Source of the DNA: a virus
Length of the DNA: 49,198 nucleotides
Strand: one strand, 5' to 3'
Virus record (IMG/VR): IMGVR_UViG_3300014491_000005
Location: 1 to 49,198 of that record
Positions 1 to 49,198 of the stretch are shown here, piece after piece. The notes beneath the pieces are model-generated. The model saw only the letters and a list, made by a program, of their open reading frames with translations. It made no database searches and had not been told where the DNA came from. The stretch's first letter is position 1. Each line of letters opens with the position of its first letter. The translations under genes and the position numbers were made by a program.

Positions 1-165
1 AGGATAGCGGACGATGCGCCGGACGCGAACTCGGAGCAGCAAGCTGGGCCCCGGGTGCGTCTGCGTGACCCCGCGCCGGGACGCCGTCTAGCCTTGTGCC
101 ATGCCCGCAGAGTCCTCGTTCGATGTGTCGTGTAAACGACGCATTACGTATACAGAGGACAGGCA

Positions 166-438
166 ATGAGAGCAGGCATCGACGTCGGCCCCCTGTGGGT
201 CAGCACGGATGAATGGAGCCACCGCCACCACGAGTACGGGCGCCGGCGGCCCTGGGGTGCGGTCCGGCTGCTGCTGTTCGGCATCCTGCTCCTGGCCGGA
301 GCTGGCATAAATATCTACGCCCTGACGTGGGCCTTGTGGAGCCTGGCCGGGGTCCTGCTTGTCCTGGGAATGGCCCAGTGGAACCAGCGGAAGGCAGCCG
401 CACGCGCGCCCGTGCGGCCAGCGCCACCGCGGCGGTAG
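166..438 (+). CDS. Small two-helix membrane protein
   Basis: A 90-residue protein with two hydrophobic stretches (about residues 34-47 and 51-67) separated by a short turn, a polar N-terminus and an Arg/Pro-rich tail. This pattern fits a small inner-membrane hairpin protein. The ATG follows GAGGACAGGCA, a reasonable ribosome binding site. It is on the plus strand and faces the end of the long minus-strand late operon; the two meet at the terminator at 445-497. The 165 bases before it hold no gene, only a weak dyad (GTCGT/ACGAC, 127-140). I do not recognise the family; a membrane or superinfection-exclusion role is only a guess. Confidence 0.55.
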   Translation: MRAGIDVGPLWVSTDEWSHRHHEYGRRRPWGAVRLLLFGILLLAGAGINIYALTWALWSLAGVLLVLGMAQWNQRKAAARAPVRPAPPRR

Positions 439-444
439 GGCAGC

Positions 445-497
445 AAAAAAAAGACGCCCGGCCACCAGTCCCGTGATGGGGACCGGCGGCCGGGCGC
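445..497 (-). terminator. Rho-independent terminator ending the late operon
   Basis: On the minus strand CGCCCGGCC (496-488) pairs perfectly with GGCCGGGCG (463-455), and eight T residues follow (452-445). The loop is long but can pair internally. It lies just after the last late gene and is the strongest minus-strand terminator in the window. Confidence 0.85.
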
Positions 498-516
498 TTT
501 CGTGTGTCCGGGCGGT

Positions 517-666
517 TTACCGGCGGCCTCGGACGAGCCTCATGACCTTCCGGACCGGCCACGTCACCACGTAGGCGGCGACCGCGGCCATGCCGATCAG
601 CCAGGCACCGAGAAACCCAGGATCCAGATCGTGCGACTGTTCGTCCTCGGGTACAGGGTCGGTCAT
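517..666 (-). CDS. 49-residue single-span membrane protein
   Basis: The ATG at 666 overlaps the stop of the preceding gene as ATGA, the coupling used throughout this operon, so I take this short frame as real although longer frames run through it. The protein has an acidic N-terminus (DPVPEDEQ), one transmembrane helix (about residues 18-36) and a strongly basic C-terminus ending LVRGRR. N-out/C-in topology with a basic tail is seen in small phage holins and in Rz-like or spanin-associated peptides, but no family is recognised. It is the last gene before the operon terminator, two genes after the HNH nuclease. Confidence 0.6.
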   Translation of the reverse strand: MTDPVPEDEQSHDLDPGFLGAWLIGMAAVAAYVVTWPVRKVMRLVRGRR

Positions 667-953
667 ACCCCGGACGAGGCGAGGATCGCGAGCACGTCGG
701 CGACGAGCTTCTTGCCCAGCGACTCCAGCTCCGTCTTCGCGGTCGGCAGGTCGGCCTCGACGGTGGCCTCGATGTCCTGCTCGTACTTGGTCACCAGGCC
801 CTTGATCTGCGTCTCGGCCTCGGTGACGCGCTGCAGCGCGGCCTCGATCTGCTTGCGGGCCTCGCCGGTTGCCTCGGCGGCCAGCTTCTCCAGCTCGGCC
901 CTGGCGCTTTCCAGCGCCGCCTTGATTGATGCCAGCATGTCGTCTCCGTTCAA
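663..953 (-). CDS. Small coiled-coil protein
   Basis: A 96-residue protein that is almost entirely charged alpha helix with heptad spacing (segments such as ALESARAELEKLAAEATGEA and IEAALQRVTEAETQIKGL). No membrane segment or catalytic motif. It ends with an ATGA overlap into the 49-residue membrane protein, so the two are probably translated together. The start ATG at 953 follows a GAACGGAGACG-type weak binding site. Function unknown; a structural or membrane-adaptor role is inference from the coiled coil and its partner. Confidence 0.7.
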   Translation of the reverse strand: MNGDDMLASIKAALESARAELEKLAAEATGEARKQIEAALQRVTEAETQIKGLVTKYEQDIEATVEADLPTAKTELESLGKKLVADVLAILASSGV

Positions 954-998
954 CTGGGGCAGGAACGTTCAGGGGGTGGCGCGTCCGGTTAAGCCTTA

Positions 999-1652
999 TC
1001 AGGCGGCCAGGACGAGACGTCGCAGCATGAACCGGAGGACGTCCCGGTCCTGCTTGCTCGCGTTGCAGCGGCGGCAGATAGGCGCGAGGTTGATCCATTC
1101 GCCTGTCCCGCCGCTTGCTACCGCGATGATGTGGTCTTTCTCGATGCCTGGCCGTCCGCAATAGACGCACGGATCACCGTCGATGATTCTGGCGTATTCG
1201 ACCGCCAAATCGTCGCCGTTTATGAACTCAACGGCGTCTGGACGGTTAACCGCGCGCCATGCGCGCCTCCGGGTGTTTATCTCGTCCCGGTGCGATTGGG
1301 CGTAGGCGCGCTTTTGCTCTGCGTCGCATGGGCGGGTCCGTTGCTTCTCTCGATGGCAGGCCTTGCAGCCCTTTGGCTTGCCCTTGACGTACCTCATGTT
1401 CGTCCCAGGGTCGTGGCTACAAGTCCAGGTAACTCCTGGGTGGCGAGGCTGGATCCCCTGCTCTCGCCTCTTCGCAGCCATGCGCTCCCTCGCGCAGGCT
1501 TTGCAGTCACCGCTCTTACCCGATAGGTTTTCGGGCGTACGTGGGTGACCATTGTCACAGAATGGTTTTTCTCCCCGTTTGGGTATGCCCTCTTCGCGGC
1601 GCTTCCGTTCTTTCCATTGGCGCTGGTATTCGAGCCGCTCAGGAGTCGCCAC
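999..1652 (-). CDS. HNH homing-type endonuclease with zinc knuckles
   Basis: A 217-residue protein. The C-terminal third is a classical HNH nuclease: zinc cysteines C162, C165, C193 and C196 bracket D173-H174 and N188/N197 (motifs CVYCG, KDHIIAVASGG, NLAPICRRCN). Upstream are two C-x(2)-GH or C-H...C-x2-C knuckles (about residues 32-52 and 76-98) separated by Arg/Lys-rich helices, the usual DNA-reading part of free-standing phage HNH enzymes. It probably makes site-specific nicks or breaks that spread the gene between related phages. The start is a GTG at 1652 with only a weak ribosome binding site (AGGATGC). The gene interrupts the otherwise tight end of the late operon. Confidence 0.88.
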   Translation of the reverse strand: MATPERLEYQRQWKERKRREEGIPKRGEKPFCDNGHPRTPENLSGKSGDCKACARERMAAKRREQGIQPRHPGVTWTCSHDPGTNMRYVKGKPKGCKACHREKQRTRPCDAEQKRAYAQSHRDEINTRRRAWRAVNRPDAVEFINGDDLAVEYARIIDGDPCVYCGRPGIEKDHIIAVASGGTGEWINLAPICRRCNASKQDRDVLRFMLRRLVLAA

Positions 1653-1670
1653 GCATCCTATTTTACTGCG

Positions 1671-2486
1671 TCAGACCACAAATTGCTTGTAGTCAAAATA
1701 GCTCGCGAGGAACTGAAGAGTGCTGGCGTGAACCCGGTAATCACCGGACAGGCCAAAGGAGGTCGACCACGAGTTGCGCACCTCGATGATGGTCTTGTCC
1801 AGCTCGATGCCGTTGCTGGTCTGGGCCAGCTGGACGATCGTGTGCGGGGTGGTTTCGTGGCCGCCAGCGACACCGGACGCGACCGCCTCATACAGGGCAT
1901 CCAGGCTGCCGTCACCGTCGACGAACCCGTCCGAGTCGACAGCCATCCACGAGTTGAACCACGGGCCGCCCATGATGGCGCTCCCGGCCTGCAGCATGGA
2001 CAGCAGGTTGGCCGCGCCGGTCGCGGTCTTGTAGTCAGCGATGCGCTTCTGGGCCAGCATCTCCTTGCAGCAGTACAGGCCCGTCGACCCGCAGTCAGTC
2101 GGCGGCCACTCCTGCGCCGGGTCGCCGGTCTGCGACGTGCACGAGTGGTAGAAGCGGATCGCCCACACCTCGTTGCCGGTCAGGTCTGTCGCGGACAGGC
2201 CAGCGGCGGTGAGGTCCTTCCCGGCGACGTGCAGCCGCTCCCCGTAGTGGGCGGTGGTCGACTGCGCGGTACACGAGCCGAGCGCGTCGACCCGCGCGGC
2301 GCCCATGACGATCTTGTCGGTAAAGATGCCCTGCTCGATCAGGTCCTCCTGATCGAGCGGCCCGAACGCCATCGGCCAGGACACCTCCCGCAGCGGCTCG
2401 CCGCGGTGCAGCTGCATCCGGTCGAAGTGCGGCGGCTCCGCGACTGCGAACTGACCGAACTTCGTGGGGGTAGCGCCTTCGTACAC
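1671..2486 (-). CDS. Papain-like (C1 family) cysteine peptidase
   Basis: A 271-residue protein in which the three papain landmarks occur in the right order: C72 in ALGSCTAQ (bacterial C1-like enzymes have GSCTA here), H210 in GGHETT, and N238 in VRNSWSTSFGLSGDYR, the C-terminal Asn-Ser-Trp motif. A Cys-rich segment (DCGSTGLYCC, 131-140) lies between. There is no propeptide, signal peptide or cell-wall domain. Known C1-like members cleave peptide bonds; here it sits beside the lysin and tail genes, so a role in cell-wall peptide cleavage, host protein degradation or virion protein maturation are all possible. The GTG start at 2486 follows GGAGG at six bases. A terminator lies directly upstream, so expression should be reduced relative to the tail genes. 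Confidence 0.75.
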   Translation of the reverse strand: MYEGATPTKFGQFAVAEPPHFDRMQLHRGEPLREVSWPMAFGPLDQEDLIEQGIFTDKIVMGAARVDALGSCTAQSTTAHYGERLHVAGKDLTAAGLSATDLTGNEVWAIRFYHSCTSQTGDPAQEWPPTDCGSTGLYCCKEMLAQKRIADYKTATGAANLLSMLQAGSAIMGGPWFNSWMAVDSDGFVDGDGSLDALYEAVASGVAGGHETTPHTIVQLAQTSNGIELDKTIIEVRNSWSTSFGLSGDYRVHASTLQFLASYFDYKQFVV

Positions 2487-2504
2487 GATGCCTCCGGGGC
2501 ATGA

Positions 2505-2529
2505 GAAAAGCCCCCTGGCGGTCGCCAGG
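2505..2529 (-). terminator. Intercistronic hairpin terminator
   Basis: On the minus strand CCTGGCG and CGCCAGG form a tight stem, extended by GGGG, followed by CTTTTC and then CATGCCCC. It precedes the cysteine peptidase gene and resembles the other hairpins between late genes. Confidence 0.65.
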
Positions 2530-2585
2530 AGGCCGGGTACGGGAATGAGTCAGGTCACGGGAAACGCGGGATGAGCGGGGCCGTG

Positions 2586-2945
2586 TCAGCCGGCGGGAGT
2601 GCCGACGAGCGCCCCGAGGTCGACCGTGGCCGGTGTCGACGGCAGGAAGAACGACCACGGGTCCTGGTCGACGCCGGCCACGGTGATCTGCACGGTCCAG
2701 AACCAGAAGCCCGTCAGGCCCTCGACGGTGACGGGGCTGTCGGTCGGCAGGAGCCGTAGCGGGCCACCGGAGGAGCTGAGGAGCTGCCCCCCGGTGATCG
2801 CCGCGAGGACGGGGGTGTCTGCCTGGAGCACGGGCACACCGGAGGCGTAGACGCTCGCGGACGGCGTGAACGTCGCGGTCCCGTTCAGCGGCTCTCCCGA
2901 GCCGTCTTCCCAGGTGCCGGTGATGGTGACGTAGGTCAGCGACAT
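2586..2945 (-). CDS. Small beta-rich tail-associated protein
   Basis: A 119-residue protein starting MSLTYVTITGTWEDGSGEPL and containing alternating beta-strand patterns ending in ATVDLGALVGTPAG. The composition and opening resemble small actinophage tail-fibre or receptor-binding accessory proteins with an immunoglobulin-like or carboxypeptidase-regulatory fold, but I can name no family with certainty. It is flanked on both sides by hairpin terminators (2505-2529 and 2967-2988), making it a single-gene segment inserted between lysin and peptidase genes. Confidence 0.65.
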   Translation of the reverse strand: MSLTYVTITGTWEDGSGEPLNGTATFTPSASVYASGVPVLQADTPVLAAITGGQLLSSSGGPLRLLPTDSPVTVEGLTGFWFWTVQITVAGVDQDPWSFFLPSTPATVDLGALVGTPAG

Positions 2946-2966
2946 GGCCTATCCCCCAGGCATGCG

Positions 2967-2988
2967 AAAGCCCCGGCACGGGCCGGGG
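2967..2988 (-). terminator. Intercistronic hairpin (weak terminator)
   Basis: On the minus strand CCCCGGC/GCCGGGG pair across a four-base loop and are followed by CTTTCGCATGCC. The T-tract is short, so partial termination or RNA stabilisation is likely. Confidence 0.5.
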
Positions 2989-3001
2989 CGTGGGCGGGTC
3001 T

Positions 3002-3898
3002 TTATCGGGTCAGCGTGACGGTGATGGTGGCGTGCGGCGGCCCGGCTGGGGCACCGTTGGCCCACAGGTGCGTTTCGTACCGGCCAGCGGGCAGGCCCTT
3101 GCCGGTGGGCCCGTATTCGGACGCCCCGGTGCCGGTGACCGTCTGGTGGCTGGCCAGCTCGCCGGCCGCGTCATAGGTGAAGACGCTGTACCCGGTGGGC
3201 TTCTGGCCGGACGGGCCGGTCACCGGCTCCCAGACCAGCGTGTAACCGTCGCGGGTCTGCTTCACGACGTGCAGGCCGGCAGGTTCCGGGAACGTCCAGC
3301 CGGTGTAGCCCGCGATCCACGAATCGAGGTCCGCCGTGGTGCCGTTGAAAGCGTCCGCGTCGACGCCGCCTTCGGTCCCCCACTGCCAGAAACGCCAGGT
3401 CTTCCACTTCGCCGGGGCCCACTGGGACGGGCCGGGCGCAGAAGAGGAAGGCCATGCCACCCACAGGTCATAGTGCCCGGAGGTGGCCACGAGGGTCTTG
3501 GCGACGTCCAAGTCCGTGTAGGCGACGATGGGGTGCTGCGGGCCGGCGAGGGACCGGACCTTGTCGCACCACGCCTTCACGTCCGCGTCGGTGACACCGG
3601 GATAGTCGGACGCGACGACCGCGAGGATGTCACCCGGCCTTAGCCCGCCGTTGGCCTTGATCGCATCCACGTAATAGGTGCCCTGCGCGGTTGCGGACGC
3701 CGATCCGACGAGTTCGTGGTAGCCGCCGCGAGGTTTCCCCCACGACCCGAGGACCGCCCAGTTGCGGGCCAGGTGCGGGTCGATTTCCGTCAGGCCGTTC
3801 GTGACCTTGGTGAACGCGAAGCTAAGGCCGCTCAGGTCCGCGGCGGTGAGCGGGGCCTGATAGGCGCTGTAGTCGCGGCCTTCCGCGCTGGCGGTCAT
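3002..3898 (-). CDS. GH25-type endolysin with C-terminal Fn3-like domain
   Basis: A 298-residue protein. Residues 5-195 follow the GH25 muramidase layout: GRDYSAYQ (D9), AFTKVTNG, GGYHEL (58-63), an interior strand GDILAVVASDY (89-99) and the closing W-rich segment FWQWG (170-174) with DADAFNG. Residues about 205-298 look like a fibronectin type III domain (YTLVWEPVTGPSG, TGYSVFTYD). GH25 enzymes cut the MurNAc-GlcNAc bond. The usual DxE pair is not present in the expected strand: alignment by eye puts A96 and D98 there, so activity may be altered. The start overlaps the DUF1003 gene as ATGA, indicating coupled lysis genes. Confidence 0.78.
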   Translation of the reverse strand: MTASAEGRDYSAYQAPLTAADLSGLSFAFTKVTNGLTEIDPHLARNWAVLGSWGKPRGGYHELVGSASATAQGTYYVDAIKANGGLRPGDILAVVASDYPGVTDADVKAWCDKVRSLAGPQHPIVAYTDLDVAKTLVATSGHYDLWVAWPSSSAPGPSQWAPAKWKTWRFWQWGTEGGVDADAFNGTTADLDSWIAGYTGWTFPEPAGLHVVKQTRDGYTLVWEPVTGPSGQKPTGYSVFTYDAAGELASHQTVTGTGASEYGPTGKGLPAGRYETHLWANGAPAGPPHATITVTLTR

Positions 3899-4341
3899 GG
3901 TTGCTCCTTGATGGGTGCGGTCCCGGCGGGGTCACCGTCCGGGGCGTCGATGGGCACGCCGAGCAGCTGGCAGACCCGCATGGTCAGCGCGCGGTCGGCG
4001 CGGATCTCGGTGAGAGCGGCCTCGTTGACCTCGTAGTCGTGTTCGGCTTTCAGCCGGTCCCGTTCAGCGGCGCGGTTCTGCGACAGCAGGATCAGCGGCG
4101 CGGCGTAGGAGGCCTGCGTGGAGAAGATCAGATTCAGGAGGATGTACGGATACCTGTCGAAGTGGATCGCGTCTGTGAGTGCGAGCGTGTTCAGGGCGAG
4201 CCACGCGACGATAAAGGCCGTCATCCAGGCGATGAACCGTAGCGACCCAAAGAACGTCACGAAGCGATCAACCGCTCGGTCCACGCGCGAGGGATTGTCG
4301 TAGAGCGCCTGATTGACGGGGTGGCGATGAACAGCAGTCAC
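3895..4341 (-). CDS. DUF1003 family membrane protein
   Basis: A 148-residue protein with two closely spaced transmembrane helices (FIAWMTAFIVAWLALNTLAL and YILLNLIFSTQASYAAPLIL) followed by the DUF1003 signature SQNRAAERDRLKAEHDYEVN. I place the start at the GTG at 4341 because AGAGGGGG lies just upstream and the longer frame would run into the divergent nuclease gene. It ends in an ATGA overlap with the lysin gene. DUF1003 proteins are uncharacterised inner-membrane proteins; position immediately before the lysin makes a holin or holin-regulator role plausible, which is inference. Confidence 0.8.
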   Translation of the reverse strand: MTAVHRHPVNQALYDNPSRVDRAVDRFVTFFGSLRFIAWMTAFIVAWLALNTLALTDAIHFDRYPYILLNLIFSTQASYAAPLILLSQNRAAERDRLKAEHDYEVNEAALTEIRADRALTMRVCQLLGVPIDAPDGDPAGTAPIKEQP

Positions 4342-4371
4342 CCCTACCCCCTCTCTTGCTAGAATTAGAAC

Positions 4372-4971
4372 GTGAAGGCGAATACAGCCGATGATCTGCA
4401 TGCAGGCTTCAAACGGGCCGCCAACGGATGCCTCGAATGGACGCGAGGGCGATTCGAGAAGGGGTATGGAGCCTTCACCTATCAGGGCAAGCTCTGGCGC
4501 ACACACCGCCTGGTGTGGACCTTCGAGCACGGCCCGATCCCGCCAGGGGCCGAGATCCTGCACCACTGCGACAATCCACCGTGCGGCGACATAACCCACC
4601 TATTCGATGGCTCGCAGTCCGACAACCTCTATGACATGTACGGCAAAGGACGGCAGTCACCGCGCCATGGACGCTACGAGCGCACTGCGGCTCATCGCGC
4701 TGCGCTTCGCGCGTTCCGGATGAGCGAGAGCGAGGCCAAGTACGGTGCCGGTGTGCCCCGCTCGGGTGAGCCGGCCGAACTACCCCAGCGCGTTCCTCCG
4801 TCCGTACCGCCAGGCACTCCCCTTGCCGAGCTGACGTGCGTGATCTGCGCTCAGCGTTTCCTAGTGCCGGTGACGCTCGTCAAGCGGTACTCAGCATGCG
4901 GTGATAGGTGCTCGGCGGTACGACGCCGGCTTGCCCGTTCGTCCTCAGCAGCACCCCTGCGACCTGCTTGA
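4372..4971 (+). CDS. HNH endonuclease (plus strand, in lysis region)
   Basis: A 199-residue protein. Residues about 40-95 contain the HNH_3-type motif seen in phage homing enzymes: THRLVW, then GAEILHHCDNPPC, then THLFDGSQSDN with D-M-x-x-KGR. The C-terminus adds a treble-clef-like segment with CVIC and CGDRC. It is transcribed against the surrounding late genes, divergent from DUF1003 with 30 bases between the starts, and abuts the end of the VIT-like gene. This arrangement is typical of a mobile intergenic nuclease. Start ATG or GTG near 4372 (ACGTGAAGGCG) has no clear ribosome binding site, so expression may be weak. Confidence 0.82.
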   Translation: MKANTADDLHAGFKRAANGCLEWTRGRFEKGYGAFTYQGKLWRTHRLVWTFEHGPIPPGAEILHHCDNPPCGDITHLFDGSQSDNLYDMYGKGRQSPRHGRYERTAAHRAALRAFRMSESEAKYGAGVPRSGEPAELPQRVPPSVPPGTPLAELTCVICAQRFLVPVTLVKRYSACGDRCSAVRRRLARSSSAAPLRPA

Positions 4972-4987
4972 GGCGGCTGCCAGCGGC

Positions 4988-5452
4988 TTACGCCGTGCTC
5001 CCGATCCACAGGTCACACGCGATGGTGACGATCAGGACGACGGCGAGGATCGCGAACGTCTGCCCGACGATCACCCACCGCTGACCCGGGCCTGCTTCCC
5101 GGAGGAATGCGACCAGCCCGGCGATGACGACGCACACGCCGGCGGCGCATGCCAGCGCCGCGGCGCCGGAGGTGAACGCCCACGGAACAGCAGGGGCGGC
5201 CCCGCCGATGACGGTGGCCCCGAACATGACTGCCGCGCCGGGCAGGCGGGTGTCGGTGTCGGCCGACATGAAGTCCCCGGCCGCCATGCTCACCCCGGAG
5301 GAGATCGCCCCGGACAGCGCGGTCGGAAAGATCAGCTTCGGATGCGTGACCAGCAGGTAGCCAACGACGCCGAGCAGCGACATCATGCCGTCGCTGCCGC
5401 CGAACACGGCGCGGCGCGCAGCCGGGCCCTTGATCAGCGCCCGGAGCTTCAC
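4988..5452 (-). CDS. VIT1/CCC1-like membrane protein
   Basis: A 154-residue integral membrane protein. The N-terminal half reads like the VIT/CCC1 iron-manganese transporter family: FGGSDGMMSLLGVVGYL (compare the family's G-x-x-DG-x-x-x-x-LG helix) and LSGAISSGVSMAAGDFMSA (the family's G-x-x-S-M-x-x-G-x-x-x-S helix). Three further helices follow (around residues 72-92, 96-117 and 127-149). It lacks the long cytosolic metal-binding helix normally found between helices 2 and 3. The GTG start overlaps the previous stop as GTGA. Transport of divalent metal, or use of the compact bundle as a holin, are both inference from family and location. Confidence 0.68.
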   Translation of the reverse strand: MKLRALIKGPAARRAVFGGSDGMMSLLGVVGYLLVTHPKLIFPTALSGAISSGVSMAAGDFMSADTDTRLPGAAVMFGATVIGGAAPAVPWAFTSGAAALACAAGVCVVIAGLVAFLREAGPGQRWVIVGQTFAILAVVLIVTIACDLWIGSTA

Positions 5453-6216
5453 TGGCCGTCCTCCGCGTCCTGCCGGGCGAACGCCTGCCGGGCCAGGTCG
5501 TCGTCTTCGGGCAGCACCAGCCGCCGCCCGGCCGCCAGCGCCATCCGGTGCTCGGCGTGCAGCGCCGAACCGGGCGCCGACCACAGGACATGCACCCGCC
5601 GGTCCCCTGACCCGCGTGGAGCGACCGGTACGACCGCGTGAGCGTGCCCGTCCCGGTCGGTGACCCACAGCTGAAAGTCGCCTCGAGTAAAGGTCTGGAT
5701 TTCGGTGATCGGGGCCGGGTAGTGGTGGACACCGCCGCCGTGCGGCAAGACGCCCGTATGGAGTTCCGCTGTGAGCGGCACGCTGGCGTTGCAGATCGAG
5801 TCGGTCCACCGGGCGATACCGGCCGCGTCCACGATGGGCGTGTCGAGCAGTTCACGGATGCCCAGCTCGCGGACAGCGTCCGGAAAGCCGGCGTAGATCC
5901 GGCGGGCGTTGACCCGGAGCTCGTCGACCCGGGCGGGGTCGGCGCAAAACTGGCTAGCCCACTCGATACCCGCCAGGTTGCGGGCCAGGAACCACCCGTC
6001 GTCGTCGAGGAGCCACAGGCCGCCGCCGTGATGGTCCTGGTATGGCGGGGGCCCGTAGTAGAAGCCGTGGACTTCCCGGGCGATGCGGTTCATCGTCGCG
6101 CGGGACTGCTTGTACTCCGGGGAGTCGGTGCGGGGCGGGTGATCGGGGATCTCGATCTCCCACGGATGGTCTTCCTGCTCGGTGTGCGTGGAAGGTGGCA
6201 TGCCGGTACGGCTCAT
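5449..6216 (-). CDS. Conserved hypothetical protein
   Basis: A 255-residue soluble protein opening MSRTGMPPSTHTEQEDHPW and containing IEIPDHPPRTDSPEYKQSR, a stretch I associate with an uncharacterised actinobacterial family (perhaps DUF6424; name from memory). It is rich in Trp and His (HGFYYGPPPYQDHHGGGLW, HVLWSAPGSALHAEHRM) without a recognisable catalytic motif. The ATG at 6216 follows AAAGGAGG at seven bases, which decides the start over an upstream GTG. It overlaps the VIT-like gene as GTGA, so both are probably co-translated. Role unknown. Confidence 0.72.
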   Translation of the reverse strand: MSRTGMPPSTHTEQEDHPWEIEIPDHPPRTDSPEYKQSRATMNRIAREVHGFYYGPPPYQDHHGGGLWLLDDDGWFLARNLAGIEWASQFCADPARVDELRVNARRIYAGFPDAVRELGIRELLDTPIVDAAGIARWTDSICNASVPLTAELHTGVLPHGGGVHHYPAPITEIQTFTRGDFQLWVTDRDGHAHAVVPVAPRGSGDRRVHVLWSAPGSALHAEHRMALAAGRRLVLPEDDDLARQAFARQDAEDGQ

Positions 6217-6290
6217 CGCCACCCCTCCTTTCTGGTGGAGTGGCGGATGGGCCGCGGGCAGCGGCTACGGGCGGGGGATTGTGCGGGCGG

Positions 6291-6644
6291 TCAGCCGGCG
6301 GGCGTGTTCCCGCCGGTCAGGAACATGCTCGCGATCATGATCGCGATCATGGCCACCGACAGGATGGTCGGGATCAGCCACCGCCGCCATTCACTGCGCC
6401 AGGCGACGTGGTTATGCGCGCGGTCAAGTTCGCCCTGGATCTGGGCCAGGTGCAAGTCGTGGGCGTCGACCTTCTGCTGCAACGCCGCAAGGTCGCCCTT
6501 GTCGGCTTTCAGCGCGAGCAGGTCGAACAAACGGTCGAGCTTGTTGGTGATGTCGGCCCGCATCTCCGTGAGGATGTCCTTCACGGAATAGGCGATCACC
6601 GGCTCGTCGCCCAGGTGGCGGCGGTCGTGGTTGTCGTCTTCCAA
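6291..6644 (-). CDS. Coiled-coil protein with C-terminal membrane anchor
   Basis: A 117-residue protein: a helix-forming region (VKDILTEMRADITNKLDRLF, LKADKGDLAALQQKVDAHDL) followed by one transmembrane helix near the C-terminus (WLIPTILSVAMIAIMIASMF). This tail-anchored coiled-coil architecture is common next to actinophage lysis genes and is often labelled holin or minor membrane protein. I choose the TTG at 6644 because AGAGGGGAGG precedes it; the open frame extends further upstream without a good ribosome binding site. Confidence 0.65.
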   Translation of the reverse strand: MEDDNHDRRHLGDEPVIAYSVKDILTEMRADITNKLDRLFDLLALKADKGDLAALQQKVDAHDLHLAQIQGELDRAHNHVAWRSEWRRWLIPTILSVAMIAIMIASMFLTGGNTPAG

Positions 6645-6751
6645 CCTCGGCCTCCCCTCTTGGTAGGTCACTGGTAGCTGCGGTTCCTGCGGGAGCTTCG
6701 CCCCCACAGGCCGGGATGCGAACAAAACAGCAGGTCAAGTAGAGGCGTGGA

Positions 6752-8185
6752 TCAGAACGGGAACGCCAGAAGCGGGCCGCTTCCTTGCGCCGTTGGCTTC
6801 CGCAACTGGAGTGCGGCCAGGCCGATCGACCCGGTACCGGTGATGTTGGTGCCGCCTGGCTGTCCGGGCGTGAACGCGCCTGGTTGCGCCAGGCCCGGTA
6901 CGGCGGTGAACGACACCGATGCCGGGGCTACTGGCGGGTTTTCCGTCCCGGCCATCCCGGGCGTGGCCAGCCCGGCGCTGCCGGACGTGGTGATCGGCCC
7001 GGTCGGCATGCTGGCGGTCCCGGCCATGCCGAGCGTCCCGGCTTGGACGCTGCCGGTGGCGGTGTAGGGCCCAGTCGTTCCGGTCCCGGCCACGCCGGGT
7101 GCTGCGAGGCCCATGGTGCCGGTGGTGGTGAACGGGACAGCGACGGTCCCGGACGCGGCCAGGCTGGGCAGGGCGGCCGAGCCGCTGGCGCCGGTCGTCC
7201 CCGATTCGCTGGCTGTCCCGGCCATGCCAGGCGCGGCCAGGGCCGCCGATCCTGAACTGGTGACCGGGTTCGCGACCGTCCCTGTCGCGGACATGACCGC
7301 CGCGGGCGGGCCGGTGGTGCCGGTGCTGGTGAACGGGACGTTGCCCGTTCCGGCCGCGCCAGGCGTGGCCAGCTCGGCGCTGCCCGAGCTGGTGACCGTG
7401 TTCGTGACCGTGCCGGTGCCATTCAGGCTGGCCGTAGACAGCCCGGCTGTCCCGCTGCTGGTGAACGGGACAGCGACGGTCCCGGACACGCCCAGCGCCG
7501 CGAGGCCCGCGCTGCCGGTGCTGGTGAACGTCGTGGGCACCCGGGCGATCCAGATGCCGTTCGCCGAGTCCCCGGACGAACTGATGGCGATCAGTTTCGT
7601 CCAGGTCAGGCTTGTGGAATCGGAGACGGTGATGGTCTGGGTGCCCGACGCGCCGGACGAGTTCGGCGCGACGATCGCGACCAGGAGGGCGCCGGACGGC
7701 GGCGTGAACGACGCCGTGGTGACCGTTTCCGCTGTGGTGGTGTAAGCCACGGCCGGAGTCGACGAGTCCTCAGCCAGCGATGACCCGGCCGCGACCAGGA
7801 TCTCGGCTAGTACCAACTGGATCGCGTCGGCGCTGAAACCAGTAGGTGCGCTCGCGCCTACGGTGACCGCAGTGCCGCCAGTCGTCGTCGCCGACGTGCG
7901 GCCGGTGCCGTACGTGGTGGGGTTACCGGCCTGGTTGACGTTCTCGCGCAAGGTCGTCGCACCGTTGGCGGTGAACGTGCTGCTGCTGCCGTACGCCGAG
8001 ATCGAGGCGTAGACCCATGACCCGGTGGCGTTGGGTGTGATGCTCAACTGCGGTGTGGTGATGGTGACTGAGCTGCCTGTCTTGCCGTTCTGGGTGGCCG
8101 CCGCCCCGGTCACGACCCGGACATCGAGGGCGATGCCGTTCATATCGCCGGAGCCGCCCTGCGTGGCGGTGACCGTCATGGCCAT
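6752..8185 (-). CDS. Repeat-rich tail fibre protein
   Basis: A 477-residue protein. Residues 1-215 form a beta-rich head domain starting AMTVTATQGGSGDMNGIALD that is clearly paralogous to the N-terminus of the GH16 protein encoded at 9339-11435. From about residue 217 to the end there are about eleven degenerate units of 21-27 residues with the pattern TSSGSAGLA-x-x-G-x-AGT, low in charge and rich in G, S, T and A. Two copies of the same unit occur in the neighbouring fibre protein. The repeats probably build an extended fibrous shaft. No catalytic motif or chaperone domain is visible. Ribosome binding site GAGAGG precedes the ATG. Confidence 0.75.
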   Translation of the reverse strand: MAMTVTATQGGSGDMNGIALDVRVVTGAAATQNGKTGSSVTITTPQLSITPNATGSWVYASISAYGSSSTFTANGATTLRENVNQAGNPTTYGTGRTSATTTGGTAVTVGASAPTGFSADAIQLVLAEILVAAGSSLAEDSSTPAVAYTTTAETVTTASFTPPSGALLVAIVAPNSSGASGTQTITVSDSTSLTWTKLIAISSSGDSANGIWIARVPTTFTSTGSAGLAALGVSGTVAVPFTSSGTAGLSTASLNGTGTVTNTVTSSGSAELATPGAAGTGNVPFTSTGTTGPPAAVMSATGTVANPVTSSGSAALAAPGMAGTASESGTTGASGSAALPSLAASGTVAVPFTTTGTMGLAAPGVAGTGTTGPYTATGSVQAGTLGMAGTASMPTGPITTSGSAGLATPGMAGTENPPVAPASVSFTAVPGLAQPGAFTPGQPGGTNITGTGSIGLAALQLRKPTAQGSGPLLAFPF

Positions 8186-8256
8186 GCGTGATCACCTCTC
8201 TGCCGGGGCTGGCTGCCGCTCCTTTCCCGGGGCCAGGCCCACTCCCCCGGTGCCGG

Positions 8257-9342
8257 TCAGCCGATCGCGTAGGCGACCGTGCTCGCGTCGGCGCCATTGC
8301 TTGAGGTGATGGTGAACGACACGCCTGGGACACGGGCCGAGACCCGCAGCCATCCGGGGGTGCCGCCGTCTGCCTGGCTGGTCAGGTAGATCAGCGAGTT
8401 GGCGGTGATCGTGGAGCAGGTGACGGTCGCTGTCCCCCCGGACAAGACCGTGGTCCCCCGGACCGCCTGCAACGCCTTCAGCGACGCCCGTGAGACCACC
8501 TGTACGACGGTGAATCCGGCCCCGTGAGCGACCGGTGCCGCGCCGTCCGCGCCGCGGGTCACCGTCCACGTCTGGGAACCGGTCCCGCCTGGGCAGGCGG
8601 TGATGAGGAATATCTCGGACGGGGCGACCGGATCCGCAGCGTAGAAGAACGTCTGCGGGGTGCCGCTGGGCGATGCGGCAGCGAACGGCACCGACACGAA
8701 CACCGTCCACGTTTCCACAGTGCCCGCGGGCGGCGCATCGGTCCCGCCGGAGGTCACCACCCCGGCCGGGATGTCCGCGAACACTTCCATCTGCGGCGGG
8801 ATCACGCCACCGGACGCGGCCAGTGCGGCCAGGGCCGCCGAGCCGGTGGAAGTGACCGGGACGACGGGGCCGCCCGCACCGGACGCGCTCAGCGCGGCCA
8901 GGGCCGCCGAGCCGGTGGAAGTGACCGCGCCCGCGGCTTCGGTGCCGCCGAGGACCTCGACGGCGAGGATCGTGTACTGCATCGACGGGGCGGACAAGCC
9001 GACCGTCTGCGCCCCGGCCGCCCCAGCGTCGGGGTAATAGGCGACGTAGGCGGCGTATTCCGACGCGCTGTAGGAGTACACCTGCTCGTACCCATTGCCG
9101 GCGCTGGGCGTGACCCCGTTGACCGTCAGCCAGGCCCGCGAGCTGCCGTTATTGGCGTCGGCGTCCAGGACCAGGACGGCAATCGCTGAATGGTTCTGGG
9201 TGGTGGTGATGGTCAGCGACGGCGCGCCAGATCCGGTAGCCGACGCCGAAGCCCCGGTCCCGGGCGACCCGGAGAACGCCAGGGCGATGTCACCCCATAG
9301 GCCAGTGCCGCTGCTGGACTCCGACAGCGCGTAGCCGGTCAT
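8257..9342 (-). CDS. Minor tail / fibre-tip protein
   Basis: A 361-residue protein. Residues 1-135 form a beta domain (YALSESSSGTGLWGDIALAF); two copies of the VTSTGSAALAAL repeat follow (about 138-180); then the module VFADIPAGVVTSGGTDAPPA with TWTVTRGADGAAPVAHGAGF, common in actinophage tail proteins; the C-terminus (TVLSGGTATVTCSTITANS) resembles the small beta-sandwich tips of phage fibres. I set the start at the ATG at 9342 because it overlaps the previous stop as ATGA. Likely part of the adsorption apparatus. The repeat is shared with the 477-residue neighbour, evidence of module exchange. Confidence 0.75.
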   Translation of the reverse strand: MTGYALSESSSGTGLWGDIALAFSGSPGTGASASATGSGAPSLTITTTQNHSAIAVLVLDADANNGSSRAWLTVNGVTPSAGNGYEQVYSYSASEYAAYVAYYPDAGAAGAQTVGLSAPSMQYTILAVEVLGGTEAAGAVTSTGSAALAALSASGAGGPVVPVTSTGSAALAALAASGGVIPPQMEVFADIPAGVVTSGGTDAPPAGTVETWTVFVSVPFAAASPSGTPQTFFYAADPVAPSEIFLITACPGGTGSQTWTVTRGADGAAPVAHGAGFTVVQVVSRASLKALQAVRGTTVLSGGTATVTCSTITANSLIYLTSQADGGTPGWLRVSARVPGVSFTITSSNGADASTVAYAIG

Positions 9343-11435
9343 GCCTGTGTCCAGACGCGGACGTAGTCGATCATCCACGGGGTCGCGCCGCCGCTGCCGG
9401 TAGGCTCGTATCCCGCGAGAATCTGGAACAGAATGTTGAGGTACTGCGGAGTGGCCCACTGGGCTTCGCATTCAGCGGCGGTCGGGGAGTTGTCGGTGAC
9501 CTCGACGCCATCGATCCACATCGTCATCGTCGAATAGGTGAATTCGATCGTGTACGTGTGGTACGCCAGGCTCAGGTCGGTGGTCTGGAGAGACGTCGGC
9601 GCGGACGACGATCCGTTGTAGGTCGACGCTTCGTGCAGGTGGAACTCGTACGACGCACCGGTACAGTCGTTGCCAAGCTGCTCCCAGGCGTCGATCTCTT
9701 CGTAGTAGCCACTGTCGGGGTAGTCGGGGACGTCGCTGTTACCGGCGTTGTAGAAGCCCACGAACGCCCAGTAGCCAGCGGCCGCCGCGCTCGGGCCGGG
9801 CATCCGGGCCTTCATCTCGACCACGATGCTCGCGGCCTGGATGACCGTGCTCGCGATGTCCGACGGCACGCTGTAGCTGGTGTTCGGGGTGATGTTCATG
9901 ATGCCAGCGGTGTTGACGCCGCCGGACTCTGACGTGGACGTGTGGCCACCTGAGTTGTAGCTCGCACCATCCGGGCCGTCGCCGGATGCGTAGCAGCTCA
10001 TCGTCATGCCGCCGCCAGCAGGGAACGCCAGCGCGCCCTTGCCGTAGAACTCGATCGCGCCCGCGCCGCTGGAGTCGGTGAACGACGTGCCGGTGTAGCC
10101 GGTGCCACCGGGAGAGGACGGGCCGTAGAACCACCCGACGTTCCACTTCTGCGCGCTCAGCCCGTTCGTGTTACCCGACATGCCGGTGGCGTCGTTGAAC
10201 TCATCGTTCCACGCGAGGGTCCAGGAGCCCGAGGGGCCGTTCGGCTGCGTGCCGGCGGCGGCGTCCACGGTGAGAGACAGGGACGCGGTGGCGGTGTTAC
10301 CGGCAGAGTCGGTGACTTCGGCCGTGAAGCTGCTGCTGCCGGTCTCGCCGCTTGTTGGCGTGCCTGAGATAACTCCCGTGGAGCTGTTCAGCGCTGCCCA
10401 GACCGGCAGCGCGCCAGCCGATACCGTCCAGGTGAAGCCGGTATCCGAGCCGCCCGTGGCCGTAAGCGTCGAGGAGTACGCGGTGCCCGCCGTCGCGGCC
10501 GGAAGGCTCGCCGTGGTCACTTGCAGCGCGCTGGCCACCGCCGACCACACGTACCCCGCGCAGAACCCGGACACCGCCGACGACTTGTCCAGGCCGAGCC
10601 CCGCCGGGCCGCCCGCCGGGATACCCAGCGTCGTCGTGGAGCTCTGGGTGCCGCCGAGCACCACCAGCACGTCCCCGGCGGGGAGCGGGACCGTCTGCGT
10701 CTTCGGGCTCGCGGCCGACACCCAATCCGGGCTGGGCGAGTAGGCGGCAACGAAAACCGGGGGCGTCAGCTCGGTAGATGGCACCACAGCCGTCCATATG
10801 GACACGACCTCGTAGGTCGCTGAGCCAACGGTCTGGGTATCGGAGGCCTGCTTGGTCCACGTCAGGCCCGATGAGTCGCTGACCGTGACGGCCATCGAGT
10901 TCGTGCCGTCCCCCGTGCAGTTCGCGACCACCTGCGCGACCAGGATGCTCCCCGCGGGCGGGCTGAAGCTGGCCGTGGTGAGCGTCTCAGCCGTGGTGGT
11001 ATCGACCGCGGCCGGACTGGAGGAGTCCTCAGCGAGTCCGGTCCCGGCCTTGATCTCCAGCAGGGCGATACTCAGGAGGCCAGCCGTCTCGGCCGGCGCG
11101 GTAGCGCCGACCGAGACCGGTGCGCCGGACGTGGTCGTGGCGGTGAGGCGGAACGTCCCGTAGGCCACCCCGTCGCCGGTGTCGCTCGTGTTCTGGGAGA
11201 ACGTCGTGCCGGTCGCCGCGGTGAACGCGGTGGACACGTTCGCGTTGTAAACCGCGCCGTAGACGTAGCTGCCGGTGGCGGCGGGGGTGATCGGCAGTTC
11301 CGGTGCGGTGACCGTGCCGGATGAGGCGGTCGCACCGATCGGGCTGGCCGCCTGCCCCGTGACCACTCGGACGGTAAGGGCCATCCCATCGAAAGCACCC
11401 GTACCGGATTGGGCGGCGGTGACCGTCAGCGACAT
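9339..11435 (-). CDS. Tail protein with GH16-like glycanase (depolymerase) domain
   Basis: A 698-residue multidomain protein. Residues 1-215 are a virion-attachment-type beta domain paralogous to the fibre at 6752-8185; 225-300 is a linker domain; 302-391 resembles a putative Ig domain (LPAATAGTAYSSTLTATGG, STGVISGTPT); 403-698 looks like a family 16 glycoside hydrolase, opening WTLAWNDEFND and carrying the signature E580-I-D582-A-W-E585, the beta-bulge ExDxxE catalytic form. GH16 enzymes hydrolyse beta-1,3/1,4-glucans and related polysaccharides with retention. As part of the tail it would degrade a surface glycan during adsorption. The substrate cannot be read from the sequence. Confidence 0.82.
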   Translation of the reverse strand: MSLTVTAAQSGTGAFDGMALTVRVVTGQAASPIGATASSGTVTAPELPITPAATGSYVYGAVYNANVSTAFTAATGTTFSQNTSDTGDGVAYGTFRLTATTTSGAPVSVGATAPAETAGLLSIALLEIKAGTGLAEDSSSPAAVDTTTAETLTTASFSPPAGSILVAQVVANCTGDGTNSMAVTVSDSSGLTWTKQASDTQTVGSATYEVVSIWTAVVPSTELTPPVFVAAYSPSPDWVSAASPKTQTVPLPAGDVLVVLGGTQSSTTTLGIPAGGPAGLGLDKSSAVSGFCAGYVWSAVASALQVTTASLPAATAGTAYSSTLTATGGSDTGFTWTVSAGALPVWAALNSSTGVISGTPTSGETGSSSFTAEVTDSAGNTATASLSLTVDAAAGTQPNGPSGSWTLAWNDEFNDATGMSGNTNGLSAQKWNVGWFYGPSSPGGTGYTGTSFTDSSGAGAIEFYGKGALAFPAGGGMTMSCYASGDGPDGASYNSGGHTSTSESGGVNTAGIMNITPNTSYSVPSDIASTVIQAASIVVEMKARMPGPSAAAAGYWAFVGFYNAGNSDVPDYPDSGYYEEIDAWEQLGNDCTGASYEFHLHEASTYNGSSSAPTSLQTTDLSLAYHTYTIEFTYSTMTMWIDGVEVTDNSPTAAECEAQWATPQYLNILFQILAGYEPTGSGGATPWMIDYVRVWTQA

Positions 11436-11460
11436 GGCCTCTGCCTCTCTGTGCCGCCGG

Positions 11461-11889
11461 TCAGCTGCCGGTCTCGGACATGGTGATTGCGAACGCCGAG
11501 CAGGACACGGTCGCGCCGGAGGTGATCGACAGGGACGACAGGTTGAGGTCCGCGCCGGACGTGCCCACGGTCCCGGTCGCGACCGTCGTCCCCCCCGAGG
11601 TGACCAGCGCGAACCACCCGGCGGTGCCGGTCGCTGCGGCGGTCCCCGACGTGATCGTGGTCGCGGTCGCGGTCACCGTCCCGCTAGCGGCGGTGGCGGC
11701 GGCGAACGCGGTCGCCGAGAACGCCAGCGTCGCCAGCAGTACCTGACCGCTGCCGGTCAGCGAGCCGTTCAGCGCCGGCTGCGTACCCGAATAAATCTCG
11801 ATCCGGCCGAAGGGCGAGCTGCCGTTCAGCAGCGCCGTGACCGCGTTGACAGCCGCCTCGGTGGTGGCGTCGTACCAGAGCGAAGACAT
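11461..11889 (-). CDS. Small tail protein
   Basis: A 142-residue protein beginning MSSLWYDATTEAAVNAVTAL, with the segment IEIYSGTQPALNGSLTGSG followed by Ala/Thr-rich beta strands. The GTQP motif followed by LLATLAFS is familiar from small actinophage tail or baseplate proteins of unknown function. It lies between fibre genes and directly follows the 41-residue gene. Probably a structural component of the tail tip. Confidence 0.7.
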   Translation of the reverse strand: MSSLWYDATTEAAVNAVTALLNGSSPFGRIEIYSGTQPALNGSLTGSGQVLLATLAFSATAFAAATAASGTVTATATTITSGTAAATGTAGWFALVTSGGTTVATGTVGTSGADLNLSSLSITSGATVSCSAFAITMSETGS

Positions 11890-12015
11890 CTACTTGCCGT
11901 CCTTTCGGGGAGGCAGCGGCAGGCGGAGCCCGCCGGATGCGGTGATCACGGGGGGCGCGGCGGCGGTGTCCTCGCCGGGCGTTTCGCCGGGGGCCGGCTG
12001 GGGGTCGTCGGGCAT
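11890..12015 (-). CDS. 41-residue acidic/proline-rich peptide
   Basis: A short frame from the ATG at 12015 (preceded by GGGAG) to a TAG immediately before the next gene's start. The product is Pro-rich (MPDDPQPAPGETPGED at the start, LPLPPRKDGK at the end). It fits exactly between two genes and has its own ribosome binding site, which is the case for its being real. No function can be assigned; such peptides in tail operons can be virion accessory proteins. Confidence 0.5.
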   Translation of the reverse strand: MPDDPQPAPGETPGEDTAAAPPVITASGGLRLPLPPRKDGK

Positions 12016-12056
12016 CGAAAGGGCTCCCATCGGGGCTGATTCCGGGCATGGCGAAA

Positions 12057-12084
12057 CAGCCGCCCGCGCGGCGCGCGGCGGCTG
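12057..12084 (-). terminator. Intercistronic hairpin
   Basis: On the minus strand CAGCCGCC (12084-12077) pairs with GGCGGCTG (12064-12057), with extra CGCG pairing inside, followed by TTTCGCCATGCCCG. The T-tract is short, so partial termination or a stabilising hairpin is likely. Confidence 0.45.
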
Positions 12085-12109
12085 AACTAGGGGATGAAAG
12101 GGAGGCGGG

Positions 12110-12526
12110 TCAGAAGCCGGACGTCATGCCGGCGTACATCCATTTGCCGAGATCGGCGGAGTAAACGAACCCGATGAGGTCCCGCCTGTTCGGCGACGTG
12201 GTGAGCACGGGCGGTGTGTTGCTGACGCCGCTGGTGCTCCCGAAGTCGAACACCGCAGCCCATGTGACCGTCCGGCCGCCGGCCGAATCCTGCACCAGCT
12301 CGAAGGTGATCTTCTGCCCGTCGCTGGGGCTGGCCGGGGCGGCTACAGCCGTGTTGCCGGTGAGTTCGACCCGGAAATGGCCACCTAGTGACACGTCGAT
12401 GGCCAGCGTTGCCGCGTAGACCAGGGTGACGACCGCGGTGACGATTGAGGTGCCGTCGAGCGGCCCGGTCATGGTGTCGCCGGTCTTGTTCACCTTGTTG
12501 ACCGCGCCGTACCCGCTCGCGCTCAA
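12110..12526 (-). CDS. Tail fibre-like protein
   Basis: A 138-residue protein whose N-terminus carries VNKTGDTMTGPL, the short repeat found in many phage tail fibres. The rest is a beta-rich domain (HFRVELTGNTAVAAPASPSD, KITFELVQDSAGGRTVTW) ending in WMYAGMTSGF, resembling phage proteins that present a small C-terminal sandwich domain. The TTG start at 12526 follows GGGAGGGG at six bases. Likely a minor tail protein involved in host contact. Confidence 0.75.
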   Translation of the reverse strand: MSASGYGAVNKVNKTGDTMTGPLDGTSIVTAVVTLVYAATLAIDVSLGGHFRVELTGNTAVAAPASPSDGQKITFELVQDSAGGRTVTWAAVFDFGSTSGVSNTPPVLTTSPNRRDLIGFVYSADLGKWMYAGMTSGF

Positions 12527-12554
12527 ACCGGCCCCCTCCCCCCGGCCACGCGGG

Positions 12555-12863
12555 TCACGTCAGCTTCCCGAGGATCACGTACGTCTTGCTGACCCCGACC
12601 GGGATGACAAGCACCTGGTCCCCGGCCGCCGGCGTGTAGGAGGCGAGGTGCTGGCATGGGCCGGACAGCGCGGCCGAACCGTTGATCAGCACGTTCGGGT
12701 CACCGGTGCCGGTGTAGGCCGGGTCGACCTGGGCGGGCAGCGCGGCCAGCGGGAACCCTGAATCGATGCCCGCGGTGCGGGTCTGGAGTTTGCGGACATC
12801 CCGTTGCAGGCTGGCCATCGAGGCCGCGAAACGTTGCTGGAGCGTGGGCGCATGCTGCGTCAC
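12555..12863 (-). CDS. Small tail/baseplate protein
   Basis: A 102-residue protein beginning TQHAPTLQQRFAASMASLQR followed by DVRKLQTRTAGIDSG and a beta domain with VLINGSAALSGPCQHL and SKTYVILGKLT. The arrangement, a short coiled coil then a sandwich domain, is familiar from actinophage tail-tip genes. The GTG at 12863 is chosen because it opens the coiled coil and lies within a few bases of the preceding gene's end. Confidence 0.7.
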   Translation of the reverse strand: MTQHAPTLQQRFAASMASLQRDVRKLQTRTAGIDSGFPLAALPAQVDPAYTGTGDPNVLINGSAALSGPCQHLASYTPAAGDQVLVIPVGVSKTYVILGKLT

Positions 12864-12874
12864 CCCGGCACCCC

Positions 12875-14092
12875 CTAGCTGCTGACGTCGACGCTGGAGG
12901 TCTGCAACTGGATGTATTCGGACTGCTGCGGGCCGGGCGGGTACAGCGTCCACCCGGTGATCCGCACCGGCACCTGCAAGCCCGGCAGGACGGTGCCGCC
13001 GCTGGTTTTGGGGGGATGCAACGGGGAGGTGGCCACGAAATCGCAGGCGTCCCCGAGCACGATGTCCTTGACCGATGGGTAGTTGCCGCCGCCGACGTTG
13101 ATCGTCGGGATCGTCATCCCTTCGGTGTAGATCGCCAGCTCGCCGTCCGCGAACGAATCCACCTGCGCCTGGCTGGTCACATAGGAGCCGTCCCAGCTGA
13201 TCGTCGATTCCATCAGCGGATACCCGGCGTCCAGGTCAGCGACGTCAGCGCCGTGCGGCCATTGGGACTGCCATTGGAGTTCCGCGCCGTTCGGCGGCGC
13301 GGTCGCCCAGATGTAGTTGGCGCCCTGGCTGCCGGTGCGCTGATACCCGTAGTCGATCGCATTGCCGGGATAGACCAGCGAGAACCCAGCCTCGCCAAGT
13401 GTCCGGCCCAACTGCTGATAGCCGAGCCGCACGAATGTCGCCAGGTTCCCGTTCTCATCCAAGCCCGGCTGGAAGACGTACTCGAAGTTCCCCGACGAGC
13501 ACATGTCCGACCAGGCATCCGTGACCTGCGTCAAATCGCTGTAGGTGTAGGAGGCGGTCCACGGCACCCCGGCCGTCACGTTCTGCGGCGAGACCAGGCC
13601 CGCGATGCCGCCGTTGGACGCCACGTATGCGAGGTAGGCGGCCGGCCGGGTCGCTGGCGGCGACACACCGGTCTCGATGTAGCTGGACTGCTTGGTTTGC
13701 CCGTAGTTCACGAGGTCGAGGAACACGGTGAACAGGTCGATTTGGGCGTATTCGAGAGTGTCGGTGATCAGCCGGTGGGAGAACACCGAGTCGATGGTTT
13801 GCGCGGAGATCGAAAGGTTCCCCTGGGCGCGGGTCATGTCCGGCCAATCCCACACCACCCCATTCCAGACGGGGTAGTCGTCCGCGAGTACCCACAGGAC
13901 CGCGCGGCGGCATTCCAGCGCCGCGACGAACGGCCCGTTCAGCGGGTACAGCTCTTGCAGGTTCAGGGTGCCGGACAGGCTCCCGGACCCGTTGAGCTGC
14001 ATCGAACACGATTGGACGGTCAGCGGGATCGCATCGGAAAGCACTTCCCCGGTGATCAGATCCGTCGAAAGGTACTTGTAGGCGGTGCTCAT
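12875..14092 (-). CDS. Minor tail / baseplate protein (Gp37-like)
   Basis: A 405-residue protein with features of the siphovirus ReqiPepy6 Gp37-like group: an N-terminal domain (YKYLSTDLITGEVLSDAIPL, LNGSGSLSGTLNL), the central WNGVVWDWPD segment and a C-terminal region with PVRITGWTLYPPGP. It probably acts as the tail-hub component (Tal-like) next to Dit. The ATG at 14092 overlaps the stop of the preceding gene (ATGA). No lysozyme or peptidase motif is visible. Confidence 0.72.
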   Translation of the reverse strand: MSTAYKYLSTDLITGEVLSDAIPLTVQSCSMQLNGSGSLSGTLNLQELYPLNGPFVAALECRRAVLWVLADDYPVWNGVVWDWPDMTRAQGNLSISAQTIDSVFSHRLITDTLEYAQIDLFTVFLDLVNYGQTKQSSYIETGVSPPATRPAAYLAYVASNGGIAGLVSPQNVTAGVPWTASYTYSDLTQVTDAWSDMCSSGNFEYVFQPGLDENGNLATFVRLGYQQLGRTLGEAGFSLVYPGNAIDYGYQRTGSQGANYIWATAPPNGAELQWQSQWPHGADVADLDAGYPLMESTISWDGSYVTSQAQVDSFADGELAIYTEGMTIPTINVGGGNYPSVKDIVLGDACDFVATSPLHPPKTSGGTVLPGLQVPVRITGWTLYPPGPQQSEYIQLQTSSVDVSS

Positions 14093-15159
14093 TGGCAGAC
14101 GGGCCTGATCCGCAGGATCATCGGCGAGATCGACGACGCGAAAATGTTGCCGTTGAACGCGGACGCCAGGGCTTTCCATGCGATCGTGTGCTCGCCCGCA
14201 CTGGGTGTGTTGCCGAGCGGGCCGCCCGTGCAGTAGAAGATCGACCCGCCCGAGCGGGTGTTGCCGTCCCCGTTCGGGCAGTCGATCCACGCCTGGTAGG
14301 CCAGCGTCGAGTCGATGTAAATCTGCATCTGGATCCGCGACTCGACACCTTCACCGTCCGCGCTGTCGATCCCGGACCAGGTGATCGTGATCTCCAGGTC
14401 CGTTTGGCCGTCCGTCGTCACGGTCTCGGACAGGACTGTGGCCTCACCGCTGATCAGGATGTTCTGGCCGCTGGTTTTCGCGGCGGTGACCGGCGCGAAC
14501 GGAAGCAGATGCGGCTGCTGCACACCGGACGGGGTGTTGTGCGCCAGGCGGCCGGATTGCCGGTCATGGATGTAGGCGCCGGGGTAACCGGCCGGGACAC
14601 CCCCGCCGGTAAGCCCGTAGGTCGGCAGGATGCCGCCTGCGGTGACCGTCAAGTTCACCAGCGACGCGATGTTCCCGGCCGTGATCGTCGCCGAACCAGC
14701 CGGGACCGTGACCTCGTACAGGGACAGCGAGTTCGCGGGCAGCCCAGGCGCGGACGGGTTGGGTGCGGCCGTGCCGGTGAGGATCTGGACTTCCGCGAAC
14801 GAAGTGTTGTTGCCGTTGTCGACGACGGTCGCGCACACCAGGTCGATCCGCGGGTTGGACGGGTCCGCCGCAGCGACCGGCAGTGTGCCGCTGGTCATCA
14901 TCGCGACGAGATAGCCGCCTTGCGTGGATCCGGAACTGTTGGCGATCAGGCAGTTCCCGGCCGCCACGTTCACGGTCATCCCGGCGCCAGGTGTGACGGC
15001 CAGCTCACCCGATCCAGGGATGACGCCTTGGTGGACCTGGTTGGGTGGGCCGCTGTTGAGCCAGGTTGGGCCGATGCCGAACGTGCGGCCGAGCAGGGCG
15101 TTGAACGTTTCACCGTCCAGCCACAAGCAGAAACCGAGGTTGATGCTGGGCATGGTCAC
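14089..15159 (-). CDS. Minor tail protein
   Basis: A 356-residue beta-rich protein. The N-terminal half (FCLWLDGETFNALLGRTFG, VIPGSGELAVTPGAGMTVNV, GNCLIANSS) matches the domain common to actinophage upper-baseplate proteins that carry receptor-binding modules; the C-terminal half is a jelly-roll-like domain (TLAYQAWIDCPNGDGNTRSG). Two or more ATG/GTG codons compete; the GTG at 15159 is eight bases after GGAGG and is preferred. It overlaps the next gene by ATGA. Confidence 0.72.
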   Translation of the reverse strand: MTMPSINLGFCLWLDGETFNALLGRTFGIGPTWLNSGPPNQVHQGVIPGSGELAVTPGAGMTVNVAAGNCLIANSSGSTQGGYLVAMMTSGTLPVAAADPSNPRIDLVCATVVDNGNNTSFAEVQILTGTAAPNPSAPGLPANSLSLYEVTVPAGSATITAGNIASLVNLTVTAGGILPTYGLTGGGVPAGYPGAYIHDRQSGRLAHNTPSGVQQPHLLPFAPVTAAKTSGQNILISGEATVLSETVTTDGQTDLEITITWSGIDSADGEGVESRIQMQIYIDSTLAYQAWIDCPNGDGNTRSGGSIFYCTGGPLGNTPSAGEHTIAWKALASAFNGNIFASSISPMILRIRPVCQ

Positions 15160-15225
15160 CCGCGCCACCTCCATTCAATCGGGATTGCGTGAGGCAGCGC
15201 GCCGTGCGGTCGGCGACCGCACGGG

Positions 15226-16467
15226 TCATATCCAGGCGTCCTGCCAGGCGATTTGAGCGGAAGCGCCCGGGTCGGCGTTGCCGCCGAGCTGGATCGTTGA
15301 AGGGCCGGGCGGGAGCGTCCACCAGGACGAGAACGGGTCCGCTGGCCGGTACGACGGGTTCGTGCCGGTCAGCGACAACTGGGCTTGCTGGACGCTGAAG
15401 TCGGCGACCAGGATCCCGCCGACGGGGACCACCAGGCCTGTCCACGAGACGGTCTGGCCGGTGGTGACGTTCGTCAGCGACGGGGACGTGACCGGCCCGG
15501 TGATCGTGATAACCGGCCTGGTCTCGAAGCTGCCGCCGTTGGTGGCCACGGCGCTGCCGCCGACCTGCTGCGCCGGCAGGGTGAACGGCACGGTGAACGG
15601 CACGGTGATACCGACTGGTGTGACGCTGGGCGCGGTGACCGGCAATGTCTGCTGCTGGACGCTGTATTTCCGGGGGTCCGGGGCGACCAGGCCAACAGTG
15701 AAGGTCACGTCCGCGAGGGTCGGGCAGCTTTCGGTGACCTTCCCGGACCGCCTGACCTGGATCTGTTTCGGGACCGGCTCGTTGTAGGTGAGCACCGCCA
15801 GGTCACTGACCGGCACCGCGGCCTGCAAAATGGCGCGGGCCAGGTCCCGGAGCGCCTGGGTCGGCGCCGACGCAGTAATCGTCCACGTCAAAGTGCGCGC
15901 CGCGTAATACTGCGGGCTCGGCCAGCCGCCGTGGTCACCGGATTTCGCGAGCACCCCAGCGCCTTGCACGTCCGGCCCGTCCCAGCCCTCCAGCTTCTGC
16001 CACAGCCAGCAGATGCCGTTGCCGTCGACAGCCCCGAAATCGATGGTGACCGGCTGGGCCGGGGTGCCCGCCGAAGGCGTGTAGGCGAGGCTGCCAGTCC
16101 AGTAGCCGACGTCCCCGGCAGGCACCTGCGGTGTGTAACCGCCCTGGACGGTGAAGTTCTCGACCGCCAGGAACGTGTCGCCGTCGAACACGACACTCCA
16201 GTTGGCCACATAGACGCCCTGGGATGCGTCGTACGGCACCGGCCAGATGAATGCGTACTGGCCTTCGGCGATCCGCCACACCTGCCCCGGGGTCGCTGTG
16301 GCCGCGCCTTGGTAGAGGATCGGGCCCGCGATGTCCGGGGCTAGCCCGACCTGCTGGCCGTAGGTGATGTCCAGCTGCACCGCATCCGGATCGGTCAGGA
16401 CCCCGTTCTCTTCGTTGAAGAAATCGAGGTACAGCGTCACCGGGTTACCGGCAGCGACAGTTGTCAC
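15226..16467 (-). CDS. Distal tail protein (Dit) with extra N-terminal domain
   Basis: A 413-residue protein. Residues about 1-110 (VTLYLDFFNEENGVLTDPDA onward) look like the BppU-type N-terminal domain used in baseplate proteins to hold receptor-binding parts. Residues about 115-413 fit the siphovirus tail-component (Dit) fold, with PKQIQVRRSGKV, TLADVTFTVGLVAPDPRKY and the C-terminal sandwich ending WWTLPPGPSTIQLGG. Dit forms the ring at the tail tip. Position directly after the tape measure gene supports the call. The GTG start follows GGAGGTGGTGACCG. Confidence 0.78.
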   Translation of the reverse strand: MTTVAAGNPVTLYLDFFNEENGVLTDPDAVQLDITYGQQVGLAPDIAGPILYQGAATATPGQVWRIAEGQYAFIWPVPYDASQGVYVANWSVVFDGDTFLAVENFTVQGGYTPQVPAGDVGYWTGSLAYTPSAGTPAQPVTIDFGAVDGNGICWLWQKLEGWDGPDVQGAGVLAKSGDHGGWPSPQYYAARTLTWTITASAPTQALRDLARAILQAAVPVSDLAVLTYNEPVPKQIQVRRSGKVTESCPTLADVTFTVGLVAPDPRKYSVQQQTLPVTAPSVTPVGITVPFTVPFTLPAQQVGGSAVATNGGSFETRPVITITGPVTSPSLTNVTTGQTVSWTGLVVPVGGILVADFSVQQAQLSLTGTNPSYRPADPFSSWWTLPPGPSTIQLGGNADPGASAQIAWQDAWI

Positions 16468-16511
16468 CGGTCACCACCTCCCGTATGCGCGGAAAGAGGG
16501 AGAGGGACCGG

Positions 16512-19500
16512 TCACACACCGCTGAGCGACATGGCCAGGTCACGTCGCATCTGCGCCTGCTGCTCCGGGGTCGGCAGCTGCGTCCCGATGAAGTTCTGCA
16601 CGACCTGCGGTTGCGCGGTCGCGCCGTCACCTCCCCGGCGTGCGCTGCTGGCAAGCTCGATCAGCGCTTGCGACTGCTGCGGTGTCAGAACCGCCTCGGG
16701 CTGGGTGAGCTGGTTGACCGGCCCCATCCCTGGCATCAGCCAGCCGCCCGAGTCGAACGACCCCCAGCCCATCGCCCGGTAGACCGCGTTCGCGGAAGAC
16801 ATGCGCTGAGGCAGCGTCGCCGACAGGTTCGCCGGCTTCTCGTAATAGTCCTGGTACAGCAGCGCCGCATTCGACGGGGACGTCGCCCGGTTCACCAGCG
16901 ACGGGCCGCCGCCCCACGACAGGATCGCCTGCAACTGCGTCATCAGGTCCGCCTGCACGTCTCCCGTGATGTAGCCGGGCGGGTAAGGCGTCCACTGGAT
17001 CAGGCCGCCACCGCCGCCACCGCCGATCTCCAGCTGTTCCGGGTTGCCGCTCGACTCGGCGTCGATGTTCCCCGCGACGCCCGCCGCGGCGAACTTCGTG
17101 AACCCGTTCGCGGCGAGGTAGCTCGCGATCGTCTTCCAGTTCTCCGGAAGACCACCAACCGCGCTGGAGCCACCTCCCGGCAACTTCCCTGTCCCGCCGC
17201 CGATCGCGTTCATCACGGCGTGGCCGATGTCCTTGACCATGGCCGCTGGGATACCGGTCATGACCTTGCCCAGATCCCCGGTGGCGTTCGTCCCGACCGC
17301 ACCGGACAGCAGGTCAGATACCGCCTTGGCCGGGTCGGTGGCGAACTCGGCCGTGAACTTGGCGCCGGACATGATCGCGTGCCCGAGGCCGGTAACCGCG
17401 CTGCCGATGTCGCCGAGGACACCACCGCCGGAAAACCCGGCCGCGTGCTCCCCCAGCCGCATCGCATGCCGGCGGACCTCGCGGGTGACCATCTTCCCGA
17501 GATGACCGCCGCTGCTGCCCTGGCTCCCCGGCGAACTGCCCTGACTGCCCGTCGAGCTGTTCGGCGGGTACTGCTTGTTCAGGGCGTGGACCGTGCCGGG
17601 CCCGATCGCCTTCGTGGCCTGCGGGGTCAGGACACTTTCACCGGGTGACAGCATCGCCGGTACCGTGTCGTGGCCCGGCGAATAGCCGGGGATGACGCCA
17701 CCAGCCGCGAGCGGGCTAATCTTCGGCAGTTTCAGCGACCCGAGCCCGATCGCGCCAACAACGTCATTCCAGAGCTTCAGGATCCCGTCGTCATAAACGG
17801 TCGAGATCAAAAAATTCACCGGCGTTTTGAAGACGGATTCCATCCCGCCCCAGATACGGCCCAGGTCGCTGACCAGCTGTGTAAAGCCTTCCCGGGTGTC
17901 TGAGATCCACGGGGCGAGCACGTCGTCCCACAGCCACGTCACAACGGTCGCGATAGCGTGGAATGCGGTGTCGATCCCCTGCCACATCGGGTAAATCTGC
18001 TCGCGGTAAAAATCGAGCGCCAGCGTCCCTACCGTCTGGAAAAACGGGTCCAGCACGTTGTGCCAGACATCGAGGGTCCAGTTCTTGACGTCGGTGAAGA
18101 CCTGCTTCCAGTGGGTCGCCAAGAGCACGATCCCGGCCACCAGCAGGGCGATGCCGGCGGCGATGCCGAGAGTCGCCAGGTTTTCCGCGACGAACGCGGC
18201 CGTCGCCGATGCGGCCTCGGCGATGTTCTGCGCGATGAACGCGGCGGTGGCTACGGCATGCTCCGCGATCCATGCGCCGGTCGCGATCATGGCGTCCCGG
18301 ATCCGGAACGCATAGTCGACGACGAACGCGCCCACTGAAGATCCGGCGTTGGCCATGGTCGAGCCGAATTTGGAACCGAAACCGGCGATGGTCCCGGCCG
18401 CGCTGGAAGCGAACCCGGAGATTGCCTGCCCGGCGCTGGACAGGGCCGGCCCGAATGTCTCCTTCACCACGCCCGGCAGGGCCTTCCCCGCGGCCGTGAA
18501 GGGCGATAGCAGCTTCCCGGCCCCCGTCTTGGCCAGCTCGGCTAGCGGCTTGGCGATGAAGTCCGGGAGAACCTTCTGGAGCCCCTTGATCGCGATCAGG
18601 CCGGCCAGAACGTCACCGATGGCCTTGGCGAGCGCGCCGTTCGGGTGGGCGCTCAGGATGTGGGTCAGCGGCGTGAGCACCTGGGCTATCAGGCCGATCA
18701 TGCGGCCCAGGGGCGGCCCGATTGCGGCGATGACGTGCCCGGCGGCGGTGAGGAACTGGTTGATTTGCTTCGTGTACGGGGCGAGCCCGGCCGCGAGACC
18801 GGTGAGCCCGTGTGCGAACCCGGCCAGGAGGTTAGCCAGCCCGGTTACCGCGCCCGGCGCCGACCCGATCCGGGCTAGCTCTTGGATGAACTGTGCGAAC
18901 GCGGGCAGGACGATGTTGGCGAACTGGATCCCGTTGCTGATCAGCCCGTCGAGGACGTGCGCGAACGCGGGGGTCTGCATTTGCTTGCCGAATGCCCCGA
19001 AGGCGCTGCTCATGGCGTTACCCATGCGGGATACGCCCTGGTCGACGGTGGGCAGCAGCTTGGCGATGCCGTCTAGCCAGACCGTGAACCCGGGCAGGAC
19101 CGCGGTCTGTGCGGCGTCTTCGAGGGCCCGGAACGCGCCCTTCATGCCGAGGATCTGGTTAACGAACGCCCGGCCGGCCGGGGTCAGCCGGCCCATGTAC
19201 TTCTGGAACTCGTTAGCGGCCTGGTTGCTGGTCGACAGGGTGGCCGCCCACTGAAGCTGCTGCTCCTTCAGCGTGTTCGTCAGGTTGAGCTGCGCGATCG
19301 AGACGTTCTGCGCGTCCCGCATCTGCGTGTAGGCGGCCTGCTCCTGGGCCGCCGACACCTGCATTTGCGCTTCTTTGACCTGCGCCGCGTTGTTCAGCTC
19401 GGTGTTGGTCAGGTTCCGTTGCGCGTCCGCGTACTGCATCTGGGAGTCGGTCTGGGCGTACTGCGCGGCGGTCACAGCCTGCTTGGCCTGGATGACTTCC

Positions 19501-20753
19501 TGGCTGCCGGCGACGCCTTGCTTGTTGGCCAGGTTCGCGGCGGTCTGCGCGTCGGTTGCCTGATCCTGGGCGTCCTTGAGCTGCTGCTGCGCCTGCACGA
19601 TCGCGAGCGCCGCCTGCGCCCGGTTGATGCTCGTCGAATAAGCGTTCTGATCGACGAGCATCTGGTTGTAGGTCGCCTGCTGTATCGCCAGCTGCGCGGC
19701 CTGGACACTGATGTTGGAGTCGGCGAGCTGGTCGTTCAGCTGGACGATCGTTTCCCGGGCCGTGACCCACGCCTGAGTCAGGTTGTACTGGGCTTCGCTG
19801 AGCCCGTAGTTGGCCTGCTGGACGCCCTGCTGAGCCTGGGTGACGGACTGGAGCGCCTGGACCTGCGATGCTGCCGCGTTCCGTTCGACGCTGGCCAAAT
19901 TCATCTCGGCCTGCTCGATCGACTGCGCCGACGTGATCGCGTCCTGGGCGGCCTGCTCGTGCGCGACACCGATCGACTGCTGCGCCTGCTGGACCGCGAC
20001 CGAATTACTGAACTGCGTGGACGCCATCTGGGCGCCGGTCAGGCCGACGTTCTCGCTGGCCTGGTGCGCCGCGGACAGGGCCTTCCCGATGCCGCCGAAC
20101 GCGAGACCGCCGACCCCGGCGAGGAGGCCCATACCGGTCGCTGCACCGGCCAGGCCCGGCATGAGCATTCCGCCGCCGATCGCGGCCAGGCCGAGGAGAC
20201 TGCCGCCCTCACCGCCGCCGCCTTCGCCGGCCCCGCCCCCACCGCCAGAGCCGCCGCCGGATCCGCCTAGATTGGCGCTGGCCGACTGGCTGTTGAACGC
20301 CGCGAGACGGGCCTCTGCCGCGTCCATCTTGGCGTCGAAATCGGCGTCTTCCAGGTCCAGGCGAGGCCGCGCTGACCTGGAATCAAGGTCGTCGAGCTTG
20401 GCGTTAGCGTCGTCGGCCTTAGTCCTGAGATCGCCGTCATCGAGATCGGCGCGGGGGCGGGCGGTCTTGGAATCGAGGTCATCGAGCTTGGCCTTGGCGT
20501 CGTCGACCTTCCCGGTCAGGTCCGCGTCGTCCAGGTCCGCGCGAGGCCGGGCGGTCTTCCCGCTGAGGTCGTCGACCTTGCCCTTGGCCTCGCTGACCTT
20601 GGCGTCCAGATCGTCGGTGTCGGCGCCGATCTTGACCTTGGCCTCAACCCCGGCAGTGGCCTCTTCGAGCTTTTCCTCCAGCTCCTCTTTGAAGCCGTCC
20701 GTGTCCGGGCTGACCTGCACATACGCCGTGGCAATCCGGAATCCTTCGGCCAT
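16512..20753 (-). CDS. Tape measure protein with tail lysozyme domain
   Basis: At 1413 residues this is the longest gene. Residues about 40-150 contain three 35-residue repeats (KLDDLDSKTARPRADLDD). A Gly-rich linker and hydrophobic segment (about 165-230) and long coiled coils (240-520) follow; further hydrophobic stretches (around 840-900) would insert into the membrane. GGVIPGYSPGHDTVPAMLSP (about 1015-1035) is a motif typical of tape measures. Residues about 1200-1317 resemble a phage tail lysozyme (ASYLAANGFTKFAAAGVAGN, DAESSGNPEQL, GLIQWTP), where E in DAESSGN is the expected acid catalyst. At about 1.5 angstrom per residue the tail would be near 210 nm. Confidence 0.93.
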   Translation of the reverse strand: MAEGFRIATAYVQVSPDTDGFKEELEEKLEEATAGVEAKVKIGADTDDLDAKVSEAKGKVDDLSGKTARPRADLDDADLTGKVDDAKAKLDDLDSKTARPRADLDDGDLRTKADDANAKLDDLDSRSARPRLDLEDADFDAKMDAAEARLAAFNSQSASANLGGSGGGSGGGGGAGEGGGGEGGSLLGLAAIGGGMLMPGLAGAATGMGLLAGVGGLAFGGIGKALSAAHQASENVGLTGAQMASTQFSNSVAVQQAQQSIGVAHEQAAQDAITSAQSIEQAEMNLASVERNAAASQVQALQSVTQAQQGVQQANYGLSEAQYNLTQAWVTARETIVQLNDQLADSNISVQAAQLAIQQATYNQMLVDQNAYSTSINRAQAALAIVQAQQQLKDAQDQATDAQTAANLANKQGVAGSQEVIQAKQAVTAAQYAQTDSQMQYADAQRNLTNTELNNAAQVKEAQMQVSAAQEQAAYTQMRDAQNVSIAQLNLTNTLKEQQLQWAATLSTSNQAANEFQKYMGRLTPAGRAFVNQILGMKGAFRALEDAAQTAVLPGFTVWLDGIAKLLPTVDQGVSRMGNAMSSAFGAFGKQMQTPAFAHVLDGLISNGIQFANIVLPAFAQFIQELARIGSAPGAVTGLANLLAGFAHGLTGLAAGLAPYTKQINQFLTAAGHVIAAIGPPLGRMIGLIAQVLTPLTHILSAHPNGALAKAIGDVLAGLIAIKGLQKVLPDFIAKPLAELAKTGAGKLLSPFTAAGKALPGVVKETFGPALSSAGQAISGFASSAAGTIAGFGSKFGSTMANAGSSVGAFVVDYAFRIRDAMIATGAWIAEHAVATAAFIAQNIAEAASATAAFVAENLATLGIAAGIALLVAGIVLLATHWKQVFTDVKNWTLDVWHNVLDPFFQTVGTLALDFYREQIYPMWQGIDTAFHAIATVVTWLWDDVLAPWISDTREGFTQLVSDLGRIWGGMESVFKTPVNFLISTVYDDGILKLWNDVVGAIGLGSLKLPKISPLAAGGVIPGYSPGHDTVPAMLSPGESVLTPQATKAIGPGTVHALNKQYPPNSSTGSQGSSPGSQGSSGGHLGKMVTREVRRHAMRLGEHAAGFSGGGVLGDIGSAVTGLGHAIMSGAKFTAEFATDPAKAVSDLLSGAVGTNATGDLGKVMTGIPAAMVKDIGHAVMNAIGGGTGKLPGGGSSAVGGLPENWKTIASYLAANGFTKFAAAGVAGNIDAESSGNPEQLEIGGGGGGGLIQWTPYPPGYITGDVQADLMTQLQAILSWGGGPSLVNRATSPSNAALLYQDYYEKPANLSATLPQRMSSANAVYRAMGWGSFDSGGWLMPGMGPVNQLTQPEAVLTPQQSQALIELASSARRGGDGATAQPQVVQNFIGTQLPTPEQQAQMRRDLAMSLSGV

Positions 20754-20759
20754 GCCAGC

Positions 20760-21565
20760 TCACCCGCTTCCGCCTTCGGGTTTGCCGGCATTACCGAACG
20801 TGAAGATCCCTTTGAACGCGCCGTCCAGGGACAGCGCGCCACGGGTGGCGGGCACCACCCGCCGCGCCGCGGACGGGGACGCTGTGCGGTCCCCCAGTCC
20901 CCCAGCCGCGTGTGGCCACTGGCCCTCTTGCCCGGGGTTCTCCTCGGCTTGCTGCTGCGCCATGAGCGCCGCCCGGACCGCGCCCTGGTAGGCGGGCAGC
21001 CGCCAGGCGAGCCGGAAGAACACCGGCCCCCGCATGACCGTGATGTCCCGGATGTGGTGGAGCACCGAGAAGTCGGACGCCAGGTCATCGAGATGGTCGA
21101 GGACCCACAGCAGTTGCCCTAGCCGCGGCCAGAGGGGGTTTTTGGGTCCTCCATCGCCCCGAACGCCAGGTCCGTGCACACCTTCAGCACGTGGTTGTAC
21201 TGGGCGGTTTTGAGGCCCTGATAGGCACGGAGCGCCGCGTGGCCGTCCTCACCGAGCATGGTGTCCAGCAGCCACCGGTTCGCCCGGTGCTCCGCGTACG
21301 GCTTGCCGTCCGCGAGGATGGCCAGCGCTTCGACACCGACGCTCTGCGGCGGGTTCGCCCACACGCAATACTCGTCGTCGTCGATGTAAAACAGCGGCTC
21401 CCAGACCGGCGTCTCAACATCGTCGCTGGACAGGCGAAGGACCGGGATCGACGCCGGGGTCGCTGACGGCTCGTCCCGCCTGACCATCCGCGCTGGTGCA
21501 CTGGCCCGGCCGCCCGGGGTACGGCCACGGGGTGTGGTTTTACCTGCTACAGCCCTGGCCGCCAT
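20760..21565 (-). CDS. Tail assembly chaperone, frameshifted long product (gpGT-like)
   Basis: The long form of the tail chaperone. Translation starts at the ATG at 21565, reads the short chaperone frame to the slippery CCCAAAA (21146-21140), slips back one base and continues in the second frame to the stop at 20760, giving about 268 residues. The second-frame part has LGQLLWVLDHLDDLASDFSV and DITVMRGPVFFRLAWRLPAY, the pattern of T-domain extensions in actinophages (Trp/Leu-rich helix followed by basic A/Q-rich tail). It has no convincing start of its own. The fused protein binds the tape measure during tail assembly in the lambda model. Confidence 0.8.
21119..21565 (-). CDS. Tail assembly chaperone, short product (gpG-like)
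   Basis: A 148-residue protein made without the frameshift. A basic N-terminus (ARAVAGKTTPRGRTPGGRA) is followed by a helical domain with PVWEPLFYIDDDEYCVWANP and LDTMLGEDGHAALRAYQGLK, typical of the short tail chaperones of actinophages. It starts as TGATG over the major tail protein stop. The stop (TAG, 21121-21119) lies a few codons after the slippery site. Confidence 0.8.
   Translation of the reverse strand: MAARAVAGKTTPRGRTPGGRASAPARMVRRDEPSATPASIPVLRLSSDDVETPVWEPLFYIDDDEYCVWANPPQSVGVEALAILADGKPYAEHRANRWLLDTMLGEDGHAALRAYQGLKTAQYNHVLKVCTDLAFGAMEDPKTPSGRG
21140..21146 (-). other. Programmed -1 ribosomal frameshift site
   Basis: On the minus strand the heptamer is C CCA AAA in the zero frame, so both tRNAs can re-pair as CCC AAA after a one-base backward slip. 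It sits about 20 bases before the zero-frame stop and inside the overlap with the downstream frame, between major tail and tape measure genes, where this device is conserved in siphoviruses. Confidence 0.82.
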
Positions 21566-22155
21566 CACTGCTCCTGGTCGACGATGTGAACGGGGTTGAT
21601 GGTGTCGGAGACGTAGTAGACGTTCCACGTGGTGTCGATCGCCTGCTGGGTCTTCTTGTCGTAGGCGAGCCCGACCTTGGCGGTCGACAGGACCTTCCGG
21701 ACGATGATCCGGCGGAGCGCCGGTTCCCCCGTCTCGAGCATGGGAGCCCAGCCATCGATGAGGATGGCCATGTACTTCGGCTGCGTGGAGGCCTTCCCGA
21801 CCGGAATGTCGAGGGTCGAGTACCCGGTTCCGGCGACGGGCTGCGCGATGTTGTTCAGCGCCGAGGCGATGTTCTGGAGCGTGATCTCGGCGAGTTTCGC
21901 GGTCACGCTCATCTTGACTTCGGTCGCGCGGGCGCCGACACCCATGAGCACCTGGTCCACGGTGAGATCGGTGTACGTGGTGTCGATCTCGAACGTCACA
22001 CCGCCATCGGTGCCGCCGACGTCGACCCACGGTGCGCCGGGCGGGTTGGTGTCGCCGTCCGGGGTGACCGCGCTGTCAGGCGGTTCGGTCGCGCCGAGCA
22101 GCGCGAGGTACATGTCACAGGGACCGAGGACAAGGTTGGTGGCGTCAACTGCCAT
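21565..22155 (-). CDS. Major tail protein
   Basis: A 196-residue protein (VDATNLVLGPCDMYLALLGA, TDGGVTFEIDTTYTDLTVDQ, VKMSVTAKLAEITLQNIASA, WNVYYVSDTINPV) with the alternating strand pattern and length of siphovirus tube proteins. It directly precedes the tail chaperone and tape measure genes, the canonical place for the major tail protein. Its 5' side carries a terminator (22190-22214), so it may be read partly from a promoter I cannot identify or by read-through. Confidence 0.85.
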   Translation of the reverse strand: MAVDATNLVLGPCDMYLALLGATEPPDSAVTPDGDTNPPGAPWVDVGGTDGGVTFEIDTTYTDLTVDQVLMGVGARATEVKMSVTAKLAEITLQNIASALNNIAQPVAGTGYSTLDIPVGKASTQPKYMAILIDGWAPMLETGEPALRRIIVRKVLSTAKVGLAYDKKTQQAIDTTWNVYYVSDTINPVHIVDQEQ

Positions 22156-22189
22156 GCTGGATCACCTTCAGAGCCGGGGTGCGGGCATG

Positions 22190-22214
22190 AAAAAAGCCCG
22201 CACGGCGGCGGGCT
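22190..22214 (-). terminator. Intercistronic rho-independent terminator
   Basis: On the minus strand AGCCCGC (22214-22208) pairs with GCGGGCT (22201-22195), followed by six T residues (22195-22190) and CATGCCCGC. A good terminator, placed between the 123-residue gene and the major tail gene. Confidence 0.7.
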
Positions 22215-22238
22215 GAGGTCTGGTGCGGTAGCGGCAGG

Positions 22239-22610
22239 TCAGGCGACGCCGTGGGGTCGCAGGACGGCGACGGACACGCCGGTCGAGACGGAAAAGTCCA
22301 GCTCGACGTCGAGGGTGCCGTCCTGCCTGTCGTAGTCGGACGGGTACAGGCCGAAGATGTACAGGCCGTTCGCGGCGAGCGTCCCGGACGGGACACCAGG
22401 CGGGGACTGGCCCTCGATTTCCGTGCCGATCTGGCTCGTGATCACGGTCGCGGTCGTCCCGACCTGGACGACTACGAGGTCGTGGAGGGTGTTCTCGAAC
22501 AGGACTCCCGTGTTCGCACCGAGGGCCCCGGCCGCGAGCGCCGCGGTGAGGCTGGACGGGTTCGCGCCGCCCGGCGCGAGGATCGTGGGCTGCAAGGTGA
22601 GCAGGCTCAT
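22239..22610 (-). CDS. Small virion-type protein
   Basis: A 123-residue beta-rich protein (LLTLQPTILAPGGANPSSLT, TVITSQIGTEIEGQSPPGVP, LDVELDFSVSTGVSVAVLRP). Style and position resemble the protein at 27889-28326 and small head-tail or decoration proteins of actinophages. Its start overlaps the 75-residue gene's stop as ATGA and a terminator follows it. Possible roles are tail completion or decoration; no family identified. Confidence 0.68.
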   Translation of the reverse strand: MSLLTLQPTILAPGGANPSSLTAALAAGALGANTGVLFENTLHDLVVVQVGTTATVITSQIGTEIEGQSPPGVPSGTLAANGLYIFGLYPSDYDRQDGTLDVELDFSVSTGVSVAVLRPHGVA

Positions 22611-22834
22611 GGCGTGTCCTTTCCGGGCGCGCCCGCGCCCTTGTCGCCCGGCTTCGCGGCGGCCGCCGCGGTGGCCGGGGCGTGGCCAGGGTTGTTCTCG
22701 TCGCCGGCGAGGAGGCCCTGTCGGCGCAAGGCGGAGACTTCGCGGGGATCGACCTCGATCGGGTCGCGGAACATGGTGACGCGGACCTTCACGCGGCCAG
22801 GTGCGGCACCAGGTGTGGCTTCTGCCTGCGGCAT
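22607..22834 (-). CDS. 75-residue hypothetical protein
   Basis: The ATG at 22834 follows AAGGAGG at six bases, which fixes this frame. The core RVKVRVTMFRDPIEVDPREV and SALRRQGLL is a short beta-helix motif seen in small actinophage neck-region proteins, followed by an Ala/Gly/Pro-rich tail (HAPATAAAAAKPGDKGAGAP). It ends in an ATGA overlap. Function unknown. Confidence 0.65.
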   Translation of the reverse strand: MPQAEATPGAAPGRVKVRVTMFRDPIEVDPREVSALRRQGLLAGDENNPGHAPATAAAAAKPGDKGAGAPGKDTP

Positions 22835-22851
22835 TCCTGTCCTCCTTCGTG

Positions 22852-23349
22852 CTACGGGATGCGGTCGCCCACGGTGATCCAGGTCAGGCCCATGTCGGCC
22901 TGGTAGCAGGCATAGTCGCCGGGGTCGGCGTAGATACGGCGGAACGTCTGCGCCATGTAGGCGCCCTGCACGACTGCAGGCGGATAAGCGCGGCCGTTGA
23001 CGTTGATGGTCAGCAGCCGGTTGACGCCCTTCCGCTGCCAGACGGCCCGCTGGATCGCGGACGCGAGCGCGCGGGCCATCAGCCAGGGCGGGTCGTCGCT
23101 TCCGGGCACCGCGGCCCAGCACTTCACTTCCATCACAGGCCGGTTGACCGGCAGCATGTCGTCCGGCGTGCCGCCCACCGAGGCGACGGTCACGAACCCC
23201 GTCCGGAGCCACGCCGCTGGTTTGCCGTGCTCGTCGGTGTCGGGCGGCAGCTGCGCGCCGGTCATCTCCGCAGTGAAACCGGGGATGGTGGCGATCCACG
23301 CGGCAGTCACCAGCTCGTCGTCGTTATCGAGGGGTAGCGGAGGTGTCAC
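22852..23349 (-). CDS. Tail terminator-like neck protein
   Basis: A 165-residue protein (LVTAAWIATIPGFTAEMTGA, NRPVMEVKCWAAVPGSDDPP, WLMARALASAIQRAVW, FRRIYADPGDYACYQADMGL). Position between the HK97 gp10-like protein and the tail tube genes, and the mix of a mid helix with flanking strands, match tail-terminator or minor neck proteins. It is now separated from its upstream neighbour by the 2.5-kb plus-strand propeller insertion. The GTG at 23349 has only a weak GGGGGTGAG upstream, and the insertion may have replaced the original 5' context. Confidence 0.68.
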   Translation of the reverse strand: MTPPLPLDNDDELVTAAWIATIPGFTAEMTGAQLPPDTDEHGKPAAWLRTGFVTVASVGGTPDDMLPVNRPVMEVKCWAAVPGSDDPPWLMARALASAIQRAVWQRKGVNRLLTINVNGRAYPPAVVQGAYMAQTFRRIYADPGDYACYQADMGLTWITVGDRIP

Positions 23350-23400
23350 CGGTGCTCACCCCCGGGGTTCAAGGGGGCGCGAATGCGGTTCCCACGTTTC

Positions 23401-23420
23401 GATTACGTAAAGTAATATCT
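23401..23420 (+). promoter_or_regulatory. Conserved AT-rich leader element, copy A
   Basis: GATTACGTAAAGTAATATCT contains the perfect palindrome TTACGTAA and an ATTAC/GTAAT dyad. It is a sharp AT-rich island in very GC-rich DNA, identical at 24636-24655, 104 bases upstream of both propeller genes. TAATAT could serve as a -10 element; no clear -35 is seen. Probably promoter or operator. Confidence 0.55.
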
Positions 23421-23504
23421 GGTTGCTTTGAGTGGGATGGTGTGTGGGCGGGGCCTGGCCATTTCCGCCGGGACGAGGGGCCATGGCCCATGGGGGGAGA
23501 GGTT

Positions 23505-24548
23505 ATGCGTGTGCGGGGAGGCGTTCGCGGTGCTGCTGGGCTGGGTGGGTGGTTGTCCGCGCGCGGATGGTGCGCCGGCCTGGTGGCGGTGGTGGTGGGG
23601 ATGCCGCTGGTGACGGCGGCGCATGCTCCGGCGGCGGTTCGTTACCGGGTGACCCGCACCATCCCCGTGGGCTCATACCCGCGGGGGGTGGCGGTGGATC
23701 CCGCAGCCCGCGCCGTCTACGTGGCCAACGACGGCGATAGCTGGAGCGATGGCACGGTGTCGGTGATCGATGCGGCTACCGGCACCGTGACCCGCACCAT
23801 CCGCGTGGGCATCGACTCGATGAGCGTGGCGGTGGATCCCGTTGCCAGCAACGTCTACGTGGCCAACTATTTGGCTGGCACGGTATCGGTGATCGATGAG
23901 GCCACCGGCACCGTGACCCGCACAATCCCCGTGGGCTCCGACCCAGTGGCGGTGGCGGTGGATCCCGCGGCCCGCACCGTCTACGTGGCCAACACCGACG
24001 GCACGGTGTCGGTGATCGATGCGGCTACCGGCACCGTGACCCGCACCATCCCCGTGGGCGGCAGCCCGGCCGCGGTGGCAGTGGACCCCGTGGCCCGCAC
24101 CATCTACGTGGCCCACGACGACGCCGGCCTGAGCGATGGCACGGTGTCGGTGATCGATGCGGCTACCGGCACCGTGACCCGCACCATCCTCGTGGGCCAC
24201 TTCCCGGCCGCGGTGGCAGTGGATTCCGCGGCCCGCACCGTCTACGTGCCCAACTCCAGCGATGGCACGGTGTCGGTGATCGATGCGGCTACCGGCACGG
24301 TGACCCGCACCATCCTCGTGGGCCCTGACCCGGAGGCGGTGGCGGTGGATTCCGCCGCCCGCGCCGTCTACGTGGCCGTCGCCGGCGATCACGCCGTGTC
24401 GGTGATCGATGCGGCCACCGGCACCGTGACCGGGACCATCCCGGTGGGCTCATTGCCGGACGGGGTGGCGGTGGATCCCTGTACCCACACGGTCTACGTG
24501 ACCAACTTGCTCAGTAACTCGGTGTCGGTGATCAGCCCGTCTATGTGA
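23505..24548 (+). CDS. Secreted seven-bladed YVTN beta-propeller protein A
   Basis: A 347-residue protein. Residues 1-42 form a signal peptide: Arg-rich n-region, hydrophobic core CAGLVAVVVGMPLVTAA and a probable cut after AHA. The rest is seven 42-residue YVTN repeats (TVSVIDAATGTVTRTIPVG ... VAVD-x-AARTVYVAN). The last copy ends SVSVISPSM and the first begins at VRYRVTRTIPVG, so N- and C-terminal strands complete one blade, the usual closure of a propeller. No LPxTG or lipobox, so it should be released extracellularly or bind the wall non-covalently. It is on the plus strand within minus-strand neck genes, has GGGGAGAGG before its ATG, and is 70-80 percent alike by eye with copy B. Confidence 0.85.
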   Translation: MRVRGGVRGAAGLGGWLSARGWCAGLVAVVVGMPLVTAAHAPAAVRYRVTRTIPVGSYPRGVAVDPAARAVYVANDGDSWSDGTVSVIDAATGTVTRTIRVGIDSMSVAVDPVASNVYVANYLAGTVSVIDEATGTVTRTIPVGSDPVAVAVDPAARTVYVANTDGTVSVIDAATGTVTRTIPVGGSPAAVAVDPVARTIYVAHDDAGLSDGTVSVIDAATGTVTRTILVGHFPAAVAVDSAARTVYVPNSSDGTVSVIDAATGTVTRTILVGPDPEAVAVDSAARAVYVAVAGDHAVSVIDAATGTVTGTIPVGSLPDGVAVDPCTHTVYVTNLLSNSVSVISPSM

Positions 24549-24635
24549 TCAGCGGTGAGGTCCGGTGGTCATCTGGATGGGTGCCGCCCGGGTGGAAGGG
24601 CTTGGTGTCCGGCGGCTGGGGTGGGGGGGTCGTCT

Positions 24636-24655
24636 GATTACGTAAAGTAATATCT
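24636..24655 (+). promoter_or_regulatory. Conserved AT-rich leader element, copy B
   Basis: Identical to the element at 23401-23420 for its twenty bases and followed by a near-identical stretch. Its conservation while flanking DNA differs supports a regulatory role for the propeller genes. Confidence 0.55.
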
Positions 24656-24739
24656 GATTGCTTGAGTGGAGGATGGTGTGCGGGCGGGGCCTGGCCGTTT
24701 CCGCCGGGACGAGGGCCAAGGGGACCAGGGGGAGAGGTT

Positions 24740-25786
24740 ATGCGTGCACGGGGGGGCGTTCGCGGTGCCACTGGGCTGGGTGGGTGGTTGCGCGCGCGTG
24801 GGGGGTGCGCTGTTGTGGTGGCGGTGGTGGTGGGGGGGATGCCGCTGGTGACGGCGGCGCATGCTCCGGCGGTGGTTCGTTACCGGGTGACCCGCACCAT
24901 CCCCGTGGGTGACGGACCGTCCGGGGTGGCGGTGGATTCCGCTGCCCGCACCGTCTACGTGGCCAACCTAGGCGATGGCCACAGCGATCCCAGCGATAGC
25001 ACGGTGTCGGTGATCGATGCGGCCACCGGCACCGTGACCGGCACGATCCCCGTGGGCCATGGCTCGGATGCGCTGGCGGTGGATCCCGCGGCCCGTACCC
25101 TCTACGTGGCCAACGAAAGCGATGGCACGGTATCGGTGATCGATGCGGCTACCGGCACCGTGACCGGCACCATCCCCGTGGGCTCCGACCCGATGGGGGT
25201 GGCGGTGGATCCCGTCACCCGCACTGTCTATGTGGCCAACTTCGGAGGCGGGGTGTCGGTGATCGATGCGGCCACCGGCACCGTGACCGGCACCATCCGC
25301 GTGGGCGGCGGCCCGGTGGCGGTGGCGGTGGATCCCGCGGCCGGCGCCGTCTACGCGGCCGACTATTTCGCTGGCACGGTGTGGGTGATCGATGCGGCCA
25401 CCGGCACCGTGACCCGTGTCATCCCGGTGGGCTCATTCCCGTACGGGGTGGCGGTGGATTCCGCGGCCGGCACCGTATACGTGGCCAACTCCGGCGATAA
25501 CACAGTGTCGGTGATCGATGCGGCCACCGGCACCGTGACCCGCACCATCCCGGTGGGCCGCTACCCGACCGGGGTGGCGGTGGATCCCGCTGCCCGCACT
25601 GTCTACGTGGCCAACAGAGACGCTGGCACGGTGTCGGTCATCGACGGGGCCACCGGCACAGTAACGGCCACCGTCCCCGTGGGCACATCTCCGTACGGGG
25701 TGGCGGTGGCCCCCGTTACCCACACGGCCTACGTGACCAACGTGTCCGGTAACACGGTGTCGGTGATCAGCCGGTGCAGGTGCTGA
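24740..25786 (+). CDS. Secreted seven-bladed YVTN beta-propeller protein B
   Basis: A 348-residue paralogue of the protein at 23505-24548 with the same signal peptide plan (AVVVAVVVGGMPLVTAAHA) and seven YVTN repeats, ending TVSVISRCRC instead of SVSVISPSM. Loop sequences between blades differ (for example GDGHSDPSDS in the first loop), as if selected for variation on a fixed scaffold. GGGGGAGAGG precedes the ATG. YVTN propellers are common surface or secreted proteins in actinomycetes and archaea and usually bind proteins or glycans; no enzyme motif is visible. A cell-surface conversion or adsorption-blocking role is inference. Confidence 0.85.
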   Translation: MRARGGVRGATGLGGWLRARGGCAVVVAVVVGGMPLVTAAHAPAVVRYRVTRTIPVGDGPSGVAVDSAARTVYVANLGDGHSDPSDSTVSVIDAATGTVTGTIPVGHGSDALAVDPAARTLYVANESDGTVSVIDAATGTVTGTIPVGSDPMGVAVDPVTRTVYVANFGGGVSVIDAATGTVTGTIRVGGGPVAVAVDPAAGAVYAADYFAGTVWVIDAATGTVTRVIPVGSFPYGVAVDSAAGTVYVANSGDNTVSVIDAATGTVTRTIPVGRYPTGVAVDPAARTVYVANRDAGTVSVIDGATGTVTATVPVGTSPYGVAVAPVTHTAYVTNVSGNTVSVISRCRC

Positions 25787-25863
25787 GCGGTGCGCGCCCG
25801 GTGGTCGTCTGGATGGTTGCCGCCGGGTGAGGGGCTTGGTGTTCGCGGCTGGGCGGGGGGCTG

Positions 25864-26196
25864 TTAGTCGCCGCGTTCCTGATAGAGGGCAGGCCGGAGG
25901 AACGGCTCAGGCTGCACGACCTCGGGTCCGGTGACGCCCGTGGACGGGTGGAAGACCCTGTGCCCTAGCTCGACGTAGGCCGCGTAGGTGCGGCCGTCGT
26001 CGCCGCCGGTCGCCGAGACGATCAGGTCGTCGCCTTCCATGTGATGCTCCACTGACCCGGCCAGCGACCCAGACCGTTTCGGCGCGTACCGGCGGGCGTC
26101 TCCCGCAATGTCCGGGCCGAGCCGGCTATCGGCGAACTCGTGCCAGGCGGCCATGACCTGTGCGCCGGCGTCAGGGTCCATCTCGATCCGTGCCAT
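25864..26196 (-). CDS. HK97 gp10-like tail completion protein
   Basis: A 110-residue protein with the family pattern: a helix, then ARRYAPKRSGSLAGSVEHHM, a strand pair (DDLIVSATGG, TYAAYVELGHRVFHP) and the closing QPEPFLRPALYQE. Members of this family sit at the head-tail joint in siphoviruses. It lies between the connector genes and the tail terminator-like gene, as expected. The propeller insertion starts two bases after its stop. Confidence 0.82.
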   Translation of the reverse strand: MARIEMDPDAGAQVMAAWHEFADSRLGPDIAGDARRYAPKRSGSLAGSVEHHMEGDDLIVSATGGDDGRTYAAYVELGHRVFHPSTGVTGPEVVQPEPFLRPALYQERGD

Positions 26197-26209
26197 CTGG
26201 CCACCTCCG

Positions 26210-26560
26210 CTAGTCGCTGCCGGGGGTGACGCCGCTGCGCCACCGTAGGGTGAGGATCTTGTCCGGTGGTGTGCCGAGCGTCGGCTGAACCTGAATGTCG
26301 ATGATCATGTAGTAGTTGCCGGTCCGCTCGTCCATGAGGGTGTCGCTGGTCAGGATGTCCGCCCAGTCGGGCACCACACATTTTGACGTCCGGACTGTTC
26401 GCGGTGTCTGCGTGGCCGGATCCCAGACCTGTTTGCTTGACTCGACGGCCGCGGCGGGGATGCCGGTGTAGAGCTTCTTACCGACGTCGGTCAGGTCGCC
26501 GTAGGCGTTGGCCTCCCGGCCCCGCATCACGGTGAGCATGGTGTTCGCGATCTCCATCAC
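26210..26560 (-). CDS. Head closure / stopper-like protein
   Basis: A 116-residue protein (VMRGREANAYGDLTDVGKKL, TGIPAAAVESSKQVWDPATQ, TPRTVRTSKCVVPDWADILT, NYYMIIDIQVQPTLG) with the composition of small beta-barrel head-closure proteins, which occupy this position between the adaptor and gp10-like genes. Start is GTG 26560 or ATG 26557; neither has a strong ribosome binding site, and it follows the preceding stop closely. Confidence 0.68.
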   Translation of the reverse strand: MMEIANTMLTVMRGREANAYGDLTDVGKKLYTGIPAAAVESSKQVWDPATQTPRTVRTSKCVVPDWADILTSDTLMDERTGNYYMIIDIQVQPTLGTPPDKILTLRWRSGVTPGSD

Positions 26561-26566
26561 GACGGG

Positions 26567-26803
26567 TCACCCGTCGTCCCGTTCGTACAGGTCATCGGCG
26601 AATGCGACCTCCTGCACGAATGCCGCCATGCCGTGCGCTTCCCACGTGGCGATTGGCGTCGACCGAATGACAAGCCGGTACGGGAATCCGCCGCCGGAAG
26701 AGTCACCTTCGGGTTTCAGGACCTTGACGATGCACAGCACCTCGACGGGCGTGCCGTCCTCGGGGGCGATGTCCCCGACCTCGCAGCCGAACACCTGCGC
26801 CAT
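26567..26803 (-). CDS. 78-residue neck-region hypothetical
   Basis: The ATG at 26803 is preceded by GGAGGCGAGC, fixing a 78-residue frame: QVFGCEVGDIAPEDGTPVEV, LCIVKVLKPEGDSSGGG, VIRSTPIATWEAHGMAAFVQ. It looks like a small beta-sheet protein. It lies between the adaptor and head-closure genes; role unknown. Confidence 0.6.
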   Translation of the reverse strand: MAQVFGCEVGDIAPEDGTPVEVLCIVKVLKPEGDSSGGGFPYRLVIRSTPIATWEAHGMAAFVQEVAFADDLYERDDG

Positions 26804-26814
26804 GCTCGCCTCCG

Positions 26815-27561
26815 CTACCAGTCGATGAGCACGGCGACGCCGAGCACGCCGGCGGTGTGGAGGATCATCGCGGCCTCGGGCGCGAGCGGCGGGAACACCA
26901 GCCCCGTTGTGCCCTGCGCGCGGGTGAGGCTGACGCCCCCCATCGACGTCGACTGATACTGGCGCTTGACGCCAGTCGGGTCGTTGTCCGCGATCATGAA
27001 CTCGGCTTGCGCGCACGTGGCCTGCATGAACGCCTGGATGACGATGCCATCGGTGGGCATCCCGTTCGGGGTGTGCGCGTACACCGCGCCGATGGTGGCG
27101 TGGTCGATGACCTTCGACGCTTTCCGCAGCCACTTCCGGACCAGCATCTCGGGGGTGATCTGGTCTTCGGTTTCGGCGCGGTACTGCGCCACCGTCGCGT
27201 ACACACCCGGGGAAGGTGCGCCGGTCGGGATCGCTTCGACGCTGATCGTCGACGTCCACGTCTGCGGTGCGCCGCCGACCACACCCGTCCAGGTGACCAG
27301 GTAGTCGCCGGGCGGCTGATCAGCCGGGCAGTCGAAAACGTACGAGTAGAAGGACCCGTCGACCGTGGTGACGTTCTCGCTGGTCACCGGGACCGGTGTA
27401 CCTTCCCCACCCGTGGGGACCGCCGCCGCGCTGATCTCGACGGTCACGTCCCCGGCACCAGCCTCGAACCCGGACCCGACGAACGTCTCAAACATCACCT
27501 GGACCGTCAGCTGGCCGCCCTGCACGACCTGGCTGATCTGATCGAGCAGGATCGACCCCAC
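26815..27561 (-). CDS. Head-tail adaptor with N-terminal Ig-like domain
   Basis: A 248-residue protein. Residues about 15-110 are an immunoglobulin-like sandwich (LTVQVMFETFVGSGFEAGAG, PPGDYLVTWTGVVGG). Residues about 118-248 are helical and resemble phage head-tail adaptors (YATVAQYRAETEDQITPEML, WLRKASKVIDHATIGAVYAH, AFMQATCAQAEFMIADNDP). Adaptors bind the portal; an Ig domain fused at the N-terminus is unusual and may decorate the neck. GTG start preceded by AAGGGGGCGG. Confidence 0.72.
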   Translation of the reverse strand: MGSILLDQISQVVQGGQLTVQVMFETFVGSGFEAGAGDVTVEISAAAVPTGGEGTPVPVTSENVTTVDGSFYSYVFDCPADQPPGDYLVTWTGVVGGAPQTWTSTISVEAIPTGAPSPGVYATVAQYRAETEDQITPEMLVRKWLRKASKVIDHATIGAVYAHTPNGMPTDGIVIQAFMQATCAQAEFMIADNDPTGVKRQYQSTSMGGVSLTRAQGTTGLVFPPLAPEAAMILHTAGVLGVAVLIDW

Positions 27562-27574
27562 AGCGACCGCCCCC

Positions 27575-27892
27575 TTAGCTGACTGACGGAATGTCGGTGA
27601 ACCGTTCGATGAGCTTCGCCTTCGTCATCGCGTTCGCTTCGTCCCGTGGGAGGCCCTGGGAGATCGCGAACTGGATCCAGGTGTCACGCGAGGCGGCACG
27701 TTTCGGCAGCGGCGGCGCGTCCGGCGGCGGCACGTCCGGCACCAGGTCCTCGGCGGGATCCGGGACGGTGCCGTCCGGGGCGCATTCGGTCAGGTCACCG
27801 CGTTCGATGCGCTTCTCGATGCCCTCGGGGAGAGCGTCACGGTCGAAGTAGACGACCGTTCCGCTCTCCCCGCGCAGGTGGATGCGGCTCAC
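27575..27892 (-). CDS. 105-residue head-region protein
   Basis: Start GTG at 27892 overlaps the stop of the preceding gene as GTGA. The N-terminus is beta (RIHLRGESGTVVYFDRDALP), the middle is Pro/Asp-rich, and the C-terminus (RDTWIQFAISQGLPRDEANA) looks like a small helix-extended-loop-helix domain often found at the end of phage head proteins. Unknown role, probably structural. Confidence 0.66.
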   Translation of the reverse strand: MSRIHLRGESGTVVYFDRDALPEGIEKRIERGDLTECAPDGTVPDPAEDLVPDVPPPDAPPLPKRAASRDTWIQFAISQGLPRDEANAMTKAKLIERFTDIPSVS

Positions 27893-28326
27893 AGCAGCGG
27901 GCCGCCCAGAGCGTTCGACGGCAGCTGGTAGGCCCACAGCTTGACGCTGGTCGAGGCGTCCCAGTCCAGCGACAGCGACCCGTCCGGCTGCGTGAACCGG
28001 TCCGTGGTCAGCGTCGGCGACACGTACGTCCCACCGGCCGGGATGGTGACCACCAGGTCGCCGAGGGTCGACTGGGTGAAGACGGTGTTCTGCGGCAGCG
28101 GCGTCTGCGCGTTGCCGTTGACGTCCGGGCCGCTGCCCGACGCCCGCACAGTGATCGTGTGCGTGCTGGTGTCGCCGTTGGAGACGACGAGCATCAGGTG
28201 GTTCGGGCCAGGGTCGGCAAGCGTGTTGCCGTTCACCGCGTCAGGGGTCTGCCCGGCGCCCTGGCTGGTGAACGAGTCCGGGGCCAGGGTGACAAGCCCG
28301 GCCGCGATCGGGGTACGAGCGCCCAT
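27889..28326 (-). CDS. Probable capsid decoration protein
   Basis: A 145-residue beta-rich protein (LMLVVSNGDTSTHTITVRAS, TLGDLVVTIPAGGTYVSPTL, FTQPDGSLSLDWDASTSVKL) directly downstream of the major capsid gene. Size, position and sandwich-like pattern fit a head decoration or minor capsid protein. GGAGACTCCCTC precedes the ATG. Confidence 0.65.
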   Translation of the reverse strand: MGARTPIAAGLVTLAPDSFTSQGAGQTPDAVNGNTLADPGPNHLMLVVSNGDTSTHTITVRASGSGPDVNGNAQTPLPQNTVFTQSTLGDLVVTIPAGGTYVSPTLTTDRFTQPDGSLSLDWDASTSVKLWAYQLPSNALGGPLL

Positions 28327-28390
28327 GAGGGAGTCTCCGTTTCCGTGGGGTGGGTGATCCTGCCGGCCTGCTCAGGCCGCGGGGCCTGGG

Positions 28391-29314
28391 TCAGATACCG
28401 GTCGGGCGCTGCACGCCGGCGACGGCGATGGCGTCGGGCCGGACGAGCTTCCCGCCGTAGACGTGGAGCCCGCGAACCGCGTCGCTGAATGACGTCTGGA
28501 GCCGCAGGGCTTCGGTCTGGACGATCTGCTCGCCGAAGGTGACCGCCATCGGGTGACCGGCCTGCACGACGTACGCGCCGTGGACCGTGTCGTACTCGAC
28601 CGCGTTGTTGGAGACGAGGATGTTGAACCCGCCGACACGGCCGATGAACCCCTCCTGGAAGACCTCGGACGGCTGGCCCTGCATGTCGGTGACGCTGATG
28701 AACGCCTGGGTCTGCTCCAGCAGCGCTTCCGCCCACGCCGGGACGATGCAGTACCGGCCCGCCATCGGCACGTTGCTCTGGGTCAGCCGGACCTTGAGAG
28801 GCAGGATGACCTGCGTGTAGAAGTCGGCAGGGTGGGAGCCGGTGCCGCCGTACGGCTGCGGGGTCAGGTAGTTCCCCGACGTCAGAGACGAGGACGTCGC
28901 CGTGGTGCCCGGCAGCACGTTTGCGGCCGATACCCCGGTGTACATCGACGCGAGGTACTGGTCGGTCGTGTCGGCCAGCTTGTAGGAAGCCCTCGTTTCG
29001 AGGTATTCCTGCATGTCACCGGCCGCCTGTCGCCGGTCCACGTCGTCGATCTTGAACGCGAAATACTTCGCCTGGTCGATCACCAGGTCGAGCCCGGCGT
29101 CGTTCAGGTTCGCGTAGTTGATCGAGGCGTTCGGCGTGTAGTTCTGAATCGTCGGGTCACCAAACTGGGTGATCTTGACGACATTGCCCGGACCTGCGAT
29201 TTCGCCTTCGTAGTCGTCGTTGACGACCATCGGCCCGCCGAAGACGAGGTTCTTCTCCAGCGCGCCGAGGATCATCGACGACCAGACGGCCGGCTTGAAG
29301 TTGTTGATGGCCAT
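28391..29314 (-). CDS. Major capsid protein
   Basis: A 307-residue protein with the layout of a P22/HK97-fold coat protein: N-terminal FKPAVWSSMILGALEKNLVF, GPGNVVKITQFGDPTIQNY, a spine helix region (VDRRQAAGDMQEYLETRASY), the P-domain PMAGRYCIVPAWAEALLEQ and GRVGGFNILVSNNAVE. It is downstream of the scaffold gene and followed by decoration and neck genes. A hairpin precedes it. Confidence 0.92.
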   Translation of the reverse strand: MAINNFKPAVWSSMILGALEKNLVFGGPMVVNDDYEGEIAGPGNVVKITQFGDPTIQNYTPNASINYANLNDAGLDLVIDQAKYFAFKIDDVDRRQAAGDMQEYLETRASYKLADTTDQYLASMYTGVSAANVLPGTTATSSSLTSGNYLTPQPYGGTGSHPADFYTQVILPLKVRLTQSNVPMAGRYCIVPAWAEALLEQTQAFISVTDMQGQPSEVFQEGFIGRVGGFNILVSNNAVEYDTVHGAYVVQAGHPMAVTFGEQIVQTEALRLQTSFSDAVRGLHVYGGKLVRPDAIAVAGVQRPTGI

Positions 29315-29339
29315 GCGTTCACTCCCTGGCGGGTACGCG

Positions 29340-29366
29340 AAAGCCCCGCGCAGGTCACGCGGGGCT
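29340..29366 (-). terminator. Hairpin between scaffold and capsid genes
   Basis: On the minus strand AGCCCCGCG (29366-29358) pairs perfectly with CGCGGGGCT (29350-29342) across seven bases and is followed by TTCGCG. Without a long T-tract it may stabilise the capsid mRNA 5' end after processing, or terminate partially. Confidence 0.5.
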
Positions 29367-29411
29367 CAGGTGGGTGGGGATGGGGGTCCCGCCGGGGGGA
29401 AAGCGGGATGG

Positions 29412-30392
29412 TTAGCGGTAGCCGCGCTTCACGCGCGGCTGGCCGACACCGAGATCGCGGAGCAGGCCCGCCTTGGCGGCTTCCTGGATCTCGCGCGGGG
29501 TGGCCTTGTCGACGTCCGCGTCGGTCCACTGCCGGTTGCCGCCCGGCTGGCCGTTGAACTCACCGCCGGACGACGTAGCAGGCGGCGCGGTCCGCTTCGG
29601 TGGCGTCGCCTTGTAGCCGGTGTTGGATTCGACCGCGGCCTTGATCGCGTCGGCGAGCTTGCCGCTGAAGTCGTCCGCGGCCGGGTCGAGACCGGCCAGC
29701 CGGTCCATGAAGGACCGCGAGTCGAGCAGCGCGAGCCCGTTCGCGTCGAGACCAGGCGCGGCGTGCAGGAGAGCCCGTTCCCGCCTGGCCTGGGCCAGTG
29801 CCGCAGCGGCGTTCGCTTCGGCTGCCTGCCGGGCCTGTGCGGCGGATTCAGCTTCGCGGCGCGCGTCGGCCAGTTCGGCGGCGAGCTTCTCCGGGGTGGG
29901 CGGTTCGTCTTCGGGCTTGAGACCCATGGCCTTCGCGAGCGCGTCGAGCTGCTTCTGCCGGTCGGCCTTGTCGGCTGCGAGCGCCTGCTGTAGCTGGGCC
30001 TGGGCTTCCTTGACCGCGGCGAGTTCCTGTTCGGCGGTCTGGCGGCGTGCCCGTTCGGCCTTGAAGTCGTCGCGGATCGCGGCGATAGTCCGGGCAGTGT
30101 GGTCGTCGGAGCCTGTACCAGGACCGGGGTTCGGTCCCGTGCCGGTGCTGTCGCCTGAGCCGGTCCCGCCGTCCGTGCGGCCACCAGTGCCGCTCTGGCC
30201 GGTGTTCTGGCTGTCTGCTTGACCGGTGCCCGCGCCGCCGTTTCCGGCGCCGGGGTCCTGGCCAGTCGTGCTGATGCCGCTGTCGCCCGGGTCACCTTCG
30301 CCGGACCCGCCGGCGACGATCCGGATGGGGCGGCCGTCTTTGTGGTAGCCGATGATCGCGCCAGGCGGCATCGACAGGGCGGTGCGCTTCAT
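29412..30392 (-). CDS. Scaffolding protein
   Basis: A 326-residue protein: a short N-terminus, a long Gly/Ser/Thr/Asp-rich disordered region (about 30-95), a charged coiled coil (about 105-210, with ELAAVKEAQAQLQQALAADK) and a C-terminal part with ALLHAAPGLDANGLALLDS and a basic end VKRGYR, the arrangement of phage scaffolds that bind the coat through a basic tail. Start ATG at 30392 is preceded by GGAGGG. Directly upstream lie a 22-bp palindrome and a terminator, which separate its expression from the upstream genes. Confidence 0.88.
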   Translation of the reverse strand: MKRTALSMPPGAIIGYHKDGRPIRIVAGGSGEGDPGDSGISTTGQDPGAGNGGAGTGQADSQNTGQSGTGGRTDGGTGSGDSTGTGPNPGPGTGSDDHTARTIAAIRDDFKAERARRQTAEQELAAVKEAQAQLQQALAADKADRQKQLDALAKAMGLKPEDEPPTPEKLAAELADARREAESAAQARQAAEANAAAALAQARRERALLHAAPGLDANGLALLDSRSFMDRLAGLDPAADDFSGKLADAIKAAVESNTGYKATPPKRTAPPATSSGGEFNGQPGGNRQWTDADVDKATPREIQEAAKAGLLRDLGVGQPRVKRGYR

Positions 30393-30420
30393 GAATGGGC
30401 CCTCCAGGAGCCGTTGGGGT

Positions 30421-30442
30421 ATGCCCGGACCGGTCCGGGCAT
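30421..30442 (-). promoter_or_regulatory. Perfect 22-bp palindrome upstream of scaffold gene
   Basis: Both halves read ATGCCCGGACC on opposite strands, with no spacer. It lies 29 bases before the scaffold start and touches the T-tract of the terminator at 30444-30467. In RNA it gives a strong hairpin or a protein operator; which cannot be decided from sequence. Confidence 0.7.
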
Positions 30443-30443
30443 G

Positions 30444-30467
30444 AAAAAACCCGCCACGTGGGCGGGT
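30444..30467 (-). terminator. Rho-independent terminator before scaffold gene
   Basis: On the minus strand ACCCGCC pairs with GGCGGGT across five bases and is followed by six T residues. It lies right after the 45-residue gene and would limit read-through into the scaffold/capsid genes unless antitermination or a separate promoter acts. Confidence 0.72.
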
Positions 30468-30469
30468 GG

Positions 30470-30607
30470 TCAGAGGGTGTGCCGCGAGCCCATTCCGCGG
30501 CGGCCAGGCGGCTGATCCGCCCGCCGGAGTGCTCGGGCGTACAGCGCCGCGGCGATGGTCGGCAAGGCGAGGATCGGGGCTACGAGCGTGAGGTAACTCC
30601 AGATCAC
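30470..30607 (-). CDS. 45-residue single-span membrane protein
   Basis: GTG at 30607 follows GGAGGCCTCC, so the frame beginning IWSYLTLVAPILALPTIAAA is preferred over longer versions. One transmembrane helix (about residues 3-23) is followed by a basic tail with RALRRADQPPGRRG. The terminator follows directly after the stop. No family identified. Confidence 0.5.
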   Translation of the reverse strand: MIWSYLTLVAPILALPTIAAALYARALRRADQPPGRRGMGSRHTL

Positions 30608-30650
30608 GGAGGCCTCCGTCCGGTCCGGGCGTCCCCGTACGATGCTGGCC

Positions 30651-31001
30651 ATGGATGATCGGCTCCGGTGCCGTTGCGACCGCCACAGCCAGGTGTGCAA
30701 CGCGGCCGCGACTCAGGAAGACATGCGCTGCGACACCTGCCGTGACCCCGGCTGCTCGTCAGGTTTCATCGCCCCGCCCGGCACCGAAACGCCCGGCATT
30801 GATCCAGCGGCCGAGGGATGGTCGCCGCTCGGGCATTTCCGCATAGACGGTCTCGTCTTCAGCGTGCCCGGAACGGATGCTCGCGGCGCTTCCAGCCGGC
30901 CTGAGTCATTCGCAGGCCTGTCGCTTCCCGGTGAGCCGCTGACGCTGACCGTGCCGCTGCCTGCTCGCGGCGAGCCCGCCGCCTGGCTTCCGGGCTCATA
31001 G
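30651..31001 (+). CDS. Cys-rich small protein, plus strand
   Basis: A 116-residue frame starting MDDRLRCRCDRHSQVCNAAA and TQEDMRCDTCRDPGC: seven Cys and one His in 37 residues, a zinc-binding pattern I associate with small actinophage or actinomycete proteins. The remainder is Pro/Gly-rich. It is convergent with the minor capsid gene and overlaps its 3' end by 143 bases, and the codons in the overlap are less GC-biased at position three. The N-terminal part is probably real; the true 3' extent is uncertain. Confidence 0.42.
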   Translation: MDDRLRCRCDRHSQVCNAAATQEDMRCDTCRDPGCSSGFIAPPGTETPGIDPAAEGWSPLGHFRIDGLVFSVPGTDARGASSRPESFAGLSLPGEPLTLTVPLPARGEPAAWLPGS

Positions 31002-32058
31002 CGGCCTGAGCGCGCCGTCCAGCGGCCCGCACGCGCCGCTCATAGGCCCGCTGCCGCTGGCTGGCCTGGTACACCGTGGCGGCCTGATCCATCGGGACAG
31101 CGCCGGTGACCTCTTCGGCGACGCCTGCGCCGAGCGGGAACCAGGCGCACCGGCAGTTCGGGTGCCGGAAACCAGCCGCCTTCGCCTCGTCGAGGGTCGG
31201 GTATCCGGCCGTGTGGCCGGTGAGCGACAGTGTCCGGCCGAGCCACGGCAGGCACGCCGGGCAGGTCCCCTCCGTGGAGTGCGTGTACACCTTCACGAGG
31301 TCGTATCCGGAGCGGATCATGGCCTTGGCCTGGAGGTCGTCCCACAGGTTCGCGACACCGGTCCGGGTGGCCATCTCCACGTAGGAGACGAGATTCCAGT
31401 GCCGTCCGGCCTTGTCGACGTAGCCGGTGATGCCCCGGTCGGCCAGCTGGTCGAGCGCGACCTGCGCGGCCTGGATCCGGGACAGGGACAGCGAGTTGGC
31501 GGGCATGCCGCCGCGGATCGACGAGATACCGGTCCGGACGGCTTCGTCGTACGGGTTGAGCCGGTCGCCGCCGGGCGGGAGCGCCAGCCTGCCGCCCGGC
31601 GGCAGACCAGGCGGCACAGGCGGTGGCGGCGCGTTCATCGCGGCTGTGGCCGCGTCGGTGAAAGCGTCGCTGGCTGATCCGATCGCGGTCTGCGTGGCGA
31701 CGTCGAGCGGGGCCGTGATCGGGGCCGTGTCAGGCAGGGAGACGTTCAGGGCGGCTGCTGGGCCGGCGTCAGCTTGTACCCGGCCGCGTACCTCGTCGAG
31801 GGTGCCGCTGATCGCCTCGTCGAGGGTCACCCGGATCCGGTCGCGGGCCGCGGCGAAGATCGCGGCGGTCTGCTGGTACAGGCGACGGTTCGCGACGGCG
31901 GGAGGCAGCGCCCCTGCGGCTGCCTTCCGGGTCCAGTAGGCGACCGCCGCGACGATCGCCAGCTCGATCTGTGCGTAGATCGCCGCTATCGCGGCCCCGG
32001 CGGCCTGGGCGTGGTCTTCCCGGTCGTCGCCAGGTGTGCGGGGCAGAGGACTCGTCAT
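30859..32058 (-). CDS. Minor capsid / MuF-like head morphogenesis protein
   Basis: A 399-residue protein. Helical N-terminus (AAIAAIYAQIELAIVAAVAY), Pro-rich linker (about residues 140-165), then GITGYVDKAGRHWNLVSYVE and the zinc-type motif TCPACLPWLG ... FRHPNCRCAW, characteristic of the phage minor capsid 2 / MuF families. These proteins sit inside or on the portal vertex and may be injected. The C-terminus is Arg/Ala-rich (basic). GGAGGGGCG precedes the ATG at 32058. Confidence 0.82.
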   Translation of the reverse strand: MTSPLPRTPGDDREDHAQAAGAAIAAIYAQIELAIVAAVAYWTRKAAAGALPPAVANRRLYQQTAAIFAAARDRIRVTLDEAISGTLDEVRGRVQADAGPAAALNVSLPDTAPITAPLDVATQTAIGSASDAFTDAATAAMNAPPPPVPPGLPPGGRLALPPGGDRLNPYDEAVRTGISSIRGGMPANSLSLSRIQAAQVALDQLADRGITGYVDKAGRHWNLVSYVEMATRTGVANLWDDLQAKAMIRSGYDLVKVYTHSTEGTCPACLPWLGRTLSLTGHTAGYPTLDEAKAAGFRHPNCRCAWFPLGAGVAEEVTGAVPMDQAATVYQASQRQRAYERRVRAAGRRAQAAMSPEARRRARREQAAARSASAAHREATGLRMTQAGWKRREHPFRAR

Positions 32059-32281
32059 CGCCCCTCCGGATGCGGAACGCCCGCCAGCCCCGCAGGTACA
32101 CCGGCACGGACACGGCGGTCAGGGCAAGAAACCCGTACTGGCCGGTCACGACGTCGTACGGTACCCACGCGAACTGGGCGAGGATCGCGACCAGCCACCC
32201 GGCCGGCCGTTTCTGGGAGATCAGCGCCATCGAGCACAGCGACACGAGCGCGAGACCAGTCGATCCGGCTTCGGTCAGCAC
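31769..32281 (-). CDS. PnuC-like small membrane protein with long overlap
   Basis: The first 75 residues are convincing: LTEAGSTGLALVSLCSMALI, PAGWLVAILAQFAWVPYDVV, GQYGFLALTAVSVPVYLRGW, three membrane helices in the style of short actinophage proteins that resemble the nicotinamide-riboside transporter PnuC. After about residue 85 the frame continues for another 85 Arg/Pro-rich residues inside the start of the minor capsid gene (290 bases of overlap), which looks like a shadow translation. The GTG start at 32281 overlaps the preceding stop. Either the stop codon was lost or the C-terminal extension is real. Confidence 0.6.
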   Translation of the reverse strand: MLTEAGSTGLALVSLCSMALISQKRPAGWLVAILAQFAWVPYDVVTGQYGFLALTAVSVPVYLRGWRAFRIRRGDDESSAPHTWRRPGRPRPGRRGRDSGDLRTDRAGDRRGGRLLDPEGSRRGAASRRREPSPVPADRRDLRRGPRPDPGDPRRGDQRHPRRGTRPGTS

Positions 32282-32439
32282 GACCGTTCGGTACCGTACT
32301 GGTCGCGGAACCATCGCAGGCAAGCCGCGATCCTGGCCGCCGGGTCACCGCCGCTGACCGGGGGTCTCACCGTGGACACGCTGCCCTGGACCGGGGCGGG
32401 ACCTGTCCGGCGGGTCAGCCGCCGCCACCACCAGTTCAC
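32275..32439 (-). CDS. 54-residue basic/Trp-rich protein
   Basis: A short frame from GTG 32439 (GTGA overlap with the preceding gene) to TGA at 32275. It starts NWWWRRLTRRTG and ends AACLRWFRDQYGTERSC, a pattern seen in small actinophage proteins. Both ends are coupled to neighbours, which supports it. Function unknown. Confidence 0.6.
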   Translation of the reverse strand: MNWWWRRLTRRTGPAPVQGSVSTVRPPVSGGDPAARIAACLRWFRDQYGTERSC

Positions 32440-32774
32440 GAGTGGATGTTCCGGCCGCCTGGCACAAGCCGCGGCTTAGCGTCGAGGAGCTGCTTGTGGA
32501 GCTCGCGGAGCTGCCCCATGGCGTTGTGGACACCGAGCCGGACCGCATCTTCCCGCATCGCACCGATCGGCACCGTGAACGGCATGATCAGCGGGCCCTG
32601 CCCGAGCAGCGGATTCTTCATGGTGATGATCACCGTGTATCGCAGCGACGGCCCGACTGGGCCCATGACGGTGCTGCCGGCGTGGTCGTGCCAGAACTCC
32701 TCCCCCATCGCCCCGTCGTTGATGGCCTTGGCGACCCATGCGTCGAGCTGGTCGCCGATGTGCACGGCAGTCAT
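32436..32774 (-). CDS. 112-residue hypothetical protein
   Basis: ATG at 32774 as TGATG over the previous stop. Contains IGDQLDAWVAKAINDGAMGE, RYTVIITMKNPLLGQGPLIM and RLGVHNAMGQLRELHKQLLD: a mixed alpha/beta protein. No recognised family; it is part of the block of small genes between RNase AS and the minor capsid gene. Confidence 0.62.
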   Translation of the reverse strand: MTAVHIGDQLDAWVAKAINDGAMGEEFWHDHAGSTVMGPVGPSLRYTVIITMKNPLLGQGPLIMPFTVPIGAMREDAVRLGVHNAMGQLRELHKQLLDAKPRLVPGGRNIHS

Positions 32775-32992
32775 CAGTCCTCGTTTCCGTAGCAGCAGGT
32801 GCAGTCGGGGTCGTTGCAGCGGGCGCACTGGCCGCGCTGGCAGTGGTAGCACTCGTAGTCGCCGGGACTCGCGGCCTGGACCTCGATGAAGCAACCGCCG
32901 TGGGACAGCAGCGCAGGCACAAGGTCGTCGTCGTGGCTGTGATCGGAGACGATGCCGCCGGTCGCGAACGGGCCCGGCTTGCGGTGGCTCAT
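32774..32992 (-). CDS. 72-residue Cys-rich protein with tape-measure-like motif
   Basis: The C-terminus has eight Cys (ECYHCQRGQCARCNDPDCTC), probably a zinc ribbon. The N-terminus GGIVSDHSHDDDLVPALLSH resembles the GG-x-x-x-G-x-D-x-VPAxLSPGE motif at the end of tape measure proteins, including GYSPGHDTVPAMLSPGE in this phage. Starts by an ATGA overlap and ends by a TGATG overlap. Unknown role; possible binding partner of assembly factors. Confidence 0.6.
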   Translation of the reverse strand: MSHRKPGPFATGGIVSDHSHDDDLVPALLSHGGCFIEVQAASPGDYECYHCQRGQCARCNDPDCTCCYGNED

Positions 32993-33204
32993 TGGATGGC
33001 CTCGCCGAGCTGGTCAGCGGCAGTGTGGAGAGCCCGCCACATCTCGTTTCGGACGTCGGGGCTCGCGTCGGCCCACCGTGACCGCATCCGGTCGGCCGCG
33101 TTGAGCAGGTCGATCGCGGCACGGAACCGGGCACGGGAGAACCACCAGCGGCGCGGGTAACCGGCCCAGGAGAAGCGGCGCCGGATCAGGCGGGCCAGTG
33201 CCAC
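32989..33204 (-). CDS. 71-residue basic helical protein
   Basis: GTG at 33204 follows GAGGGGGG. Sequence ALARLIRRRFSWAGYPRRWW then FSRARFRAAIDLLNAADRMR: a basic N-terminus and an amphipathic helical rest. Overlaps both neighbours by a few bases. Unrecognised. Confidence 0.6.
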   Translation of the reverse strand: MALARLIRRRFSWAGYPRRWWFSRARFRAAIDLLNAADRMRSRWADASPDVRNEMWRALHTAADQLGEAIQ

Positions 33205-33671
33205 GTGCCCCCCTCGTGGCGGCGGCCCGTGCACAGCGGCGACGCAAGGCCGTCGCCGGGGTCGTCACCCTCGTCGTGGCGGGCGGCGTGGAAGAACACG
33301 CCGGACGGGTTGAGCACGCACAGGACCACCCGGCCCGGATCGACGTCGGCGACGACAGCGGCGCGGCAGGCGTGACCGTACTCACCGCGGGGCGTGCCGT
33401 AGGAGACGTAGTGGACCATCCGGGCGACCGTGGGACCGACCGTGAACCGGTGGCCGCTACTGGCCGGGCGGCCGGTGCGCAGCTCGCCGACTGCCTGCTG
33501 CAGCAGACCCCATGCCCTGATCGCCTTATCGGGCAGGCCGCTGGCTTCAGTCGCGGTGAGCTGCCGCATGAGGTCGTCGGCGCGGGTGATAGTGGAGATG
33601 AATCCGGCCAGGTTGGCCGTGTCTGGGTGGACATTGACCGGCACGTTGATCGTGCCGGGGTGGGCAGCCAT
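33186..33671 (-). CDS. Conserved actinophage hypothetical
   Basis: A 161-residue protein. The C-terminal part (MVHYVSYGTPRGEYGHACRA, VVLCVLNPSGVFFHAARHDE, ending GGTWHWPA) is a motif set I have seen in many actinomycete prophage proteins without assigned function. N-terminus (TINVPVNVHPDTANLAGFIS) is different in style. Begins the block of small genes downstream of the pentapeptide cargo. Confidence 0.68.
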   Translation of the reverse strand: MAAHPGTINVPVNVHPDTANLAGFISTITRADDLMRQLTATEASGLPDKAIRAWGLLQQAVGELRTGRPASSGHRFTVGPTVARMVHYVSYGTPRGEYGHACRAAVVADVDPGRVVLCVLNPSGVFFHAARHDEGDDPGDGLASPLCTGRRHEGGTWHWPA

Positions 33672-33697
33672 CGGGCTGTTTCCTCCATGAGAATGTG

Positions 33698-33713
33698 ACA
33701 GGGGTCACCCTGT
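33698..33713. promoter_or_regulatory. Inverted repeat, candidate operator
   Basis: ACAGGG and CCCTGT flank GTCA. It lies in the 128-base gap between the minus-strand hypothetical and the plus-strand pentapeptide gene, with AT-rich ATCGATAT and GGGTAAAC following. Position fits an operator for the divergent cargo gene. Confidence 0.45.
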
Positions 33714-33799
33714 ATCGATATGGGGTAAACGCGACATCCCGACCTATGAGCCAGGCGTTACAACTCGGGGCGCACGGTCCGATGTGCTGAAATGACGGC

Positions 33800-34927
33800 G
33801 TGCCTACATGGATCAGGCGTCACCGCAGGGCTTTAGCCCGGGGCGCAGCTGTCATCGTCAGAAGAGTGTGGGCATGGGGCCGGCGCTACCGATGGCCCCT
33901 GGCATTCACAGGTGCGTTCGCCGTGTTCGCCGTGTTCGCCGTGTTCGTCTGGCTCGGCCCGCCGTGGCTGGATGCTTCACGGCTGAAAGCACTCACTCCG
34001 GTCCAGCGGGAGACCGCCATTGACGCGCTCCGTGGCCGGATGCTCCAGCTCGGCGCCGGCGTGGCAGCAGTTACCGCACTGGTGTACACGGCCCGGAACT
34101 TCAATCTGTCCCGCGAAAGCCACGTCACCGACAGGTACACCAAGGCAATCGGACAGCTCGGGTCAGATGCGCTCGATGTGCGGCTGGGCGCGATCTACGC
34201 GCTGGAGCGCATCATGATCGACTCGCCGCGCGACCATCCAACGATTGTGGAAGTGCTCGCGGCGTTTATCGGGGAGCACTCTCGCCTCTCAAGGACTCGC
34301 CAGGCAGAGCTTGAGGCGGCAGAAGAAACCGGTCTCATTACATCGGAGACTGACGTTCGAGCTGCCGCAACGGTGCTCGGACGACGGCCGCGAGGACGTG
34401 AGGAACGCGGTGATCTGATTCTTAGCGGCGCGTATCTGGCCGGCGCGACCCTGGCCGGCGTGAACCTGATCGGCGCGGTCCTCGCCGACGCGAACCTGAC
34501 CAGGGCGTATCTGGCCGGCGCGACCCTGGCCAGAACGGCCCTCCCCAACGCGAACCTGACCAGGGCGTATCTGGCCGGCGCGACCCTGGCCGGCGCGTAT
34601 CTGTCCGGCGCGAACCTGACCCGCGCGAACCTGACCCGCGCGAACCTGACCCGCGCGAACCTGGCCTTCGTGAACCTGACCCGCGCGGACCTGACCAGCG
34701 CGGACCTGACCAGCGTGACCCTGGCCGGCGCGGACCTGACCAGCGCGGACCTGACTGGCGCGAACCTGACCAGCGCAGACCTGTCCGTCGCGAACCTGAC
34801 CCGCGCGAACCTGACCGGCACGAATCTGACCGGCGCGCACCTGGCTGGCGTCGAACTGCCACCTAGCGCGCTGGATAACCCCACGCTTCCCGAGCGGTTT
34901 CGTCCGTCCCCTCCTCTGAACGACTGA
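33800..34927 (+). CDS. Membrane-anchored pentapeptide-repeat protein
   Basis: A 375-residue protein: basic N-terminus, two transmembrane helices (about 32-53 and 82-97), a conserved segment (RYTKAIGQLGSDALDVRLG, IYALERIMIDSPRDHPTIVE) typical of actinomycete pentapeptide proteins, and about 28 pentapeptides (206-350; NLTRA-, DLTSA-, YLAGA- types) that should fold as a right-handed quadrilateral helix. Family members occur on host chromosomes and their function is unknown, although some soluble relatives mimic DNA. Plus strand inside the minus-strand late operon, so it has its own promoter. GTG start without a clear ribosome binding site. Its end overlaps the RNase AS gene by 65 bases. Confidence 0.82.
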   Translation: MPTWIRRHRRALARGAAVIVRRVWAWGRRYRWPLAFTGAFAVFAVFAVFVWLGPPWLDASRLKALTPVQRETAIDALRGRMLQLGAGVAAVTALVYTARNFNLSRESHVTDRYTKAIGQLGSDALDVRLGAIYALERIMIDSPRDHPTIVEVLAAFIGEHSRLSRTRQAELEAAEETGLITSETDVRAAATVLGRRPRGREERGDLILSGAYLAGATLAGVNLIGAVLADANLTRAYLAGATLARTALPNANLTRAYLAGATLAGAYLSGANLTRANLTRANLTRANLAFVNLTRADLTSADLTSVTLAGADLTSADLTGANLTSADLSVANLTRANLTGTNLTGAHLAGVELPPSALDNPTLPERFRPSPPLND

Positions 34928-35489
34928 CGGGATGAAGCAAACGGCGCCGGTACTGGACTTCACGGGCGTCGTCGAGCGCGTTATGCGACCGGACGCCAGG
35001 CATCGCCGGGAGGTGCGGGTCGCCGCGGCGTACGGCTTCCTGCTTGAGGTCGTTCGTCCACATCGGCATCCCGGCGGGCAGGCTGATCATCGGCCCGTAC
35101 AGCTGGCACAAGACCACGTGATCGTAGGCGGCATACCAGGCCCACAGCCGCGGATCGGGTTCGGCAAGGATGAAGTCGCGGACCTCGACGGCGATCTGCT
35201 CGCGGTCCTTGACGTGCCGGTAGTCCGGGTGCGCCCGGTCCCACTCCCATTGCCAGCGGCTCCAGCCGTGCGCCTTCCCCCACGGCACCTGCTCGACTGT
35301 GACGGGCAGGGACGGGACGACGTTGACGCGGAGCCAGTCGTGGGCGACAGCGGCGGTGATTACGTCCGGGTCGGCGGTGACCGCGTAGTATTCGCGGCCG
35401 TCGTCGGCGACCAGGCCGATCGACAGGAACCGTAGCGGCTCGTGCGGGCCTGCCTCGATGAACTCGGTGTCGTAGTAGATGTCAGTCAC
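34863..35489 (-). CDS. RNase AS-like 3'-5' exoribonuclease
   Basis: A 208-residue protein matching the polyadenylate-specific exoribonuclease AS of mycobacteria and streptomycetes: DTEFIE at the start (D7, E9), WAWYAAYDHVVLCQLYG (D123), and HNALDDAR (H169, D174), together a DEDDh nuclease set. RNase AS trims adenylate-rich RNA tails. In a phage it could reshape host or phage mRNA turnover. GTG start overlaps the preceding stop (GTGA). The C-terminal extension after the DEDDh core is Arg/Glu-rich. Confidence 0.88.
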   Translation of the reverse strand: MTDIYYDTEFIEAGPHEPLRFLSIGLVADDGREYYAVTADPDVITAAVAHDWLRVNVVPSLPVTVEQVPWGKAHGWSRWQWEWDRAHPDYRHVKDREQIAVEVRDFILAEPDPRLWAWYAAYDHVVLCQLYGPMISLPAGMPMWTNDLKQEAVRRGDPHLPAMPGVRSHNALDDAREVQYRRRLLHPVSRSEEGTDETAREAWGYPAR

Positions 35490-35605
35490 GGCCGGGTGTC
35501 CCCCGCCGTGTCAGGGCACGCTGTGCCCGTGGCCGCGGGCACGTGGCCAGGGCGGCGCGGCGCGGCGGCGCTGATCCGCCAGACCGCTTCGGGTTCGGTC
35601 GCCAT
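35486..35605 (-). CDS. 39-residue peptide upstream of RNase AS
   Basis: ATG at 35605, two bases after the membrane protein's stop, and TGA overlapping the RNase AS start (GTGA). Sequence ATEPEAVWRISAAAPRRPGH then PAATGTACPDTAGDTRP. Perfect junctions at both ends support translation, possibly as a coupling peptide for RNase AS. No ribosome binding site is visible. Confidence 0.45.
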   Translation of the reverse strand: MATEPEAVWRISAAAPRRPGHVPAATGTACPDTAGDTRP

Positions 35606-35607
35606 CG

Positions 35608-35847
35608 TCAGTACCGAATGCCCCGTCGCATGTCGTCCCGGCGCCGCTGGGCGCGGCGGTCGCGTCTGGCGGCCTTCCGGTCGTCGCGGGTCAACGCGAC
35701 CGCCAGACCGCCGAAGAACAGCAGGAACGCCGCGTAGGCGACCGCGGCGGCTTCCTCGGGCGCGAGCACCAGCCACCATGACCACGTGACCTGGTGGGTC
35801 AGCTTGAGGTAGATGAAGATGAGCGTGAGGACTTCGGTGAAACCCAT
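35608..35847 (-). CDS. 79-residue two-span membrane protein
   Basis: Opens MGFTEVLTLIFIYLKLTHQV, then WSWWLVLAPEEAAAVAYAAF and FGGLAVAL, giving two transmembrane helices, and ends with a strongly basic tail (RDDRKAARRDRRAQRRRDDM). Similar short membrane proteins are common in actinophages. Ribosome binding site AAAGGAACG precedes the ATG. Confidence 0.68.
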   Translation of the reverse strand: MGFTEVLTLIFIYLKLTHQVTWSWWLVLAPEEAAAVAYAAFLLFFGGLAVALTRDDRKAARRDRRAQRRRDDMRRGIRY

Positions 35848-35882
35848 GGGGGCTGGTCGTTCCTTTCGGTCAGGTGGGCTGG

Positions 35883-36041
35883 TCAGCGTTTGCGGCGGTT
35901 CCGCCGCTTCGCCCGGTAGGGGGACTTGGTGACGCCGCGCCGCTTTCCGCAGAACGGGGCAGGCTGCTCAGGCGGCGCGGGTGGCTCAGTGGGCTGGCCC
36001 AGGAACGGCCACGCGATCTCGCCGGGCCACAAGTAGGCCAT
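35883..36041 (-). CDS. 52-residue basic protein
   Basis: ATG at 36041 as TGATG over the previous stop. AYLWPGEIAWPFLGQPTEPP in the first half, then Pro-rich and a C-terminus of SPYRAKRRNRRKR. The basic end suggests nucleic-acid or capsid contact. Unrecognised. Confidence 0.55.
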   Translation of the reverse strand: MAYLWPGEIAWPFLGQPTEPPAPPEQPAPFCGKRRGVTKSPYRAKRRNRRKR

Positions 36042-36280
36042 CAGTAGTTCCCGCCGTACGGCGGGAACGACGTCGCCTCCGTCGACGCGGCCGGTGTCCC
36101 GGAGGTCAGCGCGTCGTTGTCGGACACGAGACGCTGCCCGGGCGGGGCCGGATTTACGCCGACCGTGGTCGGGCCCTCGTTGGTGCCACGGAACGCGGCG
36201 ACCTTCGCGGAGGCGTCGACCGGGCCGCTGTTCGGCACCCGGGACGGGACATGCTTCCCGGCTGGTGGCGTGGCGGCCAT
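36041..36280 (-). CDS. 79-residue hypothetical protein
   Basis: ATG 36280 overlaps the preceding stop (TGATG). Low-complexity (Pro/Ala/Thr/Gly) protein (PAGKHVPSRVPNSGPVDASA, KVAAFRGTNEG). No motif recognised; probably disordered. One of four consecutive small genes after the portal gene. Confidence 0.55.
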   Translation of the reverse strand: MAATPPAGKHVPSRVPNSGPVDASAKVAAFRGTNEGPTTVGVNPAPPGQRLVSDNDALTSGTPAASTEATSFPPYGGNY

Positions 36281-36537
36281 CAGCAGCCGCCCGGCATCGG
36301 CTCGCCCGCGATCGTGCGGGTCGGCTTCCCGCCGCCGGGGCCGTCGCCGTCACCGTCCTTCATGTCCACGTTCGGGCCCGGCGTCGGGGGCTTGGGTGCG
36401 TTCACGAACCGGACCGGTGTGGTCTTCCCGCCGGCCGGGGTGGTGGCATGCGCGCCCTGATTCCACCGGCCCGCTATCGCGCCGCTGGTGTCGCGGATGG
36501 TGGCGTTCGGGTCGTGTGAGGCGGTCGCCTTACCCAT
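36280..36537 (-). CDS. 85-residue hypothetical protein
   Basis: ATG 36537 preceded by GGGAGGTGACCC. Disordered composition with an acidic stretch (MKDGDGDGPGGG) and a terminal Cys (GEPMPGGC). Coupled to the next gene by TGATG. No family known. Confidence 0.58.
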   Translation of the reverse strand: MGKATASHDPNATIRDTSGAIAGRWNQGAHATTPAGGKTTPVRFVNAPKPPTPGPNVDMKDGDGDGPGGGKPTRTIAGEPMPGGC

Positions 36538-36540
36538 GGG

Positions 36541-36825
36541 TCACCTCCCTCTGCCGGCCGCCCGGCCAGCTGTCTTGCCCCCACGTGCGGCAGGCTTGCC
36601 GCCGCTTTTGGGGCCGGTGAGGACGTTCTTCGCGAACCGTGCTTGCGCCTGGGCTTTCGGCCCGTAGTCGCCGCGCAGAGCCGCGTTCTTCTTGCCGGCC
36701 GGGATCGGCTTCCCCGCCGGTACGCCGAGGGACTGATGGAGGCCGCCGGGCTGGAAACTGATCGCCCGCTGGCCACGCTTAGCCGGCTTGATGGTCGTTT
36801 TCTTCGCTGCGCCCATCTGGGTCAC
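36541..36825 (-). CDS. Basic head-region protein
   Basis: A 94-residue, Lys/Arg/Gly-rich protein (KKTTIKPAKRGQRAISFQPG, GLHQSLGVPAGKPIPAGKKN, FAKNVLTGPKSGGK). GTGA overlap with the portal stop and translation right behind the portal. The extreme positive charge points to contact with DNA or the acidic capsid interior. Actinophages often have such a gene here; function unknown. Confidence 0.66.
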   Translation of the reverse strand: MTQMGAAKKTTIKPAKRGQRAISFQPGGLHQSLGVPAGKPIPAGKKNAALRGDYGPKAQAQARFAKNVLTGPKSGGKPAARGGKTAGRAAGRGR

Positions 36826-38537
36826 TCCTGGGTGGTGGTGCCGGGCACGTCCGGTGGGATGTCCGGCGGCTTGACCGTCTGCGCGAGCTGTTCGGCTTGC
36901 TCGGTGAAGTCCGCGGTTGACGTCATCGGCTCGGACACCATGACGCGGGCCCTGGTCGCCAGGTCCAGGCCGATTTCGCTGAAGATCCGGGAGACTTCCT
37001 CGTTCACCTCGTCCGTGGTCCAGTCCGGGTGGACCAGCGCGACGAGGGTCTGTTTGGACGCGGCTTCGGCCTGGGCGAGCAGGTTCGCGGTCGACGCGAG
37101 CTCGTTCTGATCGGGGAGCACGACAGCAGGGAAATCGATCTCGGGCCGTTCCGGTTCGACGGTGGTGTCGCCGAACATTTCGCGGCGGACCGCGAGGAGG
37201 CCGTAGAGGATGTCGCGGATACCGGGACGGCAGTAGAGGATCTTCTTGCCCCTGGTGGTCAGCGACCGCCGCTCACGCTGCTCAACTTCGGTGGCGGTGA
37301 TCGCACCGGAACCGGCGTCGAACTCACCGAACGTCTGCCCGCTGTACCCGGCGCCCTGAATGATGCGGCCCACCAGGTCGGACGCGGTTTGGGCGTGTTC
37401 CTGGAAGCGGATCGCGAACTGGTTGGCCACGATGTCGCTGGTGCCGCTGGTGGCGAGCATCTGCATCGGCGTGTAAACCTGCCGGTCCGTGTCGAACACG
37501 GCACCTTCGCCTTTACCGATGTTGTCGAGGTACTGCTGCGGCACGATCAGCCGTGCTTTGGCGAGCTGCACGTCCCGCATCCACGACGAGTACGTTTCGT
37601 CGAGGCCGTCCATCAGCGTTTCGATACCGGCGTAGTCGGACCGGCCCAGCGGCGCGGCCTGCGGGCCGAGGTCACGCCACAGCCGGTTCGGGCGGATGTT
37701 CGGGATGTAGACGACCGTGCTCGCGTCCATCGGCTGATCAGGGAACGTGATCGCGTTGCCTTCGGTGAGGTCCCCGACGAACTGGCGTGTCTCCGGGAAG
37801 TCGGTCAGCGGGTACACCGTGCCGAGGTCCGTCTGATTCCCGACATAGACGCCGTGCAGGATCGTGTTCTGGCTGGGGATGTGCTTCTCCAGGTGACGCA
37901 CGACCTCTTTGCCGTCGTCCGATAGCACCCGCCAGAAGGTGACCGCGACGAGCTTCCCGTACGCGAACTGCGGCACCGCCGAGTCACACGGAACGATGTC
38001 GATCCACGGGTACTCCGCGATATCGGTGTTCCACACGGTCCGCAGGAACACTCCCCCGAGCGCCGACGCCAGCTCACCGGCCTCCAGCAGCGTGGAGTGC
38101 AGGCCGTCGTCGAAGTAGTCGTCGAGCACCGCCTGATTGGCCGCCAGCTCTGACTTGACGACGAGGGGTTCGCTGAACAGCAGGTCACTGGACGTCTGGG
38201 CGATGTCACCCGCGATCGGCACGTGATACTTGGTGCGCTTCTCACCGGGCGGCACCGGCTGGCCCCAGAAAAACCGCGAGATCGAGCCGATGAGACCGCC
38301 GCGGAACTGGCCCGGCCGCGGAGTCGGCATGCCAGGCTCACCCGTAGTCGCGAAGTACGCGCGACCGGCTGGAGAGTTAGCGCCGAGGTTGTAGTAGGCC
38401 CAGCTCAGCTTCTGAATATCGCCCGAATACCAAGCGTCCCAGAGTCGTAGCTGATAGTTAATCGGGTCGTACTGTGGCGGCGGCCAAGGCTGATTGGTTA
38501 CCGGCAACATGTTCATTGCGCGGTCGTCGATTGCCAC
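36822..38537 (-). CDS. Portal protein
   Basis: A 571-residue protein with the composition and position of a siphovirus portal: NMLPVTNQPWPPPQYDPINY, YHVPIAGDIAQTSSDLLFSE, LASALGGVFLRTVWNTDIAE, WIDIVPCDSAVPQF, a stem/clip region and a helical C-terminus (TANLLAQAEAASKQTLVALV). A dodecamer would form the DNA gate that binds terminase. It follows terminase (with an HNH gene between) and precedes small head genes. Confidence 0.92.
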   Translation of the reverse strand: MAIDDRAMNMLPVTNQPWPPPQYDPINYQLRLWDAWYSGDIQKLSWAYYNLGANSPAGRAYFATTGEPGMPTPRPGQFRGGLIGSISRFFWGQPVPPGEKRTKYHVPIAGDIAQTSSDLLFSEPLVVKSELAANQAVLDDYFDDGLHSTLLEAGELASALGGVFLRTVWNTDIAEYPWIDIVPCDSAVPQFAYGKLVAVTFWRVLSDDGKEVVRHLEKHIPSQNTILHGVYVGNQTDLGTVYPLTDFPETRQFVGDLTEGNAITFPDQPMDASTVVYIPNIRPNRLWRDLGPQAAPLGRSDYAGIETLMDGLDETYSSWMRDVQLAKARLIVPQQYLDNIGKGEGAVFDTDRQVYTPMQMLATSGTSDIVANQFAIRFQEHAQTASDLVGRIIQGAGYSGQTFGEFDAGSGAITATEVEQRERRSLTTRGKKILYCRPGIRDILYGLLAVRREMFGDTTVEPERPEIDFPAVVLPDQNELASTANLLAQAEAASKQTLVALVHPDWTTDEVNEEVSRIFSEIGLDLATRARVMVSEPMTSTADFTEQAEQLAQTVKPPDIPPDVPGTTTQE

Positions 38538-38546
38538 GGGGCCGAA

Positions 38547-39179
38547 TCACCCCGCTTTCAGTTCCTCCATGAGCTTCGAGCCCTTGCGCAGGTTGCACAG
38601 CTCGTGAGCCGGTCGGATGTTGTCGGCCGTGTGTGTACCGCCCCGAGAGAGCGGAACCACGTGGTCAAAGTGCAGGTCGTCGAACGATTCGATCGAGGCG
38701 CCGCAGAGATGGCAGGTCATCCCGTGCTCAACCAAGATCGCGGCGTAGTCCACCGGATCAACGGTGGTGGAGCGGATGGCAGCACGGCGCTTCGCGTTGC
38801 TTGCCCGCCTGCGCTCAACGTTTGTCCGCTGATACTCGCGGTAGTAGGCCGCGAGCTTGTCGCGGTTCATCTCCGCGTAGTGCCGTTTGTTGGCCGCTAC
38901 ACGTTCAGGGTTCTTGGCTGCCCAATCACGGCTGGCCTGGCGCGCGGCAGCGGCGTTTCGGGTGTAGTAGTCGCGTCGGGCCTCGCGGCGCTGCTCCTGG
39001 TGGCGCTCGTAGTTGCGCTGGTTGTACTCGCGCTGCTTCTCGGGGCTGCGCTGGCGTAGCTTCTCGCGCTCGGTCTCGACGTTGCGCCAGTAGGCGTCGC
39101 GCTTGTAGTGCTTGCGGCACATGCCGCGTGCGAGGTGAGGCTTATCGCAGCCGTCGACCGTGCACGTACGATCGGTCAA
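38547..39179 (-). CDS. HNH endonuclease between terminase and portal
   Basis: About 210 residues. N-terminal zinc motif CTVDGCDKPHLARGMCRKHY, a long Arg/Glu-rich helix (NYERHQEQRREARRDYYTRN), then a canonical HNH: CHLCGASIESFDDLHFDHVV, PLSRGGTHTADNIRPAHELC, NLRKG. HNH proteins next to terminase can be required for DNA packaging in some cos phages, or be homing enzymes. I place the start near the TTG at 39179 because the zinc motif begins just after it; longer starts are possible and the ribosome binding site is unclear. Confidence 0.8.
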   Translation of the reverse strand: MTDRTCTVDGCDKPHLARGMCRKHYKRDAYWRNVETEREKLRQRSPEKQREYNQRNYERHQEQRREARRDYYTRNAAAARQASRDWAAKNPERVAANKRHYAEMNRDKLAAYYREYQRTNVERRRASNAKRRAAIRSTTVDPVDYAAILVEHGMTCHLCGASIESFDDLHFDHVVPLSRGGTHTADNIRPAHELCNLRKGSKLMEELKAG

Positions 39180-39286
39180 GCTGGCCTGCCTGTGAAGGGG
39201 TTCAGGTCGGCGATAGGTCCCCGTACGGTGCCAGCCGTGCGGGGATCGCCATGTCCGGAGTCGACCGTATCGGGCAGGTCGGACAG

Positions 39287-40552
39287 TCAGGCGGCGCGGC
39301 GCAGCCGCGGCTCCCACATCCCCTGAGTCGTTTTGATGCCGTACCGGAGGGCGTCGACGCCGTGGTCATCGACCTTGACCGGGACGTCCTCACCGCGCAT
39401 CGCATGCTCGTCGGACCACGAGTAGCCGGGTATCTCCCCGATCAGCGCCGGGCAGTTCCGGGACACTTTGAACCGGTCCGTCGACATGAGCGAGGCGACC
39501 AGGCGGATGCCGTCGAGGACCGCGTTGTCGCCGGGTACGACGTTGAGACCGTCCTGAAACAGCTGGACCCGGAACGACGCCGCGGACGGGTCGACGACGA
39601 TGTAGGCGGGCATGACGCCATGCAGGCGGGTCGTCGGGATGCGGACGCCTTTGAGCCAGGTCCGCAGGTTCTCGCTGTACTGGGAGTCGGTGAGCTGCCT
39701 GCGCTCGCGGCGGGAGTCCCACCGGTACTCGTCGACCGCGTACAGCACCCCGTCCGTTCCGGCGCCGAGGAGCACGGCGTGGAACGGGTTGGTGGTGCCG
39801 TAGTCGATGCCGGCGCACACCCACGACTGGATGGCGGGTACGACGTCGACGACGTGGCGGCGTTCGTCCCACATGTCGTAGACGGCGCCTTCAGCGGCGA
39901 CCCATTCGCCGAGGATGAACCGCCGGTACCACAGGCCGGTGAACTCCGCTGAGATGGCCGCGATGTAGTCGGCGGTCAGGCTGGGATTGTCGTGGAGGAC
40001 GAAATGCCAGTTCCGCAGGTTGAGCGCATCGTTGGTGAGGAAGTTCTTCCGCAGCCAGTGCGCCGGGTTATCGGGGTTGGTGGTCGCGAACATTTTCGCG
40101 CCGGGGACGCTCATACGGCCGAGGAGCTGCGTGAAGAACTGCTCGGGGACGAGGGACGCTTCGTCGACGTAGCATCCGGCGCAGGTCAGGCCGCGCAGGC
40201 GGGTTTCGGCGCGGACGTCGTTCGCGCCGATCACCCACACGCGGCGGCCGAGGATCGACGCGAACGGCGACCCCGTGGTGTACGTCGTCTCGGCGGCCAG
40301 CTCGCCGAACAGCTCGAAGTCCATCAGCGGCCCGAACACGTTCCGCGCCGCGGTGATCGAGGTCTTGGCGATGACGACCAGCTCACCGGACGTTGGAGCG
40401 TCAGCGACGTACATGAGCCACCGCAGCAAGCTCGCGATGGTCTTCCCCGACCGGATCGCGCCGTCCCACAGGTTGATCCGCGCCTGGGCGTCGACGATGG
40501 ACTGGATCTGTTTCCGGGACAGGACGTCGGTGACGGCCGACAGATCCAACAC
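39287..40552 (-). CDS. Terminase large subunit
   Basis: About 421 residues. ATPase: Walker A GAIRSGKT, Walker B CYVDEAS, coupling motif FATTNPD. Nuclease: GIDYGTTNPFHAVLLG, YIVVDPSAAS, DDHGVDALRYG, the three acidic clusters of the RNase H-like fold. It is the packaging motor and headful or cos nuclease. The GTG at 40552 (before LDLSAVTDVLSRKQIQSI) is one option; an in-frame GTG at 40591 adds 13 residues, and neither has a strong ribosome binding site. Confidence 0.95.
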   Translation of the reverse strand: MLDLSAVTDVLSRKQIQSIVDAQARINLWDGAIRSGKTIASLLRWLMYVADAPTSGELVVIAKTSITAARNVFGPLMDFELFGELAAETTYTTGSPFASILGRRVWVIGANDVRAETRLRGLTCAGCYVDEASLVPEQFFTQLLGRMSVPGAKMFATTNPDNPAHWLRKNFLTNDALNLRNWHFVLHDNPSLTADYIAAISAEFTGLWYRRFILGEWVAAEGAVYDMWDERRHVVDVVPAIQSWVCAGIDYGTTNPFHAVLLGAGTDGVLYAVDEYRWDSRRERRQLTDSQYSENLRTWLKGVRIPTTRLHGVMPAYIVVDPSAASFRVQLFQDGLNVVPGDNAVLDGIRLVASLMSTDRFKVSRNCPALIGEIPGYSWSDEHAMRGEDVPVKVDDHGVDALRYGIKTTQGMWEPRLRRAA

Positions 40553-40614
40553 CGGCCCCCGATCACGTCCAGTGACCAGGACCCAGGCCACGGCGACGCC
40601 AGGATCAGCGGCGA

Positions 40615-41199
40615 TTACACGGCGGGCGTTCCAATGTCACGCTCTGGAGGTTTGCCGGCCGGTGAGCCACCGGCATTTTCGTCACGTTCGGTTACAGGAT
40701 CAGGGTCCGGGCCGAAACTGTCAGCCGCCACACTCAGCGCCTCACCGAGACGGCCGAGCAGCGACCGCGCACCAGCCGAACCATCACCAGCGTCGATGTC
40801 CGACAGCTTCGCGGCCTTGTCGATACAGATCCCGATGCTCGTATAACCCGACTGCTGATCCCGCAACGGCGGCATCTTCGTCGTCACCAGCTCCGCACCC
40901 AGCGGCCCGGACACGATCTGCGTGTACGGATCCCACGCACGCGCCCGGAACCGCTGAGCATCCCGCAGCAGATCCTCAACCAGCTGCGCACGGGCAGCCT
41001 TCGCGTCGAAAATCCTTGCGCGCGTGGCTTTCTCCGTCTGCGACCGGTCGAAGGCGGACTTGAGTCCTTCGTCGGCTGCGATTTTCGTGACGGTGCTGCC
41101 TGAGACGTCGTGTGCTCGGGCTATCTCGTTGCGCTGTTTCCCGGCTTTGATGTCGGCGAGGATCGCTGCCCGTTTCCTGGGGTCGAGGGCCTTGGGCAC
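40615..41199 (-). CDS. HTH protein, possible small terminase
   Basis: A 194-residue protein: a helix-turn-helix of the resolvase/terminase type at 8-45 (RAAILADIKAGKQRNEIARA, DVSGSTVTKIAADEG), a coiled-coil middle (AQLVEDLLRDAQRFRARAWD) and an acidic, disordered C-terminus. Small terminases bind pac/cos DNA with such a domain. The neighbouring gene encodes a P27-type protein, so this may be a second packaging or regulatory DNA-binding protein. Confidence 0.72.
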   Translation of the reverse strand: MPKALDPRKRAAILADIKAGKQRNEIARAHDVSGSTVTKIAADEGLKSAFDRSQTEKATRARIFDAKAARAQLVEDLLRDAQRFRARAWDPYTQIVSGPLGAELVTTKMPPLRDQQSGYTSIGICIDKAAKLSDIDAGDGSAGARSLLGRLGEALSVAADSFGPDPDPVTERDENAGGSPAGKPPERDIGTPAV

Positions 41200-41200
41200 G

Positions 41201-41638
41201 TCATGCTCCCTCTACCAGGTGAGGCAGCCTCCGTGGTCCCTCGTGGGCTTGTGGCGGCGCTAGTGGCTGGGAGTCTGGTGTGAGCCCGAACGTTTTCGCC
41301 CATCTGGCGGCGGTGGCGTCTGCGCCGTTGCGGATGCCCAGTGCGGGGTTTGGTGCGAGGTCCTGGCCGACCGCGATGAGGACACCGGATGCGGTGATGA
41401 TGGAGTCGGCTTCGCGGTAGGTCGCCAGGGTGGTCACGTACATGGCGAACAGGTCCGCGTTGAGTGGTGTGAGCCTGCCTGCCGGGACGTGGGGTGCGAG
41501 GGCATCCCAGATGGCCCGTGCGTCGCCGGACAGCCAGGCGGGCGGGTCGGGTGGCTTGGGGGCCGGTACGCCCGGAAGGGCGCCACCGTTGCGGGTGGCG
41601 CCCTTCCGGGACGACGTGAGCCGGTGTTCGGCACCCAT
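41201..41638 (-). CDS. P27-family terminase small subunit
   Basis: A 145-residue protein with P27/terminase_4 features: PPAWLSGDARAIWDALAPHV, GRLTPLNADLFAMYVTTLAT, TASGVLIAVGQDLAPNPALG and the closing WAKTFGLTPDSQ. This family forms the small subunit in many actinophages. It lies directly before the HTH gene and the large subunit. Confidence 0.82.
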   Translation of the reverse strand: MGAEHRLTSSRKGATRNGGALPGVPAPKPPDPPAWLSGDARAIWDALAPHVPAGRLTPLNADLFAMYVTTLATYREADSIITASGVLIAVGQDLAPNPALGIRNGADATAARWAKTFGLTPDSQPLAPPQAHEGPRRLPHLVEGA

Positions 41639-41640
41639 GG

Positions 41641-41754
41641 TCAGGTGCCGGACATCCGGCCAGCGGCCGGAGCGGCAGCGCGGCGAGCGACCGCAGCGCG
41701 GGCACCGCGAGCGGCGCCACGGTTGCTGATCATTGCGCGGACACGACGCAGCAT
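41641..41754 (-). CDS. 37-residue Arg/Ala-rich peptide
   Basis: ATG at 41754 preceded by AAAGGGGG, TGA two bases before the terminase small subunit start. Sequence LRRVRAMISNRGAARGARAA continuing basic to RMSGT. Precise fit between neighbours and a good ribosome binding site support it. The charge suggests nucleic-acid binding. Confidence 0.55.
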   Translation of the reverse strand: MLRRVRAMISNRGAARGARAAVARRAAAPAAGRMSGT

Positions 41755-41757
41755 GGC

Positions 41758-42423
41758 TTATCCCCCTTTCAGCTTGATGCCGAGGATCCGGGCGGCCTGG
41801 TGGCCGTCCAGGTATTTGTCGCCCAGCACCTCCAGTCCGGTGCGGGCGAGGTAGGCGTCTTTGCCGGCACGGTCGGCCCAGTAGGCGAGCAGCCAGTGCG
41901 GCGAGTCGTAGATGCTCGCGGGGTCCGGTTCGGGGTCCGCGGTGAGCGCGGCCAGGATCACGGCGAACTCGGCGAGGGATGCGGCTTCGATCCCTGTCTG
42001 GGTGTCGCGCAGGCTGGCGAGCGGGTCCGGGGCTGGTTTGGCGGCCAGCTGGCCGGTGATGTCGGCGTCGCGTGTGGAGCGGGCGGTGAGCATCTGCCTG
42101 ACCCGTGCGGCCGGGGAAGTGTCGGTCCTGACGGCGGCGGTGGCCGCCTCGAGTACGGGGCCCGGCACATAGCGGCGGTCATCCATGGTCACGCCGAGGG
42201 CAGCGGCGAACGCGGCCGGGTCGCCGGGGCCGCGGAAGCAGAACGCCAGCCAGTATTCGGGATCGACGGCGCGGAGGAACCGTTCCTCTTCGGCCTTGGC
42301 CCGTGCGCGGTATCCGGTCCGGTCAGCGTCCGGATCAGGTTCGGGCTCGGGCGCGGGGGTGGTGCCGGGCGGCTGGCTGCCAAGGCCGGCGAGGAGCCGC
42401 CGGGCGGCGTCAGAGAGCGGCAC
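41758..42423 (-). CDS. 221-residue conserved hypothetical
   Basis: GTG at 42423 preceded by GGAG. N-terminal Pro/Glu/Asp-rich segment, then RAVDPEYWLAFCFRGPGDPA, VPGPVLEAATAAVR and the C-terminal LEVLGDKYLDGHQAARILG, a motif familiar from actinophage proteins near terminase. Mostly helical. No function known. Confidence 0.7.
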   Translation of the reverse strand: MPLSDAARRLLAGLGSQPPGTTPAPEPEPDPDADRTGYRARAKAEEERFLRAVDPEYWLAFCFRGPGDPAAFAAALGVTMDDRRYVPGPVLEAATAAVRTDTSPAARVRQMLTARSTRDADITGQLAAKPAPDPLASLRDTQTGIEAASLAEFAVILAALTADPEPDPASIYDSPHWLLAYWADRAGKDAYLARTGLEVLGDKYLDGHQAARILGIKLKGG

Positions 42424-43117
42424 GGGCAAGCTCCAGGTCAGCGAGCGGGAACCATCGCAGGATCGTCGCGTAGTCGGCCGGGTAGGCGCGTTTGATCTCG
42501 CGGAGGAACCGCACGTCCAGGCCGTCGAACGATCGGTTGAACAGCGCGTAGTCCGGCGGCAGGTCGACACCGGCTTCGCTGATGGCGTCCATGACGTGCC
42601 GCTTGCGCCAGTCCCAGATGGGTTTCTGCGTGCGGTTGGACAGGTTGACCGGGCCGTGCATTTTGAGGCTGGTCCGCCGGTTCGGGGAGTCCGCGGCCCG
42701 CACTCCGTCACAGACCCAGGTGTCGGCGGGCAGCCCGTAGTGCTCGCGGACAGTGTCGCTGACGGTCTTGTAGTCCGGGACAACGATCCGTGTGGCTTCG
42801 AGGATCCGGCAGCGTTCGGGGGGCTGGAAAAGCAGCGTCGACAGCCACCGGTACAGCGACGGGTGAGGCAGGTTGATGATTTCCGTGCCGAACCAGTCCG
42901 CGTAGTAGGCGAGCGATTCGCCGACCCAGCTGAGGCCGGGGATCAGGTACAGGTGGTACGGGATCACGGCGGCGCCGGCGTCGCGTAGGGCAAGCCAGGC
43001 GGCCAGTGAGTCCTTTCCCCTGCTGAAGGCCAGGATCACTGTCTGGCCGGCCAGGGCCTCGCGCAGCTGGGCGCTGGGGGGCACTCCCTCGATTTCGATC
43101 GGGTCTGCCGGCTGCAT
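42410..43117 (-). CDS. PAPS reductase-like PP-loop protein
   Basis: A 235-residue protein with the nucleotide-binding PP-loop AFSRGKDSLA (S32-K35-D36-S37) at the N-terminus, ILEATRIVVPDYKTVSDT, and the adenylate-pocket region with RTSLKMHGPVNLSNR and PIWDWRKRHVMDAI. PP-loop enzymes adenylate a substrate with ATP (PAPS reductase, DndC, tRNA thiolation and others). It lacks the Cys-x2-Cys of canonical assimilatory enzymes by eye. First gene of the late arm, just left of the control region. AGGAG is 13 bases from the ATG, longer than usual. Confidence 0.75.
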   Translation of the reverse strand: MQPADPIEIEGVPPSAQLREALAGQTVILAFSRGKDSLAAWLALRDAGAAVIPYHLYLIPGLSWVGESLAYYADWFGTEIINLPHPSLYRWLSTLLFQPPERCRILEATRIVVPDYKTVSDTVREHYGLPADTWVCDGVRAADSPNRRTSLKMHGPVNLSNRTQKPIWDWRKRHVMDAISEAGVDLPPDYALFNRSFDGLDVRFLREIKRAYPADYATILRWFPLADLELARAAL

Positions 43118-43180
43118 GACGGTTATCTTACTCCTATTTCATATGTAATTGTTTTGTGACCTCTGTTATTCATATCTGAC

Positions 43181-43214
43181 TTGACTATGTTTATGCGGCA
43201 CACTAACTTAGTCA
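43181..43214 (+). promoter_or_regulatory. Early promoter/operator, copy 1
   Basis: -35 TTGACT (43181-43186), 17-bp spacer, -10 TAACTT (43204-43209). TGACTATGTT and AACTTAGTCA form the inverted repeat with one mismatch. Sits in the divergent control region upstream of the first early unit; the palindrome could also serve the minus-strand late arm. Confidence 0.85.
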
Positions 43215-43252
43215 TAGCCGATACAGCAATGATTCTACAGGAGGTTCACAGC

Positions 43253-43315
43253 ATGACATCCGACCAGGCGGCCCAGCTCCGCAGGACCGCCGCCCGGCCC
43301 CGGCTGGCCCGGTAA
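43253..43315 (+). CDS. 20-residue leader peptide
   Basis: ATG at 43253, eight bases after AGGAGG, one of the best ribosome binding sites here. The product TSDQAAQLRRTAARPRLAR is basic. Its stop overlaps the next start as TAATG, so it probably couples translation of the following 48-residue gene. No family; a leader-peptide role is inference. Confidence 0.55.
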   Translation: MTSDQAAQLRRTAARPRLAR

Positions 43316-43461
43316 TGGCTCAGCACTGGACAGACATGCGGCCCAGCGACTTCGACGCCGCGGAACCCCTGACTCTCTTCGGCCCCGACGCCACCGACAA
43401 CAGCGGCCAGCCCGCCGCGCCCGACAAGTGCGGCACGCCCGACCTATTCACAGAGGAGTAG
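43315..43461 (+). CDS. 48-residue acidic protein
   Basis: ATG in TAATG overlap with the leader peptide, TAG four bases before the next gene. Sequence AQHWTDMRPSDFDAAEPLTL, then FGPDATDNSGQPAA, ending GTPDLFTEE, a motif I associate with small streptomycete phage proteins. Acidic. Function unknown. Confidence 0.6.
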   Translation: MAQHWTDMRPSDFDAAEPLTLFGPDATDNSGQPAAPDKCGTPDLFTEE

Positions 43462-43465
43462 TCCG

Positions 43466-43960
43466 ATGACCATCACCGCCGCCCCCCGCCCCATCAGCTG
43501 TGCGCAGCGTGTCTGGCTCCGTGTCCTGCGGGTGCCGAACCCGGAGCAGCTGGCCCGCCTCGACGACCTGGCCGTCGCCGAGCTGTACGCCCGCAAGGGA
43601 CACCGGCGCATCGTCGACGAACTGATCTATGACGAGTTCGAGCGCCGCGACCGCGCCGAGAAGGCACGCCGGAAGGCGGAAGCCAGGCGGGAGCGCGCCG
43701 AAGCCCGCAAGCGCGAGCGGCGCGAGGAGTACGACATGTACGTCCAGGCCGCGTGGCTGAAAGCCGAAGCGGACTGCCGCGGGGAGCTGCTGTCCAAGGC
43801 CGGCGACGAGGCCGGCGTCGACCCAATCACGCTGTGGTCCGGGCCTGTCCAGCGCGCACGGAAGCTCGCGTCTGAGGAGCTGTGCGAGTGGTGGGACACG
43901 CACGGCCGCTGGACCTACACCGAATGGCAGCGGCGCTCCCGCCAGCAGGCGGCCGCCTGA
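43466..43960 (+). CDS. 164-residue coiled-coil hypothetical
   Basis: GAGGAG precedes the ATG. A folded N-terminus (CAQRVWLRVLRVPNPEQLAR, DELIYDEFERRDRAEKARRK) leads into a highly charged helix (AEARRERAEARKRERREEYD), then a Trp-rich C-terminus (CEWWDTHGRWTYTEWQRRS). Typical early actinophage protein of unknown role; basic helix suggests nucleic-acid or protein binding. Confidence 0.7.
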   Translation: MTITAAPRPISCAQRVWLRVLRVPNPEQLARLDDLAVAELYARKGHRRIVDELIYDEFERRDRAEKARRKAEARRERAEARKRERREEYDMYVQAAWLKAEADCRGELLSKAGDEAGVDPITLWSGPVQRARKLASEELCEWWDTHGRWTYTEWQRRSRQQAAA

Positions 43961-44060
43961 TCTCCGTCTGGCTCCTGGCAGCTGGCCAGCGGCGTGCCCC
44001 TGGCGCGCTCTGGCGAACCGCCCAGTAGTCCCGCAACCACTCCCCCTGGAAGGAACCAGC

Positions 44061-44540
44061 ATGCTCACCGTTACGGCCGGCGCGACGTTCGTCTTCGACG
44101 AGGCCAAGGCCCGCGCCTGGCTTGACCGCGGGATCCAGCAGTACAACGAGGGCCGGTACGACGACGCCGACGACTTCCGGCAGCTCCCGGACGTCCAGGC
44201 GGATTGGCGCGCGGACTACCAGGAGCCCGGCGACATCGCCGCGCTCGTGCACAAGGCCGTCCATGCGGGTGTGATCGAGCTGCCCGTCCGGGCCTACGGC
44301 GACGGCATCGGCATGATCTTCGAGCATGACCGCGCTGGCACACTGGCCTACCGGTACATCGCGGAGGTCGCCAGTTCCGTACGGCTGTCACTCGTGTCCT
44401 ACGCGAAGGCCTTCGTCAACATCGGCGAGCCCTGCACGGTGGGTGCAGACGCGGCCCTGGCGGTCCTGGCCGAAGCGGTCGAGGCCGTGAACAACCTGCT
44501 CGCCGACCTTGACCAGCACATCGCGGCGGTGGCGGCATGA
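44061..44540 (+). CDS. 159-residue hypothetical protein
   Basis: GGAAGGAACCAGC precedes the ATG. Mixed alpha/beta protein (FVFDEAKARAWLDRGIQQYN, EPGDIAALVHKAVHAGVIEL, GDGIGMIFEHDRAGTLAYRY). No motif I can name. Overlaps the next gene by ATGA. Confidence 0.68.
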   Translation: MLTVTAGATFVFDEAKARAWLDRGIQQYNEGRYDDADDFRQLPDVQADWRADYQEPGDIAALVHKAVHAGVIELPVRAYGDGIGMIFEHDRAGTLAYRYIAEVASSVRLSLVSYAKAFVNIGEPCTVGADAALAVLAEAVEAVNNLLADLDQHIAAVAA

Positions 44541-45208
44541 CCGACGTCCATGCGGTCGCGGCGGCCACCGCGAAGGAGCTGGGCGACGGCTGGAAGGCCT
44601 CGCCGGGCGCGCATTGCCGGGCAGCGTTCATCCGGCATAAGGACGGCCGTGGAGTGTTCATCCTGCAATCACACAGAACGCGCGGGCGCCTGCTGATACA
44701 CGGGGTCTATCCGCCTGAGTGGCGCGGCCTGCCGTACGGCGATCACCGGCCCGAGATCACGGTCAGCCCGGACCGGCCCGCGCGAGGGATCGCCGGGGAC
44801 ATCAAAGGACGGCTACTGCCCCGGTACGAACCGCTCCTTGACCGCGCCCGTAGTGAAGTCGCCTCCGAGATCGCTCAGCTGGCACGCCGGGATGAGGTAG
44901 TGGAATCGATACGGGCGGCATTCCCGGATTCGTGGACGGGAACGGGCCACACGTGGAACAGCGTGAGCATCCATCCGCGAGGGCTCGGGCTCGCCAGCGC
45001 GATCGAAGTCGCCTACGACGGCGAGACGACGCTGCACCTGAATCATGTGTCGGCAGATTGGGCGGTAAGGCTGGCTACGGCTGTGCAGCTGGCACAGGGC
45101 ACTAGCGGCCGGCCCGGACCGGAGGCCCTAGACGGTCGGGAACGGCCTAGGACGGTCACTACGGCCCTGCGGAGGGCACTGCGGCCGGCACTCCCACGGC
45201 ACAGCTGA
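44537..45208 (+). CDS. 223-residue hypothetical protein
   Basis: ATGA-coupled to the previous gene. Sequence includes KELGDGWKASPGAHCRAAFI, RGRLLIHGVYPPEWRGLPYG, PRYEPLLDRARSEVASEIAQ and a C-terminal Arg/Pro-rich tail encoded by DNA with repeated ACGGCC/ACGGTC words. Last gene of the first early unit; a strong terminator follows. Confidence 0.68.
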   Translation: MTDVHAVAAATAKELGDGWKASPGAHCRAAFIRHKDGRGVFILQSHRTRGRLLIHGVYPPEWRGLPYGDHRPEITVSPDRPARGIAGDIKGRLLPRYEPLLDRARSEVASEIAQLARRDEVVESIRAAFPDSWTGTGHTWNSVSIHPRGLGLASAIEVAYDGETTLHLNHVSADWAVRLATAVQLAQGTSGRPGPEALDGRERPRTVTTALRRALRPALPRHS

Positions 45209-45229
45209 CAGACAGCTAGGGACGGCCCA

Positions 45230-45264
45230 GCCTGCCCGGTAGACGGCACCGGGCAGGCTTTTTT
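45230..45264 (+). terminator. Early terminator 1
   Basis: Perfect 11-bp stem GCCTGCCCGGT/ACCGGGCAGGC with a seven-base loop and six T residues. Ends the first early unit and insulates promoter copy 2. Confidence 0.9.
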
Positions 45265-45281
45265 GTGCCTCTGATCAGGCA

Positions 45282-45309
45282 GGACAAAGTTTCCTGAGAT
45301 TCTTTGTCC
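45282..45309 (+). promoter_or_regulatory. Dyad upstream of promoter copy 2
   Basis: GGACAAAG and CTTTGTCC are perfect inverted arms around 12 bases, ending nine bases before the -35. The surrounding block is conserved in front of copies 3 and 4 (with weaker dyad), absent at copy 1. Candidate activator or second operator site. Confidence 0.55.
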
Positions 45310-45317
45310 TATTTATA

Positions 45318-45351
45318 TTGACTAAGTTTTGGCGGCACGGTAACTTAGTCA
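45318..45351 (+). promoter_or_regulatory. Early promoter/operator, copy 2
   Basis: -35 TTGACT (45318-45323), 17-bp spacer, -10 TAACTT (45341-45346). TGACTAAGTT and AACTTAGTCA are perfect 10-bp inverted arms spanning both elements. A GGGGG/CCCCC hairpin follows in the transcript leader (45361-45377). Confidence 0.88.
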
Positions 45352-45401
45352 TATCGGCACGGGGGAACACGGCCCCCGGCCACATCCGAGAGGGGAACCC
45401 A

Positions 45402-46124
45402 ATGACCAGTGTCCGTACCGAAGCCGACCAGGCCGCGGACCCGAACCTCGAAAGGATCCGCAAGGCGCTCCTCCTGGCCCAGGACGAGGGTGCCACCGAA
45501 GGCGAGCGTGAGCAGGCAAACCGGATGGCGGCCAGGCTCGCGGCCAAGTACGGGATCGACATGGCCATGGCATCGGCGAACAGGCCGGCCGGGCACGCCG
45601 ACGAGATGGTGCTCAAGGAGTTCGGGATCGACTCCGACTTCCCCGCGCTCGACCAGCGTCTCCTGTCTGTGCTGATGCGGAGCATGGGCTGCCAGTGCAT
45701 CCGCACCAACGGCGACCATGAGCTGAGCGTGGTCGGCTACCCGTCCGACATTGCCGCCGCCGAGGTGCTGTACGTCTCGCTCGGACTCCAGATGGTCTCC
45801 GGTGTCATCAAGGTCGACGGCGACCACGAAAAGCGCAAGGGCTGGATGCTCGGTTTCATCGACGCGGTGGCCGTGCGCTGCGAGGAGGCCCGCCGCGCGG
45901 CCAAGGGCGATGCGGACAGCACCAGCGACGGCGGGGCTTCCCTGGTCCTGGCCAGCCGCGAGCTGGCCGTGATCAAGGCTTTCGACGCCGAGTTCCCGAA
46001 CCGGGTCAAGAGCCGCGCCCGGCGGTTCGACTACTCCGCTTACGGTGCGGGTGCTGCGGCTGGCCGGCGGGCCACCATGGGCGGCACTTCGGTCGACGCG
46101 AGCGGCCAGAAGGCCCTGACCTGA
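45402..46124 (+). CDS. DUF2786 protein
   Basis: A 240-residue protein. Residues about 15-55 (LERIRKALLLAQDEGATEGE, QANRMAARLAAKYGID) are the DUF2786 helical motif. Downstream are SVLMRSMGCQCIRTNGDHEL, VLYVSLGLQMVSGVIK and an Ala/Gly-rich tail. DUF2786 proteins are common in actinophages and actinomycetes; function unknown, often near DNA-metabolism genes. Start ATG 45402 follows GAGAGGGG, which decides against an upstream start inside the promoter region. Confidence 0.82.
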   Translation: MTSVRTEADQAADPNLERIRKALLLAQDEGATEGEREQANRMAARLAAKYGIDMAMASANRPAGHADEMVLKEFGIDSDFPALDQRLLSVLMRSMGCQCIRTNGDHELSVVGYPSDIAAAEVLYVSLGLQMVSGVIKVDGDHEKRKGWMLGFIDAVAVRCEEARRAAKGDADSTSDGGASLVLASRELAVIKAFDAEFPNRVKSRARRFDYSAYGAGAAAGRRATMGGTSVDASGQKALT

Positions 46125-46141
46125 ATCGCTTCCCCTCTCGG

Positions 46142-46175
46142 ATCGCCCCGGCGGGCTGCCTGCCGGGGCGATTTT
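46142..46175 (+). terminator. Early terminator 2
   Basis: 11-bp stem ATCGCCCCGGC/GCCGGGGCGAT with a nine-base loop and a short T-tract (ATTTTC). Ends the DUF2786 unit. Confidence 0.78.
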
Positions 46176-46239
46176 CGTGTGCGCGGGCGGCGCGCGGTGG
46201 GCAGTTGGCGGCGGCCTGGTCGGTGCCCAGCTGGCCAGC

Positions 46240-46420
46240 TGGGACGGCCCAGCGGCCCAGCGGCCCAGGGACGGCCCAGAGGCCAGGGACGGCCTAGGGA
46301 CGGCCCAGAGGCCAGGGACGGCCCAGAGGCCAAGGGGCGGCCCAGGGACGGCCCAGAGGCCAGGGACGGCCCAGAGGCCAAGGGGCGGCCCAGGGACGGC
46401 CCAGAGGCCAGGGACGGCCC
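46240..46420. repeat. GC-rich tandem repeat array (48-bp unit)
   Basis: Two full 48-bp units (46304-46351, 46352-46399) plus an 18-bp partial unit (46400-46417), preceded by degenerate copies from 46240. Each unit contains GAGGCCAGGGACGG, GAGGCCAAGGGGCGG and CAGGGACGG sub-units. It is noncoding as far as I can see, lying between terminator 2 and promoter copy 3. Candidate protein-binding array (origin or partition-like) or simple minisatellite. Confidence 0.85.
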
Positions 46421-46479
46421 GATCTGTCTAGCCACTGATCAGGCAAGACAAAGTTTTTAGATTCTTTGCTGTATCTGAC

Positions 46480-46513
46480 TTGACTAGGTTTATGTGGCAC
46501 GATAACTTAGTCA
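46480..46513 (+). promoter_or_regulatory. Early promoter/operator, copy 3
   Basis: -35 TTGACT (46480-46485), 17-bp spacer, -10 TAACTT (46503-46508). TGACTAGGTT and AACTTAGTCA form the inverted repeat with one mismatch. GGGG/CCCC leader hairpin at 46524-46536. Serves the DUF932 gene. Confidence 0.87.
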
Positions 46514-46562
46514 TATCGGCACAGGGGAACGGCCCCGGGCCACAGGCAAGAGGAGACAGTAA

Positions 46563-47591
46563 ATGCCCGACGCAGTGGAAATCTTCGAGGACGGCAGCGC
46601 CGGATTCGCGGCGGCCCGCAAGCCGGCCTGGCACCGGCTCGGAACGATCTTCGAGGACCAGGACGCCATGACCGCGGAGCAGACGCTCACCGCGGCGAAG
46701 CTCGCCGGGTGGGACGTGCGCAAGCAGCCGATCACCTCGACCGACAACTTCGGCAACGGCCCGGTCACGCTGACCGTCCCCGACACCTATGCCGTGTGGC
46801 GCACCAATCCCGTCACCAGTAAGCCGCAGCTGCTCGTCAACGGCACGGTCGGCAAGGTGTGGGATCCGTTTCAGAACGAGGAGATGACCGACTTCCTTGA
46901 CGCGGTGAGCTATGAGTCCGGCGCGGGCTTCGAGACCGCCGGGTCGCTGAGCGACGGCCAGGACGTGTTCGTCACGATGCGCCTGCCCGAAGCGATCAAG
47001 GTCGGCGGGGTCGACGCCATGGATCTCTTCCTCGCGGCGCACAACAACCACACCGGTAGAAAGTGCCTGGTGCTGTCGGTCGGCGCGGTCCGGATTGTCT
47101 GCAAGAACACCCAGGACCTTCACATAGCGTCCGCGAAGTCGACCTTCAAGATCCGGCACACGGCCGGGATGCGGGACGGTGCGGTCGCGGAGGCCCGTAA
47201 GGCCCTGGCTCTGTCCATGGAGTACGTCGACGCCTTGCAGGACGAGGCCGACCGGATGATCAACGAGACGTTCACCGACGCCCAGTTCGAGAAGTTCATG
47301 ATCGAGATGTGCGGCGAGCGGCCGGGAGACGACGCGACGCCGAAGCAGGTCACGGCGTGGGAGGAGGAGGTCGGCTCGCTGCGGTGGCTGTTCCGCGAGT
47401 CCGAGACGCAGGCCGCGATCCGGAACACCAAGTGGGGTGCCTACCAGGCGGCCGTGGAGTACCTGGACTGGATGGCCCCGGTGCAGGCACGGAAGGGCGC
47501 CGACCCGGAGCTGGTGCGTGCCAGGCGAACCCTGAGCACCGACTACGCGAACCTGAAGCAGGGCGTGTACGAGATCCTTCAGGCGGCATGA
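46563..47591 (+). CDS. DUF932 (phage/plasmid-like) protein
   Basis: A 342-residue protein of the DUF932 / phage-plasmid-like family: FAAARKPAWHRLGTIFEDQD, DTYAVWRTNPVTSKPQLLVN, GKVWDPFQNEEMTDFLDAVS, FLAAHNNHTGRKCLVLSVGA, RIVCKNTQDLHIASAKSTFK. Members are widespread in phages and plasmids and are abundantly expressed, but no biochemical function is established; some are annotated as putative homologues of a plasmid replication or recombination locus. GGAGACAGTAA precedes the ATG. Single-gene unit between promoter copy 3 and a terminator. Confidence 0.9.
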   Translation: MPDAVEIFEDGSAGFAAARKPAWHRLGTIFEDQDAMTAEQTLTAAKLAGWDVRKQPITSTDNFGNGPVTLTVPDTYAVWRTNPVTSKPQLLVNGTVGKVWDPFQNEEMTDFLDAVSYESGAGFETAGSLSDGQDVFVTMRLPEAIKVGGVDAMDLFLAAHNNHTGRKCLVLSVGAVRIVCKNTQDLHIASAKSTFKIRHTAGMRDGAVAEARKALALSMEYVDALQDEADRMINETFTDAQFEKFMIEMCGERPGDDATPKQVTAWEEEVGSLRWLFRESETQAAIRNTKWGAYQAAVEYLDWMAPVQARKGADPELVRARRTLSTDYANLKQGVYEILQAA

Positions 47592-47612
47592 TGGCGGCCA
47601 GCGCGACGGGCG

Positions 47613-47642
47613 CCCTCAGCGAGGTTTCCTCGCTGAGGGTTT
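47613..47642 (+). terminator. Early terminator 3 (weak T-tract)
   Basis: CCCTCAGCGAGG and CCTCGCTGAGGG make a perfect 12-bp stem with a three-base loop, followed by TTT. Ends the DUF932 unit or attenuates reading into the next gene. Confidence 0.72.
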
Positions 47643-47659
47643 CCCCGTATCCTGATCAT

Positions 47660-48193
47660 ATGAACATTGACCTAGTTGCCGTTCCGGAGGAGCTGCCCGA
47701 GAACCTGGACGACCTCGCGGACGACGTGCTCATCACGCCGGTCGTGTGGGCGCACCTACAGGGCGGTGTGAAGCACACGTCGGTTCTGTCGGTGAAGGCC
47801 AGGTCGGACGCGCGGCGCGGCACCCCTGACGAGCGGCCGGGCGACATGCCCGCGGCTTCGCCGACGCGGCTCGGGCAGACGCCGACGTGGACGATGGGTG
47901 CTTTCCGGGCGTGGGATGCTGCGCGGCCGGGCAAGGGCAAGGGTGGCGGCCGGCCGGCTGGCGGGCGCGCGGACAGCCGGGACCGGATCATGTCGCCGTT
48001 CCCGTTCCCCTGCCCGCATTGCGGCGAGCCGGTCACTCAGGAGCAGGCAGAGGTGGCGTACGCGGCGGCGCAGGCCGGGGCAGCTGAGGCTGCGGCCGGA
48101 CGGCCGGCGGCTAAGCGGCCGGCACGGTCTAAGGCACCTGCCAGCGGTCCGGGCGGCCGGAAACGGCCCAGGACGGCCAGTGCGGACCGGTAA
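47660..48193 (+). CDS. 177-residue protein with zinc motif, possibly leaderless
   Basis: N-terminus NIDLVAVPEELPENLDDLAD, then ITPVVWAHLQGGVKHTSVL, a mid basic region, PFPCPHCGEPVTQEQAEVAY with one C-x2-C, and a basic Ala/Pro-rich tail ending RPRTASADR. No ribosome binding site precedes the ATG; TATCCT lies six bases upstream and could be the -10 of a leaderless mRNA, a common actinomycete arrangement. No family recognised. Confidence 0.66.
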   Translation: MNIDLVAVPEELPENLDDLADDVLITPVVWAHLQGGVKHTSVLSVKARSDARRGTPDERPGDMPAASPTRLGQTPTWTMGAFRAWDAARPGKGKGGGRPAGGRADSRDRIMSPFPFPCPHCGEPVTQEQAEVAYAAAQAGAAEAAAGRPAAKRPARSKAPASGPGGRKRPRTASADR

Positions 48194-48250
48194 GCCGGGA
48201 GGCCAGCGGAAGACATCCGAGAGACAGAGACGGCCAGAGACGGCCGGGGA

Positions 48251-48289
48251 GAGCCTGCCAGGCAGATGATGCCGGGCAGGCTCTTTTTT
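48251..48289 (+). terminator. Early terminator 4
   Basis: GAGCCTGCC and GGCAGGCTC form a 9-bp stem with an interior loop that can pair further, followed by six T residues (48284-48289). Confidence 0.85.
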
Positions 48290-48342
48290 ATGCCCTCTGA
48301 CCAGGCAAGACAAATTTTCTTAGATTCTTTGCTATATCTGAC

Positions 48343-48376
48343 TTGACTAAGTTTTAATGGCACGGTAACTTAGTCA
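48343..48376 (+). promoter_or_regulatory. Early promoter/operator, copy 4
   Basis: -35 TTGACT (48343-48348), 17-bp spacer, -10 TAACTT (48366-48371). Perfect 10-bp arms TGACTAAGTT and AACTTAGTCA. The AGATTCTTTG block upstream is shared with copies 2 and 3. Confidence 0.88.
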
Positions 48377-48420
48377 TATCTGCCGGGAGTTACCGGCCCC
48401 CCACACATCAGGAGCCAGCC

Positions 48421-48690
48421 ATGATCCGTCTCGCCTTCCTCACCGGCCTCGCAGCCTTCCTCCCCGAGAACCACCCCTACCGGACCGCGCTGGCCGTCGC
48501 CCGCAGCGCCCGGCAGCTGGTCAAGGTCGGCGGGATCTCCGGTGCCGAGGCGATCCGCGAGGTCCTGGGCGGCCTGACGGTGGCTGACCTCCGCGCGGTC
48601 GCCCAGGCGACCCGGGTCGAGGTCCGGCGCGGCCGGAAGTCGGCGATAGTCAGCCAGCTGGTCGACGCCCTGTGCCCGGCGCGGGCCTGA
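48421..48690 (+). CDS. 89-residue SAP-like helical protein
   Basis: N-terminus IRLAFLTGLAAFLPENHPYR, then helices AEAIREVLGGLTVADLRAVA and RRGRKSAIVSQLVDALCP. The last part resembles a SAP or HeH DNA-binding motif (L-x-x-L-x-x-x-A-x-x-x-x-x-x-x-x-G-x-K-x-x-L-V-x-x-L). Possibly an early regulatory protein. Preceded by promoter copy 4 and GGAGCC. Confidence 0.65.
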   Translation: MIRLAFLTGLAAFLPENHPYRTALAVARSARQLVKVGGISGAEAIREVLGGLTVADLRAVAQATRVEVRRGRKSAIVSQLVDALCPARA

Positions 48691-48735
48691 CCGGGCCCGC
48701 GCGCCCCCACCCGAGCGAACACGGAAGGAAACACC

Positions 48736-49140
48736 ATGACTGCGACCAGGCCGGATTGGCTGTACGGGCCGAAGGGCGCTGCGCTCAGCCCCGAAGAGGA
48801 CATGCGGGCACGGTGGCAACCCAGCGAGGCCGCCGTGCGGCACGCGCGGGCCCTGCTCGACGCGGAGCCGCGGGCCGACCTGGCGGCGATCCCCATGATT
48901 CAGCCGGGCAAGGCGCACGGCTGGTGGACGGCCGGCCAAGAGGTCCGGACTGTGGCCGGTGCCGTGTTCATCGGCGTCAACCGGTTCGATGTCGAGGACG
49001 GGGCCGAGGTGCCTAGCTACAGCTGGGCCCGGAATGCCGCGAGCGACGTCGCCCGCGCCGCGCTCGGCGGCCAGCCCGGCACGGTGGCCTGGGCGACCGT
49101 TCACCGGGACGGCCACGCCGCGGTGTTCGAGGACTTCTGA
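48736..49140 (+). CDS. 134-residue hypothetical protein
   Basis: GGAAGGAAACACC precedes the ATG. Sequence TATRPDWLYGPKGAALSPEE, AAIPMIQPGKAHGWWTAGQE, NRFDVEDGAEVPSYSWARNA. No recognised motif. Second gene of the copy-4 unit; the window ends 58 bases later. Confidence 0.66.
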   Translation: MTATRPDWLYGPKGAALSPEEDMRARWQPSEAAVRHARALLDAEPRADLAAIPMIQPGKAHGWWTAGQEVRTVAGAVFIGVNRFDVEDGAEVPSYSWARNAASDVARAALGGQPGTVAWATVHRDGHAAVFEDF

Positions 49141-49198
49141 CCGGCGGCCACGGGGCGGCACCGCAGCGGCGGTGCTGGCCCGCGGCCAGCCGGCCGGA

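Follow-up and report, generated by a model that had tools for sequence, protein, structure and literature searches.

Copies of a promoter-like element overlain by an inverted repeat in the non-structural arm of an uncultivated virus

Repeated promoters and operators in actinophages

The closest described counterparts of the element analysed here are the extended start-associated sequences (ESAS) of the cluster K mycobacteriophages Adephagia, TM4, Anaya and Pixie, which are promoters that recur at several intergenic places (7 in Adephagia) and are flanked by an inverted repeat; repression via that repeat by a regulator has already been proposed (PMC11373665). In the literature examined this cluster K regulator is not identified. 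Other actinophages carry repeated palindromes of various kinds; those of cluster O are 17-bp dyads, to which, in their authors' view, a dimer presumably binds. In phiC31, one phage repressor serves several operator copies, the 17-bp conserved inverted repeats (CIRs), including some at early promoters. A repressor-stoperator system has also been reported in the R4-like Streptomyces phages (PMC10276819).

We have analysed a stretch of 49,198 nt (the window) of the IMG/VR record IMGVR_UViG_3300014491_000005, from an uncultivated virus whose hosts are probably soil actinobacteria. The genome has a GC content of 68%, whereas the 80 bp around each of the four window sites described below have only 34-41%. 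Three contigs were compared, and since the stretches compared were 100% identical, all the copies of the element come from one virus.

Copies of the element and the units that follow them

An earlier note on this DNA had reported a promoter-like element, TTGACT and TAACTT separated by exactly 17 bp, at 43181, 45318, 46480 and 48343. A search of both strands of the window for TTGACT-N15..19-TAACTT found precisely these four, all on the + strand and with a spacer of exactly 17, against 0.00 matches in 100 dinucleotide shuffles. There is a fifth copy past the window's right end, at 25237 of G002, a contig from this virus that overlaps the window, and both the 17-bp spacer and the orientation within the arm are the same in 5/5 copies. 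A scan with a weight matrix made from the five copies yielded no additional sites: other than reverse readings of the copies themselves, nothing else scored above zero in the window or over 6,176 bp of contig G001, of which 1,977 bp are not in the window.

The four window copies are intergenic relative to the called ORFs and each stands before a gene, with 37-49 nt between the presumed start and the first gene (Table 1); the structural arm has none. Copy 1 stands at the head of the rightward arm, where this diverges from a leftward PAPS-reductase-like gene. In the same region a leader ORF of 20 codons in unit 1 was read by eye at 43253, and a sigma-70 scan gave a leftward promoter-like match at 43259-43232 (0.4 expected).

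Table 1. Coordinates of the repeated element, its upstream boxes, and the genes and hairpins of the units (positions in the window)
Feature	Positions	Strand	Remarks
Putative promoter-operator, copy 1	43181..43214	+	TTGACT-17-TAACTT; dyad TGACTATGTT/AACTTAGTCA
Unit 1 genes	43253..45208	+	ORFs 43336-43461, 43466-43960, 44061-44540, 44537-45208
Predicted terminator, unit 1	45229..45264	+	12-bp stem and six T
Upstream box, unit 2 copy	45276..45306	+	CAGGCANGACAAANTTT..AGATTCTTTG; A/T-rich
Putative promoter-operator, copy 2	45318..45351	+	perfect 10+13+10 dyad; 5' of DUF2786 gene
Unit 2 gene	45402..46124	+	DUF2786 protein (phrog_421)
Terminator-like hairpin, unit 2	46140..46174	+	four T
Upstream box, unit 3 copy	46440..46468	+	
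Putative promoter-operator, copy 3	46480..46513	+	left arm with one mismatch (TGACTAGGTT); 5' of DUF932 gene
Unit 3 gene	46563..47591	+	DUF932 protein (phrog_1221)
Hairpin inside unit 3	47606..47648	+	3' of DUF932 gene; T-poor tail
Unit 3 second gene	47660..48193	+	weak PHROG 'DNA binding protein' match, E 0.0012
Predicted terminator, unit 3	48249..48289	+	stem and six T
Upstream box, unit 4 copy	48302..48331	+	
Putative promoter-operator, copy 4	48343..48376	+	perfect dyad
Unit 4 genes	48421..49140	+	ORFs 48421-48690, 48736-49140; without family match

The note had given each unit a terminator of its own, and units 1-4 do all end in a hairpin, with one more within unit 3; four of these five hairpins were matched by 0/200 shuffles and the other by 1/200. 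The hairpins of unit 4 and inside unit 3 are T-poor. A terminator scan returned 3 sites against 2.5 expected by chance, which is no excess; unit 1 and unit 2 each have one of these sites at their end. In folding, the leader RNAs of the window units, all four, do no better than shuffles.

It had also been claimed that the identity of the promoter is seen directly, but this was overstated: TTGACT agrees with the sigma-70 consensus TTGACA at 5/6 positions and TAACTT with TATAAT at only 3/6, and a sigma-70 promoter scan reported none of the four sites. TAACTT does fit the loose actinobacterial -10 TANNNT. The elements are putative promoters, possibly of early genes. An additional upstream box, found 5' of 3/4 window copies and of the fifth copy and absent at 43181, may be UP-element-like or the site of a second regulator; its centre, taking AGATTCTTTG and the part preceding AGATTCTTTG together, lies some 60 bp 5' of the presumed start.

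An inverted repeat over both hexamers

As the note had described, both arms of a 10-bp inverted repeat, TGACTAAGTT-N13-AACTTAGTCA, are found at each site in the same register over the two hexamers, perfect in 3/5 copies and with one mismatch in 2/5. The right arm AACTTAGTCA is invariant, while the left shows no mismatch at 45318 and 48343 and a single one at 43181 (TGACTATGTT) and at 46480 (TGACTAGGTT); 10 bp is the longest perfect arm and 12/14 the best imperfect extension. The half-site consists of the -35 core TGACT joined directly to AAGTT, which mirrors the -10 core, and the half-site centres are 23 bp apart, about two helical turns. Invariant T's at positions 1, 12, 24 and 35 break the symmetry and so give the element a direction. 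Because every one of the ten dyad pairs couples a hexamer base with a base outside the hexamers, promoter constraint alone is insufficient to account for the dyad. In permutations that left the hexamers in place and shuffled the remaining bases, a perfect 10-bp arm arose in 0, 1 and 0 of 2000 at the three perfect sites; the same test at the two imperfect sites (138 and 141 of 2000) gave no support. The five copies have a mean pairwise identity of 0.97 over the arms, which drops to 0.70 for the spacer, 0.60 for the 15 bases upstream and 0.33 for the leader; conservation therefore follows the dyad. Within the spacer, the word GGCAC that the note had singled out is invariant. No compensatory changes between the arms occur in the five copies, the left arm varying and the right never. 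A role as intrinsic terminator or RNA hairpin was rejected for the dyad, which is without a T-run and located before the presumed start.

On balance we consider it fairly probable that these are co-regulated promoter-operators, in at least five copies, most likely repressed by a dyad-binding phage protein that blocks RNA polymerase. Each element would be one promoter of the set, driving a separate short unit in the non-structural arm, with a symmetric operator laid over it that stretches from the -35 box to near the start point. If a regulator encoded by the phage occupied the two TGACTAAGTT half-sites, it would cover the -35, the spacer and the -10 together and keep RNA polymerase away, and all the units would thereby be switched together.

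The dyad could instead be the site of an activator, the weak -10 needing a phage or host factor on the half-sites or the upstream box, by which the set would be switched on. This would suit the poor match of TAACTT, which the consensus scan missed, and the constant position of AGATTCTTTG, -21 from the -35, in 4/5 copies, considering that upstream activators or the alpha-CTD can act roughly 60 bp upstream of the start. Nevertheless, the dyad covers both hexamers, activators seldom occupy the -10 and +1, the box is absent at 43181, and MerR-like spacer shortening would have nothing to fix because the spacer is already the optimal 17; activation thus seems unlikely to us. Less likely again is that there is no dedicated regulator and that a young cassette of ~100 bp was recombined between intergenic gaps, the inverted repeat being an accident of its founder. 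The data are indeed paralogues of one virus, and in 4/5 of the copies the likeness continues for about 40 bp further upstream and enters the box; with all copies from a single virus and the compared stretches identical, a homogenised duplicated cassette could mimic selection. Against such a cassette speak the arms, far more alike than the spacer or the leader, the rarity of a perfect dyad around fixed hexamers in the permutations, and copy 1, whose dyad is still 9/10 without the upstream box.

Two further explanations would remove initiation from the center of the matter. That the palindromes are partition, replication-iteron or packaging sites placed by chance in intergenic gaps has some precedent in cluster O, whose >30 copies of a 17-bp dyad are mostly off promoters and, in their authors' opinion, are likely to have a role other than in initiation; here, however, every copy is in register with a -35/-10 pair, in one orientation and before a gene, and the structural arm of the window has no copies, and we judge this very improbable. 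The faintest prospect is a transcription roadblock (stoperator), at which the bound protein mainly halts elongation from upstream units. Copies 2-5 do lie downstream of another unit, and the system reported in R4-like phages could be cited in its favor, but a roadblock adds little because these copies already follow a hairpin. Moreover, cluster A stoperators are asymmetric and not defined by promoter overlap, whereas the sites here overlap a promoter-like pair.

Relatives, regulator and known designs

Apart from this virus itself, IMG/VR pattern scans and a protein scan returned just ten stretches, each with a single place, that read as chance: eight have another right arm, one (L154) lacks the left arm and its record has no match to the TTGAC..TAACTT pattern, and one (L155) lacks TAACTT in a locus of 40% GC. 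These searches showed the element in no other virus, so its conservation rests on copies within one genome. Searched against phages and against plasmids, the cassette matched six records in either set, every one at E = 3. Among them was a 19-bp match located immediately 5' of a TTGACA in the Streptomyces phages Goby and Toma; TCTGACCAGG is kept there in 4/4 aligned Likavirus sequences (86 records match that region), and at that E-value the match is a lead rather than evidence. On the basis of a collection of 84,980 genomes we rejected an operator of a common host regulon: the exact 16-base palindrome occurs there in 115 stretches, none of them with an actinobacterial title, and the full element in 0/115. 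The many matches in Gallionellaceae belong to a different, dispersed stem-loop.

That the sites form a promoter family with a dyad laid over it has good support, and a single dyad-binding regulator is a reasonable inference. The earlier note had placed a master regulator outside the window, which is compatible with there being no clear regulator, integrase or repressor among the 43 distinct window ORFs (PHROGs, Pfam or both). Two weak leads do exist inside it, namely the 47660-48193 protein (E 0.0012) and that encoded at 40615-41199, with a sub-cut-off HTH. The regulator may also be an unrecognised one within the window, or an activator.

The 17-bp dyads of cluster O and the 18-bp inverted repeats of Microbacterium cluster EG are likewise concentrated toward the right, non-structural end, but are compact (2-3 bp between the arms, unlike 13 bp here), and in EG the repeats are placed 14-22 bp 5' of start codons. 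The SAS/ESAS of Microbacterium cluster EF is also a repeated element upstream of genes; it is weakly conserved around GTAGAG and tied to an RBS-like SAS, and the available text describes no dyad. The phiC31 CIRs and the R4 sites have the design proposed here, one repressor with several operators. Cluster A stoperators are asymmetric (PMC4351075), in contrast to the 10+10 dyad here. Gordonia phage CaiB (Sourvirus) carries an intergenic repeat, TTGCGC/TTGCCC-17-TAAGGT/TATAGT, in four copies ahead of genes at its right end, one of these genes being the DUF932 homologue, as here; its sequence is different, and its putative dyad, identified by eye, is centred on the -10, whereas the present one spans -35 to +1.

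The ESAS remain the nearest parallel. Both families are multi-copy, intergenic and confined to the non-structural arm, with a SigA-like -35/-10 pair (spacing 17-18 bp in ESAS and 17 in 5/5 copies here, where the -10 is weak at 3/6). In both, the -35 lies in the left arm and the right arm begins inside the -10, a layout that we checked on Adephagia DNA, and the 13-bp gap between the arms (10+13+10, in register with both hexamers) falls within the 4-14 bp of ESAS. However, the arms are 10 bp rather than 15-17 bp, the Adephagia half-site TGTTGACATGCATACA has, by eye, only the TTGAC of the -35 in common with ours, and the cluster K mycobacteriophages are a different group of phages and hosts. Furthermore, ESAS are accompanied by a 13-bp SAS, GGGATAGGAGCCC, at start codons, which is not in excess here (18 matches with <=3 mismatches against 19.4 expected, with no match ahead of the opening gene in any of units 1-4). 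Because of these differences in half-site sequence, arm length and SAS, the element shares the design of an ESAS, has a sequence of its own, and is not an ESAS. The note's 'undescribed regulon' thus applies to the sequence, within the searches made, whereas the design is already known (PMC11373665).

A broader generalization, tentative and rather doubtful, would be that of a self-mirrored promoter in which regulator and polymerase read the same letters, polarity coming from the four invariant T's; the code would be used by a dedicated regulator other than the immunity repressor, as is suspected for ESAS, and would have originated independently in several actinophage lineages (here, the cluster K ESAS and perhaps CaiB). 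Since two systems have equal geometry in different letters, the layout, with the -35 in the left arm and the edge of the -10 in the right, is itself the likely functional feature. The present element would add a sequence-unrelated case to the few actinophage promoter families with an inverted repeat over the promoter.

An inverted repeat over both hexamers of a probable promoter

The four TTGACT-TAACTT pairs reported earlier in the window are all present, each with a 17-base spacer (N15..19 pattern search; 0.00 in 100 shuffles), and the 10-mer arms of the inverted repeat that overlies them (10+13+10) match their earlier description. As a total, however, four is too low: of two further IMG/VR contigs with the motif, G001 has the same four copies and G002, which runs 634 bases beyond the window, carries TTGACTAAGTTTGTGTGGCACGGTAACTTAGTCA as a fifth. 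The observation of a promoter-like family is correct, if slightly under-counted. A matrix of the five sites, which match it by construction, was run on the window and on 6,176 bases of G001 (1,977 outside the window); apart from the same sites on the opposite strand, no other place scored above zero.

From the -35 onward, all five copies share TTGACTA, GTTT, the GGCAC spacer word already remarked in the earlier note, and TAACTTAGTCATA; their mean identity is 0.97 in the arms, 0.70 in the spacer, 0.60 in the 15 bases upstream and 0.33 in the leader. In the half-site TGACTAAGTT, the -35 core runs straight into the -10 core in reverse complement, and each of the ten dyad pairs consequently joins one hexamer base to one non-hexamer base. 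When all bases except the hexamers were permuted, the three perfect copies regained a perfect 10-bp arm in 0, 1 and 0 of 2000 permutations. The two one-mismatch copies were scored by the length of their longest uninterrupted arm; 138 and 141 of 2000 permutations reached the observed length, and these two alone therefore show nothing. An invariant T at positions 1, 12, 24 and 35 breaks the symmetry, and the opposite-strand reading, ATGACT-17-AAAC(T/C/A)T, is poorer than the forward one, from which we infer that the element's polarity is built into its flanks.

Four of the five copies also have an upstream box, CAGGCANGACAAANTTT at 40-42 bases ahead of the -35 and then AGATTCTTTG, fixed at 21, which could act as an UP-like element or as a second site for a regulator. 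Directly upstream of promoter cassettes there are GACGGCC-rich repeats, with 18 copies on + vs 3 on - in the rightward arm. Separately, this virus and the Streptomyces phages Goby/Toma have 19 identical bases ahead of promoter-like sites; TCTGACCAGG of this match is kept in 4/4 Likavirus sequences aligned, but at E = 3 it is only a lead.

Positions of the element copies and of other features
Feature	Record	Position	Remark
Element, unit 1	window (+)	43181	no upstream box
Element, unit 2	window (+)	45318	
Element, unit 3	window (+)	46480	
Element, unit 4	window (+)	48343	
Element, fifth copy	G002	25237	
GACGGCC-rich repeats	window	46241-46420	tandem, between units 2 and 3
GACGGCC-rich repeats	window	near 45221; 48172-48239	
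19-base match	window; Goby (L146, NC_054680)	48294-48312; 230-248	
DUF1003, VIT-family, DUF6424 genes	window	3895-6216	near endolysin gene
IS110-family transposase gene	G001 (L148)	~700-1,890 bases left of window position 1	PF02371, PF01548
HTH-matching protein	window	40615-41199	below cut-off
'DNA binding protein' PHROG match	window	47660-48193	unit 3; E 0.0012
Hammerhead ribozymes	Janus (L149, NC_054660)	1483-8699	eight, type II
T-arm-like stretches	Goby (L146)	1193-6412	seven
Promoter-like repeat	CaiB (L028)	39, 1312, 1727, 3752	intergenic

The virus and its rightward units

The three contigs are 100% identical over the stretches compared with the window (4,338 and 1,989 bases of G001, 9,366 of G002) and are taken as one virus, so they offer no independent comparison of the element. 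The 49,198-base record has a GC content of 68%, and the 80 bp surrounding each window site 34-41%. Genes for terminase, portal, capsid, tail and endolysin are among those that run leftward; the rightward arm begins near 43.2 kb. A Streptomyces-like actinobacterial host is likely, because the large terminase is nearest, among the matches listed, to Streptomyces phages (57% identity). The DUF1003, VIT-family and DUF6424 genes look like unusual phage cargo. With a transposase gene past the window's left end, either G001 may enter host DNA or the phage bears an IS110 element.

Each unit had been credited with its own terminator. Each of the first three units ends in a hairpin, another follows unit 4 in G002, and a fifth lies within unit 3; in dinucleotide-preserving shuffles the folds were equalled by 0/200 for four and 1/200 for the remaining one. 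By contrast, a terminator scan of the region gave 3 sites vs 2.5 expected. Two of the three coincide with the unit 1 and unit 2 hairpins; the other hairpins were probably skipped owing to the scan's loop and T-run limits. The claim of one terminator per unit therefore draws more on the hairpins than on T-runs.

In the right arm of Streptomyces phage Janus, type II hammerheads (Rfam RF02276, above gathering score) each lie inside a gap between annotated genes and perhaps cut the transcript between cistrons. Goby has seven tRNA T-arm-like stretches with GGTTCGAGTCC between short complementary arms, in intergenic gaps or at a gap edge, where an Rfam match was not found.

Predicted regulation

It is very likely that the element functions as a promoter, and binding of the dyad by a regulator is likely too; that the sign of this predicted regulation is repression we favor more cautiously. 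Reaching from the -35 roughly to the presumed start and repeated ahead of each unit, the dyad has an arrangement that would fit a repressor excluding polymerase, and the shared operator proposed earlier is a reasonable reading. The half-site centres, 23 bp or about two turns apart, could accommodate either a single dimer whose heads are far apart or a larger assembly that touches the DNA at two points. A scan of 43 distinct window ORFs with PHROGs, Pfam or both found no clear regulator; two weak matches are tabulated.

Searches beyond this virus and comparison with known systems

A motif scan of relatives, envisaged in the earlier note, left the element confined to this virus's contigs in the IMG/VR and genome-collection pattern searches. 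A looser palindrome gave 11 stretches in viral contigs (three from this virus, eight with a different right arm) and 115 in the genome collection, none with an actinobacterial title and none with the full element; partial patterns found no second virus carrying it. In IMG/VR the protein of the unit 3 DUF932 gene returned only this virus's contigs, even though distant homologues are common in actinophages (468 records, all <60% identity). TTGAC.-16..18-TANNNT had no match in the right-end loci of phages Sonali, Mufasa8 and Abba, and two in that of Gordonia phage CaiB, with only 5 and 6 of 10 dyad positions matching. CaiB has a four-copy promoter-like repeat of its own, with a dyad, read by eye, on the -10 box. 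Many Gallionellaceae loci (L031-L145) share a dispersed stem-loop, CCAATGACTTGGTTGGCG..TTTGCCAACTTAGTCAGATGGC, which seems unrelated to this phage and had no Rfam match at L036, the one locus tested. A literature text search for the half-site strings gave, among the matches listed and judged by title, no paper on such a phage element.

The phiC31 CIRs are one system for comparison. Others are described in papers on cluster O repeats (PMC4351075), Microbacterium EF and EG repeats (PMC7302621) and R4 stoperators (PMC10276819). The closest in layout are the extended start-associated sequences (ESAS) of cluster K mycobacteriophages, which Pope et al. 2011 (PMC3203893) and the 2024 Adephagia paper (PMC11373665) describe as 46-47 bp intergenic elements, seven in Adephagia, with SigA-like hexamers 17-18 bp apart and an imperfect 15-17 bp inverted repeat, through which a regulator, probably other than the immunity repressor, was suggested to repress. 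A functional test was still being asked for in 2025, in a survey that covered 188 cluster K genomes (PMC12699233). We inspected four ESAS upstream regions in Adephagia DNA: genes 75 and 91 have perfect 17-bp arms, with TTGACA in the left arm and the right arm beginning inside TACTGT, gene 76 has arms of 15/17, and at gene 92 part of the element falls outside the 90 bases inspected. In kind, this layout matches that of the window element, but the two differ in sequence, in the length of the arms and in the SAS partner (a 13-bp sequence at start codons), and we therefore do not class the window element as an ESAS. Calling the element undescribed thus holds in part: its sequence appears new as far as the pattern and literature searches reach, but its design is already described in the cluster K ESAS.
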